DNA from: a virus
Length of the DNA stretch: 41,347 nt
Virus record (IMG/VR): IMGVR_UViG_3300020203_000035
Coordinates: 1-41,347 of that record
Reading direction: 5' to 3' (one strand)
Part shown: piece by piece, positions 1 to 41,347 of the stretch
Numbering within the stretch: the stretch's first letter is position 1
Layout of the letters: the number at the start of each line of letters is the position of its first letter
The notes under the pieces: model-generated
Told to the model about the DNA's origin: nothing
Database searches by the model: none
What the model saw: the letters and a program-made list of their open reading frames with translations, nothing else
Program-made: the position numbers and the translations under genes

Positions 1-120
1 CTTCTTTCCATATTAGTTTTTTGCCAAAAAAAATACCGAGGGCTTTCCCACAGACCGCCCCCTTGCAAGGGGCACTTATGAGAAAACCTTCGGTATCTTC
101 TTTGCGCAAGGGTATTTAAT
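1..120. repeat. Terminal overlap: left copy of 120-bp repeat (= 41228-41347)
   Basis: Bases 1-120 match 41228-41347 with one difference (C at 105, T at 41332). The replication initiator gene reads through the right-hand copy, and its start codon occurs in both copies, so the ends join into a circle of about 41,227 bp. The simplest reading is an assembly overlap of a circular or circularly permuted genome. A true short terminal repeat is less likely because the repeat cuts through a gene start and its leader. The single mismatch lies in a TTGCGCAA palindrome and may be strain variation or an error. Confidence 0.93.
26..101 (-). terminator. Terminator-like leader hairpin before the replication initiator gene
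   Basis: Read leftward, an outer stem (arms 87-95 and 34-42, about 9 bp with one mismatch) encloses a perfect 14-bp palindrome at 59-72, and a run of eight T residues follows at once (33-26). The initiator start codon lies only about 15 bases further on (9-11, equal to 41236-41238). A promoter lies just upstream at 140-167. A factor-independent terminator directly in front of a start codon suggests attenuation or antitermination control of the replication genes. It could also simply end transcripts coming from the YopX gene. Confidence 0.7.
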
Positions 121-139
121 AAGTTTTTAATGTATCTCT

Positions 140-167
140 ACAATACACCCTCTAGGAATCTTGTCAA
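140..167 (-). promoter_or_regulatory. Putative sigma70-like promoter, copy A of a shared 22-bp element
   Basis: On the minus strand a perfect -35 TTGACA (162-167) is followed after 16 bases by TATTGT (140-145). The -35 and spacer (146-167) match bases 1179-1200 at 21 of 22 positions, where a second promoter is seen. Transcription would start near 133 and pass through the terminator-like leader at 101-26 into the replication initiator. Conservation of the spacer as well as the -35 hints at a bound regulator. Confidence 0.6.
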
Positions 168-204
168 ACACCTGTGCTTAGACACCCCCTCTTTGCTTTT
201 TATA

Positions 205-615
205 TTAGTTGATTATAAGCTCAGGATTCTCGTAGATGTTGCCGATGATTTCAAGATCAAAAGGTAAATCACTAACTAAATCGGATAAAGAATAGTCACC
301 ATCGCAGTTGTGGCAAAAAGCACCTTCTTCCATCATTCCAAATTGCTGATATCCTATACACCATTCGCACCAATCTGTATAGCTACCCTCTTCTGTTATG
401 TCTTTTTCATACACCTCTACTCCATTTTTATCTTTGAGACCTGTAAATTGCATTAAACGTAATGCCGATGTGTGCCTAAATGATTTTGGCTCTTTATCCT
501 CTTTAGCATAACCTAGAACCAAATCAACATCTCCCCAGTTGTCATATTGCATTTGTGTAACATCGATCATCGTTCCCGTATCCTCATCCCACGCTCTAAA
601 TTTGATTTCTCTCAT
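205..615 (-). CDS. YopX family protein
   Basis: The 136-residue product has the YopX hallmarks: an N-terminal REIKFRAWD, a central LMQFTGLKDKNGVEVYEKDI, and a C-terminal EIIGNIYENPELI. YopX proteins are common in phages and prophages of many bacteria; their molecular role is not established. Two cysteine pairs in the middle (WCEWC and CHNCDGD, residues about 83-105) are an insertion that could bind metal. The start codon overlaps the stop of the preceding small gene by four bases (ATGA), so the two are probably translationally coupled. Identification is firm; function is not known. Confidence 0.92.
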   Translation of the reverse strand: MREIKFRAWDEDTGTMIDVTQMQYDNWGDVDLVLGYAKEDKEPKSFRHTSALRLMQFTGLKDKNGVEVYEKDITEEGSYTDWCEWCIGYQQFGMMEEGAFCHNCDGDYSLSDLVSDLPFDLEIIGNIYENPELIIN

Positions 616-767
616 AGTTTTTGATTTTTAAAATTATCTTTTAATTTTCTTACAGTATGGTTCCACGTTCCTCTCTTAATGGAATTGAGCCATTCCCAAT
701 TTTCATCATCAATTCTTATACCTCTAATTTTATGGGATTTTCTTTTATCTAAAGGCTTTTGTGTCAT
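612..767 (-). CDS. Small ribbon-helix-helix-like protein (51 aa)
   Basis: A 51-residue basic protein starting MTQKPLDKRK. The stretch IRGIRIDDENWEWLNSIKR followed by NHTVRKL resembles the strand-helix-helix pattern of Arc/MetJ-type DNA-binding proteins (RxxRxxDEEWEWL...). Its stop overlaps the YopX start by four bases. The start follows an AT-rich stretch with a TATAGT box about 10 bases upstream. It may be a regulator, but this rests on a short motif only. Confidence 0.6.
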   Translation of the reverse strand: MTQKPLDKRKSHKIRGIRIDDENWEWLNSIKRGTWNHTVRKLKDNFKNQKL

Positions 768-779
768 ATTTGTTATACT

Positions 780-1066
780 ATAGTAATACAATACCGTTTT
801 GGTCTCTCCAAATACAGGTGAAAGTATAAGAAGATAATTTATATCTTATCGAGAAGTCTTGAAATGTGAAGTAACAGGTGTGTCCTCTTTACTATCAGAT
901 TGGAGCTACCCGAAGAACGGTAAACTTCGAGTAGATTTGACTAATAATAAGTAGGTAATCGGTAATTAAAGGGAACCGAATTATCGTAGACCTTTTACTT
1001 CCTAATGGGGCAGAGCATAGACCGTCTTTGGTGTTTGGGACACGAACCTATACCCTGCTCCATTAG
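780..1066. ncRNA. Non-coding region rich in hairpins; candidate structured RNA
   Basis: No credible gene is visible here. At least three consecutive hairpins are: (i) 1002-1013 pairing with 1055-1066 as a 12-bp helix with one G-U pair, enclosing ATAG/CTAT and GTGT/ACAC pairings; (ii) a TAATCGGT/ACCGAATTA pair around 955-982; (iii) a CTAC-CGAAG/CTTCG-GTAG hairpin around 907-932. The region lies between the terminator hairpin at 1072-1146 and the RHH-like gene. It could be a structured leader read leftward or a separate RNA. The strand is not determined. Confidence 0.45.
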
Positions 1067-1071
1067 AAAAC

Positions 1072-1146
1072 AAAAAAACCATTGTTCTCCTCCCCTTGGT
1101 TCACCTTAACGCGGGCGCCCTTTCGGGGAGAGGAGGATAACAATGG
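1072..1146 (-). terminator. Factor-independent terminator at the end of the lysis genes
   Basis: Read leftward, CCATTGTT (1146-1139) pairs with AACAATGG (1086-1079), extended imperfectly by CCTCC/GGAGG-type pairs, and seven T residues follow (1078-1072). It lies downstream of the membrane protein gene ending at 1261, so it should end the late/lysis transcript. A promoter at 1172-1200 sits just upstream of it, so it may also act as an attenuator or as the 3' end of a roughly 95-base RNA. Confidence 0.72.
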
Positions 1147-1171
1147 CTTCTACGTTAATCTAACCACTACC

Positions 1172-1200
1172 AGGATAGCACCCTATAGGAATCTTGTCAA
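1172..1200 (-). promoter_or_regulatory. Putative sigma70-like promoter, copy B of a shared 22-bp element
   Basis: On the minus strand TTGACA (1195-1200) is followed after 17 bases by TATCCT (1172-1177). Bases 1179-1200 repeat 146-167 with a single difference. Transcription starting near 1165 would meet the terminator hairpin at 1146-1072 within about 20 bases, then the structured region 1066-780, then the RHH-like and YopX genes. Confidence 0.55.
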
Positions 1201-1260
1201 GCCCCATAGAAAAAAGCCCCTTTCGAGGCCTTGTTCTCTTACACCAGAAACTTCTCGGAA

Positions 1261-1587
1261 TCATTTTGTGAATTTTTCAACAGTCTTATCGTATGTTTTT
1301 ATAGCAACGAATATCGATGTTATGGTAGCAATAAACGTCATCTCTTCATCTCCTATCAATCCTTTTGCTTCCAAATAAAGAGACAATGATCCTAAAATCA
1401 TTGCCCAAAACCGTGTTGACCGCAGGAAAGCAAAGGTACTCTCCTTCGGGATGTTTTCAGGCTCCTCAGGAACGCTCGGAATGGGGTCATAATTGCCCTG
1501 TACGGGTGTTTTAACAGGAAGGAGGGTATATGTGTCTCCATCTATTGCAAGAACTCTTGGAGCGCCTGTTTTTGATGCTGAGTCCAT
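1261..1587 (-). CDS. Small membrane protein, holin candidate
   Basis: A 108-residue protein with a proline- and glutamate-rich N-terminal half and a C-terminal part (FLRSTRFWAMILGSLSLYL, then MTFIATITSIFVAIKTY) that makes one or two membrane segments. Size, topology and the place next to the C39-like peptidase fit a holin-like or other lysis-associated phage membrane protein. It is the last gene before the terminator at 1072-1146. The start is preceded by CTAATATGG, a context shared by several genes here. No specific holin family is recognised. Confidence 0.6.
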   Translation of the reverse strand: MDSASKTGAPRVLAIDGDTYTLLPVKTPVQGNYDPIPSVPEEPENIPKESTFAFLRSTRFWAMILGSLSLYLEAKGLIGDEEMTFIATITSIFVAIKTYDKTVEKFTK

Positions 1588-1588
1588 A

Positions 1589-1861
1589 TTAGTGTGATTT
1601 ACAGTTTGTTGATGTGATGTTAGAAGTCATTGCATTTCCAGTGGTATCAGAGGCCACTCCATTTCCATCAGTTCGAGAGCTGACGGCATAGCCACTTGTC
1701 CATGGACTAGAAGGAAAAGGTACAGGAGAAGATGTCCATACATTATAATGACTTTTCTGGCATGGCTTTACCCAGACCTTCTTACAATCTTCACAATACG
1801 TCTCGTCACAAGCTGCGCAAAACTGTATTCTTTTGTGTTCGCAACATGGATGTTCGTGCAT
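1589..1861 (-). CDS. Small zinc-ribbon-like protein
   Basis: A 90-residue protein. Residues 4-35 are dense in His and Cys (HPCCEHKRIQFCAACDETYCEDCKK) arranged as paired CxxC/CxxH ligands typical of a zinc-binding B-box- or ribbon-like fold. The rest is serine/threonine-rich and probably disordered. It lies between the C39-like peptidase and the membrane protein with almost no gap, so it belongs to the lysis operon. Function unknown. Confidence 0.7.
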   Translation of the reverse strand: MHEHPCCEHKRIQFCAACDETYCEDCKKVWVKPCQKSHYNVWTSSPVPFPSSPWTSGYAVSSRTDGNGVASDTTGNAMTSNITSTNCKSH

Positions 1862-1862
1862 A

Positions 1863-2303
1863 TTATTTCAGGACAAGAACTGCCCCACCAGTTATCGATT
1901 TATAGCGTCTTGTTGTAGACCTGTCTCCAAACCATGGATCTGCTATATTGTAGCCTCCGAAAAGACTTCTTCCTGTGCCGAGTACCCAGTGATAATTCTC
2001 TACCTGAATCAAAACTACTTTGCGAGGGTGCCTGAGAGCTTCCTGAATGATATTGTCCTTCTGTCCGTAGAAGCGAGCCTCTAACTTAAAGCAGGTAGCT
2101 TTCGGGAGACTTGACCAGACGAGGAGACCGTCTTTGGTGAAGGTTAATTCACGAGCTAGTTCCTGTGGATTTCTCCATTGTTTGAAGAAATCCATTGCCA
2201 TTGATATAGAGGTTACAGTGCATCCGTAGCGTCCGATTGTTGCGTTTGATTTGCCGAGGTATTCGCCTCCCCATCTTTTTTCGCGTTGGCTGAGAGTAAG
2301 CAT
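1863..2303 (-). CDS. C39-like cysteine peptidase, endolysin candidate
   Basis: A 146-residue protein with the papain-like C39 peptidase pattern: Gln6 (oxyanion), Cys28 in RYGCTVTSISMAM, His105 in NYHWVLGTG and Asp122 in NIADPWFGD. Proteins of this shape are used by phages as peptidoglycan endopeptidases or as virion proteases. With small membrane proteins on both sides and no other lysozyme- or amidase-like gene in the block, it is the best endolysin candidate. There is no cell-wall-binding domain and no signal peptide, so release would need a holin. Confidence 0.75.
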   Translation of the reverse strand: MLTLSQREKRWGGEYLGKSNATIGRYGCTVTSISMAMDFFKQWRNPQELARELTFTKDGLLVWSSLPKATCFKLEARFYGQKDNIIQEALRHPRKVVLIQVENYHWVLGTGRSLFGGYNIADPWFGDRSTTRRYKSITGGAVLVLK

Positions 2304-2380
2304 AGTTCTTTCTTTAGTTTATTTAGTTCCCGTATAATTTCGACCGAATTATAGTGTTTCGATTCATCGAGCGGTTCCAT
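2213..2380 (-). CDS. Small hypothetical protein (55 aa) overlapping the C39-like gene
   Basis: An open frame of 55 residues starting MEPLDESKHYNSVEIIREL, with a short charged helix (EIIRELNKLKKEL) then an Asn/Thr-rich tail. It overlaps the C39-like gene start by about 90 bases in another frame. The start context CACAATATGG resembles other starts in this genome. Real expression is plausible but not certain. Confidence 0.4.
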   Translation of the reverse strand: MEPLDESKHYNSVEIIRELNKLKKELCLLSANAKKDGEANTSANQTQQSDATDAL

Positions 2381-2456
2381 ATTGTGGACATTTTTCAGTC
2401 TTTAGATGGTAAGAATTGCAGGCTTTGCATTTTGACCCACGGGGTTTGTTTTTCAT
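2364..2456 (-). CDS. Very small Cys-containing protein (30 aa)
   Basis: A 30-residue basic product (MKNKPRGSKCKACNSYHLKT...) with a CxxC pair and a later CP, possibly half a zinc ribbon. Its start overlaps the stop of the preceding membrane protein gene (ATGA), the coupling used throughout this genome, which supports it being translated. Function unknown. Confidence 0.45.
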   Translation of the reverse strand: MKNKPRGSKCKACNSYHLKTEKCPQYGTAR

Positions 2457-2632
2457 AGGTTATCAATAAAATGTTTAGCGAGAGAGATTGTTACCAGAAA
2501 TAAGAAACCAACAAAAACAACGACACCGACCAGACTAGCCCCAACAAGCTGAAACATAAGTCTGTCAATGAGAATTGCATGTTTTGCTCGTTGCATTTTC
2601 TGGCGGAACGAAAAAGAGAAGTTATCATACAT
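2453..2632 (-). CDS. Small single-pass membrane protein (59 aa), possible holin
   Basis: A 59-residue product with a charged N-terminus (MYDNFSFSFRQKMQRAKH) and one long hydrophobic helix (FQLVGASLVGVVVFVGFLFL). An internal ATG at 2596 would give 47 residues. It is the first gene after the promoter at 2807-2834 and lies upstream of the C39-like peptidase, so a holin or other membrane role in lysis is possible. Confidence 0.55.
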   Translation of the reverse strand: MYDNFSFSFRQKMQRAKHAILIDRLMFQLVGASLVGVVVFVGFLFLVTISLAKHFIDNL

Positions 2633-2656
2633 ATTTTGCTGTCAATAAATTATTTG

Positions 2657-2668
2657 CCTTCGCGAAGG
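2657..2668. repeat. Perfect 12-bp palindrome in the lysis-operon leader
   Basis: CCTTCGCGAAGG lies in the untranslated stretch between the promoter at 2807-2834 and the first lysis-region gene. No T-run follows, so it is not a typical terminator. It may be a leader hairpin or a protein-binding site. Confidence 0.45.
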
Positions 2669-2806
2669 AAGGTCTTTTCTCTGAAGGGACAGGGTAGCGC
2701 TCTCATGTTGAGAGGTCGTGATATATCCACCCTTCTTCTTTCCCCTCTCACAAACCATTTTCGTAACGCCACGAATATGGTCTAAGAGAGAGGGCCAACT
2801 GTTATT

Positions 2807-2834
2807 ATTATATCATGTTGGCTCTCGTTGTCAG
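2807..2834 (-). promoter_or_regulatory. Sigma70-like promoter for the lysis genes
   Basis: On the minus strand CTGACA (829-834 of the 2-kb line, i.e. 2829-2834) is followed after 16 bases by a perfect TATAAT (2807-2812). The -10 box lies in the loop of an inverted repeat (GCCAAC/GTTGGC, about 2787-2799 and 2817-2826), which could be an operator. The transcript would start near 2800 and run through the lysis genes to the terminator at 1072-1146. Confidence 0.65.
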
Positions 2835-3121
2835 ATGGCATCCGACCACAACGTCACTTCCTGGCCGTCCTTCACACCGATGATGGCGGTAATACGGGTC
2901 GGAGGGTTGTCGAACAGAATGAGCCAAATGATGTCGTTCGCTTCATCGTAATAGATGAGGCACTCCACGCCCCTTTGGCTCTTGATGTTGCATTTGCCGT
3001 CGTGGGCGAGCTTGTGACTCGCTACATATTCCAGCATCCTTTTGGGAGGCTTTTCAGCAAAGACGGCAATGGCTGCGAACAACAGTACCAAGAACGTCAG
3101 CAGATAGCCGAGGCGTTTCAT
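2831..3121 (-). CDS. Exported small protein with signal peptide
   Basis: A 96-residue protein with a clear Sec signal (MKRLGYLLTFLVLLFAAIAV, probable cleavage after VFA) and a mature part of about 74 residues with two cysteines (NIKSQRGVECLIYY) and a beta-rich C-terminus. It has a good Shine-Dalgarno sequence (TAGGAG, 7 bases before ATG). It should act in the periplasm or outside the membrane. Lying in the lysis/small-protein region it could be involved in lysis control or superinfection exclusion, but no family is recognised. Confidence 0.6.
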   Translation of the reverse strand: MKRLGYLLTFLVLLFAAIAVFAEKPPKRMLEYVASHKLAHDGKCNIKSQRGVECLIYYDEANDIIWLILFDNPPTRITAIIGVKDGQEVTLWSDAI

Positions 3122-3130
3122 TTCATTCTC

Positions 3131-3310
3131 CTACTGAAGGGTTTTGATGTATTCCACCACATACTTGGGCAGTATGCTGTGGAGCGTGTATTGCGCCAGG
3201 TCGTCATGGAGGTCTGGGTCAGTCCCGAATGCCCACACGTGAGCTACGCGGAAGAACGTCAGCGGATCCATGTTTAGCTGTGAAAGCTTGTTCCTGAAGA
3301 AGAGAAGCAT
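3131..3310 (-). CDS. Small hypothetical protein (59 aa)
   Basis: The chosen ATG gives MLLFFRNKLSQLNMDPLTFF... and has a strong Shine-Dalgarno sequence (AAAGGAAACACC). A longer in-frame opening exists but lacks such a site. The N-terminal 30 codons overlap the 3' end of the zinc-finger gene (3219-3488) in another frame by 92 bases. Rich in aromatic and aliphatic residues; function unknown. Confidence 0.55.
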   Translation of the reverse strand: MLLFFRNKLSQLNMDPLTFFRVAHVWAFGTDPDLHDDLAQYTLHSILPKYVVEYIKTLQ

Positions 3311-3488
3311 GGTGTTTCCTTTCGTCGTAAGTGCGCTCGCAAACGCGCGAGCAAGTCCAGCCATCGGAATGATTTCCGTGGGCCCCAGGGATGACTTTCT
3401 TACAAATCAAGCATGGTTGTGGTTTTACCCACGCCTCCATGTCTTTGCGTTCTTGTTGCAGGTCACGCAGATTTCGCCCGTTTTTCAT
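3219..3488 (-). CDS. Small zinc-finger protein (89 aa)
   Basis: Starting at MKNGRNLRDL, preceded by AAAAGGAG (Shine-Dalgarno, 6 bases before ATG). Residues about 26-52 hold CLICKKVIPGAHGNHSDGW then CSRVC, two CxxC/CxxxC pairs of a treble-clef or ribbon-like zinc site. The coding end overlaps the next gene by 92 bases, an unusually long overlap. DNA or RNA binding is possible; no family recognised. Confidence 0.6.
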   Translation of the reverse strand: MKNGRNLRDLQQERKDMEAWVKPQPCLICKKVIPGAHGNHSDGWTCSRVCERTYDERKHHASLLQEQAFTAKHGSADVLPRSSRVGIRD

Positions 3489-3654
3489 AGAACTCCTTTT
3501 GCGGTGGACACACCATGTGCGCGAAAAAGATGAACCCACCCTTGTACGCCATGTTATGACTGGTCACGTTCCTGTCGAACATCCGACAACATAAACAGCA
3601 CAGTCTGATTTCTGTGAGGAAATAGACCGTCCCGTCTTTTTGGGCGAGTATCAT
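3463..3654 (-). CDS. Small Cys-rich protein (63 aa)
   Basis: A 63-residue product with CCLCC near residue 18 and later H/C residues (TSHNM, HMVCPP), perhaps metal-binding. It has a near-perfect Shine-Dalgarno sequence (AAAGGAGG, 4 bases from ATG), the strongest in the genome. It overlaps the next zinc-finger gene by 26 bases. Function unknown. Confidence 0.6.
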   Translation of the reverse strand: MILAQKDGTVYFLTEIRLCCLCCRMFDRNVTSHNMAYKGGFIFFAHMVCPPQKEFYEKRAKSA

Positions 3655-3749
3655 ATTTCCTCCTTTGTAAAAGAGCGGCGAGGGCTAAGGCAAGCCTTAT
3701 TTAAGCGGTTAGGCACCCTCCCTTTACCGTCGAAGGCAAGGGGAGAGGT
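3655..3749. other. Short gap with an imperfect hairpin
   Basis: No gene is seen between 3654 and 3750. On the minus strand a hairpin of about 11 bp (CTCCCCTTGCC/GGTAAAGGGAG, loop TTCGAC) and a small CTAAGG/CCTTAT pairing are visible. No T-run follows, so this is a weak terminator at best; it may protect or process the message. Confidence 0.35.
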
Positions 3750-4067
3750 CTATTTTTTCAAAAAAACGATGATACCTGTAATGAGAAAAACAATAGCAGT
3801 CGTCGCACCAGAAACCTTAGCCAGAAAAAAGAACATTTTCCAGAATCCCTGCTTGCCATCAAATGCCTCTGTCATTGGCTTCATGATGTTTTTAACATCG
3901 ACAATATCTTGATTGATTTTCTTAGTGTCGGCCTCGTGAGTGAGGATGTGGTTATCGAGTGTTTTTTGTAACTCTCTCAATAACGGCGAAAGAGACGGCG
4001 GAGTGGAGTCTCTCGCTGCGATGAGTGCATGGTCAAGTTTGTCGAGTATTTTCTGCTCAATGGTCAT
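3750..4067 (-). CDS. Tail-anchored membrane protein, possible holin or XhlA-like
   Basis: A 105-residue protein: a long charged, helical N-terminal part (residues 1-80, coiled-coil-like with TIEQKILDKLDHAL and HEADTKKINQDIVDVKNIM) followed by one C-terminal membrane helix (VSGATTAIVFLITGIIVFL) and KK. This layout is that of XhlA-type hemolysin/holin-associated proteins. Its start overlaps the stop of the preceding membrane protein (ATGA). Lysis role inferred from layout and place. Confidence 0.55.
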   Translation of the reverse strand: MTIEQKILDKLDHALIAARDSTPPSLSPLLRELQKTLDNHILTHEADTKKINQDIVDVKNIMKPMTEAFDGKQGFWKMFFFLAKVSGATTAIVFLITGIIVFLKK

Positions 4068-4252
4068 AGATTTATTGATAGGTAGTACCCAAGCAATCCT
4101 CCGAGAAGCATGACCACGGATCCGATGACAAATCCCACCAGTAGCATCTCCTTATTATCCGAGAGACGGTTCTTCATGGCTTGCTTGGCTTCCATGTCTT
4201 CGAGGTTCTTGATCGAGGCTGCTCTTGCTTTTGCGCTTTGTGTCTTTTTCAT
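4064..4252 (-). CDS. Small membrane protein (62 aa)
   Basis: A basic, helical N-terminal half (MKKTQSAKARAASIKNLEDM...) and one C-terminal membrane helix (EMLLVGFVIGSVVMLLGGLLGYYL). It overlaps the next membrane protein by four bases, suggesting the two are made together. The start lies in the AACCCTATG context with no Shine-Dalgarno sequence. Function unknown; lysis or virion membrane role possible. Confidence 0.6.
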   Translation of the reverse strand: MKKTQSAKARAASIKNLEDMEAKQAMKNRLSDNKEMLLVGFVIGSVVMLLGGLLGYYLSINL

Positions 4253-4256
4253 AGGG

Positions 4257-4472
4257 TTAATTTTTTGATTTAATTTTTTCTACCACGTTGAGCCTCAAAC
4301 ATTCGGCAAGAAGGAAATCAACTTCAACAATCTCTGCTTCTCGTCTCGCTACAAATTCATCTCTTTGATTTATGATGAAAGCTCTCTGAGACTTCAAAAA
4401 TTCTACCTGATATTTCGTGACAACAGGAATCACCACCTCTATCTCGTTTTCGTTGATTTTTTTTACCTCCAT
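4257..4472 (-). CDS. Small coiled-coil protein (71 aa)
   Basis: MEVKKINENEIEVVIPVVTKYQVEF...: a short beta-rich start and then a long charged helix (SQRAFIINQRDEFVARREAEIVEVDFLLAECLRL). It lies between the tail-fibre region and the small membrane genes. It could be a structural or chaperone-like accessory protein. No family recognised. Confidence 0.55.
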   Translation of the reverse strand: MEVKKINENEIEVVIPVVTKYQVEFLKSQRAFIINQRDEFVARREAEIVEVDFLLAECLRLNVVEKIKSKN

Positions 4473-4482
4473 ACTTATAGGG

Positions 4483-4638
4483 TTATTTTTTGACAGTTAC
4501 TATTTGCGATTGAACCTGTAAGGTATATCCATGCTTCTCACATATAGCGTTGATTTCTTTTGCGAACGCCTCGTGCTTCTCCTTCTCGATGCTGGCTAGT
4601 AACGCCTGTGCCTTTTCTAATTCTGTCTTCTTGTCCAT
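4483..4638 (-). CDS. Small helical protein (51 aa)
   Basis: A 51-residue product (MDKKTELEKAQALLASIEKE...), strongly helical in the first half with a short beta-like end (YTLQVQSQIVTV). The start is in the exact context ATAACCCTATGG used by neighbours, and the gene fills the space between tail fibre and coiled-coil gene, so it is likely real. Function unknown. Confidence 0.55.
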   Translation of the reverse strand: MDKKTELEKAQALLASIEKEKHEAFAKEINAICEKHGYTLQVQSQIVTVKK

Positions 4639-4648
4639 AGGGTTATTG

Positions 4649-6274
4649 TTATGCTATTAAGCCGTGAGCTCTACATCTTGCTAGTAAATCGTTTAGCTGT
4701 GTTATCGCCGAAGCTGCGTCCGTAGCGTCAATGACGGCCGCCCCTTGTGCCCCTATGACCTTATTTGCGCCCACTCTAACTTCTGGCGTTGTGATACTTG
4801 TGGTGAAGGCAGGTGCCTCCAAAAAAGCAAAAGTCTTTCGTGCTGCTCCAGTGGTAATCGTTCCGTAGTAAGCATCTGTCAAGAATTCTACTGCTCCTGC
4901 TTCTGGCGTGGTGTTCAATACTCCTGATGTGAATTTCAGTGGTGCGGTATTGGCCGTTGCTGTTCCTGCTGGTAAGTGTAATCTCGCTGTTGGTATTGTT
5001 TGAGCTAGTCCTACATTGACAGAAGCGTTGCCGATAATTACCTGATTACTTGCAGTCGTATAAGCTCCATTCCCAAGTGCCATAGAGTTTGAAGCACTTG
5101 TTAGTTGAGAAGCGTGATAGCCAGCACTATATCCTAAAAAAGTATTACTATTTCCAGTATCAATACTTCCACCAGCATAATATCCCTCTGCAGCGTTTTG
5201 GCTACCTGTGGTATTAGCGTAGAGAGCAAACGCACCTTGTGCAGAGTTGTAGCTACCTGTGGTATTAGAGCCGAGAACAAACGCACCTTGGGCAGAGTTT
5301 TGGCCACCGGTGGTGTTGGCGGTGAGGGCATTTAATCCTTGTGCCGAGCTGTAGCTACCAGTGGTGTTGGAGGTGAGGGCACGATATCCCTGTGCAGAGT
5401 TGTAGCTACCAGTGGTGTTGGAGTAGAGAGCAAACGCACCTTGGGCAGAGTTTTGACTACCTGTGGTGTTGGAGTTAAGAACAAACGCTCCTTGTGCCGA
5501 GCTGTAGTCACCTGTTGTGCTGAATTGGAGGGCATTTAATCCTTGGGCAGAGTTGTAGCTACCAGTGGTGTTGGAGGTGAGGGCACGATATCCTTGTGCA
5601 GAGTTGGCAATACCTGTGGTATTAGCGTAGAGAGCAAACGCCCCTTGGGCAGAGTTTTGGCCACCGGTGGTATTAGAGTAGGCAGCAAACGCCCCTTGGG
5701 CAGAGTTGTAATCACCTGTGGTATTAGCGTTGAGGGTATACGCCCCTTGGGCAGAGTTTTGACTACCTGTGGTGTTGGCTATAAGAGCGTACACTCCTTG
5801 GGCAGAGTTTTGGCTACCTGTGGTGTTGGCTAAAAGAGCGTACACTCCCTGTGCAGAGTTGGAGTAACCTGTGGTATTAGCGTTGAGGGCATTAAATCCT
5901 TGTGCCGAGTTATAGGAACCTTTATAAGTAGCCCCAACTTCACCAATAGAGCTTTGTCCACCTCCACCAATAAAAGAATTAAATCCATCGGAGTTAGCAC
6001 CTTTATATGAACTTATTAAAAGACTAGTGCCGTTTGTGTTTATTTTTATGTTTCCTGCAACGTCTATTTTCTCAGTTGGAGTCGCTATACCAATACCCAA
6101 CCGATTGTTAGTATCGTCCCAGAAAAGGTTAGCATTGTCTTGAGCAAGCACGCCTGATACACCTGCAAACAAGATTGAGCCTGCTGTAGCTAAACCAACG
6201 GTATCACCAATAGCGACACCACCTCCTTGGAAGTATTCTGCTCTGCCAGAGGATGGGTTAAATTTCCATGCCAT
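4649..6274 (-). CDS. Tail fibre/spike protein with 17-residue repeats
   Basis: A 541-residue virion protein. The N-terminus (MAWKFNPSSGRAEYFQGGGV) is followed by a GIGIATPTEKIDVAG segment common in fibres and spikes. Residues about 120-357 are 14 tandem 17-residue units of the form SxNSAQGxxALxANTTG, resembling the beta-roll repeats of YadA-head/hep-Hag adhesins. Then comes a GNSNTFLGYSAG...IIGNASVNVG segment and a C-terminus (VIGAQGAAVIDATDAASAITQL) seen in many phage fibres. It should bind the host surface; copy number change of the repeats would alter fibre length. Confidence 0.85.
   Translation of the reverse strand: MAWKFNPSSGRAEYFQGGGVAIGDTVGLATAGSILFAGVSGVLAQDNANLFWDDTNNRLGIGIATPTEKIDVAGNIKINTNGTSLLISSYKGANSDGFNSFIGGGGQSSIGEVGATYKGSYNSAQGFNALNANTTGYSNSAQGVYALLANTTGSQNSAQGVYALIANTTGSQNSAQGAYTLNANTTGDYNSAQGAFAAYSNTTGGQNSAQGAFALYANTTGIANSAQGYRALTSNTTGSYNSAQGLNALQFSTTGDYSSAQGAFVLNSNTTGSQNSAQGAFALYSNTTGSYNSAQGYRALTSNTTGSYSSAQGLNALTANTTGGQNSAQGAFVLGSNTTGSYNSAQGAFALYANTTGSQNAAEGYYAGGSIDTGNSNTFLGYSAGYHASQLTSASNSMALGNGAYTTASNQVIIGNASVNVGLAQTIPTARLHLPAGTATANTAPLKFTSGVLNTTPEAGAVEFLTDAYYGTITTGAARKTFAFLEAPAFTTSITTPEVRVGANKVIGAQGAAVIDATDAASAITQLNDLLARCRAHGLIA
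5204..5917 (-). repeat. Fourteen tandem 51-bp coding repeats in the tail fibre gene
   Basis: The unit is 51 bp (17 codons) with conserved NSAQG and NTTG codons and variable pairs between them. Some units are nearly identical (for example the YRALTSNTTG and AFALYANTTG types recur), which points to slippage or unequal recombination. The repeats also create false open frames on the opposite strand. Confidence 0.85.
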
Positions 6275-6275
6275 A

Positions 6276-6590
6276 TTATGATTTCGCTATGGTAGTAATA
6301 GTCCCCTTACCGCTATCCGTGTAGGTTACCAGTACGGTCGCCACTGTTGTTCCGGCTGCACCGCCTGTCTTATACACCCAGGTATCAGTAGTAGCGGCTA
6401 CAGTGAGAGCCAAATGGTCATGCACTGGTATTTGGAACCCCTGAAGAGCTTTGAGCGTCTCTTCGGTAGCAGGGCTGACGAAGTTCCCAGCGTGATCAAT
6501 AACCTGCGTCACCTTCGTCTTTAGGGTATCGTCAAACGACATGTTGTCGATGTATTGACTGGTGTATTTTGTTTTGCTTATTGCTGTCAT
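6276..6590 (-). CDS. Small virion-associated protein
   Basis: A 104-residue protein: N-terminal part with ATEETLKALQGFQIPVHDHLAL and a beta-strand-rich C-terminus (DTWVYKTGGAAGTTVATVLVTYTDSGKGTITTIA). Proteins of this composition are found beside tail-fibre genes in many phages, and the C-terminal half looks like a small beta-sandwich. It lies 1 base upstream of the tail fibre gene. Probably a decoration, adaptor or fibre-associated protein; no firm family. Confidence 0.6.
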   Translation of the reverse strand: MTAISKTKYTSQYIDNMSFDDTLKTKVTQVIDHAGNFVSPATEETLKALQGFQIPVHDHLALTVAATTDTWVYKTGGAAGTTVATVLVTYTDSGKGTITTIAKS

Positions 6591-6778
6591 AGCACGATAT
6601 ATTTATCAGGACCGTCGACGATATTTATTGTTGGACAATAGATACAGGCTATCTCTATTTCACTGTATTTTCTCCACGTGTGTTCCTTACACATGGTCAC
6701 CTGAGTGCTTAAGATATTCTTCTCACTCATGTATGACACTCCTTCCTCTATAGGTGGCTCACTCGGGATACTGGTCAT
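6587..6778 (-). CDS. Small Cys/His protein (63 aa)
   Basis: MTSIPSEPPIEEGVSYMSEK... then CKEHTWRKYSEIEIACIYCPTINIVD: a Cys-x2-His and Cys-x2-Cys set that fits a small zinc ribbon. It overlaps the 3' end of the internal virion protein gene by 20 bases and the next gene by four. Start context TACCCTATG. Function unknown. Confidence 0.6.
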   Translation of the reverse strand: MTSIPSEPPIEEGVSYMSEKNILSTQVTMCKEHTWRKYSEIEIACIYCPTINIVDGPDKYIVL

Positions 6779-9700
6779 AGGGTAGATTGTTTAGATATTT
6801 CTTTCTTTCTTGGATATCGTCATAGATAGCCTTATCCTCTGGTGAATACTGCTCTCGTTTCACTTCGGCCAGAACACGAGAGAAGACGGTCTTTTTTTTA
6901 TGCGACGTAATCTGTGATTTAATTTGTGTAAGGATTTCTTCGTTATTCGTCTGGAGATATTCAGTCAAAAGACTTCTCAGATTATCACTGAATATTCTGC
7001 TTTCCCGTTTTGGCCATTCTTTGTAAAAAGCATTTTGGACTCCGCCCCCAACATACGGCACCTTAGAAGCGAAGAATTTTTCAATAGGGAAGGACGCTCG
7101 CATAGGATCTCCTTCATTTCCGCTATATCTATTTTCTTTCATTATACCATCTGTTTGTGAGGCAGCACTAACTAGACCTCCAATATCAGAAACAGTTGGG
7201 CCCAGGGCATTTCCAGCGATGATACTTGCCCTGTTAATGAGACCTCTATTTTCAGATTTCTCACCGAAAGCGTTGTTCCCGACATACAGAGCGCTCTGGA
7301 ATAATTGGCCAGGGAGCATACCCGTCATACCAATAGCCGCTTCCAGTTTTTTGATGTCATCGTCTTCTTCAGAAATAGTTTTAGTTGGCAGATCGAGGAG
7401 ATCACGGATTTCTTCGTCTCTTAAGGTGATGACATCTCTTGACTTCTTGGCTGCTAAATAAAGACCAGGCATCACTGTCAGCATGCGGACAAGCGGTTTC
7501 ACATTCCCTTGTCTCGCCTCATTGATAATATGGTCACGCCAAAAGGTTGTCTGCATATATCCGAAACTCTTGAACTGGGTGAAGAGCTTGCCCATAGGTG
7601 TACGGCTCCAGAGAGGGAGAGTGAGAGCGTTCATTCTAAACTGAGTATCTGTCACAAATTTGTATGACGCCTTGGCAACATCAGCCCCTCGCATAGTCCC
7701 TCGTTTAAGCGCTTCTTCTACATTTAGTCCCAGAAACTTCGCTGCTCGTAATGCCTCAGAATCAAGCGGGTTTGCCTTAAGCGCGCGCATGACATCTCCA
7801 GACATTCTCCTTCCGACATCAGCCGCAATGGTACGGTTAAACTCCTCTGTCTTTTTGAAAATATAGAGGGCACCCTTCATTAACTTCCCAGAGACGAGTC
7901 CTGTTTCTTGCTCCATCAACATGTCTTCCAAGGCTCCGGCCATTCGAGCAAGGTCTTTCATTTTTGCCCTATCTTTTGCGTTTGTGGCGTATCTACCTAT
8001 TGATTTCAAAGTATTGAAAAAACCGCCAACACTGATAGTGTTAGCTGCCTGGGTAAGGTTTTGAACACCAGCAAGCGAAAGCTTTGTGAATTGGTTCCAC
8101 TTCAGGGCCATTCGGATAAAAGTGTTTGGAACTTCTCCTTGTCCAAGCCGCTCATCGATAATACGGGCGATTTGTTCTTGGCTAACTTTTCCAGAGGCAA
8201 TCATGTCGCTAAAAAGACTGAGCACTTTCTCGTTTTGATAGCCAAAGAGATCACTCTTCATTTTCATACGAGAAACATCTCCGACGTATCTATCCATGAT
8301 TTCTCCTGCATCACGAATAAACCGCGGGTCATCACCGGCCCGTGCTCTTTCCAATGTTCCAACCCTTCCCCTTATCAAACGACGTTCAAGTTCTGCGGCA
8401 TAGACACCTTCTGCATCAGCGCGAGAGAGTCCCTGCTTCATGAGACCGAGTATTTCATTCTCCTTAAAGGTGGTAGTGCTCTTTACCGCATCCGTGTAAT
8501 AGCGGCTTATATAGGTGTCTGAATCCAGGGTATCGTCCCATATTCTTTCTACTCCTTTAGCATCTGTTGTTCGCCATTTTTCTTTCACTCCGAGCTTCTT
8601 CACATAGGCATGGAATTGCTGCATCATCTCATAGGCCTTCTGTTCTTTCCCTGGCCTCAGCTGAGAGCGGAGAGCTGGATTCATTTTTGCCTCTGTGATG
8701 AACTCACGACGAGCCAATGGTATGCCTTCAAAAGCCTCTTTCATTGACATTTTCCAGAAGGCCTGAAAGCTGTTTTCAGTCATGTAAGATTCATCGAGTC
8801 TTCTGGCAAATTCTTTCCCACTCTTACCACCTCGATTCAACAATCCTCTTCCAGACTCAATGTACGGCCGAACATACTTTCCATAGAGAGAGCTGGTACT
8901 CGCCTGAGCTCTCTTTTCAGCAGCCGATACAGAGAGGTTTTGCCGTATCATCTCCTCACGATCAATGGCTCCTGTCTTCGGGTTCATTATGCCCTTCTCT
9001 TTGCGCATCGCCCTCTGATAGTCAGAAAGCTTCACCTTCAACTTTGAAGCGCCTTCGGAAAGATTTATTTCCATAAGCTCCCTCGCTGTCATTTTTCCAC
9101 CGAGAGCGCTGGCAATACGAGCGATGGACTCATCAGCTCTATCTGTTGCAAGATTTCTTCCTCTCCCTAGACCGTGAAGACCGAGGGTCACGAGGGGAGC
9201 AGTAGCCGCCATAGCAGCCCTTTCTTTCCATGGCGTGTCTTTTTCGGCGAGTCCCTGCATAAGGACCTGGTCCCCAATAAGGTTCTGGACGAATGGACGC
9301 ATAGTGCCTGTAGGGGTGAGGAGCTTGGGAGCATACTTCGCCACGAGGCCAGTAACCTTTGAGCTTTCAAGCAGGGGGCGCAGAGCTGCCCCACCAGCGT
9401 AAAATGCCCCAGCCTGACCTCCTACCCCAAATCCCTTGTACATCCCCTCCTCAACGCTATTCTGTGGCTTGAAGTTTGTTTTTGGAAGCTCCCAGGGAGT
9501 GACCTTTAATGGTATGTTCGCCATCGGCCGTATCCCCTCATCATAGACACCAGAGGCTATCGTTTGGGCTGTTCTGATTGGATGCTGGTATGTTTGCTTG
9601 ATTATCTTACCAATCGCCCCTGGAGTCCCTGTGATAGTCTTCATTGCTAAGTTGCCGAAGCTATTCAGCTTATCGGCCTCTTCTTGCATCGGGGCGGCCT

Positions 9701-9791
9701 TGGCGTTCGCAATCTGTGCGTTAAGACGAGCGTTACCCCTTATGCCTCTCCTCGCTCCCTGGTTCGTATATGTTTTTGGGCGCTGTGGCAT
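6759..9791 (-). CDS. Large internal virion (ejection) protein, LPD38-like region
   Basis: The largest gene, 1010 residues, basic, mostly helical. The N-terminal part is rich in Gly/Ala (about 50-200); the middle is charged and helical; the region about 560-790 (WNQFTKLSLAGVQNLTQA, EEFNRTIAADVGRRM, LFTQFKSFGYMQTTFWRDHI) resembles the large polyvalent-protein-associated domains of phage internal or ejected proteins. In short-tailed phages proteins of this size form the inner core or the periplasmic conduit for DNA. It lies beside the other virion genes. The exact domain family needs profile comparison. Confidence 0.65.
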   Translation of the reverse strand: MPQRPKTYTNQGARRGIRGNARLNAQIANAKAAPMQEEADKLNSFGNLAMKTITGTPGAIGKIIKQTYQHPIRTAQTIASGVYDEGIRPMANIPLKVTPWELPKTNFKPQNSVEEGMYKGFGVGGQAGAFYAGGAALRPLLESSKVTGLVAKYAPKLLTPTGTMRPFVQNLIGDQVLMQGLAEKDTPWKERAAMAATAPLVTLGLHGLGRGRNLATDRADESIARIASALGGKMTARELMEINLSEGASKLKVKLSDYQRAMRKEKGIMNPKTGAIDREEMIRQNLSVSAAEKRAQASTSSLYGKYVRPYIESGRGLLNRGGKSGKEFARRLDESYMTENSFQAFWKMSMKEAFEGIPLARREFITEAKMNPALRSQLRPGKEQKAYEMMQQFHAYVKKLGVKEKWRTTDAKGVERIWDDTLDSDTYISRYYTDAVKSTTTFKENEILGLMKQGLSRADAEGVYAAELERRLIRGRVGTLERARAGDDPRFIRDAGEIMDRYVGDVSRMKMKSDLFGYQNEKVLSLFSDMIASGKVSQEQIARIIDERLGQGEVPNTFIRMALKWNQFTKLSLAGVQNLTQAANTISVGGFFNTLKSIGRYATNAKDRAKMKDLARMAGALEDMLMEQETGLVSGKLMKGALYIFKKTEEFNRTIAADVGRRMSGDVMRALKANPLDSEALRAAKFLGLNVEEALKRGTMRGADVAKASYKFVTDTQFRMNALTLPLWSRTPMGKLFTQFKSFGYMQTTFWRDHIINEARQGNVKPLVRMLTVMPGLYLAAKKSRDVITLRDEEIRDLLDLPTKTISEEDDDIKKLEAAIGMTGMLPGQLFQSALYVGNNAFGEKSENRGLINRASIIAGNALGPTVSDIGGLVSAASQTDGIMKENRYSGNEGDPMRASFPIEKFFASKVPYVGGGVQNAFYKEWPKRESRIFSDNLRSLLTEYLQTNNEEILTQIKSQITSHKKKTVFSRVLAEVKREQYSPEDKAIYDDIQERKKYLNNLPYDQYPE

Positions 9792-9794
9792 ACA

Positions 9795-11279
9795 TTAATC
9801 GATTCGGATGTCTCTACCTAGCTCATCTTTCCCATACCGAGGAGTCTTCGTATAGTTGTTTTCCCACATGTCTGGGAAGAAAGGTCTATAGTCGGCGCGT
9901 CTTCCTCCAAACATTTGTGAGGCGCGCTGTTCTATTCCTTCACGGGCGTAATCGGGGCTACCAGCATCTACAGATGACTGCCCTTGTGCCTCAAGCCAGT
10001 CTCTCATATCTGTTTGAGAATATCCTCTAGAGGCACCGCTTTGTCTCAGCCTCCTCTCTGCCATATTATTTTCAAACTCTTGCTGTATCATTTGTTGCTG
10101 ATATTTGTAGGCTTCCATTTGCATCTGAGCCGCCCTCAATCCAGAGTCTCCAAGAGAATTGGCTCTCTGCAGCCCTATTTCAGACCGAGCGTTCCCTTGC
10201 TGGGTAGCAAGCTTTGCAAGGTAGTCTCCTCGTTGCTTGGAGAATTCTGCTGTCAGCCGTTCTTCAGCCTGGTCGCGCTGTTCACTGTCGGCTGTACCAT
10301 AGCCCATCTGTCTGGTCATAAGCCTCTGCCGTTCATCCTGGAGGGCTGATTCAAGAGAGCTATTGAATTCATCCCTATACCCCTGATAGGTAGGGTCAAC
10401 ACTATTCAGCATATCCATGAAAGCCTTTTCTTGCATCTTGGAGTTCATCTGAAGTTGTTTGGCAATAGCATTGTATGGAGAATCCTTTCCGGAACCTGAC
10501 TTGCCAGAGCCATCTGAAGTGCTTTTTCCTCTCCCGTTGGTAGCCGCTACCGTGCCACCTCCAGAGAGACCATCACCCCCTGCGCCACTTCTGACGGGGT
10601 TACCGAATGAATCAACTGGTCCAGGTGCTTGTTCCCTATCATCAATCGCTGGATCCAGGGTATTTGTTGGGGGATCAATATTGCTCGGCTGTGAAGGGTC
10701 CAGCGATATCATTTCGTTGGAAGCATTGGCACGAGGGGTGCTCTTTCCCATCACGTCAGCGAACCTCCCCGCGTTCCCCATAGTGAAGTCTGAGGCTATA
10801 TCCATTGCCGAACCATCATCGAAGGCATTATTCAGCCAGTCTTTGAACCCCCTGTTGGCCGGTCGGGAGTTAGCACGGGAGTTAGCAATAGTGGTCGGAA
10901 CTGCGCCAGCAACCCCATCGCCACCGTCCCCTCTCATGGTGAGTGTTGGATTCCCGCCCCCATTATTGTTTGATAGATTAAACTTTGGTGCTGACGATCT
11001 TTTTTTCTTGGCAGCTTCTCTTTGTCTTTCCGGAGAGGAAGTAAGCTTTGCTTCGTTTCTGGCAGCAGCTACTGTTTTGGCATCAAACCCTGAGGCGATT
11101 CGTGCCTCATATTGCTCTGTGGTCTGGCCAGGAGCGTCTTCTGGATTCATCTCATACCGAGATCGTGCTTTTGGTACAGCGGAAACAGGGTTGAACCGTT
11201 TGGTCACCGCTCCCGTTTTATAGTTCAGCTTTCCGCCTGCCTTCTTTGCTGCTTTTTCTCTTGCTGATAGTTTCGCCAT
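9795..11279 (-). CDS. Putative internal virion protein, low-complexity and coiled coil
   Basis: 494 residues. The first 290 are low-complexity (Gly, Asn, Ser, Pro; basic KKAGGKLNYKTG start), likely disordered; the part from about 290 to 420 is a long Gln/Glu/Ala-rich helix (ALQDERQRLMTRQMGY..., AAQMQMEAYKYQQQMIQQEF). Such proteins are commonly ejected or core proteins in short-tailed phages. It lies 3 bases upstream of the 1010-residue internal protein, as in known internal-protein pairs. Role inferred from position and composition. Confidence 0.55.
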   Translation of the reverse strand: MAKLSAREKAAKKAGGKLNYKTGAVTKRFNPVSAVPKARSRYEMNPEDAPGQTTEQYEARIASGFDAKTVAAARNEAKLTSSPERQREAAKKKRSSAPKFNLSNNNGGGNPTLTMRGDGGDGVAGAVPTTIANSRANSRPANRGFKDWLNNAFDDGSAMDIASDFTMGNAGRFADVMGKSTPRANASNEMISLDPSQPSNIDPPTNTLDPAIDDREQAPGPVDSFGNPVRSGAGGDGLSGGGTVAATNGRGKSTSDGSGKSGSGKDSPYNAIAKQLQMNSKMQEKAFMDMLNSVDPTYQGYRDEFNSSLESALQDERQRLMTRQMGYGTADSEQRDQAEERLTAEFSKQRGDYLAKLATQQGNARSEIGLQRANSLGDSGLRAAQMQMEAYKYQQQMIQQEFENNMAERRLRQSGASRGYSQTDMRDWLEAQGQSSVDAGSPDYAREGIEQRASQMFGGRRADYRPFFPDMWENNYTKTPRYGKDELGRDIRID

Positions 11280-11288
11280 ATATTTGTG

Positions 11289-11299
11289 GGCTAAGCCCG
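11289..11299 (-). other. Short hairpin just upstream of the 494-residue virion gene
   Basis: GGGCTTAGCCC lies about 10 bases before the start codon in a 50-base gap that is otherwise AT-rich. It may shape translation of the gene. Only this short inverted repeat is visible. Confidence 0.35.
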
Positions 11300-11329
11300 A
11301 TTAAGATTATGCGATTATTGCTTCGATAA

Positions 11330-12175
11330 TTATCCCCATATTACGTTCACGTTCGCCTCCCCAGCATTTACCGTGGCTCCACCAAGACTTCTTATTTGCA
11401 ATTTTATTACCCTGGAACCAGCTGCTAATGACGCTTGGCCTGAAACACAGAACGGAATTCCGCTATTGGCAGCAGCGTTTTTGACATCGTATTCTTGTAT
11501 ATTTACTCCATCGATAAGAAGCTTGAAGGCGATACTTTCTCCTCCTGTATTTACATACCATCTACCACTAACAGTGACATGGACTCTCACCGCTTTTGTT
11601 GGAACAATTGTTACTGTTGCTCCAGTAGAATCGACATAAGAAGTTGAAGTTGTTCCGAAAGCAGCCTGAGCGCCAGAGGTGACCATATTGATGAATGGGT
11701 CTCCATTGTTCAATGGCACGCCTGTTCCCTTGCCTTTTAGGTTGAGGCTGATATTTGTATCATCACCACTGGCAGCTATTTGTGGAATTCCAGCTGTGGC
11801 TGCGTTCGTTACCGTTACTTCATTGACAGCGGAAGCGGTCGTTCCTATTTTTATTGCTTCGTTTCCATTTGTATCGTTGATATTTCCATTTGCGACCGCA
11901 GCAAACTCATCTAGCTCCGTGGCTCCGACAACCATACGGACTTCTTCCGCTGTAGTGTGAGCATAGAGGGTAGCGGGGTGGTTGATGTTTGTGGCTGTCT
12001 TTGCTGAGACCTCTACGACTTCGTATTTCCCATTGAGGTTTGACGCATCAAGAGCAATGGTAAATGGAGCGGCTACCGTTGGGATAAGGTTAAGAGGGGT
12101 AGTTGATACCCCTGAAACCTGATCTGCTGTCAGGCTCGTCGAGAACTTATTTTGGTGCTTTCTGTTTGTAGGCAT
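11330..12175 (-). CDS. Virion protein, beta-rich fibre or decoration type
   Basis: 281 residues, beta-strand-rich. The segment NEVTVTNAATAGIPQIAASGDDTNISLNLKGKGTG is a motif widely seen in phage tail-fibre-like proteins, and the C-terminal 100 residues (VHVTVSGRWYVNTGGESIAFKLLIDG...) look like a jelly-roll. It lies directly after the tail nozzle gene. Likely a fibre, appendage or head decoration protein. Confidence 0.65.
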   Translation of the reverse strand: MPTNRKHQNKFSTSLTADQVSGVSTTPLNLIPTVAAPFTIALDASNLNGKYEVVEVSAKTATNINHPATLYAHTTAEEVRMVVGATELDEFAAVANGNINDTNGNEAIKIGTTASAVNEVTVTNAATAGIPQIAASGDDTNISLNLKGKGTGVPLNNGDPFINMVTSGAQAAFGTTSTSYVDSTGATVTIVPTKAVRVHVTVSGRWYVNTGGESIAFKLLIDGVNIQEYDVKNAAANSGIPFCVSGQASLAAGSRVIKLQIRSLGGATVNAGEANVNVIWG

Positions 12176-12177
12176 AG

Positions 12178-13734
12178 CTATTGAGAATTAGGTTGATAAA
12201 GTTTATTGATGGCGACGTATCCTATGTCGAGTCCGTTCAGTTCCCATGATTTTGTTGCCGATGATTCCTCTATTTTTATCTGTATGTCTCTCCCCATTTT
12301 GTTCACGGGTAACTTCACGATTCCAGAACCACCAACATCGATAACGGTGCTCCCACCACCACCGACACCAATCTTTTCTGTCCCCAGCATATCGACTCCT
12401 ATACCAGAATGGATGTCTTGTCCGATAGTGATTGATTTGGTATTTACGAGGGTGCCATCAACAAAGACACTGACGGTAAACTCTCCTGGTATTTTTCCCA
12501 TATAGAGAACTGCCCCGAGGAAAAACTTTGATTGAGTATAGTCCTCGAATGTATATTTTGGGCTGAGCCAATAGCTCGTCACCGCGAGGCCATTATCACT
12601 CTTTACGCCCCCGTAGAAGTAATAAATCTTTGCGTTGGTTGATGAGCCGTAATAGATGTATGAGGATCCCGTAGCATCCCTGTATTCGCAAAAACAAGTA
12701 GCGCCAAGGGGATAGTACCACCAGCCAGCGCGCTGTCTGTCATAGGCCATCATGCTGTCGTTTGCTGTCGCTCCTCCACTCCTGTACGAGAAGTAGTAGA
12801 CGTTATCAAAATACATGGCACAGGTCTTGCTGATAACGCTTTTATCTATGGTCTGTAGCTGTTCATCTATTCTGAGCGAGACGATCTTTGTCCGTATCTG
12901 ATCGAGGTAGTTTGGTTCATATCCAATAGAGTGGACACCGTATTCGTTGTAAATGTAGATATCGTTCTCTACCGAGTCTGTTGCCTTGTGAGAAGCAGAA
13001 CCCTTGGATGGGTCGGTGAGAGAGTATGACATAGTCGCCACAGAATCGGAGGAGACAGAAACACGATAGGTAGACTTGTTCTTTCCCACATAGAGGAAGT
13101 CTTGGTGTTTGAAAAAGGTGTTTATCTCCTGCCCGTCATCTGTAGAAATATTGATGCTTGTGGCCAATGGATTGGCAGTGGCATGGTAAGTGAAATCACC
13201 TATCTTCGTGTCTGCTCCTGAACGATAGAGACGTGAGGTGTAGGTAGCATTGCCTATCCCGTAGAGGCAGTTCTTGTAATAGATCATGTACTTAGCGATG
13301 ATGCCGTTCGTTTGGGTGCGGACGGTAGTTCCATCATACACACGCATGGCGTCAGTACCATTTGAGATAAAGACGTTCGCACCAGCCTGACAGAAATCAG
13401 TTTCAAGATTTGTCGTAAAAACACCGGCAGAGGCAGGGGCGGCAGAAACAGCTACGGCCGTGCCCGTCTGTGTTTGATACAGTGTCCCATTCACCATCGC
13501 CAACAACTGTCGCGTAGAAGAGTTTGTGAAGGTACCGAGGCCGTTTATAACGCCAGCGGTTGCTACTGTGCAGAGAAGAACAGTTCCGTCTCTTTTTGCG
13601 ATGGAATTTTTACCAACAGCAATAACATTAGAGGCGAAGCTCGTCTCATCTTCTTTGAGCATGGTGTCACGAGCATAGGTGTCTATGCCCTTAGCCAACT
13701 CGTAGATCTTCTCAAATTTTACTTTAGAGGCCAT
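12178..13734 (-). CDS. Tail nozzle/stabilisation protein (P22 gp10 or T7 gp12 type)
   Basis: 518 residues dominated by beta-propeller-like repeats. An early IAKRDGTVLL (target of NRPGT-like motif in P22 gp10/T7 gp12 relatives) is followed by LLAMVNGTLYQ, VFISNGTDAMRVYDG and LYGIGNATYTSRLYRSG blades. In P22 and T7 such proteins form the nozzle that closes the short tail. The gene follows the head-tail adaptor gene directly, the same order as in podoviruses. Assigned by pattern and order, not by alignment. Confidence 0.75.
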   Translation of the reverse strand: MASKVKFEKIYELAKGIDTYARDTMLKEDETSFASNVIAVGKNSIAKRDGTVLLCTVATAGVINGLGTFTNSSTRQLLAMVNGTLYQTQTGTAVAVSAAPASAGVFTTNLETDFCQAGANVFISNGTDAMRVYDGTTVRTQTNGIIAKYMIYYKNCLYGIGNATYTSRLYRSGADTKIGDFTYHATANPLATSINISTDDGQEINTFFKHQDFLYVGKNKSTYRVSVSSDSVATMSYSLTDPSKGSASHKATDSVENDIYIYNEYGVHSIGYEPNYLDQIRTKIVSLRIDEQLQTIDKSVISKTCAMYFDNVYYFSYRSGGATANDSMMAYDRQRAGWWYYPLGATCFCEYRDATGSSYIYYGSSTNAKIYYFYGGVKSDNGLAVTSYWLSPKYTFEDYTQSKFFLGAVLYMGKIPGEFTVSVFVDGTLVNTKSITIGQDIHSGIGVDMLGTEKIGVGGGGSTVIDVGGSGIVKLPVNKMGRDIQIKIEESSATKSWELNGLDIGYVAINKLYQPNSQ

Positions 13735-14339
13735 TAGTAGAGAGGTTTAAATGTAGCTGGTGGTCCGTTCCTATTAACGTTCTCCCCCATCTTGCTTATC
13801 CGGTCGGTACACTCATCGAGGTTCCTTTGAGCGTCTTCTAGCGGGTCAGTTTCACTAAGACGTATCTGCGCGTAGGCATAGGCTGCAACCGCTTCTGGGT
13901 CAGATATGATACAGATATCTGTCGTGTTCACGAGTGGACTGGTGTAAAAGCGATACCAGAGGGTGTAGACACCGTCATTCTTGGCTTTCAAGACATATCC
14001 CGTACCATGATCCCCCGTAATACAGAAATAGGCTCCAACGACGAGACCGTACATCTCAGGATATGTTGGAGTGTATTTTGCGTTACTGGAATCTCTCAGC
14101 TCCGAGATAGACTTGAAATCTGGAGCTGGGTTAGCAGTAGAAACGTTCAGGTTGCAGACTCCGCTTGCTACCGTCACCGACACTGACTTTGTCATGTCGA
14201 GCTGTTCCATACAATACTCTATCCCTCTGTTTATCCAATACTTACGGTTGTCGATACCAGAAGAAGGGACGGTCGTCTCCCCATATCGATAGGACAGGGA
14301 GAGGAGGAGGTCGTTAAATGTTGCTTTTGCGTAGGGCAT
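13734..14339 (-). CDS. Head-tail adaptor / tail tubular A-like protein
   Basis: 201 residues, starting MPYAKATFNDLLLSLSYRYG, then NRKYWINRGIEYCMEQLDM and a beta-rich middle, ending with a helical part (AVAAYAYAQIRLSETDPLEDAQRNLDEC). The helix-sandwich-helix layout and length match gp11-like/gp4-like adaptors that link portal and nozzle. Its stop overlaps the start of the nozzle gene (TAATG). Confidence 0.72.
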   Translation of the reverse strand: MPYAKATFNDLLLSLSYRYGETTVPSSGIDNRKYWINRGIEYCMEQLDMTKSVSVTVASGVCNLNVSTANPAPDFKSISELRDSSNAKYTPTYPEMYGLVVGAYFCITGDHGTGYVLKAKNDGVYTLWYRFYTSPLVNTTDICIISDPEAVAAYAYAQIRLSETDPLEDAQRNLDECTDRISKMGENVNRNGPPATFKPLY

Positions 14340-14345
14340 AGTTTT

Positions 14346-15875
14346 TTATCTTAAGTTTTGCTTACCCCGATTTCTAAAAAATTCTTGAAGTTGCTGTCCG
14401 TCCATCATATCTTCTGTAAATTGCGGTTTAATTTTTGGGGGTCTCAAGTCTGGGTTTGGATTCATATAGGCAGGGCCAGGCATAGAGCCGGTGTGAGAAA
14501 TCGCTGGCTCAACGAACATCCTGTCAAAAGGCTCAAAGCTGTTCCCACGTTTTTTCTTTGCGTTTGCCCCTATAGGGTAAGAAAGGTTGAAGTCAGGAAT
14601 CTGCGCTTGAGGAACCTGAGGCATGGCATTGAAAGCGTCTTCACTCACGCTCCACATACCTGGCTGTATTTCTTGGTAGCCGTTCTGGGAAAGGAAGTCA
14701 TTTATCATCTTCTGAGCGTCGTTTACTGGCCCCATGTCAGCGGTAGGCACATCAGTGATTATGTTGGACTTCGCGGCGACAGCACGCGCTATCTCTTCCA
14801 CGTTTTGCTTCTCCATGGCACCTGTACCGGTATTCACAAAGACCGCGTCACCTTGTTCGAACTTTCCAGGGTTTATGCCCCCATCAAACATGCTCCGCAT
14901 GGCTTCTTTCGGGTTTTCTACTTTATTGAAATTCACTTTAGGCTTCTGGAGGAAGTCTGGCATTTGATCTGTTGGTTTCACCAGCTTATGAGGCGAGGTG
15001 CTCCCAAGTCCAATGGCCTCTGAAAAAGCCCTTTCTGGCTCACCAAAGCTTGGTTGAACATCCCCTAACATATTCTCTGGGCTTCTCGGGCTAATCCTTT
15101 TCGGAGGGAAATTAGCTGGATTCACCGGATCCCAATGCCAAGGGTTTTTCTCTGGTAGAGAGTTCAAGGAAGGGCCGTACTCATCAATCCGTGGGGTAAA
15201 AGGTGAAGAACCGCGAAGGAAAGGGATATCCGCTGTACTCAGGTCGGGGCCAAAGACTGAGTTGTCTACAGCCTCCATTTGGCCACCCCTCATCTCCTGC
15301 ATCGGACCAAAATCAGCCTTCGAGGGGAGTTCCGCTGACGGCATATGGTAGCTATCAGATTTGTGAAAAGTAGGCGCTCTTTCTGGGCGAGGAGCACCTC
15401 TCCGGAAGGTATTAAAAATATCTTTCGGTATGGTCTCACCCTCATACATTACCGTTCCTCCTTTCGGGCCTTTCGGGCGGGTAAACTGTTCTATGGTATT
15501 CATACCAGGGCGCATGCCCTTTGTGAGAGCTGCAAAACCAGCAAGGTCAGAACCAGCGAGGATGGTGTCCATCATAGGGTTCCCCATGGCCTTCCACATT
15601 GGATCACCACGGTCGACTCTATTGGCTGCTTCAGACTGGAAAGAGTTTATTCGTCCCAGCGGGGTATCGTAGAACTTCCCAGAGGCCTGCCCTGTACGGA
15701 GGGCGTTTGGAGCTTCTTTGGCAGAGATAAGAAAACGAGCCATATCGCGCGGAACAGCCTTAGCCGTCTCCTCTATCCCAGGATTAAACATTCCTTGATT
15801 GACAAACTCACGGAGGATATCTCGTTTCCTCACGTCTTTCGTCGGTTCAAAATATTGTCTTAATTTTTCGAGCAT
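14346..15875 (-). CDS. Unidentified virion-region protein (509 aa)
   Basis: Start taken at MLEKLRQYFEPTKDV, one base after the stop of the previous gene (TAATATG); an upstream in-frame ATG would overlap that gene. The N-terminal 120 residues are helical (DILREFVNQGMFNPGIEETA..., LAGFAALTKGMRPGMNTIEQF); the rest is proline- and asparagine-rich and probably extended. It lies between the 3D-domain gene and the adaptor gene. It could be another internal or ejected protein. No family recognised. Confidence 0.55.
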   Translation of the reverse strand: MLEKLRQYFEPTKDVRKRDILREFVNQGMFNPGIEETAKAVPRDMARFLISAKEAPNALRTGQASGKFYDTPLGRINSFQSEAANRVDRGDPMWKAMGNPMMDTILAGSDLAGFAALTKGMRPGMNTIEQFTRPKGPKGGTVMYEGETIPKDIFNTFRRGAPRPERAPTFHKSDSYHMPSAELPSKADFGPMQEMRGGQMEAVDNSVFGPDLSTADIPFLRGSSPFTPRIDEYGPSLNSLPEKNPWHWDPVNPANFPPKRISPRSPENMLGDVQPSFGEPERAFSEAIGLGSTSPHKLVKPTDQMPDFLQKPKVNFNKVENPKEAMRSMFDGGINPGKFEQGDAVFVNTGTGAMEKQNVEEIARAVAAKSNIITDVPTADMGPVNDAQKMINDFLSQNGYQEIQPGMWSVSEDAFNAMPQVPQAQIPDFNLSYPIGANAKKKRGNSFEPFDRMFVEPAISHTGSMPGPAYMNPNPDLRPPKIKPQFTEDMMDGQQLQEFFRNRGKQNLR

Positions 15876-15876
15876 A

Positions 15877-16341
15877 TTAGTCCCATGGATAGAAATCATT
15901 TTCTGACGTCACTTGGAGTTGCTTCCTCCCAAAGTTTATTGCATCCTCAGTCTCTGGCATAAAAAGGTCCATCTTCCTCATCCCAGCAAACCGTTCATGC
16001 ATCATGTCCCTTACTTCATACTCACTTCCGTTGACATTAACCAGGCTCCCGTAAGGTATCATTGGGGTAATATCGCCCTCGCTCTTGCGGGGGACGGCAG
16101 CATACTTTATTCCGCGCATTGTTCCTGGGCGCATATCAAAAGACCGTGCTGCCTCCCAGGGGGCATCATCGGTCTCACTTTCACGCGGGCTATAGGCACT
16201 GACATCGTAGTCTTCTGGAAGCTCTGGACGGACGGGTTCTGATTGCAGTTGAGACGAAAAATCAGGATGTGATGTTCTTGTGAACGAAACAGTCTTTGAC
16301 GGCATGATCCTATCGACCAGGTTTTCGAGTTTCTTAAACAT
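15877..16341 (-). CDS. 3D-domain-like protein, possible virion lytic transglycosylase
   Basis: 154 residues. Residues about 79-144 follow the 3D domain (MltA-type barrel) pattern: AAVP..., MIPYGSLVNVNGSEYEVRD (Asp112), then KMDLFMPETEDAINFGRK (Asp125) and a closing QLQV strand. Family members cleave peptidoglycan. The first of the three aspartates is not obvious, so activity is uncertain. Residues 1-75 are basic/acidic linker. Among virion genes, such a domain would help the phage cross the cell wall at entry. Confidence 0.6.
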   Translation of the reverse strand: MFKKLENLVDRIMPSKTVSFTRTSHPDFSSQLQSEPVRPELPEDYDVSAYSPRESETDDAPWEAARSFDMRPGTMRGIKYAAVPRKSEGDITPMIPYGSLVNVNGSEYEVRDMMHERFAGMRKMDLFMPETEDAINFGRKQLQVTSENDFYPWD

Positions 16342-16771
16342 TGGGCTTGTATGCCCCCAAGCTTTTTTTGGCTGCTCTTAGTTTTGTGAGCACCTTTATA
16401 TAACCATTAAGTTTGTTGAATCGCTTGAAGAGCTCCAGGTTTTTAGACCCTATTTCTTCTTCGATTCCCTCAATAACCTTGCGGTAGTTATCGGTAGTGT
16501 TTTCGTACTCCCGATCAGTCATCTCCGCCCTGACAAACTTGTCTATGGCCGAGACTGACATCTTCACTGAAAAATCTTTGTAGATGTTGTGAGTATCAAA
16601 ATATTCGTTGACGTACTTTTTCTTTCCTTCTGTTTCCCATGCCTCCAGGTTATTCTTGAACTCCCTGTCGAGAGGAGTATCAGTCGTTGAGGAATAGCTG
16701 TTTGGGTCAGAGGGTGTTTCGGTTGGTACAGGTTCTGGCGACTCGTCAGGGGTTCTGAAAACTTCACTCAT
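16334..16771 (-). CDS. Hypothetical protein (145 aa), acidic N-terminus and helical C-terminus
   Basis: The first 45 residues are Pro/Thr/Ser-rich and acidic, the rest helical and charged (FVRAEMTDREYENTTDNYRKVIEGIEEEIGS...). It overlaps the aminotransferase stop by four bases and the 3D-domain gene start by eight. It links the sugar genes to the virion genes in one message. Function unknown. Confidence 0.6.
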   Translation of the reverse strand: MSEVFRTPDESPEPVPTETPSDPNSYSSTTDTPLDREFKNNLEAWETEGKKKYVNEYFDTHNIYKDFSVKMSVSAIDKFVRAEMTDREYENTTDNYRKVIEGIEEEIGSKNLELFKRFNKLNGYIKVLTKLRAAKKSLGAYKPNV

Positions 16772-17763
16772 ACCAGTCTCGCTATTTTTATTATATCGTC
16801 TTCTTTCAAATCTGGAAAGGTTGGCAAATAAAGTATCTTCTCCGACCAGTGGTAAGCGTTCAGACGTTTGTATTTCGGATTGTAATACATCGGTTGCATA
16901 CTCATCGGCTTGAACCCAAGGCGACTTTCTATTCCGTTCGCTTCAAGGCGAGCCTTTGTGGCTGCCTGGGTCTTGGTTTTAATATCGTACATCCAAACGA
17001 CCTCTCTCTTTGGCATCAGGACATGCGGATCCAAAAAGGCGTCGTACAAGAATTCAACTTCTTTTCTCTTTTTTAAAAGATACTGTATCCGTTCTACTTG
17101 AGCGAGTCCAATGGCCGCTTGGATATTGGTCATCCGGAAGTTATATCCAATCTTAGGATGCAACATACTGCGCTCTTTGTCAAAGTACATGTTGCTATAT
17201 CGACGAGCTTCTTCTGCGAGTGCTTCATCGTTCGTCAGCACCATCCCCCCCTCCCCTGTCGTGAGAATCTTGTTCCCGTAGAAACTGAAGCAAGCCAACG
17301 TGCCTTGTGGTAGTATCCCGTGGGCCTCTGCCATGTCGTCGATGACGGGAATCTTCATATCGTATATCCTCGAGTCGAGTGGCCTCCCATATATCGGTAC
17401 CCCGATTATCGCCTTTGTCTTTTCGGTGAGACATATTTTATCGACATCTATATTGAGGTCGTTTTTGCAATCAACGAACACTGGTGTAGCCCCAGTATAT
17501 GTTACCGCCCAGGCCGTTGCAATCATCGTATATTCAGGAACGATGACTTCATCTCCGCTCCCAATACCAAGAGCTTTGAGAGCAAGGAAGAGAGCGCTGG
17601 TCCCAGAGTTACAGGCGACAGCATAGGCGTAGCCATTATAGTCAGCCCAGGCCTTTTCAAATTTTTGAATGTACTCACCAACGCCGATATCACTTTTTTC
17701 TACCGCGTCAGCAATATATTTTTTTTCGAGATTTGTTATGCTTGGTTTTGAACAGTGAATCAT
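16768..17763 (-). CDS. DegT/DnrJ/EryC1 family sugar aminotransferase
   Basis: 331 residues with the family features: NSGTSALFLALKALGIGSGDEVIVPEYT (about 52-79), IDDMAEAHG (141-149) and the PLP-binding Lys165 in SFYGNKILTTGEGG. These enzymes add an amino group to nucleotide-linked keto sugars. With GDP-mannose 4,6-dehydratase in the same cluster, the likely substrate is GDP-4-keto-6-deoxymannose, giving a perosamine-like sugar; this is inferred. The gene overlaps both neighbours by four bases (ATGA). Slightly shorter than the usual 360-400 residues. Confidence 0.9.
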   Translation of the reverse strand: MIHCSKPSITNLEKKYIADAVEKSDIGVGEYIQKFEKAWADYNGYAYAVACNSGTSALFLALKALGIGSGDEVIVPEYTMIATAWAVTYTGATPVFVDCKNDLNIDVDKICLTEKTKAIIGVPIYGRPLDSRIYDMKIPVIDDMAEAHGILPQGTLACFSFYGNKILTTGEGGMVLTNDEALAEEARRYSNMYFDKERSMLHPKIGYNFRMTNIQAAIGLAQVERIQYLLKKRKEVEFLYDAFLDPHVLMPKREVVWMYDIKTKTQAATKARLEANGIESRLGFKPMSMQPMYYNPKYKRLNAYHWSEKILYLPTFPDLKEDDIIKIARLV

Positions 17764-18110
17764 ATGAGTGGCGTTGCCAATTTAAAAGTATCTTTTTCAT
17801 AATTTTCTCCGATTCTTTTCCCGAAACAGATGGAAATCATTTCAGAATCTGTGAGTGCTTTATAAGCATGTTTTGTCCACGGCCAATGAAACTTTGTATC
17901 CATTCCATACATCTTCCTTGCTCGCTTGAAAAATAGTCCTTTTGTGACACACTCTAGTATTCCATGAATAACTATATCGAACTGAACAGTATCTTTGTGA
18001 TAGTGGTTTCCTCTCACTGCTCCTTTCTTAAAAGAGATATAGGTAACCGACCAGTCCTGGCCCTCCTTGAGGTCCTCGATTGTTCCGCGGTAATCAGTAA
18101 ATGTTTTCAT
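17760..18110 (-). CDS. Cupin-fold sugar-modifying or binding protein
   Basis: Start taken at MKTFTDYRGTIEDL, overlapping the methyltransferase stop by four bases; a slightly longer in-frame opening lacks this coupling. 116 residues with the cupin motif FKKGAVRGNHYHKDTVQFDIVIHGILE (residues about 27-53) where RGNHYH is the typical metal/substrate signature of nucleotide-sugar isomerase or WxcM-like cupins. It probably acts on a keto-sugar intermediate of the cluster. Confidence 0.78.
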   Translation of the reverse strand: MKTFTDYRGTIEDLKEGQDWSVTYISFKKGAVRGNHYHKDTVQFDIVIHGILECVTKGLFFKRARKMYGMDTKFHWPWTKHAYKALTDSEMISICFGKRIGENYEKDTFKLATPLI

Positions 18111-19294
18111 ATTACTTTTAGTGTTGGTAGTGGTATTATCCATGTTCCCTCGTATGCCCTATTGTTATCCATTATCTCATTTGCGAAATTCCAAGCCAGG
18201 ATGAGACAAAAATCCGGCTGTCTTTCAATCAGCGCTTCATCTGATAGCACTTCGATGAATGTCCCTGGTGTAAATCTTCCCTGCTTCAGCCTTGATTTAT
18301 CAGTAGCAAAAGAAATGAATCTTCCTATTCCTGAGTAGTTGAGAAGGGTGTTTCCTTTCGCTGGCGTCGAGACAACAGCAATGGTTCTTCCTCGGCTATT
18401 CAGCTCCAAGCAAAGGTCTAAGAGAGCGTTCATTTCATCTTTGAAACATTGGGCCACTGATTCCAGTTTCTTGAATGTCCACGTCTCAGAGGCGAGCATA
18501 TCCTTCACAGCGGCGGTTACCTCTCTCTGTCCTTTTCGTGCGATGTAGACTCGGAAGACTCCTCCATGAAGAGGTCGTTCTTCGACATCGAATACTTCCA
18601 TACCGTGCTTCTCTAAGAAGGGGACAATGGGTTTGAGGCTTAGATAAGACAAATGTTGATGGTACACGGTGTCCATCTCACACCCTTTGAGAAACTCTCC
18701 AAAGTAAGGAGACTCAAAAACGAACACCCCATCTCCTTTCAGCATTGTTTTTACTCCAACCATAAAATCATCGAGATCATGGACATGCGCGAAGACGTTT
18801 GTGCCTAAGACCAAATCCACCGTCATCTCTTTGAAGTGCTTGCTGGCATTTTCTGCTGTAAAGAATTCCTGGATAGTTGATACCCCTCTGTCCATGGCTA
18901 TCTGCGTGGCCTCTGGTGTTGGGTCAAACCCCATAACCTGATGCCCTACAAACTTAGTAAGGAGCGTCCCATCATTCGACCCGATGTCGACAATGAAAGA
19001 ATCTTTTTTTAGACCAACTTTCTTTGAGACGGTTTCGGCAAACTCAGCCCAATGGTTTTGGGCTGTTTTGGTGATAGAAGATTCGTAGAGATAATCCTTC
19101 AGATACAATTCTTCTTTCGCCACTATCCATGTCAGCTGGTTGAGTCCACAGTCCTGACACTCTGATACCCCAAGTGGGTATATCATCTCTGGTTCGATTT
19201 CTTTATGAAAATGATCAGAGTGTGGGTGCATCCCTAAATCTAACCACTGCTTGAGACTTGTTCCCTGACACATGCGACAACGAGTTGCTTTCAT
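18107..19294 (-). CDS. Sugar C-methyltransferase (zinc-binding N-terminus, SAM domain)
   Basis: 395 residues in the three-part layout of NovU/TylC3-type C-methyltransferases: N-terminal zinc site (Cys6, Cys9, Cys46, Cys49), SAM-binding domain with IVDIGSNDGTLL (101-112) and LVLGTNVFAHVHDLDDF, and the C-terminal methyltransferase_14-type domain (IAVVSTPAKGNTLLNYSGIG..., CLILAWNFANEI). These enzymes methylate a carbon of nucleotide-linked 4-keto-6-deoxy sugars. Overlaps the dehydratase and cupin genes by four bases each. Confidence 0.88.
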   Translation of the reverse strand: MKATRCRMCQGTSLKQWLDLGMHPHSDHFHKEIEPEMIYPLGVSECQDCGLNQLTWIVAKEELYLKDYLYESSITKTAQNHWAEFAETVSKKVGLKKDSFIVDIGSNDGTLLTKFVGHQVMGFDPTPEATQIAMDRGVSTIQEFFTAENASKHFKEMTVDLVLGTNVFAHVHDLDDFMVGVKTMLKGDGVFVFESPYFGEFLKGCEMDTVYHQHLSYLSLKPIVPFLEKHGMEVFDVEERPLHGGVFRVYIARKGQREVTAAVKDMLASETWTFKKLESVAQCFKDEMNALLDLCLELNSRGRTIAVVSTPAKGNTLLNYSGIGRFISFATDKSRLKQGRFTPGTFIEVLSDEALIERQPDFCLILAWNFANEIMDNNRAYEGTWIIPLPTLKVI

Positions 19295-20214
19295 AGAGTT
19301 GCGTTATACATTATTTTAGCGAGTTCTTTCGCTTTGACCTTTGCTCTCCAGCCGAGTATCCTTGTGGCTTTCTTCGTGTCACCGATGAGTACGGGTACAT
19401 CTACTGGCCGGATATAATCTTTATCGAGAATTATTTTTATCGGATGGCCACACGCCTCTTCCACATAGTGGACGAAGTCCTCAACCGAATGGCTCTCACC
19501 GGTAGCGATAACATAATCATCTGGCACTGGCTTCTGAAGCATTTTCCACATGGCCTCTACATAATCAACCGCGTAGCCCCAGTCACGTCGAGCGTCTATG
19601 TTTCCGAGATGGACTTCTCCAAATTCTGCGGACTGAACAATTTTCTGGGTGACAAAATTCACGCCTCTGCGTTCACTCTCGTGATTGAAAAGAATCCCGT
19701 TACAGATAAACATGCCATACGCGTCTCGATAGTTTTTTCCTATCTGGTAGGCATAGAGCTTCGCGGTCCCGTAAGGAGAGACTGGGTTCATGCGTGAATC
19801 CTCTTTGTACGGTCTATTACTCAGGCCATCGAAGAGCTCCGAAGTAGAGGCCTGATAAATCTTTGGCTTCATGCCGAGTACCCTGATAGATTCGAGAAGG
19901 TTCAAGAATCCTGTACCCGTTGTTTGTGCGGTATACAGTGGTGTCTCCCAGCTTACCTGAACGTGTGACTGCGCAGCGAGATTGTATACCTCGTCAGGCT
20001 TACTTGCTTTCAATGCCCACAGAAGAGAGAAGGGATCTGTCATGTCTCCGTAGTGGAGCTTGATATCGAGCCCTTCAATTCTTTCTCGGTTAAAAGTAGA
20101 GGCTCGGCGAACGAGACCATGCACCTCGTACCCCTTAGAAAGAAGGAGCTCGGCCAGGTGACTGCCGTCCATGCCATTCACACCAGTGATCAGGGCTACT
20201 TTAGTTTTTCCCAT
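19291..20214 (-). CDS. gmd: GDP-mannose 4,6-dehydratase
   Basis: 307 residues from MGKTKVALITGVNG (start in context AACGCTATGG). Rossmann motif TGVNGMDG (10-17), YNLAAQSHVQVSWE (77-90), catalytic S/T-E in STSELF (about 123-128), YxxxK at 148-152 (SPYGTAKLYAYQ) and the dehydratase-specific CNGILFNHESERRG (171-184). It converts GDP-mannose to GDP-4-keto-6-deoxymannose, the branch point for fucose, rhamnose, perosamine and related sugars. Shorter than the 370-residue bacterial enzymes but all key motifs are present. Cytoplasmic; NADP cofactor. Confidence 0.92.
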   Translation of the reverse strand: MGKTKVALITGVNGMDGSHLAELLLSKGYEVHGLVRRASTFNRERIEGLDIKLHYGDMTDPFSLLWALKASKPDEVYNLAAQSHVQVSWETPLYTAQTTGTGFLNLLESIRVLGMKPKIYQASTSELFDGLSNRPYKEDSRMNPVSPYGTAKLYAYQIGKNYRDAYGMFICNGILFNHESERRGVNFVTQKIVQSAEFGEVHLGNIDARRDWGYAVDYVEAMWKMLQKPVPDDYVIATGESHSVEDFVHYVEEACGHPIKIILDKDYIRPVDVPVLIGDTKKATRILGWRAKVKAKELAKIMYNATL

Positions 20215-21023
20215 AGCGTTACATGTTGCTGACAATATGATTCCCAGGTCATATCTTCTGCGGGATTAAAACTCAGTTTGTCAAAAATAGCATTGAGCTC
20301 TTCTTGGGTATCAAACGGATGAGCAATATTGAGCTCTGCGTGGAAGCCCTCCATCGGAGCAATACACGGTATGCCAGCATTGGTGGCATCGAGAATCCCC
20401 ATTGAACCCTCATCTTTCCCGAAATACAGACAGTAGTCAGAGAGGTCGAGTATTTGCTTATAATGCTTTTCCTCGAATTCTCTGCTGTATTGGCCCTGGA
20501 AATCCAGTCCAGCAAACGGGGAAATGATTGGCTCCCAGTCTTTCCCCATAACAAGAAAGACGAATTTAGTCCTGTCGATATGATTGAGAAGCGCTGCGAA
20601 CATCTGTTCTCGTTTGCATCCATTCGGATAGACGTTTGTGAGGATACTGACTATTCGTGGACGTCTTTGCCACCCATCATGGGCGGGGAGAACGGTGGCA
20701 AGATTCTTGATTTTTTTCTTTCTCAAAGCCGCCTCTGTCTGATGAGAGAAACAAATGCCAAGATCAGCTGTTTCCATCCCTTTTTTTAGGCTCGCAAGCT
20801 TCGCTTCATCAGTGATATGTGTCACCTGCAGGGTGTTCTTTCCAGGCATATGCACATAGGACTGATAGTTGATGTGATGATTTATCCAGCCCTTCTTTGG
20901 TTTCGTGCTGACAAGAACCGTATGACCCAGTTCCTTCAACCCACGCTCCATACGATAGGCATATTTCGAGAGAATACCGTCGTATCCCAGGGCTTCTTCG
21001 TAATTGACGAGGTTTATTTTCAT
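20196..21023 (-). CDS. Glycosyltransferase, GT4-like (GT-B fold)
   Basis: 275 residues. The N-terminal half begins MKINLVNYEEALGYDGILSKYAYRMERGLKELGH, typical of a donor/acceptor Rossmann domain; the C-terminal half has DEGSMGILDATNAGIPCIAP (204-223), the EX7E-like nucleotide-sugar site of group 1 glycosyltransferases. It should transfer a sugar made by the neighbouring genes. Overlaps the gene upstream by four bases and gmd by 19. Confidence 0.8.
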   Translation of the reverse strand: MKINLVNYEEALGYDGILSKYAYRMERGLKELGHTVLVSTKPKKGWINHHINYQSYVHMPGKNTLQVTHITDEAKLASLKKGMETADLGICFSHQTEAALRKKKIKNLATVLPAHDGWQRRPRIVSILTNVYPNGCKREQMFAALLNHIDRTKFVFLVMGKDWEPIISPFAGLDFQGQYSREFEEKHYKQILDLSDYCLYFGKDEGSMGILDATNAGIPCIAPMEGFHAELNIAHPFDTQEELNAIFDKLSFNPAEDMTWESYCQQHVTLWEKLK

Positions 21024-22705
21024 AGCTTATGATTAATCATCTTAAAATACGGGTGGTTCCAGGCCCCACAAGGGGTGATTTGATGGATTTCTTCCAGTGG
21101 GAAGGCAATGGGGAAGCTCATTTGGTCTCTCACCCCGTAACGACAGTAGTCAGCCCACCACTTTTCATTCAATTCATTGATACGCGGCGTGTGTTTTCGG
21201 ACAATAACCCCACATTCAGAAAGGCCTGAGTGATTTTCTACCCCTTGTTTGGCATAAGCCATAGTCTGTTCAAAGAGAATCTCTGGTTTTTCTTTCCCCA
21301 GGGCGATACAGGCGTCTCGTTCTTGATACACGTCGTCCCTACCAGCGTGCTTGAAGACAGCGATGTCTTTACCCGTTTTTGTCAGAAACTCGTCAATGAG
21401 CGTCTGCGGGGGGACCATTAATTCGATATTGGCGTCGAGGTAGATGGAATACTCTGTGTCCATATACTTGTGAGGCATGATTTTCTGGATTCTGGAGTTT
21501 CTGCGGTCATCGGTAAACAGGGTACAAGGAGGCTGTACGTTCCATGTCTTACTCTGATGGTTGCTGTAAGCGATTAAATGAGCCCCAGTGGCCTTCTGAC
21601 CCTCATTGAGGGCATCGATACCACCCACGAGCGCAGTGTACACTGTGACCTCTTTTTTCATGTATAAATCGAATACCTTTTCGTACAGAGGGAGCTGTTT
21701 ATCGATAGTATATTTCTCCAAAACTTCTGCCTTGGCTGCTTTCCCGATTTCTTTGCGCTTTTCTTCGTTTTCGATGAGCCAAGAGAGGTATTTTACCCAC
21801 TGTCCGGTACCGAGAGCGAGATAGCCTGTCTTATAGTTCTTCACGCTCTCCTTGTAGGGCGTGACAGAAGACAAAACCATCGGGGTTTCCAGCATGGAGT
21901 GTTCCAGCCACTTGATATTTGACTTGCAGCGGTTAAAGTAGGAATCCATGAGTGGGGCGACCGCAATATCCAGGTCCATATCAGCCAAAAACTGTGGATA
22001 TTCTGCGTATCCCATAGTGGGGCGGTGGTGGAACTCTCGTTCACCCCGTGATGAATCTTTATCGACAAAACCCGCCAGGTGTATTTCTACCTGCGGGTAT
22101 TTCTTCAGAATCTCATCGAACGCATCGTTCACGATATGGGTATCAGCCATATGAGACCCTGAACCCATCCAACCAATTCTAATCTTTCCGTCCGTCCTTA
22201 TCGGTCGTTTCACCTCCCAGATGGCAGGATCAATAGCGTTCGGGATAACGGTTATCTTCTTGCCCGTATGGGCGAGTGATTCTTTCAGCAGTTCTGTCGA
22301 TACAACGAGATGGTCAGCAATCTCAATCATGTATCGAATCATGGGCTCTTTCTCTTTCAACTTGTCGTACAAGGGATGGGCCTTATTTTGCGTAAAGGGC
22401 TCATCATCAATATCCAAAATAATTTTAGAATCAGTGAAGTGCTTCGCCGTGTCGATATAGACATGCATCCCGCTGTTATCCACGAGCTTCCAAAACCAAA
22501 CATCTCCCTTTTTCCCAAGCTGAGCGGCATTGTGCATGGCAATCTCTGGCTCCCCACCAAGAATAATCCTCCCGTACGTTTTCCATCCCAGTTTGCTGAG
22601 AGGATTGATAACCCGATACCAACCAATGGCTCCAAAACTTTTCGAGCCGTCTGGTCTCAGCCAGTCGGTATAGAATCCGGCCACCCTCGATTTCCCCCTA
22701 GCCAT
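21020..22705 (-). CDS. Two-domain glycosyltransferase: GT4-like plus DUF616-like
   Basis: 561 residues. Residues 1-345 are a GT-B group 1 transferase (ILDIDDEP, VIPNAIDPAIWE, RIGWMGSGSHMAD, MLETPMVLSS). Residues about 353-550 match the DUF616 (TOD1/MUCI70) glycosyltransferase pattern: TVYTALVGGIDAL, MPHKYMDTEYSIYLDANIEL, IAVFKHAGRDDVYQE, GLSECGVIVRKH and WW...RDQMSFPIA. One polypeptide may thus add two sugars in turn. It is coupled to its neighbours by short overlaps. Confidence 0.82.
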   Translation of the reverse strand: MARGKSRVAGFYTDWLRPDGSKSFGAIGWYRVINPLSKLGWKTYGRIILGGEPEIAMHNAAQLGKKGDVWFWKLVDNSGMHVYIDTAKHFTDSKIILDIDDEPFTQNKAHPLYDKLKEKEPMIRYMIEIADHLVVSTELLKESLAHTGKKITVIPNAIDPAIWEVKRPIRTDGKIRIGWMGSGSHMADTHIVNDAFDEILKKYPQVEIHLAGFVDKDSSRGEREFHHRPTMGYAEYPQFLADMDLDIAVAPLMDSYFNRCKSNIKWLEHSMLETPMVLSSVTPYKESVKNYKTGYLALGTGQWVKYLSWLIENEEKRKEIGKAAKAEVLEKYTIDKQLPLYEKVFDLYMKKEVTVYTALVGGIDALNEGQKATGAHLIAYSNHQSKTWNVQPPCTLFTDDRRNSRIQKIMPHKYMDTEYSIYLDANIELMVPPQTLIDEFLTKTGKDIAVFKHAGRDDVYQERDACIALGKEKPEILFEQTMAYAKQGVENHSGLSECGVIVRKHTPRINELNEKWWADYCRYGVRDQMSFPIAFPLEEIHQITPCGAWNHPYFKMINHKL

Positions 22706-23027
22706 AGTGTTTTATATTAGATGCTATCGTTTCGTTTTCTTGTTTTTTCTTTTCAAGCGTTTGAATATGAGGAGTATTTTTTATGACGAGGTTCCAATTC
22801 CTCAGCATGTGTTCCCTATCAAAAAACATAGGCTGTATGTTTCCCTCAAGCGTCTTGTAGTGTTCGTGTGGGCTCCCGAGCATCTTCCTCGGTGCCGTCA
22901 TAATGTGGTGACCTTTATAACGGATGGAAAGAATATCTGGTCTCCTGGTCCACACATTATTTATCATAGCAAACACCGGTACAACCGTAAATCCATATTC
23001 CTTCACGAGTGGCATGAGACGGTTCAT
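22698..23027 (-). CDS. Hypothetical protein (109 aa) between GroES-like and glycosyltransferase
   Basis: Basic protein with MNRLMPLVKEYGFTVVPVF and RRPDILSIRYKGHHIMTAPRKM, then a helical, Lys/Glu-rich C-terminus. It overlaps the GroES-like gene by four bases and the big glycosyltransferase by eight, so it belongs to the same message. No family recognised; a role with either the chaperone or the sugar genes is possible. Confidence 0.55.
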   Translation of the reverse strand: MNRLMPLVKEYGFTVVPVFAMINNVWTRRPDILSIRYKGHHIMTAPRKMLGSPHEHYKTLEGNIQPMFFDREHMLRNWNLVIKNTPHIQTLEKKKQENETIASNIKHYG

Positions 23028-23278
23028 AGCTTGACTAAAATATCGCGCTGTTCGATGACCAGGAAGCGATTCTTCTTGGTTTGCAGCGATTCAATTTCAG
23101 ACCCTCCCCACGGATTCACCAAAACACGGTCACCTTTCTCTAGACCGTTTGTGTTCGAGTAAAAGACGACCCCTTCGTTAGAAAATCCTCTGTAGACTTC
23201 TTGCTTCTTTCCATCGACAACCTCTTTTGCGTAGTGACATTCCGCCTTAAAGACGATGCCAGGGATAACCATTTCCAT
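23024..23278 (-). CDS. GroES-like co-chaperonin
   Basis: 84 residues. The second half fits GroES closely in pattern: NEGVVFYSNTNGLEKGDRVLVNPWGGSEIE (35-63) and RFLVIEQRDILVKL (71-84), against GroES GDxVLF...GxE and YLIxxExDILA. The segment EVVDGKKQEVYRGF could be the mobile loop. Phage co-chaperonins such as T4 gp31 replace GroES to fold the large capsid protein in host GroEL; here the gene lies directly after the capsid gene. No GroEL is encoded. Confidence 0.65.
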   Translation of the reverse strand: MEMVIPGIVFKAECHYAKEVVDGKKQEVYRGFSNEGVVFYSNTNGLEKGDRVLVNPWGGSEIESLQTKKNRFLVIEQRDILVKL

Positions 23279-23280
23279 AA

Positions 23281-23330
23281 TTGTCTTCGCTCCTCAGGCC
23301 AGCCGGAGCGAACTGGTGGCCCGAGGACAA
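23281..23330 (-). other. Long imperfect hairpin between capsid and GroES-like genes
   Basis: TTGTC/GACAA ends enclose CCTC/GAGG and GGCC-type pairings across almost the entire intergenic space. No T-run follows in the leftward direction. It may be a partial terminator or RNA-processing site that makes capsid mRNA more abundant than the mRNA of the downstream sugar genes. Confidence 0.5.
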
Positions 23331-23350
23331 TTAATTGCTTAAATTAATGT

Positions 23351-24331
23351 CTATATGCTCTTCACGTTGATCAGCCAAAGTTTGTTGGCGACAACAACGG
23401 TCCAGGCATCAACCTTCCAAGACAGAGTGCTGTACATATCCAATGGGTTGGATGTGTCGCTCGCACCAGGAGTCTTCAGGACGATACGCGGGTTCGCGGA
23501 ACCGATGGCAACTTCTTTCACTGCGCCCTTACCACAAAAGAGGTTCGAGTAAGCGGTAAAAGTGCCAAGAGAACCGGCTGTTTCCGAATACATGTTGTTT
23601 GATTCCATGAGGTCGAATCCAGCAATACGCTTGATAGCCTGATCCTTGATTTGGCCAGTCTCTGTCGAGCTGACAGCGAGGTTAATCGAGGTAAAGGCTC
23701 CAGTAGCGGTGTCACCCAAAAGCTCATAATAAGCCTGTGAACTGACCACACCACGGTAGGCGCCTCCTTTGTTCAAAGAACCAACTGGGGCCTCAAACTT
23801 AGGAGCTTTGTTTTTCTTCAGCGTCAGTGCGACGAAACGGAGGTCGGCAACATCCAACATGTCTGTTGCGGCGAGAGCCGTCATCGCGTTCGCTGAGTTG
23901 ACGAGGGCCTGATTGGCAAACTGAGTGGTTGCACCGGCTACCATCACATAGAGACGGATGAGGTCCAACTTTTCAGCTGCGAACTGTCCAAACGTCGACA
24001 CTTTCTCTTTCAAACCAGCATCGATGCCAGTCAGTTGGAAGAAGGTCGAGTGCTGGGTGGTGTCACCATAGATGGCGACGGTTGCAGATACCGTTTCAGA
24101 GGTAAATGCGACTCCAGTAGGAGTGACTCCTTCAGTCAGTGCGGCTGTGTTCGGTGTGAACGCAGTTGTACGAGTGAAATACATCACTTTACCAGAGTTG
24201 GCGGGGAAATCTTCTTTATCAGTGAGGAAATCGTAGGTCGTTTCCAACATGCTTCTTTCGAGGAAAACCTTGTTGTAAAGAATCTGCATTTCCGGACTGA
24301 GGGTTGAGGTTGTATTTTGTGCCTGCGGCAT
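23351..24331 (-). CDS. Major capsid protein, N4-gp56 family
   Basis: 326 residues. Features of N4-gp56-type HK97-fold capsids: YNKVFLERSMLETTYDF (19-35), FTRTTAFTPNTAALTEGVTPTG (52-73), the VSATVAIYGDTTQHSTFF strand pair (81-98), then a central helix AAEKLDLIRLYVMV and a beta-rich P-domain. The scaffold gene lies just upstream, as expected. It forms the icosahedral head. Starts at AAAAAAATATGCC. Confidence 0.85.
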   Translation of the reverse strand: MPQAQNTTSTLSPEMQILYNKVFLERSMLETTYDFLTDKEDFPANSGKVMYFTRTTAFTPNTAALTEGVTPTGVAFTSETVSATVAIYGDTTQHSTFFQLTGIDAGLKEKVSTFGQFAAEKLDLIRLYVMVAGATTQFANQALVNSANAMTALAATDMLDVADLRFVALTLKKNKAPKFEAPVGSLNKGGAYRGVVSSQAYYELLGDTATGAFTSINLAVSSTETGQIKDQAIKRIAGFDLMESNNMYSETAGSLGTFTAYSNLFCGKGAVKEVAIGSANPRIVLKTPGASDTSNPLDMYSTLSWKVDAWTVVVANKLWLINVKSI

Positions 24332-24352
24332 ATTTTTTTAAGGCAACGACAA

Positions 24353-25072
24353 CTAACGTGTACGGAGAACTGCTTCAATTTCAGCTGCCGTCATGTTTTT
24401 CATGTCTTCTAACGTCACAGACGGTTTAATGTCCCCCCTTGAGACGCCAGTCGCCTGTGTTTTTTGCTTAACTTCGGTTTGACGATAAGCATCCTCTCGG
24501 CCTTGATTGATGGCTCTTCCGAAATATTTATCGGCTATTTGATCCCACGTTTTGTCGCGGCCGACGGTGAAACCAATTTCTTTTATCTCGTCTCGGAATT
24601 CAGAGTATTGTGGTTTGTCTTTTAGAAACTCCGTCAGTTTCGTCTCTTCTTCCTTTATCAACAGCTGTTGTTCCAACCGCTGCACCTTATCATAGACTGC
24701 AGCGACCGGATTGGCAGCGATTTGTCGTTGACGAGAATTTTCAGCCTGTTCGCGTGTTATTTGTTCCATGCGTTCGGTTGTGAGACCGTACTGCTGACTC
24801 AGTTGATCGGCTAACTTCGCTTTTTGGCCAAGTTGACCCTTATACCTGTCAGCTTCTTGAACAATTTGAAACATTTGTTCAGGCGTCTTTCCTTTGAACC
24901 TATCATCAGTGTCCCAGGGATGCGCTTCCACCTCAGCTTCCGCAGCTCCATCGTCAATGGTGGCCGCTTCTTCTGTGGCTTGGGTCTCGATGCCATCAGA
25001 TTGTCCCGAAGCAGCAGTGACGTCAGCTGCTTCTTGAGGGTCTGGTGCTTCCCCGTTTTCAAGATTGTCCAT
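24353..25072 (-). CDS. Capsid scaffold protein
   Basis: 239 residues, acidic and helical: residues 1-55 are Glu/Ala/Asp-rich, 60-160 form heptad-like helices (QMFQIVQEADRYKGQLGQ..., VYDKVQRLEQQLLIKEEET), and the C-terminus (TAAEIEAVLRTR) is basic, as in scaffolds that bind capsid protein. It lies between portal and capsid genes. It should be removed during head maturation; no protease gene is obvious beside it. Confidence 0.78.
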   Translation of the reverse strand: MDNLENGEAPDPQEAADVTAASGQSDGIETQATEEAATIDDGAAEAEVEAHPWDTDDRFKGKTPEQMFQIVQEADRYKGQLGQKAKLADQLSQQYGLTTERMEQITREQAENSRQRQIAANPVAAVYDKVQRLEQQLLIKEEETKLTEFLKDKPQYSEFRDEIKEIGFTVGRDKTWDQIADKYFGRAINQGREDAYRQTEVKQKTQATGVSRGDIKPSVTLEDMKNMTAAEIEAVLRTR

Positions 25073-25134
25073 ATTTTTTGCTTTGCTTACTTTCTTATAC
25101 TGCTTGAGCAGGCATCGACCTTCACTACTCTTTA

Positions 25135-25163
25135 GGGCTGGTAGTAGGGGGGACTACCAGTCC
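25135..25163 (-). other. Hairpin in the gap before the scaffold gene
   Basis: CTGGTAGT (138-145 of the 25.1-kb line, i.e. 25138-25145) pairs perfectly with ACTACCAG (25153-25160), loop AGGGGGG, extended by GG/CC. It lies in a 100-base gap between the small post-portal gene and the scaffold gene. With no T-run it is more likely an mRNA processing or stability element than a full terminator. Confidence 0.5.
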
Positions 25164-25173
25164 AAAAGAAGCG

Positions 25174-25464
25174 TTAAAGTTTGTTCAAATCATTGCGAAT
25201 AAACCGTGCTTTTGTCTCCACTTCGTCCATTATCTGAAAAATACGGGTAATCCCTTCGTGTAAACCGTGATTATAGCGCAATTCGTCCATGTTTTTGCAA
25301 TCGTAGGCTTTTTTCAGCTCCTTATCCTGGGCATGGAGAGGGGAAGCAAAGTATTTTTGAAATAATTGCCCCTCTACCATGCTTTTTACATCAAGAAGTT
25401 CTGAGAGTTCTCTCTCGAGGCCTTCTCTTCGTAGTTTACTAGATTCTAGGCTGTTGTGAGCCAT
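25174..25464 (-). CDS. Small helical protein between portal and scaffold
   Basis: 96 residues, mostly helical and charged (LRREGLERELSELLDVKSMVEG..., GITRIFQIMDEVETKARFIRNDL). It overlaps the 3' end of the portal gene by 26 bases. A head-assembly or portal-associated role is suggested only by position. Confidence 0.6.
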   Translation of the reverse strand: MAHNSLESSKLRREGLERELSELLDVKSMVEGQLFQKYFASPLHAQDKELKKAYDCKNMDELRYNHGLHEGITRIFQIMDEVETKARFIRNDLNKL

Positions 25465-27211
25465 AAGTTGCTTGACTTATACCGTCTGCTGAGGGTGTTT
25501 GATTCATTTCTGGGAGAGCGTTTCCGTCTACGGGTCCAGCTGCTCCTTGCTGTCCGGTCGGCTGGATGGGCTGTCCGGTATTGGGGTCAATAGTCTGCTC
25601 CGGCTGCTGTATGTCAGGGATAAGCTCTTTGACGTTAGAAATGCCTCTCATCCTGGCAATAGCCTGGGCAAAAGTACGCTGTTCTTGTGGCGCCATGCCT
25701 GGAGAGACCAAATTGTAGAGGTCAAGCATTTGTTTTGCCAAAATATCCTTGTTGGCAGCCTCGACCGTGTCTCCGGTGACCTTGGCATCAAATTGAAGAT
25801 TATCACGGACACTTAAGAGGAGCTCAAAAATGGCCTGTCTTTCCACTTCTGGGAAGATTTTCATAATCTCCTGGTCTACCGACTGAAGATTTGCCAGTTC
25901 CATCTTCAGGGTCATCCATCCTACCCGTGCCATAGCGGATTTCAGGCGCTTTCTTACGAGGTCAAAGCGATTAGAAACGTTTGACTGGGCTAATTGGTCC
26001 TGACCAAAGGTGCGGGAGCTTGGTGAACCCTGAATGAGGTCCGTTGCTCCAGAAGCGCGCTTATGTTCCTGGCTAATAAGGTCAAGCATCTGGAACCCAG
26101 ACTGCTTTAAGTCTGATTGCTCAATCCACTCTGCTTCGTCCTTTGTGGCACGAATGGTCCCGCCTGGACGGGCAAGCAAATCCTGTGGATTGACGCGCGA
26201 ACCTGGATCAATACGCCACATCTTGTTCACGACAATCTTCAGGTTCAGCATGATCAGGTTAAAGAGGTCGTAGTACATCTCTTGTAGCCCCAGGGTGTTC
26301 TGACCGATGCCCTTACCGTTACAACGGTTTGGGATAACCTCGTTCTCATAGACAAACTTCACATAAGGAATGACTCCGTATGGGTTTGGTTCGTCACGCA
26401 AGACAATGCCCTCACCGCTATCAGCCACCGTGATGACTGATTCGTTTGTCCAGCGCTCGTAGATGTCAATGACCTGGAATTCATCTTCCATGGATTTTAC
26501 GTCATCGAGATCTGTTTGGTCCATAACGTCAGACCCGTAGGCAGAGTGCTTCGATTTCTTCGTGGCCTTGATGGTCAGACTATTATCGTTATACGAAGGA
26601 TTCTTTTTAATCTCTGCGATAGTCATGCTAATGCGTTCAATAACGCTCACCTGATCTTCGGTGTCTGAAATGAGTGGGTTCTGGTAAATGTCCAAAATGT
26701 TTGGCACAGAATAGACAGGACGGTCGATAATGATTTTCCCTTGCTCAAAACGCCAGGCACACTTCAAAAGCGAGGTCCCGAGACCACAGCCCTGTGTCAC
26801 CCAACCCAAGGAGATCTCATAAAACCGAGGATTCTTTTCGATACGGTACGAGAGGATCTTATCCAAAATAAAGGATATTTCTTTGTCCTCGTCTCCGACG
26901 AGCATCACTTCCATTTCTGGTTCCCCAGAATAGATAAAAGGAACGACAAAAGAAACCTCTGTGCGCATCTTTGGAATAAACTCAGGGGATTCCCACGGAT
27001 AGACATTCTCTGAAAGCTCGCCGTTCATGGCTTTCCAAATCTCGAGAATATCTTTTCTCCAGGCCGTGGTAGAAGATTCATAGACCTTCTTCTCTCGCAT
27101 GACTAAAGCGGCACTTTTCTTTTCTTTTTCTTTCACCGTTTCTTTCTCTTCTCTGGCTTCAACTCTTTCTGGCTCTTGCTCTGGTACGATAGGCAGTCCC
27201 GTAGGTTGCAT
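25439..27211 (-). CDS. Portal protein
   Basis: 590 residues. After a charged N-terminal tail (about 1-40) come TTAWRKDILEIWKAMNG, TEVSFVVPFIYSGEPEMEV, the GCGLGTSLLKCAWRFEQGKI strands, NILDIYQNPLISDTED and the long helical clip/stem region (QEMYYDLFNLIMLNLKIVVNK, then LIQGSPSSRTFGQ), with a Gln/Pro-rich C-terminus. It forms the dodecameric ring through which DNA is packaged. Placed directly after terminase, with its start inside the terminase 3' end (53-base overlap). Confidence 0.82.
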   Translation of the reverse strand: MQPTGLPIVPEQEPERVEAREEKETVKEKEKKSAALVMREKKVYESSTTAWRKDILEIWKAMNGELSENVYPWESPEFIPKMRTEVSFVVPFIYSGEPEMEVMLVGDEDKEISFILDKILSYRIEKNPRFYEISLGWVTQGCGLGTSLLKCAWRFEQGKIIIDRPVYSVPNILDIYQNPLISDTEDQVSVIERISMTIAEIKKNPSYNDNSLTIKATKKSKHSAYGSDVMDQTDLDDVKSMEDEFQVIDIYERWTNESVITVADSGEGIVLRDEPNPYGVIPYVKFVYENEVIPNRCNGKGIGQNTLGLQEMYYDLFNLIMLNLKIVVNKMWRIDPGSRVNPQDLLARPGGTIRATKDEAEWIEQSDLKQSGFQMLDLISQEHKRASGATDLIQGSPSSRTFGQDQLAQSNVSNRFDLVRKRLKSAMARVGWMTLKMELANLQSVDQEIMKIFPEVERQAIFELLLSVRDNLQFDAKVTGDTVEAANKDILAKQMLDLYNLVSPGMAPQEQRTFAQAIARMRGISNVKELIPDIQQPEQTIDPNTGQPIQPTGQQGAAGPVDGNALPEMNQTPSADGISQATYGSQQPRI

Positions 27212-28601
27212 AGTATGGGTCTAAATTAGAGGGATTATACGGCACGGCAGCCATGGTAGTTATATATGCGAGAGCATCTATCAGGTCATCGTGCTGTCCC
27301 CGAGGAAACGTTGTTAATTCATCAATGAGATCGTCCTGTCCTTTTTTGAAAAACATAGCCGATGCTTCGTAACGAGGAAGAAGCGCTTCTATTCTTAGGG
27401 CTTTTGATTTCCCTAAGTCTTTTAATTCTTCGACCGTGAAGAACTCATTCCTCCGTCGCATCTCTTCGTCGAGTGTCGGCTTCAAAGTATACAAATAGCT
27501 GCGCTGCTCTATGCCGACCTTCAGGGGTTGGTAGAATTTTTTGAGATCAAACAACTTTTCGATGAGAGATTTCTCATCTCCTTTGAATCGCTCTGCGTTT
27601 AGAATATACCATCTGTTGTCAGAGTCAACTCCGGCAATAACAATACCAGTAAAGTCCGCCGTCTTTTCCATACTGTAGGCACGGTCCACAGCCATGTAGA
27701 CGTTTAACTGTTTGCCTTCTTGCTCTTTTGGATCAAAGAACTTTATCTTTTCGAATTTGAATTTTCGGAACTCATCAGAGACTGGGTCGTTCATGTATTC
27801 CTGGTAGTACAAGAATCCCTGACCCTCCCGCATGTAGTTCGCCTTTATTTCTTCTAACTGTTTCAGATTCAAATGTTCTGGCCACAAGGCCTGACCGTCC
27901 ATAACCGCTCTCCAGATTCTCTTCGTCCATGTCGGATAACGCTTTTCGTCAATCAAATTATTGAGCAAGGAATCATAGTGGAGAATGGTACCAATAACGA
28001 CCACTTTCCCTTCTGGAGCGAGGGAAGGAATGAGCGCCCCGCTAAACCACCTGGAAAGCTTTTCCCTGCGGTCCTTCGACTCTACCATCTCATCGTTCTC
28101 CAAATCATCACAGATCACCATGTCTGGACGGAAGTTACGGTATTTCAGCCCTCTGACCTTCATATTGGCCCCTAAGGCCTTTACCATGACATCCCCAACC
28201 ACAATCTCCTCCTCAGACCATTTATCCGTTACCAGGTTCCCATAGAAGGCAATCAGTCTGTCATTCCCCTCAAACTCAGCTTTTAAGGTTTCAAGGAACA
28301 ACGTGGACTGGGAATAGGTATCAGAAATAAGGAGAGCGAACTTCGTTTGTTTATTGACTATCAACCAGGAAAGGTAGATAAGATCGAAAATGGTGCTCTT
28401 GGCATGCCCTCTTGGAGCAGCAATGGCAATTCTTGTTCCCCCTGTCTTTAGAATGGAATAGAGGTCTTTATGAAACTTCGGGGTAGCTAAGGTCAGATGA
28501 TGGCCATAGAAGAACTGAGCAAAGAGTTCTATGTCTTTTTGAAATATTTTTTTAAGTACAGCCACTTTCTCTTTTGAAGTGGATTCTTCTTTAACAACCA
28601 T
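27159..28601 (-). CDS. terL: Terminase large subunit
   Basis: 480 residues. ATPase: Walker A APRGHAKST (62-70), Walker B MVICDDLEND (161-170), coupling motif VIGTILHYD (202-210). Nuclease: AVDRAY with Asp306, Glu365 in VGIEQRS, and HDDLIDALAY (Asp438, Asp439, Asp442). It pumps and cuts DNA during packaging. Start at TTTGTAATATGG, preceded by a possible 17-codon open frame that ends at this start. The 3' end overlaps the portal gene. Confidence 0.93.
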   Translation of the reverse strand: MVVKEESTSKEKVAVLKKIFQKDIELFAQFFYGHHLTLATPKFHKDLYSILKTGGTRIAIAAPRGHAKSTIFDLIYLSWLIVNKQTKFALLISDTYSQSTLFLETLKAEFEGNDRLIAFYGNLVTDKWSEEEIVVGDVMVKALGANMKVRGLKYRNFRPDMVICDDLENDEMVESKDRREKLSRWFSGALIPSLAPEGKVVVIGTILHYDSLLNNLIDEKRYPTWTKRIWRAVMDGQALWPEHLNLKQLEEIKANYMREGQGFLYYQEYMNDPVSDEFRKFKFEKIKFFDPKEQEGKQLNVYMAVDRAYSMEKTADFTGIVIAGVDSDNRWYILNAERFKGDEKSLIEKLFDLKKFYQPLKVGIEQRSYLYTLKPTLDEEMRRRNEFFTVEELKDLGKSKALRIEALLPRYEASAMFFKKGQDDLIDELTTFPRGQHDDLIDALAYITTMAAVPYNPSNLDPYYATYGTAYRTRARARKS

Positions 28602-28866
28602 ATTACAAAGTTTCCAATACTTTTAAGACATTGTGCAGACATGGGTTACTATCCATACTACTACACGACAGAATCACCCTTGTGTCCACCGCATGTTGAG
28701 AGAACACATCACCTCTCGAAACAATGTACCTCTTCAAAAAAAAGACTGTGTCTCTAAGGAGAAATAATTACGGTTGGTCCTAAGGTATGTATAGTTAGTA
28801 TGTATAGTTATTTCAAGGATGCTTCTCTATTCCTTATCCTATAACATAATACTCTTCCTCGTGGTT
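28602..28866 (-). promoter_or_regulatory. Gap between small and large terminase genes with tandem 13-bp repeat
   Basis: 265 bases without a sizeable gene. Two adjacent perfect copies of GTATGTATAGTTA lie at 28785-28797 and 28798-28810, AT-rich and promoter-like. A hairpin GAGAG/CTCTC and a TCTC/GAGA pair followed 7 bases later by eight T residues are seen further left. A 17-codon frame (MDSNPCLHNVLKVLETL) ends one base before the large-subunit start and may be a leader peptide. The gap could also hold the packaging start (cos or pac) site; this is a guess from position. Confidence 0.4.
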
Positions 28867-29274
28867 TTAACGTCCTAACTTGAAGGATCTTACTATCCGC
28901 TTAAACTCCTCGTCTGTTATATCAATATTGAGGTTTATACCCTTAGAAAGGACTTCCGTTCTCTCTGTGAAGCCTTCGTCCTTTCCGAGAGTCTTCAGGG
29001 TGAATTTTACCATATCGCTTGCTACGCGCTTATCAGCCTTCTCGTCGATGAACTGCTCAAGACGATTCTTTGCTTTGGCAACTACACGGTCCTTATACGC
29101 TAGCTGTTCTGATAGCCACTTTGGCATCTGAGCAGTTATGTTTTGAGCGTACTCTTCCCTGTAACCACAAGCGAGGGCAGAACGATAAGCATTAAGATAG
29201 GTCTCACTCTCTGGACCGTAATAGTTCACAAGGAACATCTGCTGTCGTCGATCTAAATGTTTTTTACCAGCCAT
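28867..29274 (-). CDS. Terminase small subunit
   Basis: 135 residues from MAGKKHLDRRQQMFLVNYYG. The pattern LDRRQQMFLVNYYGPESETYLNAYRSALACGYREEYAQNI matches the N-terminal DNA-binding helices of small terminases (KQxxFxxxYL...AYxxAGY). A central helical part and short C-terminus follow. It recognises the packaging site and loads the large subunit. This ATG is chosen because a perfect promoter ends 6 bases before it; the longer in-frame opening crosses that promoter and a GC-rich hairpin. Confidence 0.75.
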   Translation of the reverse strand: MAGKKHLDRRQQMFLVNYYGPESETYLNAYRSALACGYREEYAQNITAQMPKWLSEQLAYKDRVVAKAKNRLEQFIDEKADKRVASDMVKFTLKTLGKDEGFTERTEVLSKGINLNIDITDEEFKRIVRSFKLGR

Positions 29275-29280
29275 GCCCTT

Positions 29281-29309
29281 ATTATACAGTTTCTGGTGAC
29301 TCTTGTAAA
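29281..29309 (-). promoter_or_regulatory. Late promoter with predicted leaderless start
   Basis: On the minus strand TTTACA (29304-29309), 17 bases, TATAAT (29281-29286), six bases, ATG. With usual spacing the transcript begins at or next to the A of the small-terminase start codon, so the message would be leaderless. This is the best promoter in the window and heads the morphogenesis block. Confidence 0.72.
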
Positions 29310-29373
29310 GGTTGCACTCGTATCGGAATACTCGTCTTTGTCTTGCAGGGACGTTGGTGCCATTGGTCTGTGC

Positions 29374-29402
29374 CGAGGGGGGGACTCTGATGAGCCCCCT
29401 CG
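29374..29402. other. GC-rich hairpin between the divergent promoters
   Basis: CGAGGGGG (29374-29381) pairs perfectly with CCCCCTCG (29395-29402), loop 13 bases. It sits between the leftward late promoter and the rightward promoter at 29408-29435. It may insulate the two or be a protein-binding site. Confidence 0.5.
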
Positions 29403-29407
29403 TCACG

Positions 29408-29435
29408 TTGACTTGAGGCTTTTTAACATTATTAG
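29408..29435 (+). promoter_or_regulatory. Putative promoter of the rightward operon
   Basis: TTGACT (29408-29413), 16 bases, TATTAG (29430-29435). The transcript would start near 29442 and have a leader of about 37 bases with a small ACTC/GAGT hairpin before the first ATG at 29479. Divergent from the late promoter. Confidence 0.5.
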
Positions 29436-29478
29436 TTGCTTCTTCACTCGAAAGAGAGTTGTGAGCGACTTCAACACT

Positions 29479-29742
29479 ATGGCAGCAGTAAACGACGCAG
29501 TAGCAGTAGCAGAAACAGTAGCAGTAGCAACAGAGCAGAAGTTCTTAAACATCAGCTTAGCGATGTTTGATAATCGCAATATGCGTACAGGCCGCAGGGA
29601 TCCAAACTTCCTTGTTAAATTCAAGATAGAGGGTGAAACAGACCCTACCAAGAAATGGATTACAGTGGGCAGTGCTTGGAAGCATGAGAAAGCAACCACG
29701 CTTAATCTTGACATCCCTAAATTGCGCCTACTCATAAACTAA
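29479..29742 (+). CDS. Small hypothetical protein, Ala/Val-repeat N-terminus
   Basis: 87 residues from MAAVNDAVAVAETVAVATEQ. The N-terminal Ala/Val run comes from a GCAGTA microrepeat at the DNA level. The rest (FLNISLAMFDNRNMRTGRRDPNFLVKFKI..., KWITVGSAWKHEKATTLNLDI) is beta-rich and looks like a compact domain. First gene of the rightward operon. The in-frame opening upstream is not used because it crosses the promoter. Function unknown. Confidence 0.65.
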   Translation: MAAVNDAVAVAETVAVATEQKFLNISLAMFDNRNMRTGRRDPNFLVKFKIEGETDPTKKWITVGSAWKHEKATTLNLDIPKLRLLIN

Positions 29743-29748
29743 TTAGTT

Positions 29749-29790
29749 GGGGGTCGTTAACCTGTTCTTAGCCAGAGCTAAGCGGCCCCC
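29749..29790 (+). terminator. Branched hairpin after the first rightward gene
   Basis: GGGGGTCG (29749-29756) pairs with CGGCCCCC (29783-29790, one G-U), and inside it CTTAGC (29767-29772) pairs with GCTAAG (29777-29782). Only a short CCCTT follows, so termination is probably partial; it may reduce expression of downstream genes relative to the first gene. Confidence 0.5.
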
Positions 29791-29808
29791 TCCCTTATCA
29801 ATATAAAT

Positions 29809-29874
29809 ATGTACTTTGCAATAGTAGTTATAGTAGCGTTCTATTACGTCTTCGTTTATCTTCCAATAGTATGA
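29809..29874 (+). CDS. Hydrophobic 21-residue peptide
   Basis: MYFAIVVIVAFYYVFVYLPIV: a single membrane-spanning peptide. Its stop overlaps the next ATG (ATGA), the coupling used across this genome, which supports translation. Function unknown. Confidence 0.4.
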   Translation: MYFAIVVIVAFYYVFVYLPIV

Positions 29875-30011
29875 GAGAAACTATCTTCACTTGGAAAGGC
29901 ACAGCGAAAGAGTGGCAGGAAAGAACTGGAACCCCTGGGCGAAAGAGTGGCAAAAAAGAACTGGAGCCCCTAGGAGGGGAAGAGTTCACGGGCCAGGAGA
30001 CAGTCAAATAA
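29871..30011 (+). CDS. Small basic protein (46 aa)
   Basis: MRETIFTWKGTAKEWQERTG... The DNA shows two imperfect copies of a GCGAAAGAGTGGCA-type stretch, giving TAKEWQERTGTPGRKSGKKELEP. Hydrophilic, probably small and partly disordered. Coupled to the preceding peptide by a four-base overlap. Function unknown. Confidence 0.4.
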   Translation: MRETIFTWKGTAKEWQERTGTPGRKSGKKELEPLGGEEFTGQETVK

Positions 30012-30030
30012 TCGAACCAAATCATCAAAT

Positions 30031-30192
30031 ATGAAAAATGAAACAAGACTCGGTCGCATGTCACAATCAGAGCTCCTCGCACTGATTTTTCTTATTGAAC
30101 GAGCCAAGCCTGAGCTAAATAAGCGGATCAGCATTACCTTAGAGAAAAGGAAAAACGACTACTACGTTATCCGTAAGCCATTAACAGAATAA
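30031..30192 (+). CDS. Small hypothetical protein (53 aa)
   Basis: MKNETRLGRMSQSELLALIF... with a helical middle (SELLALIFLIERAKPELNKR) and a beta-like, basic end (ISITLEKRKNDYYVIRK). Start in context ATCAAATATG. It lies 5 bases before the next gene. Function unknown. Confidence 0.5.
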   Translation: MKNETRLGRMSQSELLALIFLIERAKPELNKRISITLEKRKNDYYVIRKPLTE

Positions 30193-30197
30193 ATCGT

Positions 30198-30698
30198 ATG
30201 CCAAACTACAAAGTAGGAGACGTCCTCAAGCCTATCAATGGAAGTGTGTGTGGTACATACCACAGTAAACAAAATGCCGTTGCCATAAGCATTACCAACA
30301 TCGATTCAGAGGGTGATTATGGCTATAAAATTCTCACCAAAGAAGGAGCTGTATTAAGTGGCTGTTCCAGTTGCTTCAAAGACGAAAACCTCACTCCTGT
30401 ATTTAAAACTCTCAACACTCTCCAGGTTGGTGATTATGTGAAAGACGAAGACGGAGATTACAAAAGAGTTCTCGCTGTCCTCAATCGAGGTGACGAAGAC
30501 GGGCTCTGTGTGTATGTGATGTCAACTTATGGCGAGAAGGATTCAGAAAATACGAGTATATCTGATGGCGTGTGGAACGTCCTTGAGCTTAAAAAATATG
30601 GCTACTCAATCGAAGACCCCACACCCGAAACAGTAGAAGAACTCACAATGGAAGAGGTATGTAAAGCTCTCGGCCGTGTGGTGAAGATTAAAAAATAA
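30198..30698 (+). CDS. Phage SH3-like repeat protein, copy 1 of tandem pair
   Basis: 166 residues. Two related beta-rich modules begin YKVGDVLKPINGS and LQVGDYVKDEDGDYKRVLAVL; the C-terminal TMEEVCKALGRVVKIKK is a motif seen in many phage proteins of unknown role. The next gene is a paralogue whose first 38 bases are almost identical. Likely a small cytoplasmic protein; a binding role is possible. Confidence 0.65.
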   Translation: MPNYKVGDVLKPINGSVCGTYHSKQNAVAISITNIDSEGDYGYKILTKEGAVLSGCSSCFKDENLTPVFKTLNTLQVGDYVKDEDGDYKRVLAVLNRGDEDGLCVYVMSTYGEKDSENTSISDGVWNVLELKKYGYSIEDPTPETVEELTMEEVCKALGRVVKIKK

Positions 30699-30716
30699 CT
30701 AAAAATCACTAATAAT

Positions 30717-31292
30717 ATGCCAAACTACAAAGTAGGAGACGTCCTCAAGCCTATCGATGGAAGCGTGTGTGTTACATACGAAGAACAAAATGCCGTTGCC
30801 ATCAGAATCACCAATATCAATTCGGATGGTAATTATTTCTACGTCATTCTCAGCAAGGAAGGAACTGTATTAGGTGGTTGTTCCCATTGTTTCAAAGACA
30901 ACAACCTCACTCTCGTAGCCAAAACTCTCAACACTCTCCAGATCGGTGATTATATCCAAGACGAAGGAGGAGATTACAGAAGGGTCCTCGCTGTACTTAG
31001 CAGAAGCGACGAAGACGGGCTCTGCGTGTATGTGCTGTCAGGTGATGGCAAAAAGTATTCGGACAATATAGCGAAAGCATATAGTACATGGACTGTTTAT
31101 GACTTAAAAAGACTTGGCTACTCAATCGAAGAACCCACACCTGAAATAGCAGAAAATACCGAAGCACAAATCGCAGCAGAGAAGCGCATCCTCCTGGAAG
31201 AAATCATCGCCACAATCAGAAAATCAGAACTCGATGGTGAAGATGTAGGGGCAATCCTCTCGATGATTCAAGATATGAAAAAACGAGTATAA
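30717..31292 (+). CDS. Phage SH3-like repeat protein, copy 2 of tandem pair
   Basis: 191 residues. Residues 1-145 are clearly related to the preceding gene (same start, same LQxGDY...RVLAVL module), but the C-terminus is replaced by a charged helix (AEKRILLEEIIATIRKSELDGEDVGAILSMIQDM). This points to tandem duplication and later divergence with a different tail. Function unknown. Confidence 0.65.
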   Translation: MPNYKVGDVLKPIDGSVCVTYEEQNAVAIRITNINSDGNYFYVILSKEGTVLGGCSHCFKDNNLTLVAKTLNTLQIGDYIQDEGGDYRRVLAVLSRSDEDGLCVYVLSGDGKKYSDNIAKAYSTWTVYDLKRLGYSIEEPTPEIAENTEAQIAAEKRILLEEIIATIRKSELDGEDVGAILSMIQDMKKRV

Positions 31293-31316
31293 ACGAAGAT
31301 AACCCTAAATAACCCT

Positions 31317-31505
31317 ATGGACTACAACACATATATCTGGGAGTCAGATCTCGACACCCTGATAGAGGAAAGAACAGAATTCAAGCACAACAGCACTGAG
31401 TTTGAATACGCTGTCGATATCCTCGTCGTAAAAGATTTCATCCATGAACTCTTGCAAAGGCAGGAGGCCCTGGTGAGTCAAATACGCGAATCAGAATTAA
31501 AATAA
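31317..31505 (+). CDS. Small acidic helical protein (62 aa)
   Basis: MDYNTYIWESDLDTLIEERT... Mostly helical and acidic. Start in the context AATAACCCTATGG. It lies 4 bases before the zinc-ribbon gene. No family recognised. Confidence 0.55.
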   Translation: MDYNTYIWESDLDTLIEERTEFKHNSTEFEYAVDILVVKDFIHELLQRQEALVSQIRESELK

Positions 31506-31509
31506 TCCT

Positions 31510-31941
31510 ATGAAACAAAAGTGGGAGAGATTGACAGCAGCGAATCTTAGAGACAATGCCAATGTAAAAACAAACACTCGTTCCAGGATAGTCGTAACAG
31601 GAAAAATCACAGACCGAACAAGCCATGGCAACTACTCCTCCAGGATAACAAAAGCATACAGGCTGCACCTAAGGGGTAATTTTAAATATCAATTAGAGGA
31701 AAACGCAGAAAATGAAGCAGAGGATGGAACAGCTAGAACAGAAGACCCAACCTACAAAGAAGAAAGCTACGAGTGGGACGTATACCTGAAAGAAGGGGAT
31801 TGGAAAAGAATAAACTTTCGTGGTGTACCACTCTGGATAGAAAAAACACAAGAAAGAAAATTCCAATGCTTCAAGTGTAAAAAAGCAGCAGCGCCGTACA
31901 AAAACGCAATATGTAAATCATGTAATCAGCTAGCATTTTGA
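31510..31941 (+). CDS. Hypothetical protein with C-terminal zinc ribbon
   Basis: 143 residues; a basic N-terminal part (MKQKWERLTAANLRDNANVK), a beta-rich middle (RSRIVVTGKITDRTSHGNYSSRITKAYRL; SYEWDVYLKEGDWKRINFRG) and a C-terminal ribbon FQCFKCKKAAAPYKNAICKSC with two CxxC pairs. It directly precedes the amidoligase gene (TGA and ATG two bases apart), so it may supply or recognise its substrate. Function unknown. Confidence 0.6.
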   Translation: MKQKWERLTAANLRDNANVKTNTRSRIVVTGKITDRTSHGNYSSRITKAYRLHLRGNFKYQLEENAENEAEDGTARTEDPTYKEESYEWDVYLKEGDWKRINFRGVPLWIEKTQERKFQCFKCKKAAAPYKNAICKSCNQLAF

Positions 31942-31943
31942 CT

Positions 31944-32861
31944 ATGGACAAATTTTACGACCACTTCAAATTCGGACTAGAGTTCGAGATGGAAACACCG
32001 CCAAACAGCCTAAATCTAGACAGCACTTACGGCAACATGAGAGTAGTAAGAGACGGAAGCATCAACAGAGTAGCGGGTGGACACTGCTTTGAAATCATCT
32101 GTGCAGAACCACTCACAACCAAAGACGAGGAAACAGCCTTCCTCGACACAATGAAAAGCCTTATCCCAGTCTTTCAAAGTCAATCAGGTGAAGAAGTATT
32201 TGCATATCACAACTTGTCATGTGGAACCCATTATCACTGGTCATTCAAAAACCATAAGGATGCCATGCTCTGGGTATACGACACAATAGACTTTGAAAAA
32301 TTCTTCTACACCGAATATGTAAAAGAGTTCCGAACAGAAAAATTCCTTTCTCGTATCAACACCAACTTCTGCAAAGCGCCTACCCTATCAGACGCAGCCA
32401 AAGGGGCAGAAACAAAGCCCCATGAAGTCAGAGCAAGCTTAAATAAGCTCACCATGGCTGGATTCGCACAAGAATATGCCAAAACCTCACGTTATCGCTG
32501 GCTCAACATGCAGTCCGTAGTAGAAGGAACAGGAGCTGAGATACGAATATTCCCATTCCTCCAAACACATGCTGGCGTAAACCAAGTAACAAAGTTCATG
32601 AAGCGAATACTGCTTGAATTCTATCTCAACCCAAGTACCCAAGAAAAAATAAAGCTCATGGAATTCTACAGTGCCAATATAGAAGGAAAGCCCCTAAAAT
32701 TTCATCTCTTAAATGAAATGAAAAGACTAGCGTACGAAATACTGGTAACAAAAACAGTCAACGACACATCCCTTGCAATGCTTTCAGGCGAGCTTCGTAT
32801 TCTTCTCGCTCGCTGGGTCAAAAAGCAACCAAACCTAATCAAACAAGAAAAAGCTTCCTAA
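31944..32861 (+). CDS. Amidoligase (COOH-NH2 ligase, amidoligase_2 type)
   Basis: 305 residues from MDKFYDHF. Family pattern in order: FGLEFEMET (10-18), VVRDGSI (34-40), CFEIICAEPL (48-57), CGTHYHWS (93-100), RYRWLNMQ (183-190) and AEIRIFPF (198-205). The fold is related to glutamine synthetase and joins a carboxyl and an amine using ATP. The substrate is unknown: peptide, cell-wall or protein tag are possible. The next gene is a class II glutamine amidotransferase separated by one base, so ammonia or an amine from glutamine may feed the reaction. Confidence 0.82.
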   Translation: MDKFYDHFKFGLEFEMETPPNSLNLDSTYGNMRVVRDGSINRVAGGHCFEIICAEPLTTKDEETAFLDTMKSLIPVFQSQSGEEVFAYHNLSCGTHYHWSFKNHKDAMLWVYDTIDFEKFFYTEYVKEFRTEKFLSRINTNFCKAPTLSDAAKGAETKPHEVRASLNKLTMAGFAQEYAKTSRYRWLNMQSVVEGTGAEIRIFPFLQTHAGVNQVTKFMKRILLEFYLNPSTQEKIKLMEFYSANIEGKPLKFHLLNEMKRLAYEILVTKTVNDTSLAMLSGELRILLARWVKKQPNLIKQEKAS

Positions 32862-32862
32862 T

Positions 32863-33771
32863 ATGTGCGAAATACTCGTTACCAAACATAACAACAGGGG
32901 GATTCAATTTGCAGAAGAAAAAATCCACGCTGCCCTCACTGCTAACAGCGACGGTGCAGGCTATGTCGTCTTTGAAAAAGTAAAGAACGACAAATATGAA
33001 ATTATCGAAACAAAGCTGTTCAAGCCAGTAGTGAAAGCACGGTGGACATACCAGCTCGGAGACAAAACAAATAACAAAGACACAAAAAAGCCCTACACTG
33101 CTTGGGACTTTGACCTCATAACCAAAACCATCATCCTCTCAAACGATAGTGACCAGTCAATCTTTGTCTACCCTAAATCAGTTGAAGATGCCTTCTTAGG
33201 AAGCGCAACAGAGCTAGAAATACAAGAAGCCATTGAAAAATGGCTGGATATGACAAAAATAAGTTACGACTTCTCTACAGGTACAAAAGACAAAGAAGAA
33301 GAAGAAGAAGACGACGACTCAATCGACAATATTTCTGAGAAATTTTTCTTGAAACAAGCACGCTTGAAAAAGAACCAGCTGATGATAATGCACTTCCGCC
33401 TGGCGACATCAGGACGAACACATGAATTCACCCAGCCAATCATCAATGAAACGTTCCTCACTATCCACAATGGCGTTTTCTCAGCGCTTGGAACACCACT
33501 CCAATCAGATACAGCAAAATTCAGTGAAAACCTTGAAAAGCTGTACAACATTACCAATATAAAAACGCCGAAAGAAGAAAACACACTCATAGAGACACTG
33601 CTTGATATGACAGAAGGATACTATTCTGCTTTCTTCTACTCTTTCAAGACCAAAAGTCTCTTCTACTTCAAACACGGAGCCTCATTCTACTCGTTCAATA
33701 ACAAACTCCTCTACTCTACCAGGGCTGAAAGATTCCCCCTCAGTTCAGAAGAGGCCAATAAATTCATTTAA
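32863..33771 (+). CDS. Class II glutamine amidotransferase (Ntn hydrolase)
   Basis: 302 residues. Starts MCEILVTK, so removal of Met exposes Cys2 as the nucleophile, as in GAT-II enzymes. NSDGAGYVVF (28-37), MHFRLATSGRTHEFTQPI (176-193) and IHNGVFS (201-207) are the expected glutamine-site motifs. A Glu/Asp-rich insert (about 143-153) separates the two halves. Alone it would hydrolyse glutamine or cleave amides; paired with the amidoligase it likely supplies nitrogen or reverses the modification. Confidence 0.85.
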   Translation: MCEILVTKHNNRGIQFAEEKIHAALTANSDGAGYVVFEKVKNDKYEIIETKLFKPVVKARWTYQLGDKTNNKDTKKPYTAWDFDLITKTIILSNDSDQSIFVYPKSVEDAFLGSATELEIQEAIEKWLDMTKISYDFSTGTKDKEEEEEDDDSIDNISEKFFLKQARLKKNQLMIMHFRLATSGRTHEFTQPIINETFLTIHNGVFSALGTPLQSDTAKFSENLEKLYNITNIKTPKEENTLIETLLDMTEGYYSAFFYSFKTKSLFYFKHGASFYSFNNKLLYSTRAERFPLSSEEANKFI

Positions 33772-33809
33772 TATTCAGCCATGAAAAAGAATAGAAAGGT
33801 GGTGATAAT

Positions 33810-33959
33810 ATGAAAACAACGTACGACAAAGAAACAGGGCTAAGGACGTGGGGCTTGTCAGCATGGTATGAAAAAGCAATATACCTTTTTGGCTGGTTCT
33901 ACACAATCATCATGGCAGTGTGGTTCCTCGTAGGAGTAGCAGCAACAGTAGAAGTTTAA
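33810..33959 (+). CDS. Small membrane protein (49 aa)
   Basis: MKTTYDKETGLRTWGLSAWY..., then a membrane helix (AIYLFGWFYTIIMAVWFLVGVAA). A strong Shine-Dalgarno sequence (AAAGGTGGTGAT) precedes the ATG. A ten-codon frame just upstream ends at this start. Function unknown; it may bring the amidoligase pair to the membrane, but that is a guess. Confidence 0.5.
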   Translation: MKTTYDKETGLRTWGLSAWYEKAIYLFGWFYTIIMAVWFLVGVAATVEV

Positions 33960-33976
33960 TCGTAAAATATAATCAT

Positions 33977-34192
33977 ATGTCAGTAGTAAACACCGAAGCC
34001 ATCTTGAAGCTCGTAGACGTCATGAACGAATTGAAGGACTCTATCGACCCAGCATACGGAAAGATTGCCATTGTCATGAAGAAAGGGCCAGCTGATAACG
34101 CCGAATGTGTGCGTTATTTCATTCAGAAGCGAGCCATCATGACTGTTGATGGTATCGAGCGCTGGGCATATGTAGCCCGTGAGTCTAAATAA
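33977..34192 (+). CDS. Small hypothetical protein (71 aa)
   Basis: Start taken at MSVVNTEAILKLVDVMNELK, in context AATCATATG. Helical first half, beta-rich second half (AECVRYFIQKRAIMTVDGIERWAYVAR). Its stop overlaps the next ATG (TAATG). Function unknown. Confidence 0.55.
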   Translation: MSVVNTEAILKLVDVMNELKDSIDPAYGKIAIVMKKGPADNAECVRYFIQKRAIMTVDGIERWAYVARESK

Positions 34193-34470
34193 TGCATGTA
34201 ATCAGCCTGCATGGCAGTTTACAAATATCGGATCCTGATTATGAGCTCTTGACCGATATGTTTGAACACTACCTTCAAAATACAATGTTTTCTTCTCAAT
34301 TTGTCTGCATGAGCAATGAATATGGAGATATTCTTATCACAGATGATATGATAGAAACTCTTGGAGATAAACTCCGAGAAGGTAAGCTTTCAAATGAACA
34401 AGCTCAATTAGTAACCAATATAATTGAACTCAGGCAAAACAATTATCTAAGCATTAATACAACTGAATAA
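34192..34470 (+). CDS. Hypothetical protein (92 aa), last gene of rightward operon
   Basis: MHVISLHGSLQISDPDYELLTDMF...: mixed alpha/beta, acidic, with a helical end (SNEQAQLVTNIIELRQNN). Overlaps the preceding gene by one base. The terminator at 34480 follows ten bases after its stop. Function unknown. Confidence 0.6.
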   Translation: MHVISLHGSLQISDPDYELLTDMFEHYLQNTMFSSQFVCMSNEYGDILITDDMIETLGDKLREGKLSNEQAQLVTNIIELRQNNYLSINTTE

Positions 34471-34479
34471 AAAAGAAAC

Positions 34480-34506
34480 AGCGGGCCTAATAAGCCCGCT
34501 TTTTTT
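34480..34506. terminator. Strong bidirectional terminator between converging operons
   Basis: AGCGGGC (34480-34486), loop CTAATAA, GCCCGCT (34494-34500), then TTTTTT. On the other strand the stem is followed by TGTTTCTTTT, so it can stop both the rightward operon and the leftward early operon. Confidence 0.85.
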
Positions 34507-34555
34507 ATGTCCGGCCCGCTGTGGGGCGGTCAAATAATCGGATTAGAAATTTTCT

Positions 34556-34626
34556 ATAGTCACGGAGGGTGGCACCTCCGACCTCGCTGGCAAAGCCTAG
34601 CAAGCTCTGTAAACCACCGTGATTAT
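34556..34626. ncRNA. Compact structured element between terminator and HNH gene
   Basis: ATAGTCACGG (34556-34565) pairs with CCGTGATTAT (34617-34626), a 10-bp helix with one G-T, enclosing a hairpin at 34583-34604 (CTCGCT-GGC/GCC-AGCAAG, bulged base, AAA loop). A further GGAGG/CCTCC pairing competes with the outer helix. About 71 bases, no gene. It could be a small RNA, a second terminator or a recombination-site-like element. It lacks tRNA arms. Confidence 0.45.
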
Positions 34627-34642
34627 GGAAAAAACTTTTTTA

Positions 34643-35053
34643 TTATTCTGCACGATAGCATTTTTTCAACTTTTCTTTTAATATTTTTAGTCTTATTTCC
34701 CATTCCACTCTTCCTACGATCGGATTCTCAAGCGCACGTTTGTGGATTTCTTCGTATCTTTCTGGGTATTTTTCCCGAAACCAAGCACCAGATTCCGTTG
34801 GATTCAGGTGCCACCACGCGTGGCAGGTGAAGCACATGGCCTTTATGTTTGTTACTTCGGCTGAAAGATCGTGATAATGGGACTCTGGCTTGACGTGAGA
34901 GCCGTCTATCTTCGCTCCAGCAAGCTTTGAGACACCGCAACGGACACAAACATACCTGTCTCGTATTTTTGCCAGTGTTTTTGCGATATCAACACACTGA
35001 TTTCTGAGCGAGATGATCGAACGTACTACTTTTTTTATTTTTTTCCTTTTCAT
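34643..35053 (-). CDS. HNH-type nuclease, NinG/Rap-like
   Basis: 136 residues. CVRCG (36-40), DGSHVKPES (50-58), NIKAMCFTCHAWWHLNP (69-85) are the zinc and histidine elements of NinG/Rap-type recombination endonucleases, which act on branched DNA in lambdoid phages. The basic N-terminus (MKRKKIKKVVRS) fits DNA binding. It is the last gene of the leftward early operon and lies near a NinB-like gene, as in the lambda nin region. Confidence 0.78.
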   Translation of the reverse strand: MKRKKIKKVVRSIISLRNQCVDIAKTLAKIRDRYVCVRCGVSKLAGAKIDGSHVKPESHYHDLSAEVTNIKAMCFTCHAWWHLNPTESGAWFREKYPERYEEIHKRALENPIVGRVEWEIRLKILKEKLKKCYRAE

Positions 35054-35247
35054 TAGTGATCGTATTTTTCCCGAAGAGCTTCTTCAAGGTCGTTTTCTGC
35101 TGTGAGCGAACGCTTTCTGAGGGCTCCTATGGAGATAGTGAAGTTTGACTCAATCGCATCCGCCACTGTTATCATCTCACGGTCCAGCGTCTTTGTCGAC
35201 TGTCTTGCCGTGAACGCTCGCTGCAAAGCTTCTTGAACATATCTCAT
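35053..35247 (-). CDS. Small hypothetical protein (64 aa)
   Basis: MRYVQEALQRAFTARQSTKT...: helical and charged, with AIESNFTISIGALRKRS in the middle. Its stop overlaps the nuclease start (TAATG). Function unknown. Confidence 0.55.
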   Translation of the reverse strand: MRYVQEALQRAFTARQSTKTLDREMITVADAIESNFTISIGALRKRSLTAENDLEEALREKYDH

Positions 35248-35256
35248 ATTCGTTTT

Positions 35257-35448
35257 TTAAAAATGGAACTCTCCACAGTCACAATTACATCCTTCACGGC
35301 GACAGTTTCCTGAACAGATATGGTCACACTTGATAACCCGCATGAATTCTTCGAGCAGGTCTTCCAGGTCGTCTTCCGATAGCTTCATTCCCCGATAGTC
35401 ATGGGCGTAAAACCCTATGATTACTTTTTCTCTTGTATCTTTGTCCAT
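35257..35448 (-). CDS. Small Cys-rich protein (63 aa)
   Basis: An acidic helical first half (LSEDDLEDLLEEFMRVI) and a Cys-rich end (KCDHICSGNCRREGCNCDCGEFHF) with at least six cysteines plus two histidines, probably a compact metal site. Function unknown. Confidence 0.6.
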   Translation of the reverse strand: MDKDTREKVIIGFYAHDYRGMKLSEDDLEDLLEEFMRVIKCDHICSGNCRREGCNCDCGEFHF

Positions 35449-35453
35449 ACGTT

Positions 35454-35852
35454 TTATTCCGTTGTGTCGGGATCAGGGATAACGACAGAAAGTGTTTCCC
35501 ATGCCCAGAACCTGATTCTTTCGATATAGTCTTTCGAAAAACCGAGCGTATCGAGTTCTGTGCTTGACTTCACCGTCTCATATTCCTCCCCCTTAATGAT
35601 TATGAGGTCTTTGAGAAACATGCGCTTCATAGCTTCATGTATCTCATCTGAAGTATGCCCAGTCTCATCAGCGATCAACCGTATCACGACCGCCCAATAA
35701 TACTGGTTCTGCTTCACGGTGCGCTTCGTTGACCTCTTACGAACAACTACCTCCACAAGGCCATCAAGACTATGGAGATAGTTATCGTAAGCGTCCTGGT
35801 TATCCATCGCTATTTTCCCAAACTGGATTTTACCAAAAAATTTGGGATTCAT
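35454..35852 (-). CDS. NinB/Orf-like recombination protein
   Basis: 132 residues. RTVKQNQYYWAVVIRLIADETGHTSDEIHEAMKRMFL (about 44-80), then KSSTELDTLGFSKDYIERIRFWAWE and PDPDTTE follow the NinB/lambda Orf pattern. These proteins bind single-stranded DNA and help load recombinases. Placed beside an OB-like gene and two genes from the NinG-like nuclease. Confidence 0.78.
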   Translation of the reverse strand: MNPKFFGKIQFGKIAMDNQDAYDNYLHSLDGLVEVVVRKRSTKRTVKQNQYYWAVVIRLIADETGHTSDEIHEAMKRMFLKDLIIIKGEEYETVKSSTELDTLGFSKDYIERIRFWAWETLSVVIPDPDTTE

Positions 35853-35855
35853 AGC

Positions 35856-36320
35856 TTAGTAAGGGACGTCGGTAAGCTTTATAGAGATCTTGTCTTCCTT
35901 GTTTGCTACGTCTACCTGCAGGCGCATAAACGCGGCTGACATGTCTGCTATCTTCTCTTCGAACTCTTTCCTGGTCACAAAGTCTCCTACAGGCGCTGTA
36001 GCTGCAGGATTTGACCGCTGTGGGGTGTTTGAGGCTGGAGCCTTAACAAACGACCTTCTGAGCTGAAGTATCGTCCTACGCTTGAAATTGATGGTTTTAC
36101 CATCTTTCTCCCATTCTGCGTCTTCTTCCTTGTACTGGACATCGACATCGTCACCAACGACGAGCTTCAGCTCTTCCCAGGATTCGAAGGCCTTTGTCTT
36201 CGCCCCATCTTTCTTGTAGAGCCAGAAGGAGAACTTTTGTTCCCCGTATTTGATATTCACCTTTTTCTGGTCTTGGCCCACTTCGTCAAGGCGAATGGTG
36301 CTATTTATGATGTTCTCCAT
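35856..36320 (-). CDS. Putative single-strand DNA-binding or OB-like protein
   Basis: 154 residues. The first 95 are beta-rich (KVNIKYGEQKFSFWLYKKDG..., LVVGDDVDVQYKEEDAEW, TINFKRRTILQLRRS) and look like an OB-type barrel; the linker (APASNTPQRSNPAAT) leads to a helix (FVTRKEFEEKIADMSAAFMRL). In this position next to NinB-like it could coat single-stranded DNA. Fold assignment is by pattern only. Confidence 0.5.
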   Translation of the reverse strand: MENIINSTIRLDEVGQDQKKVNIKYGEQKFSFWLYKKDGAKTKAFESWEELKLVVGDDVDVQYKEEDAEWEKDGKTINFKRRTILQLRRSFVKAPASNTPQRSNPAATAPVGDFVTRKEFEEKIADMSAAFMRLQVDVANKEDKISIKLTDVPY

Positions 36321-36322
36321 AG

Positions 36323-36490
36323 TTATCTTCCTTCATACTTATCATTTAGGTCGTAGTAGAGAGCCGTCAGCTCCGCGAGGTCTGCCTTCTTGTCCTTAAT
36401 CTTACAACTCTCTATGAACTCAGAAATGTTGCTACTCCTCCTATAGATGTTGATATAGTCAGCACTAGAAAGGTTTTTTATGGGATTCAT
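36323..36490 (-). CDS. Small helical protein (55 aa)
   Basis: MNPIKNLSSADYINIYRRSS..., helical, mildly basic. It fills the space between the OB-like gene and the preceding gene, overlapping that one by 26 bases. Function unknown. Confidence 0.5.
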   Translation of the reverse strand: MNPIKNLSSADYINIYRRSSNISEFIESCKIKDKKADLAELTALYYDLNDKYEGR

Positions 36491-36722
36491 AGTAGTTTTT
36501 CATATCACGTTCGGTGTCGCTGACACAGGCCCTGTGCAATTCCATCGATATGCGCTGTATGGAGGCCTCATCGACGTTCCCCTTCAAAACCGCTTGATAG
36601 GAACAGAAGACATCCACTGGCTCATACTGATTGATTTGCAACTTCTTGGAGAAGCTCCTGGAAATGTGTACCTGTTCAATCTTGTTTGGGCTCAGGAACT
36701 TCTTTTTAGGTGTTTTGTTCAT
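36465..36722 (-). CDS. Conserved phage protein of unknown function (85 aa)
   Basis: Start at MNKTPKKKFLSPNKIEQ (context AACCTATG). The stretch VHISRSFSKKLQINQYEPVDVFCSYQAVL resembles a motif found in many viral and plasmid proteins of unknown role; the C-terminus is helical. Part of the leftward early operon. Confidence 0.6.
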   Translation of the reverse strand: MNKTPKKKFLSPNKIEQVHISRSFSKKLQINQYEPVDVFCSYQAVLKGNVDEASIQRISMELHRACVSDTERDMKNYYESHKKPF

Positions 36723-36726
36723 AGGT

Positions 36727-36948
36727 TTATTTAATTTCTCCCTCAAGATAATCATTGATCCTCTGGAATTGCTTTTCGTTTACCCCCGCGGCTTTCTGAG
36801 CATCGCTGAGTTTCTGTAGGGTGCTTTTGAAGGCCCTATCGGCCCTCTCGGCCTCTTTTATCTTGCCAATGTCTTTCCCGACAAAGAGTCCCACTATATA
36901 GGCGAGTCCCACAAGTGCGATGTTCATCAGCAGTATTCCGCTTGCCAT
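36727..36948 (-). CDS. Small membrane-anchored protein (73 aa)
   Basis: An N-terminal membrane helix (GILLMNIALVGLAYIVGLFVG) and a charged helical tail (KIKEAERADRAFKSTLQKLSDAQ). It lies between the AbrB-like gene and the preceding conserved gene. Function unknown. Confidence 0.55.
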   Translation of the reverse strand: MASGILLMNIALVGLAYIVGLFVGKDIGKIKEAERADRAFKSTLQKLSDAQKAAGVNEKQFQRINDYLEGEIK

Positions 36949-36952
36949 AATG

Positions 36953-37144
36953 TTACCGCTTAGTGATTATCAGGCTATCCCCCCTTTTTTCTACCTTGAG
37001 GGGTGTTCCGCGCTTTATCCCAAGTTCACGGCAATAGACAACAGGGATAGAGACAAGAGTCGTATTCCTCCCAGCGATTATTGCGCTTCTTTGCCTGTGG
37101 TCATAAGAGGGTGATGGTTGGGAGAGTCTTTCTTTTTCTGTCAT
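36953..37144 (-). CDS. AbrB/MazE-type DNA-binding protein
   Basis: 63 residues. RSAIIAGRNTTLVSIPVVYCRELGIKRGTPLKVEKRGDSLIITKR (about 19-63) fits the swapped-hairpin AbrB/SpoVT fold (SIP..REL.I..G..V.V....D.I.I). A transcription regulator of the early genes is likely. It overlaps the wHTH-like gene by 44 bases. Confidence 0.72.
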   Translation of the reverse strand: MTEKERLSQPSPSYDHRQRSAIIAGRNTTLVSIPVVYCRELGIKRGTPLKVEKRGDSLIITKR

Positions 37145-37361
37145 AGATGAGTGCTCCGTCTCTAGCGAGCTTTTTTAAGAGTTTATTGACGTAGGCCCTT
37201 GATGTTTTTGTCTCGACCGGAACACATACGACCGTACGTTCTGTTTTGATGATTGTCCATTCCTTCGATATCTCATTTGCAGAGAGAGGGAGGCTTTCTG
37301 GCTTACCAAGTGATCCCCACCTCTCTCGCAAGAAACCGAGGAGTCTTTCCTCGTTGCTCAT
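37101..37361 (-). CDS. Winged-helix-like small regulator (86 aa)
   Basis: MSNEERLLGFLRERWGSL..., then SANEISKEWTI and SRAYVNKLLKKLARDGALIYDRKRKTLPTITLL, which looks like a recognition helix plus wing. Followed by the overlapping AbrB-like gene, so the two may be co-regulators. Assignment by pattern. Confidence 0.5.
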   Translation of the reverse strand: MSNEERLLGFLRERWGSLGKPESLPLSANEISKEWTIIKTERTVVCVPVETKTSRAYVNKLLKKLARDGALIYDRKRKTLPTITLL

Positions 37362-37447
37362 TATCGTCTTACGGAAAGAAACGTTGCGACTGCGAGTACC
37401 AGGGTGCTCACCGCGAGTACCAATACCCCTAATTCAAGAAACGTCAT
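37361..37447 (-). CDS. Very small membrane peptide (28 aa)
   Basis: MTFLELGVLVLAVSTLVLAV...: one membrane span ending in SVRR. Its TAA overlaps the next start (TAATG), supporting translation. Function unknown. Confidence 0.4.
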   Translation of the reverse strand: MTFLELGVLVLAVSTLVLAVATFLSVRR

Positions 37448-37485
37448 ATAGTTATTATTATAATTTAGTTAGGTTTCGCTCCCTC

Positions 37486-37749
37486 CTAACGACTGCGCTT
37501 CATTCCAATCTCATCCATGGCCTCTATCAGCAGGCGCTGGAACACTCCATGCTCCCGCTTCTTTGTTAGTGCATACCCCGCCTTACGAATCTTTGCGGCG
37601 ATGTAGTTTACCTGTGGCTTGTCGATACCGAGCTTATTGGCCATATCTTCTACGCTGAGCTCATCCCACAACTTTGCAAACGTTTGAAAGAAATCCTTGG
37701 TATACAAGATATGAGTATCACGGTGCGCATATTTTTTTCTCTTGTGCAT
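37486..37749 (-). CDS. HTH-containing small regulator (87 aa)
   Basis: Start at MHKRKKYAHRDTHILYTKDF; an in-frame GTG further upstream would include the promoter leader and is not used. WDELSVEDMANKLGIDKPQVNYIAAKIRKAGYAL (about 28-61) is a clear helix-turn-helix. It is the first gene after the promoter at 37808-37836 and may bind the palindrome TGGTCGACCA in its own leader (37774-37783). Likely an early regulator. Confidence 0.68.
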   Translation of the reverse strand: MHKRKKYAHRDTHILYTKDFFQTFAKLWDELSVEDMANKLGIDKPQVNYIAAKIRKAGYALTKKREHGVFQRLLIEAMDEIGMKRSR

Positions 37750-37773
37750 ATATATTTTATTGGTTGATAATGG

Positions 37774-37783
37774 TGGTCGACCA
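37774..37783. promoter_or_regulatory. Palindrome in the leader of the HTH gene, possible operator
   Basis: TGGTCGACCA is a perfect 10-bp palindrome about 25 bases before the HTH start codon and about 20 bases after the predicted transcript start. It fits an autoregulatory operator; no second copy was noticed. Confidence 0.4.
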
Positions 37784-37807
37784 GAGGCTTTCCTCCTCAC
37801 TGGATTA

Positions 37808-37836
37808 AACCTAGCACATTATTTTGATATTGTCAA
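37808..37836 (-). promoter_or_regulatory. Sigma70-like promoter for the recombination/regulator operon
   Basis: On the minus strand TTGACA (37831-37836), 17 bases, TAGGTT (37808-37813). The transcript would start near 37801, upstream of the HTH gene, and run to the terminator at 34480-34506. Confidence 0.65.
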
Positions 37837-37842
37837 GGTTAT

Positions 37843-38079
37843 TTACTCTTTCACCGCCTCGATGAGGTCGTCCAGACTGCTTATTTTACCTTTATAATAG
37901 TCATAGAGGTGAGGGACACCCACGATCGCTACCTTTCTTGCATACTTGTTTCTATCCTTGGTCGCCAGTCCTACTACCCTCTCTCTTTCCTCTGCTCTGG
38001 CTTGGTCAAATCCTGCGTCATAGCATTCGCAAGTTTGTGGTGCATCATTGAATCTACAAATGTGTTCTGGGTGGTTCAT
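37843..38079 (-). CDS. Small protein with Cys/His N-terminus (78 aa)
   Basis: MNHPEHICRFNDAPQTCECYDAGF... then QARAEERERVVGL, a stretch nearly identical to one in the next gene upstream (38076-38477); the DNA repeats for about 31 bases at 37976-38006 and 38242-38272. C-terminal DLIEAVKE. A small metal-binding protein is possible. Confidence 0.55.
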   Translation of the reverse strand: MNHPEHICRFNDAPQTCECYDAGFDQARAEERERVVGLATKDRNKYARKVAIVGVPHLYDYYKGKISSLDDLIEAVKE

Positions 38080-38477
38080 ATTTTTTTCTTAAAATAATCA
38101 GCCCTGGTAGAGTAGAGGAGTTCTTCTTCAATAGCTTGTATTGCGTGCCTGTATGGTGCTTTTTGGTCACTAACAGCATTGTGAAAATATATCAATAAAC
38201 TATCTCTTACACCTTTTGTCTTTGCTCTTATCTCCCCCACCACCCTCTCTCTTTCCTCTACTCTGGCTTGGTTTAGTTTATTGGTGAGGAAGGATTTTAC
38301 TTCTTTTTTATATCTTAAGGAGGGTGGTTCTACGACACCATTACAGCCTTCATTTTTACAAGATAAGTCTATACCATAGCCCACAAAGGAATACGCAGTA
38401 TTACAGGATGGGCAAACTATAACTGGCCCTGTAACAAATATAATCTTCTCAAACTCCTCTAGTATTTTTTCATTCAT
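38076..38477 (-). CDS. Zinc-ribbon protein (133 aa)
   Basis: Residues about 20-50 hold VCPSCNTAYSFVGYGIDLSCKNEGC, a two-part zinc ribbon. The middle NQARVEERERVVGEIRAK shares its sequence with the following gene, showing duplication of a helix. C-terminus helical, ending FKKKI. Overlaps neighbours by four bases. Function unknown. Confidence 0.6.
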   Translation of the reverse strand: MNEKILEEFEKIIFVTGPVIVCPSCNTAYSFVGYGIDLSCKNEGCNGVVEPPSLRYKKEVKSFLTNKLNQARVEERERVVGEIRAKTKGVRDSLLIYFHNAVSDQKAPYRHAIQAIEEELLYSTRADYFKKKI

Positions 38478-38704
38478 ACTTTAATTTTCTTAAGTATAAG
38501 ATTGAAATCTGGGTAAAAGAAATCTCTTGGCTCTGTAACAGACGTTTTTTCTCCACAAACATCGCAAGTCCCTGTATGGTAAGTACTCACATCGTAAGCC
38601 TTCTTTATCGGCGGTTTTCCGTACTTTTTCAAACAAGTCAAGTAGTTAGCAGTCAATCCGCAAGGAGAACAGACATCCCATATATCCGTTTTTTTAGTAG
38701 TCAT
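38474..38704 (-). CDS. Small zinc-finger protein (76 aa)
   Basis: Start at MTTKKTDIWDVCSPCG (context AGAGTATGAC). CSPC near residue 12 and CDVCGEK near 50 make two CxxC sites typical of a zinc ribbon. Overlaps the next gene by four bases. Function unknown. Confidence 0.58.
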   Translation of the reverse strand: MTTKKTDIWDVCSPCGLTANYLTCLKKYGKPPIKKAYDVSTYHTGTCDVCGEKTSVTEPRDFFYPDFNLILKKIKV

Positions 38705-38708
38705 ACTC

Positions 38709-38924
38709 TTATATTTCTTTACCTGAATAATAATCCTCTCGGCGCTCCATCCATGTTTCATTTTCACATTTAGAGCAATCAATTTTGTCCTCATAACCGT
38801 GCATATAGAGCCGTATATCATGCTTCTTGCACTTTGGCTTGTAGGAACATTCACTGCATTTCACGGAGCCGTTTCCTGCTCGTGGATAGTCGTGGAAGTG
38901 GAAAAGTTTTTGTAGGAAGTTCAT
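38709..38924 (-). CDS. Small zinc-finger protein (71 aa)
   Basis: MNFLQKLFHFHDYPRAGNGS then KCSECSYKPKCKKHD and KIDCSKCENETW: several CxxC and CxxH ligands. One of a row of five small Cys-rich genes (37843-39106). Function unknown. Confidence 0.58.
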   Translation of the reverse strand: MNFLQKLFHFHDYPRAGNGSVKCSECSYKPKCKKHDIRLYMHGYEDKIDCSKCENETWMERREDYYSGKEI

Positions 38925-39106
38925 AGTCTTTCAGGGATTACTGGTAAATGGTTATAGCATTGTTTGCATTTGAGGCCGACCGAGCGCTTTTGTTTGTTGT
39001 AGACTTCGATCCATTTGTGAAGCCCATGCACCGGACAGCGAATCATGCAATCACTGAGCGCTTTATTTCTGTACATAGGTTCAAGATTTTTGACCGCGGC
39101 TGGCAT
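38921..39106 (-). CDS. Small zinc-finger protein (61 aa)
   Basis: MPAAVKNLEPMYRNKALSDC..., with CPVHGLH and KCKQCYN ligands. Start context AACACTATG, the same as the Acb2-like gene upstream. Overlaps the next gene by four bases. Function unknown. Confidence 0.55.
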   Translation of the reverse strand: MPAAVKNLEPMYRNKALSDCMIRCPVHGLHKWIEVYNKQKRSVGLKCKQCYNHLPVIPERL

Positions 39107-39128
39107 AGTGTTTATTTAGGGTTAAAAC

Positions 39129-39151
39129 AGTGGTGAATATATAGGGATGGG
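39129..39151. repeat. Left arm of a 23-bp inverted repeat around the Acb2-like gene
   Basis: Bases 39129-39151 are the reverse complement of 39472-39494 with one mismatch. The arms flank the Acb2-like gene, one just after its stop and the other just before its start. They could pair in the mRNA or mark a moved cassette. Confidence 0.7.
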
Positions 39152-39161
39152 CGATGGTTAT

Positions 39162-39455
39162 TTATGCTCCAGTAACACCTGGTTCATTCGGCTGAGTAGC
39201 TCCTGGGTCATTAAGAACAAGCCCTTTTATCGCCCACATAGCACTCGTCTCCAGCTCTGTAACAGCGACTGCTCGCTGGCGAGAAGGAGGAAGAGTTAGA
39301 AGGAGATTGTGCAACGTGCTATATCCATCTCTTACGGTTTGAATAAGGGGAAGCATTTCTTCGGATGGTTTGAAATATCCGAATGGGTTTACTCCTGTCG
39401 CTTTATTTTCACCAGCTGCCCGCTCAGACAGCCTATCTACATAACTTTCAGACAT
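39162..39455 (-). CDS. Acb2/Tad1-hairpin-like anti-defence protein
   Basis: 97 residues from MSESYVDRLSERAAGENKAT (start context AACACTATG). The C-terminal 65 residues (EEMLPLIQTVRDGYSTLHNLLLTLPPSRQRAVAVTELETSAMWAIKGLVLND) match the helical hairpin of Acb2-type proteins in pattern: a helix, LPPSRQRA, then LETSAMWAIK. Acb2 and Tad1 proteins bind signalling nucleotides and block CBASS or Thoeris. Size agrees (about 95). Inferred function: sponge for a defence second messenger. Bracketed by the 23-bp inverted repeat. Confidence 0.7.
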   Translation of the reverse strand: MSESYVDRLSERAAGENKATGVNPFGYFKPSEEMLPLIQTVRDGYSTLHNLLLTLPPSRQRAVAVTELETSAMWAIKGLVLNDPGATQPNEPGVTGA

Positions 39456-39471
39456 AGTGTTTTTTATTACA

Positions 39472-39494
39472 CCCATCCCTATACATTCACCACT
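39472..39494. repeat. Right arm of a 23-bp inverted repeat around the Acb2-like gene
   Basis: Reverse complement of 39129-39151 with one mismatch (A against G at the tenth base of the core). Lies about 17 bases upstream of the Acb2-like start codon and downstream of the zincin-like gene. Confidence 0.7.
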
Positions 39495-39520
39495 CTCTAT
39501 TCTTTATCTGGGTTATTGAA

Positions 39521-39925
39521 TTAGTACCAACCAAGTAAGAACTTCTTTGTTATTTCTTCCGTGAGATAGGCATAAACTTCGTCAGAATCTTTTGAAAGAA
39601 GAATCCTGCGGTCAAGGAGAATCCAACTGACAAGGTGTGATACCTCGTGAGATAGTATGGCTACATTATGTCTGTGAGAGTTTTTGTAGAATCTAAGGAA
39701 TACAGCGTAACCTTTTGTTAGTGGATACATTCTTGCATCAACACCCTTCTCATTTGCCCATTCGTGGTCTTGGTGCTCTGTAAGGTACTCACTAAGGGTA
39801 TGATACTTTTTCTTCTTCCCTGTTTCTTTGATAGCTTCGGCAAGAGGATAGTTTATAAAGAAAGCCACCTCAACAACAAAAGTGTCTATACTAATACAGA
39901 AAAACTTTTTATTTTCTAATTTCAT
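39521..39925 (-). CDS. Zincin-like metallopeptidase domain protein (134 aa)
   Basis: LSHEVSHLVSW holds HEVSH (His93, Glu94, His97), the zinc-binding HExxH motif; a glutamate further on (Glu116 in DSDEVYAYLTEE) may be the third ligand. The N-terminal part is beta-rich. It may cleave a host or phage protein, but phages also use such folds without activity. It is followed by the Acb2-like gene and overlaps the gene before it by four bases. Confidence 0.68.
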   Translation of the reverse strand: MKLENKKFFCISIDTFVVEVAFFINYPLAEAIKETGKKKKYHTLSEYLTEHQDHEWANEKGVDARMYPLTKGYAVFLRFYKNSHRHNVAILSHEVSHLVSWILLDRRILLSKDSDEVYAYLTEEITKKFLLGWY

Positions 39926-40125
39926 ATTGGAAAATAGGTGTCAATGCACCCACCTCTTGCGCCATCACTCCCTAACTCAAGACATTCATACACCGTGGAA
40001 GGTGCTCTCCCAGGGGCGTTTTTCTGCAATTCCTTCCCCACCTCTATACCGACATTCCACCCATAGAGATAGACGATCGGTATAGCTACTATGACTCCTA
40101 TTGCCCACTTCCAGTTATTGCTCAT
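39922..40125 (-). CDS. Small membrane protein (67 aa)
   Basis: MSNNWKWAIGVIVAIPIVYLYGW: one N-terminal membrane helix, then a polar tail with two cysteines (YECLELGSDGARGGC) that would lie outside the membrane if the N-terminus is inside. Could be an exclusion or envelope protein; unknown. Confidence 0.55.
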   Translation of the reverse strand: MSNNWKWAIGVIVAIPIVYLYGWNVGIEVGKELQKNAPGRAPSTVYECLELGSDGARGGCIDTYFPI

Positions 40126-40156
40126 AATGCTTTTTATAGTAGTTAGTCGTAATGTT

Positions 40157-40447
40157 TTATTCCATCTTCACTGACATCTTTTTTGCGAGGGATCTTTTAG
40201 CGTCCACTAAATCACTCCGTCCTGACAAAACAAGTTTCCTGTCTAGGTCGGCGTATTCCACTCTTTTGAGTTCGGCGGACATTTCGTGATTACCAACCCT
40301 GGCAATGTTATCGGCAGAAATTAAGTCTTCCTGAACATATACCCACTTGCCACCAGCGAGCAGCCCTGCCTTTATCCCATTCGCCTCTTCTTCGGTTATT
40401 GTCAAAACCTTCCCGTCCTTGAAAAACAACGCCTTTGTGTAACTCAT
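40157..40447 (-). CDS. Hypothetical protein after the replication initiator (96 aa)
   Basis: MSYTKALFFKDGKVLTITEE...: a beta-rich first half and a charged helical second half (ELKRVEYADLDRKLVLSGRSDLVDAKRSL). Its start overlaps the initiator stop (ATGA), so it is made together with it. It is in the place of a helicase loader but has no ATPase motif. Function unknown. Confidence 0.55.
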   Translation of the reverse strand: MSYTKALFFKDGKVLTITEEEANGIKAGLLAGGKWVYVQEDLISADNIARVGNHEMSAELKRVEYADLDRKLVLSGRSDLVDAKRSLAKKMSVKME

Positions 40448-41238
40448 ACTCTTATTACTTTAGGCTTAGACTGCTTTTGCTGATCAATCCAGGCCTTAAT
40501 ATGGCCCAAATTCCTTTCTAGTTCGGTTGGTTTAATAGACTTCCCCTTAGAAAACCGGTCAGCATTGACTTGAGGAAGAATTTCTTTGACGATGACAGCC
40601 CACTCATCGAGGCTGTGCATTTTGAGCAGGCGGCCGCAGGAAGCACGTTCTGTGGTGTTTTTGAAAAGCAGGCCAAAAGATGGGTTAACCTCAACGAAGA
40701 ATCCAATGAACATGGAAATTTCCTTTCCTTGCAAAACGTCAGTTTTGCTAAAAAGATGTGTTTCCTTATATGTGTTTCCTTGCTTATGTGTTTCCTTAGT
40801 GTAAACCACGTTTACATGGTCGTGTAAACCACGTTTACATGGTGGCGTCTCCACGTTTACATGGTCCATGTCAACCACGTTTACATGGCTAGCCATGTCC
40901 TCCACAGGGACTTGGCTGTAATCCCACTCTGATTTATCAAGCAGAACATAGGTGTTGTTCAACCATTGTCCATTTTTGGTTCTCATCTTTTTTACTTGGA
41001 TAATTTTTCGCTTCTCTAGGTTTTCAATGCCTTTAATTATTGTCGGACTGCTCACTCTATGCTGTTCCGCCATTAGTTTGATGGATGGGAAGCTTTCTTG
41101 ATTTATGTCGGCGTGTCGGCACAAGCTGTTGTAAACGATTGTCCCCTGCCAACCACAAAGCCTTGCTTGTCCGTTTAGATATGCGTCGTCCATCAAGAAT
41201 TTCTCTTTTTTCCTTTTATCTATGATTCTTCTTTCCAT
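40444..41238 (-). CDS. Replication initiator, lambda O-like layout
   Basis: 264 residues from MERRIIDKRKKEKFLMDD (TAATATG context); an in-frame opening further upstream lies in the hairpin leader. A winged helix-turn-helix occupies about 25-100 (SFPSIKLMAEQHRVSSPTIIKGIENLEKRKIIQVKK at 49-84). The middle (115-165) is encoded by origin repeats, and a C-terminal helical domain (about 168-264) may bind the host helicase loader. This N-domain, iterons-in-gene, C-domain order is that of lambda O and similar initiators. Controlled by the leader at 26-101/140-167. Confidence 0.8.
   Translation of the reverse strand: MERRIIDKRKKEKFLMDDAYLNGQARLCGWQGTIVYNSLCRHADINQESFPSIKLMAEQHRVSSPTIIKGIENLEKRKIIQVKKMRTKNGQWLNNTYVLLDKSEWDYSQVPVEDMASHVNVVDMDHVNVETPPCKRGLHDHVNVVYTKETHKQGNTYKETHLFSKTDVLQGKEISMFIGFFVEVNPSFGLLFKNTTERASCGRLLKMHSLDEWAVIVKEILPQVNADRFSKGKSIKPTELERNLGHIKAWIDQQKQSKPKVIRV
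40756..40797. repeat. Three direct repeats (ATGTGTTTCCTT) in the origin region
   Basis: Copies at 40756-40767, 40770-40781 and 40786-40797, 14 and 16 bases apart, perfect over 12 bases. They lie next to the four iterons inside the initiator gene and are rather AT-rich, so they may be secondary initiator sites or the DNA-unwinding part of the origin. Confidence 0.7.
40806..40888. other. Probable replication origin: four iterons in the initiator gene
   Basis: Four perfect copies of CCACGTTTACATGG at 40806-40819, 40829-40842, 40851-40864 and 40875-40888, spaced 22-24 bases (about two helix turns). Each is a near-palindrome (ACCAYGT...ACRTGGT). In lambda the O protein binds four similar iterons inside gene O. 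Three copies are read as HVNV while one is read in another frame as PPCKRG, so the DNA, not the peptide, is conserved. Confidence 0.85.
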
Positions 41239-41347
41239 ATTAGTTTTTTGCCAAAAAAAATACCGAGGGCTTTCCCACAGACCGCCCCCTTGCAAGGGGC
41301 ACTTATGAGAAAACCTTCGGTATCTTCTTTGTGCAAGGGTATTTAAT
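41228..41347. repeat. Terminal overlap: right copy of 120-bp repeat
   Basis: Same as bases 1-120 except T at 41332 for C at 105. It holds the end of the initiator's leader (terminator-like hairpin) and its start codon. See the left copy for interpretation. Confidence 0.93.

Follow-up and report, generated by a model that had tools for sequence, protein, structure and literature searches.

Described phage ligase-amidotransferase pairs

Genes for a glutamine synthetase (GS)-like COOH-NH2 ligase (amidoligase) accompanied by a class II glutamine amidotransferase (GATase) are already annotated in the Methylophilales phages MEP401 and MEP402, in mycobacteriophage Marvin, and in LUZ24-like phages; a function in superinfection exclusion has been suggested. 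These annotations reduce the novelty that an earlier, sequence-only reading of the DNA studied here had implied for its own pair. What is new, judged by sequence, is a very diverged pair of an already described type. The pair lies in what we call the window, that is, the whole stretch of DNA that was analyzed (41,347 nucleotides; IMG/VR virus record IMGVR_UViG_3300020203_000035, positions 1 to 41,347).

In MEP401 and MEP402, the products of gp06 and gp07 (Amidoligase_2 and GATase, respectively) carry the same motifs as the window proteins, and the ligase gene is likewise directly upstream of the GATase gene. The GATases match at an E value of about 1e-2 by tblastn and of 1e-9 in pairwise comparison, and zinc-ribbon cysteines precede the ligase domain. 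Unlike the window, these phages, which belong to another phage family, encode a single 548-amino-acid (aa) ligase with the zinc ribbon fused to it and a GATase that lacks an insertion of roughly 110 residues. Marvin gp105 and gp106 resemble the window pair as a ligase and a GATase that lie side by side close to one end of the genome; they differ in that the ligase is only distantly related and has a fused cysteine-rich region. To our knowledge, no such phage pair has been characterized biochemically, and we know of no target for any phage ligase-GATase pair, even though such pairs are widespread. Iyer et al. reportedly predicted amidoligase clusters of phiEco32 and LUZ24-like phages in 2009; as in the window, a phage amidoligase occurs there with a class II GATase. 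The LUZ24-like amidoligase and GATase genes are listed in PMC3890496, in which the cluster of the LUZ24-like phage UFV-P2, unlike the window operon, includes an ATP-grasp gene as well as an HNH gene between the ligase and the GATase. Glutamine-dependent carboxylate amidation, as proposed here for the window pair, is carried out by the bacterial wall enzymes AsnB/LtsA and MurT-GatD, and AsnB/LtsA use a class II glutaminase as well. However, the synthetase part of these systems is asparagine synthetase-like or Mur ligase-like rather than GS-like, and GatD is a class I GATase.

Genomic context of the window pair

The window is a phage record with a 120-bp direct repeat at its ends (positions 1-120 and 41228-41347; 119/120 identical). 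Given this nearly perfect repeat, the window probably represents one whole genome unit, and the repeat suggests that the genome is complete and either terminally redundant or circular. Packaging and structural genes occupy the minus strand (TerL, 27159-28601; portal, 25439-27211), and a plus-strand operon (about 30031-34470) is flanked by the terminase genes on one side and an HNH gene on the other. Elsewhere, amid the structural genes, positions 21020-22705 encode a protein of 561 aa for which PHROG searching gave two matches of glycosyltransferase type (E = 2.6e-42 and 4.5e-8).

Within the operon, the ligase open reading frame (ORF; 31944-32861) and the GATase ORF (32863-33771) are both intact, both on the plus strand, and separated by 1 base, exactly as had been described from the sequence. 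By means of a 79%-identical terminase, we located a syntenic relative, IMGVR_UViG_3300013131_004892 (here L095), that has the pair in the same place and orientation. Its ligase and GATase are 43% and 39% identical to those of the window, with intact ORFs and the active-site residues kept. Among IMG/VR and GTDB genomes, the only relatives found were one identical copy and L095. To judge from these sequences, the window belongs to a diverged, rare branch in which the zinc ribbon is split off and the GATase is enlarged.

The plus-strand operon starts with two tandem paralogous ORFs of 166 and 191 aa (30198-31292). The DNA of these ORFs (30198-30698 and 30717-31292) is about 77-93% identical over long blocks, and they appear to be the product of a recent duplication. 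Neither gave a Pfam or PHROG family at a meaningful score, and L095 has no counterpart of them. Downstream of the pair, and on the same strand, are a 49-aa putative membrane protein (33810-33959), a small ORF whose exact start is uncertain (33959-34192), and a last small ORF of 92 aa (34192-34470). The second of these, in the same operon, has by synteny a 66-aa positional counterpart in L095 with a C-terminal motif that looks similar by eye; the third has an 89-aa positional counterpart at 15% identity, which is not significant. A bidirectional terminator-like hairpin (34480-34500) closes the operon. The ribosome-binding stretch AGAAAGGTGGTG is very similar at window positions 33795-33810 and near position 670 of L095, with different small genes after each.

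Assignment of the ligase

The ligase ORF (305 aa) extends from an ATG at 31944 to a TAA at 32859-32861, with an alternative TTG start at 31938. Its product contains all of the motifs that had been quoted for it (FGLEFE, RDGSI, CFEII, CGTHYHWS, and RYRWLNMQ). The active-site motifs of the superfamily (ExE, DxS, E, GxHxH, and ExRxF) are all kept, and residues E13, E15, D37, S39, E50, G94, H96, H98, E199, R201, and F203 are invariant in 25/25 aligned phage ligases. The other rows of this 25-ligase alignment all match PF12224 (24/24). The window ligase itself gave no Pfam match at an E value of ≤1, scoring below every Pfam model and short of the curated PF12224 cutoff, and PHROG and PDB sequence searches with it returned nothing usable. 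Profiles built from phage proteins showed a resemblance beyond chance: the ligase was the sole strong window match to a four-sequence phage amidoligase HMM (E = 5e-4) and scored an E value of 0.0046 against a 23-member phage ligase HMM, compared to 0.061 for the best of 2000 shuffles.

The L095 ligase is more family-like than its window homologue. It matches PHROG amidoligases and reaches 23.3 bits against PF12224 (Amidoligase_2), for which the curated cutoff is 22. Hhalign with the window ligase as a single sequence was weak (probability, 9.6). Adding the L095 ligase resolved the comparison, the two together aligning to 23 diverse phage amidoligases with an E value of 1.4e-9 and a probability of 96.4. 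A GS-like fold is expected of the amidoligase superfamily. The AF2 model of the window ligase is of moderate quality (pLDDT, 68.9), and its best PDB matches are the bifunctional glutathione synthetase GshF, glutamine synthetase, and gamma-glutamylcysteine synthetase (GshA); the top fold matches are nearly all GS/GCS-fold enzymes, at weak E values (best, only 2e-3). Placement in the superfamily is drawn from the L095 homologue above the PF12224 cutoff, from the profile-profile comparison and, weakly, from the fold; on this homology, the window ligase is taken to be a member of the Amidoligase_2 superfamily that falls outside the Pfam model itself. Profile searching, to which the sequence-only reading had looked for such a placement, thus succeeded by way of L095 and hhalign and failed for Pfam with the ligase alone. 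With the window and L095, the family now reaches sequences missed by standard models.

When the ligase was searched directly against phages by tblastn, the only matches were to Streptococcus Sipho_tail/tape-measure proteins (E = 2e-4); these were rejected as chance, as the matched protein is of the Sipho_tail type and lacks the ligase motifs. Scanning DNA for the motifs CGTHYHW and RYRWLNM likewise gave chance matches, among them a terminase and an NYN-like protein.

Assignment of the glutamine amidotransferase

The GATase ORF begins with an ATG at 32863 and ends at 33771 (302 aa), placing the nucleophile Cys2 immediately after the initiator Met. The motifs MCEI, HFRLATSG, and HNG are all present, and Cys2, N28, G31, H177, R179, T182, G184, H202, N203, G204, and D216 are invariant (25/25). 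The signature includes the glutamine-binding R179 (HFRxATxG), the oxyanion residues N203-G204, and D216 (SD). An HMM of four phage GATases, from which the window's own sequence was excluded, recognized the protein with an E value of 7e-12, and PHROG 14519 matched at 8e-4; against Pfam PF13522, it scored 15.8 bits, below the curated cutoff of 27. Foldseek comparison of a moderate AF2 model (pLDDT, 67.5) gave GFAT-1 as the best match (E = 5e-4; probability, 1.00), followed by GlmS and PurF. Upstream of HFRLATSG, an insertion that is partly acidic and poorly modeled makes the protein about 110 residues longer than MEP402 gp07. Sequence and model together identify the second ORF as a class II glutaminase with the Ntn-hydrolase fold. 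The two enzyme assignments of the sequence-only reading are borne out by the hhalign and GATase HMM scores and by the invariant residues.

Pairing of the two genes across phages

To gauge how often the two genes occur together, 85 phage loci were gathered by the ligase motif alone. A same-strand GATase gene was found in 83/85 loci, nearly always directly adjacent, a figure that describes the subfamily of MEP402/Marvin-type ligases with which the loci were gathered; the 2 exceptions are contig ends. In 30 nonredundant loci, the gap between the two genes was mostly -32 to +43 nucleotides (nt). These counts, with the syntenic L095, substantiate the expectation that the two genes co-occur in phages, and the pair was found in phages of both Gram types. 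Coupling is not universal, however: in the stretches checked, a ligase occurs with no GATase in Clostridioides (C. difficile) phage AR1086-1 and in a Microcoleus phage, and a Bifidobacterium phage has a GATase and no ligase nearby. A Pfam scan of 72 neighbor genes gave no clue to the target; most were ordinary genes for replication and packaging.

Two loci have a distinct composition. In Stenotrophomonas phage StenR_269, the GATase is 4.5 kb from the ligase, and positions 2199-8573 of that locus hold a cluster of gamma-glutamyl cyclotransferase (GGCT)-like, GATase, glutamine synthetase-like, ATP-grasp-like, and amidoligase genes. In phage C75C1, the GATase (3501-4397) is apparently fused to a GGCT-like domain, and an amidoligase gene lies 0.85 kb upstream; from this putative fusion, some members of the family may carry out gamma-glutamyl chemistry.

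Zinc ribbons and the membrane protein

The gene immediately upstream of the ligase (31510-31941, plus strand) encodes a separate 143-aa zinc-ribbon protein with CxxC-x11-CxxC at its C terminus, and its stop codon precedes the ligase ATG by 2 nt. In other phages, such ribbons are typically part of the ligase. Among nonredundant ligases with an N-terminal extension, 25/28 have at least two CxxC motifs in that extension (zinc ribbons), and CxxC density is 2.36 per 100 aa in the extensions versus 0.013 in the ligase domain; several phage GATases carry CxxC motifs too. The ribbon is unfused both in the window, as the upstream gene, and in L095, where a different, unrelated 76-aa zinc ribbon is encoded just after the GATase.

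Fusion elsewhere argues well for a functional link between zinc ribbon and ligase, and the window gene is plausibly a split-off part of the ligase. The sequence-only reading had proposed that this gene and the 49-aa membrane protein complete a four-gene system. For the zinc ribbon, membership is probable given its fusion to the ligase in most relatives, although no homologue of the window protein was detected in L095. The membrane protein lacks an L095 counterpart, is probably outside the system, and was dropped as a component; the four-gene set is not supported as a whole. Zinc ribbons on the great majority of such ligases, separate in this diverged branch, offer a pointer to a macromolecular target and a testable handle.

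Predicted reaction and competing explanations

Class II GATases free ammonia from glutamine, and GS-fold ligases use ATP to activate a carboxylate, which they convert to an amide. We consider it probable that the two window genes encode a glutamine-dependent amide-forming enzyme. Cys2 of the GATase would hydrolyze glutamine to ammonia; the ligase would activate a target carboxylate with ATP and attach the ammonia handed over to it, converting -COOH to -CONH2; and the zinc ribbon, ligase-fused in most other phages and encoded separately here, would probably be a split-off targeting part. This reaction, the ammonia hand-over, and the zinc-ribbon role are what we infer from gene order, conservation, catalytic residues, and fold resemblance. 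The earlier prediction of a phage-made amide bond likewise follows from the enzyme classes of both proteins, and the enzyme families make a primary amide on the target carboxylate the most likely product. Since most of these ligases have a fused zinc ribbon, the target is suggested to be a macromolecule, either protein or nucleic acid, and not a free metabolite. A bolder proposal, which we advance tentatively and hold to be somewhat unlikely, is that the pair is the catalytic core of a modification system in which exchangeable zinc-ribbon adaptors, here encoded by a separate gene, select the host or virion macromolecule whose carboxylates are amidated. If true, phages would encode a pathway for protein (or nucleic acid) amidation whose specificity parts are interchangeable.

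A different specific-target version of amide formation, also doubtful in our estimation, has the pair amidating a cell wall carboxylate (e.g., the DAP or D-Glu carboxyl of peptidoglycan precursors) and thereby altering the envelope in a way that makes competing phages or lysins less effective. Bacterial AsnB and LtsA (DAP) and MurT-GatD (Glu) are described as glutamine-dependent wall amidation systems, a passage in PMC10580990 suggests, with reference to Iyer 2009 for phiEco32, that phage pairs counter superinfection by acting on the wall, and occurrence of the pair in phages of both Gram types is consistent with this target. Yet the window operon holds nothing wall specific, the membrane protein that might have lent support is not conserved in L095, and ligase-fused zinc ribbons fit a macromolecular target better. 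Nucleic acid would be such a target, with the pair making a modified nucleotide or nucleic acid and the ribbon binding DNA or RNA, as zinc ribbons often do; most such ligases carry one, and replication genes (DnaB-type helicase and primase) lie near several pairs. We nevertheless regard this as quite improbable: phage early regions are rich in replication genes anyway, and the Pfam scan of 72 neighbors showed no obvious base modification enzymes beside the pair.

Two further explanations dispense with glutamine-dependent amidation by the window pair. The ligase could join an amino acid, amine, or peptide to its target through an isopeptide or gamma-glutamyl link, the GATase-like protein then being an Ntn hydrolase or transferase rather than an ammonia source. 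GshA and GshF are among the top fold matches of the ligase model, and some relatives link ligase, GATase, and GGCT, as in the apparent C75C1 fusion and the GS-like, ATP-grasp-like, and GGCT-like genes near the StenR_269 pair; we judge this chemistry unlikely for the window, where Pfam and PHROG searches found no GGCT or ATP-grasp gene in the operon and where the GATase retains the complete class II glutaminase signature and matches GFAT/GlmS. Decay or inactivity of the window pair could account for its divergence, in keeping with a ligase that Pfam does not detect and that is less family-like than its L095 homologue, but this is very improbable: both frames are open, all invariant residues are kept, and the pair is retained in L095 at about 40% identity.
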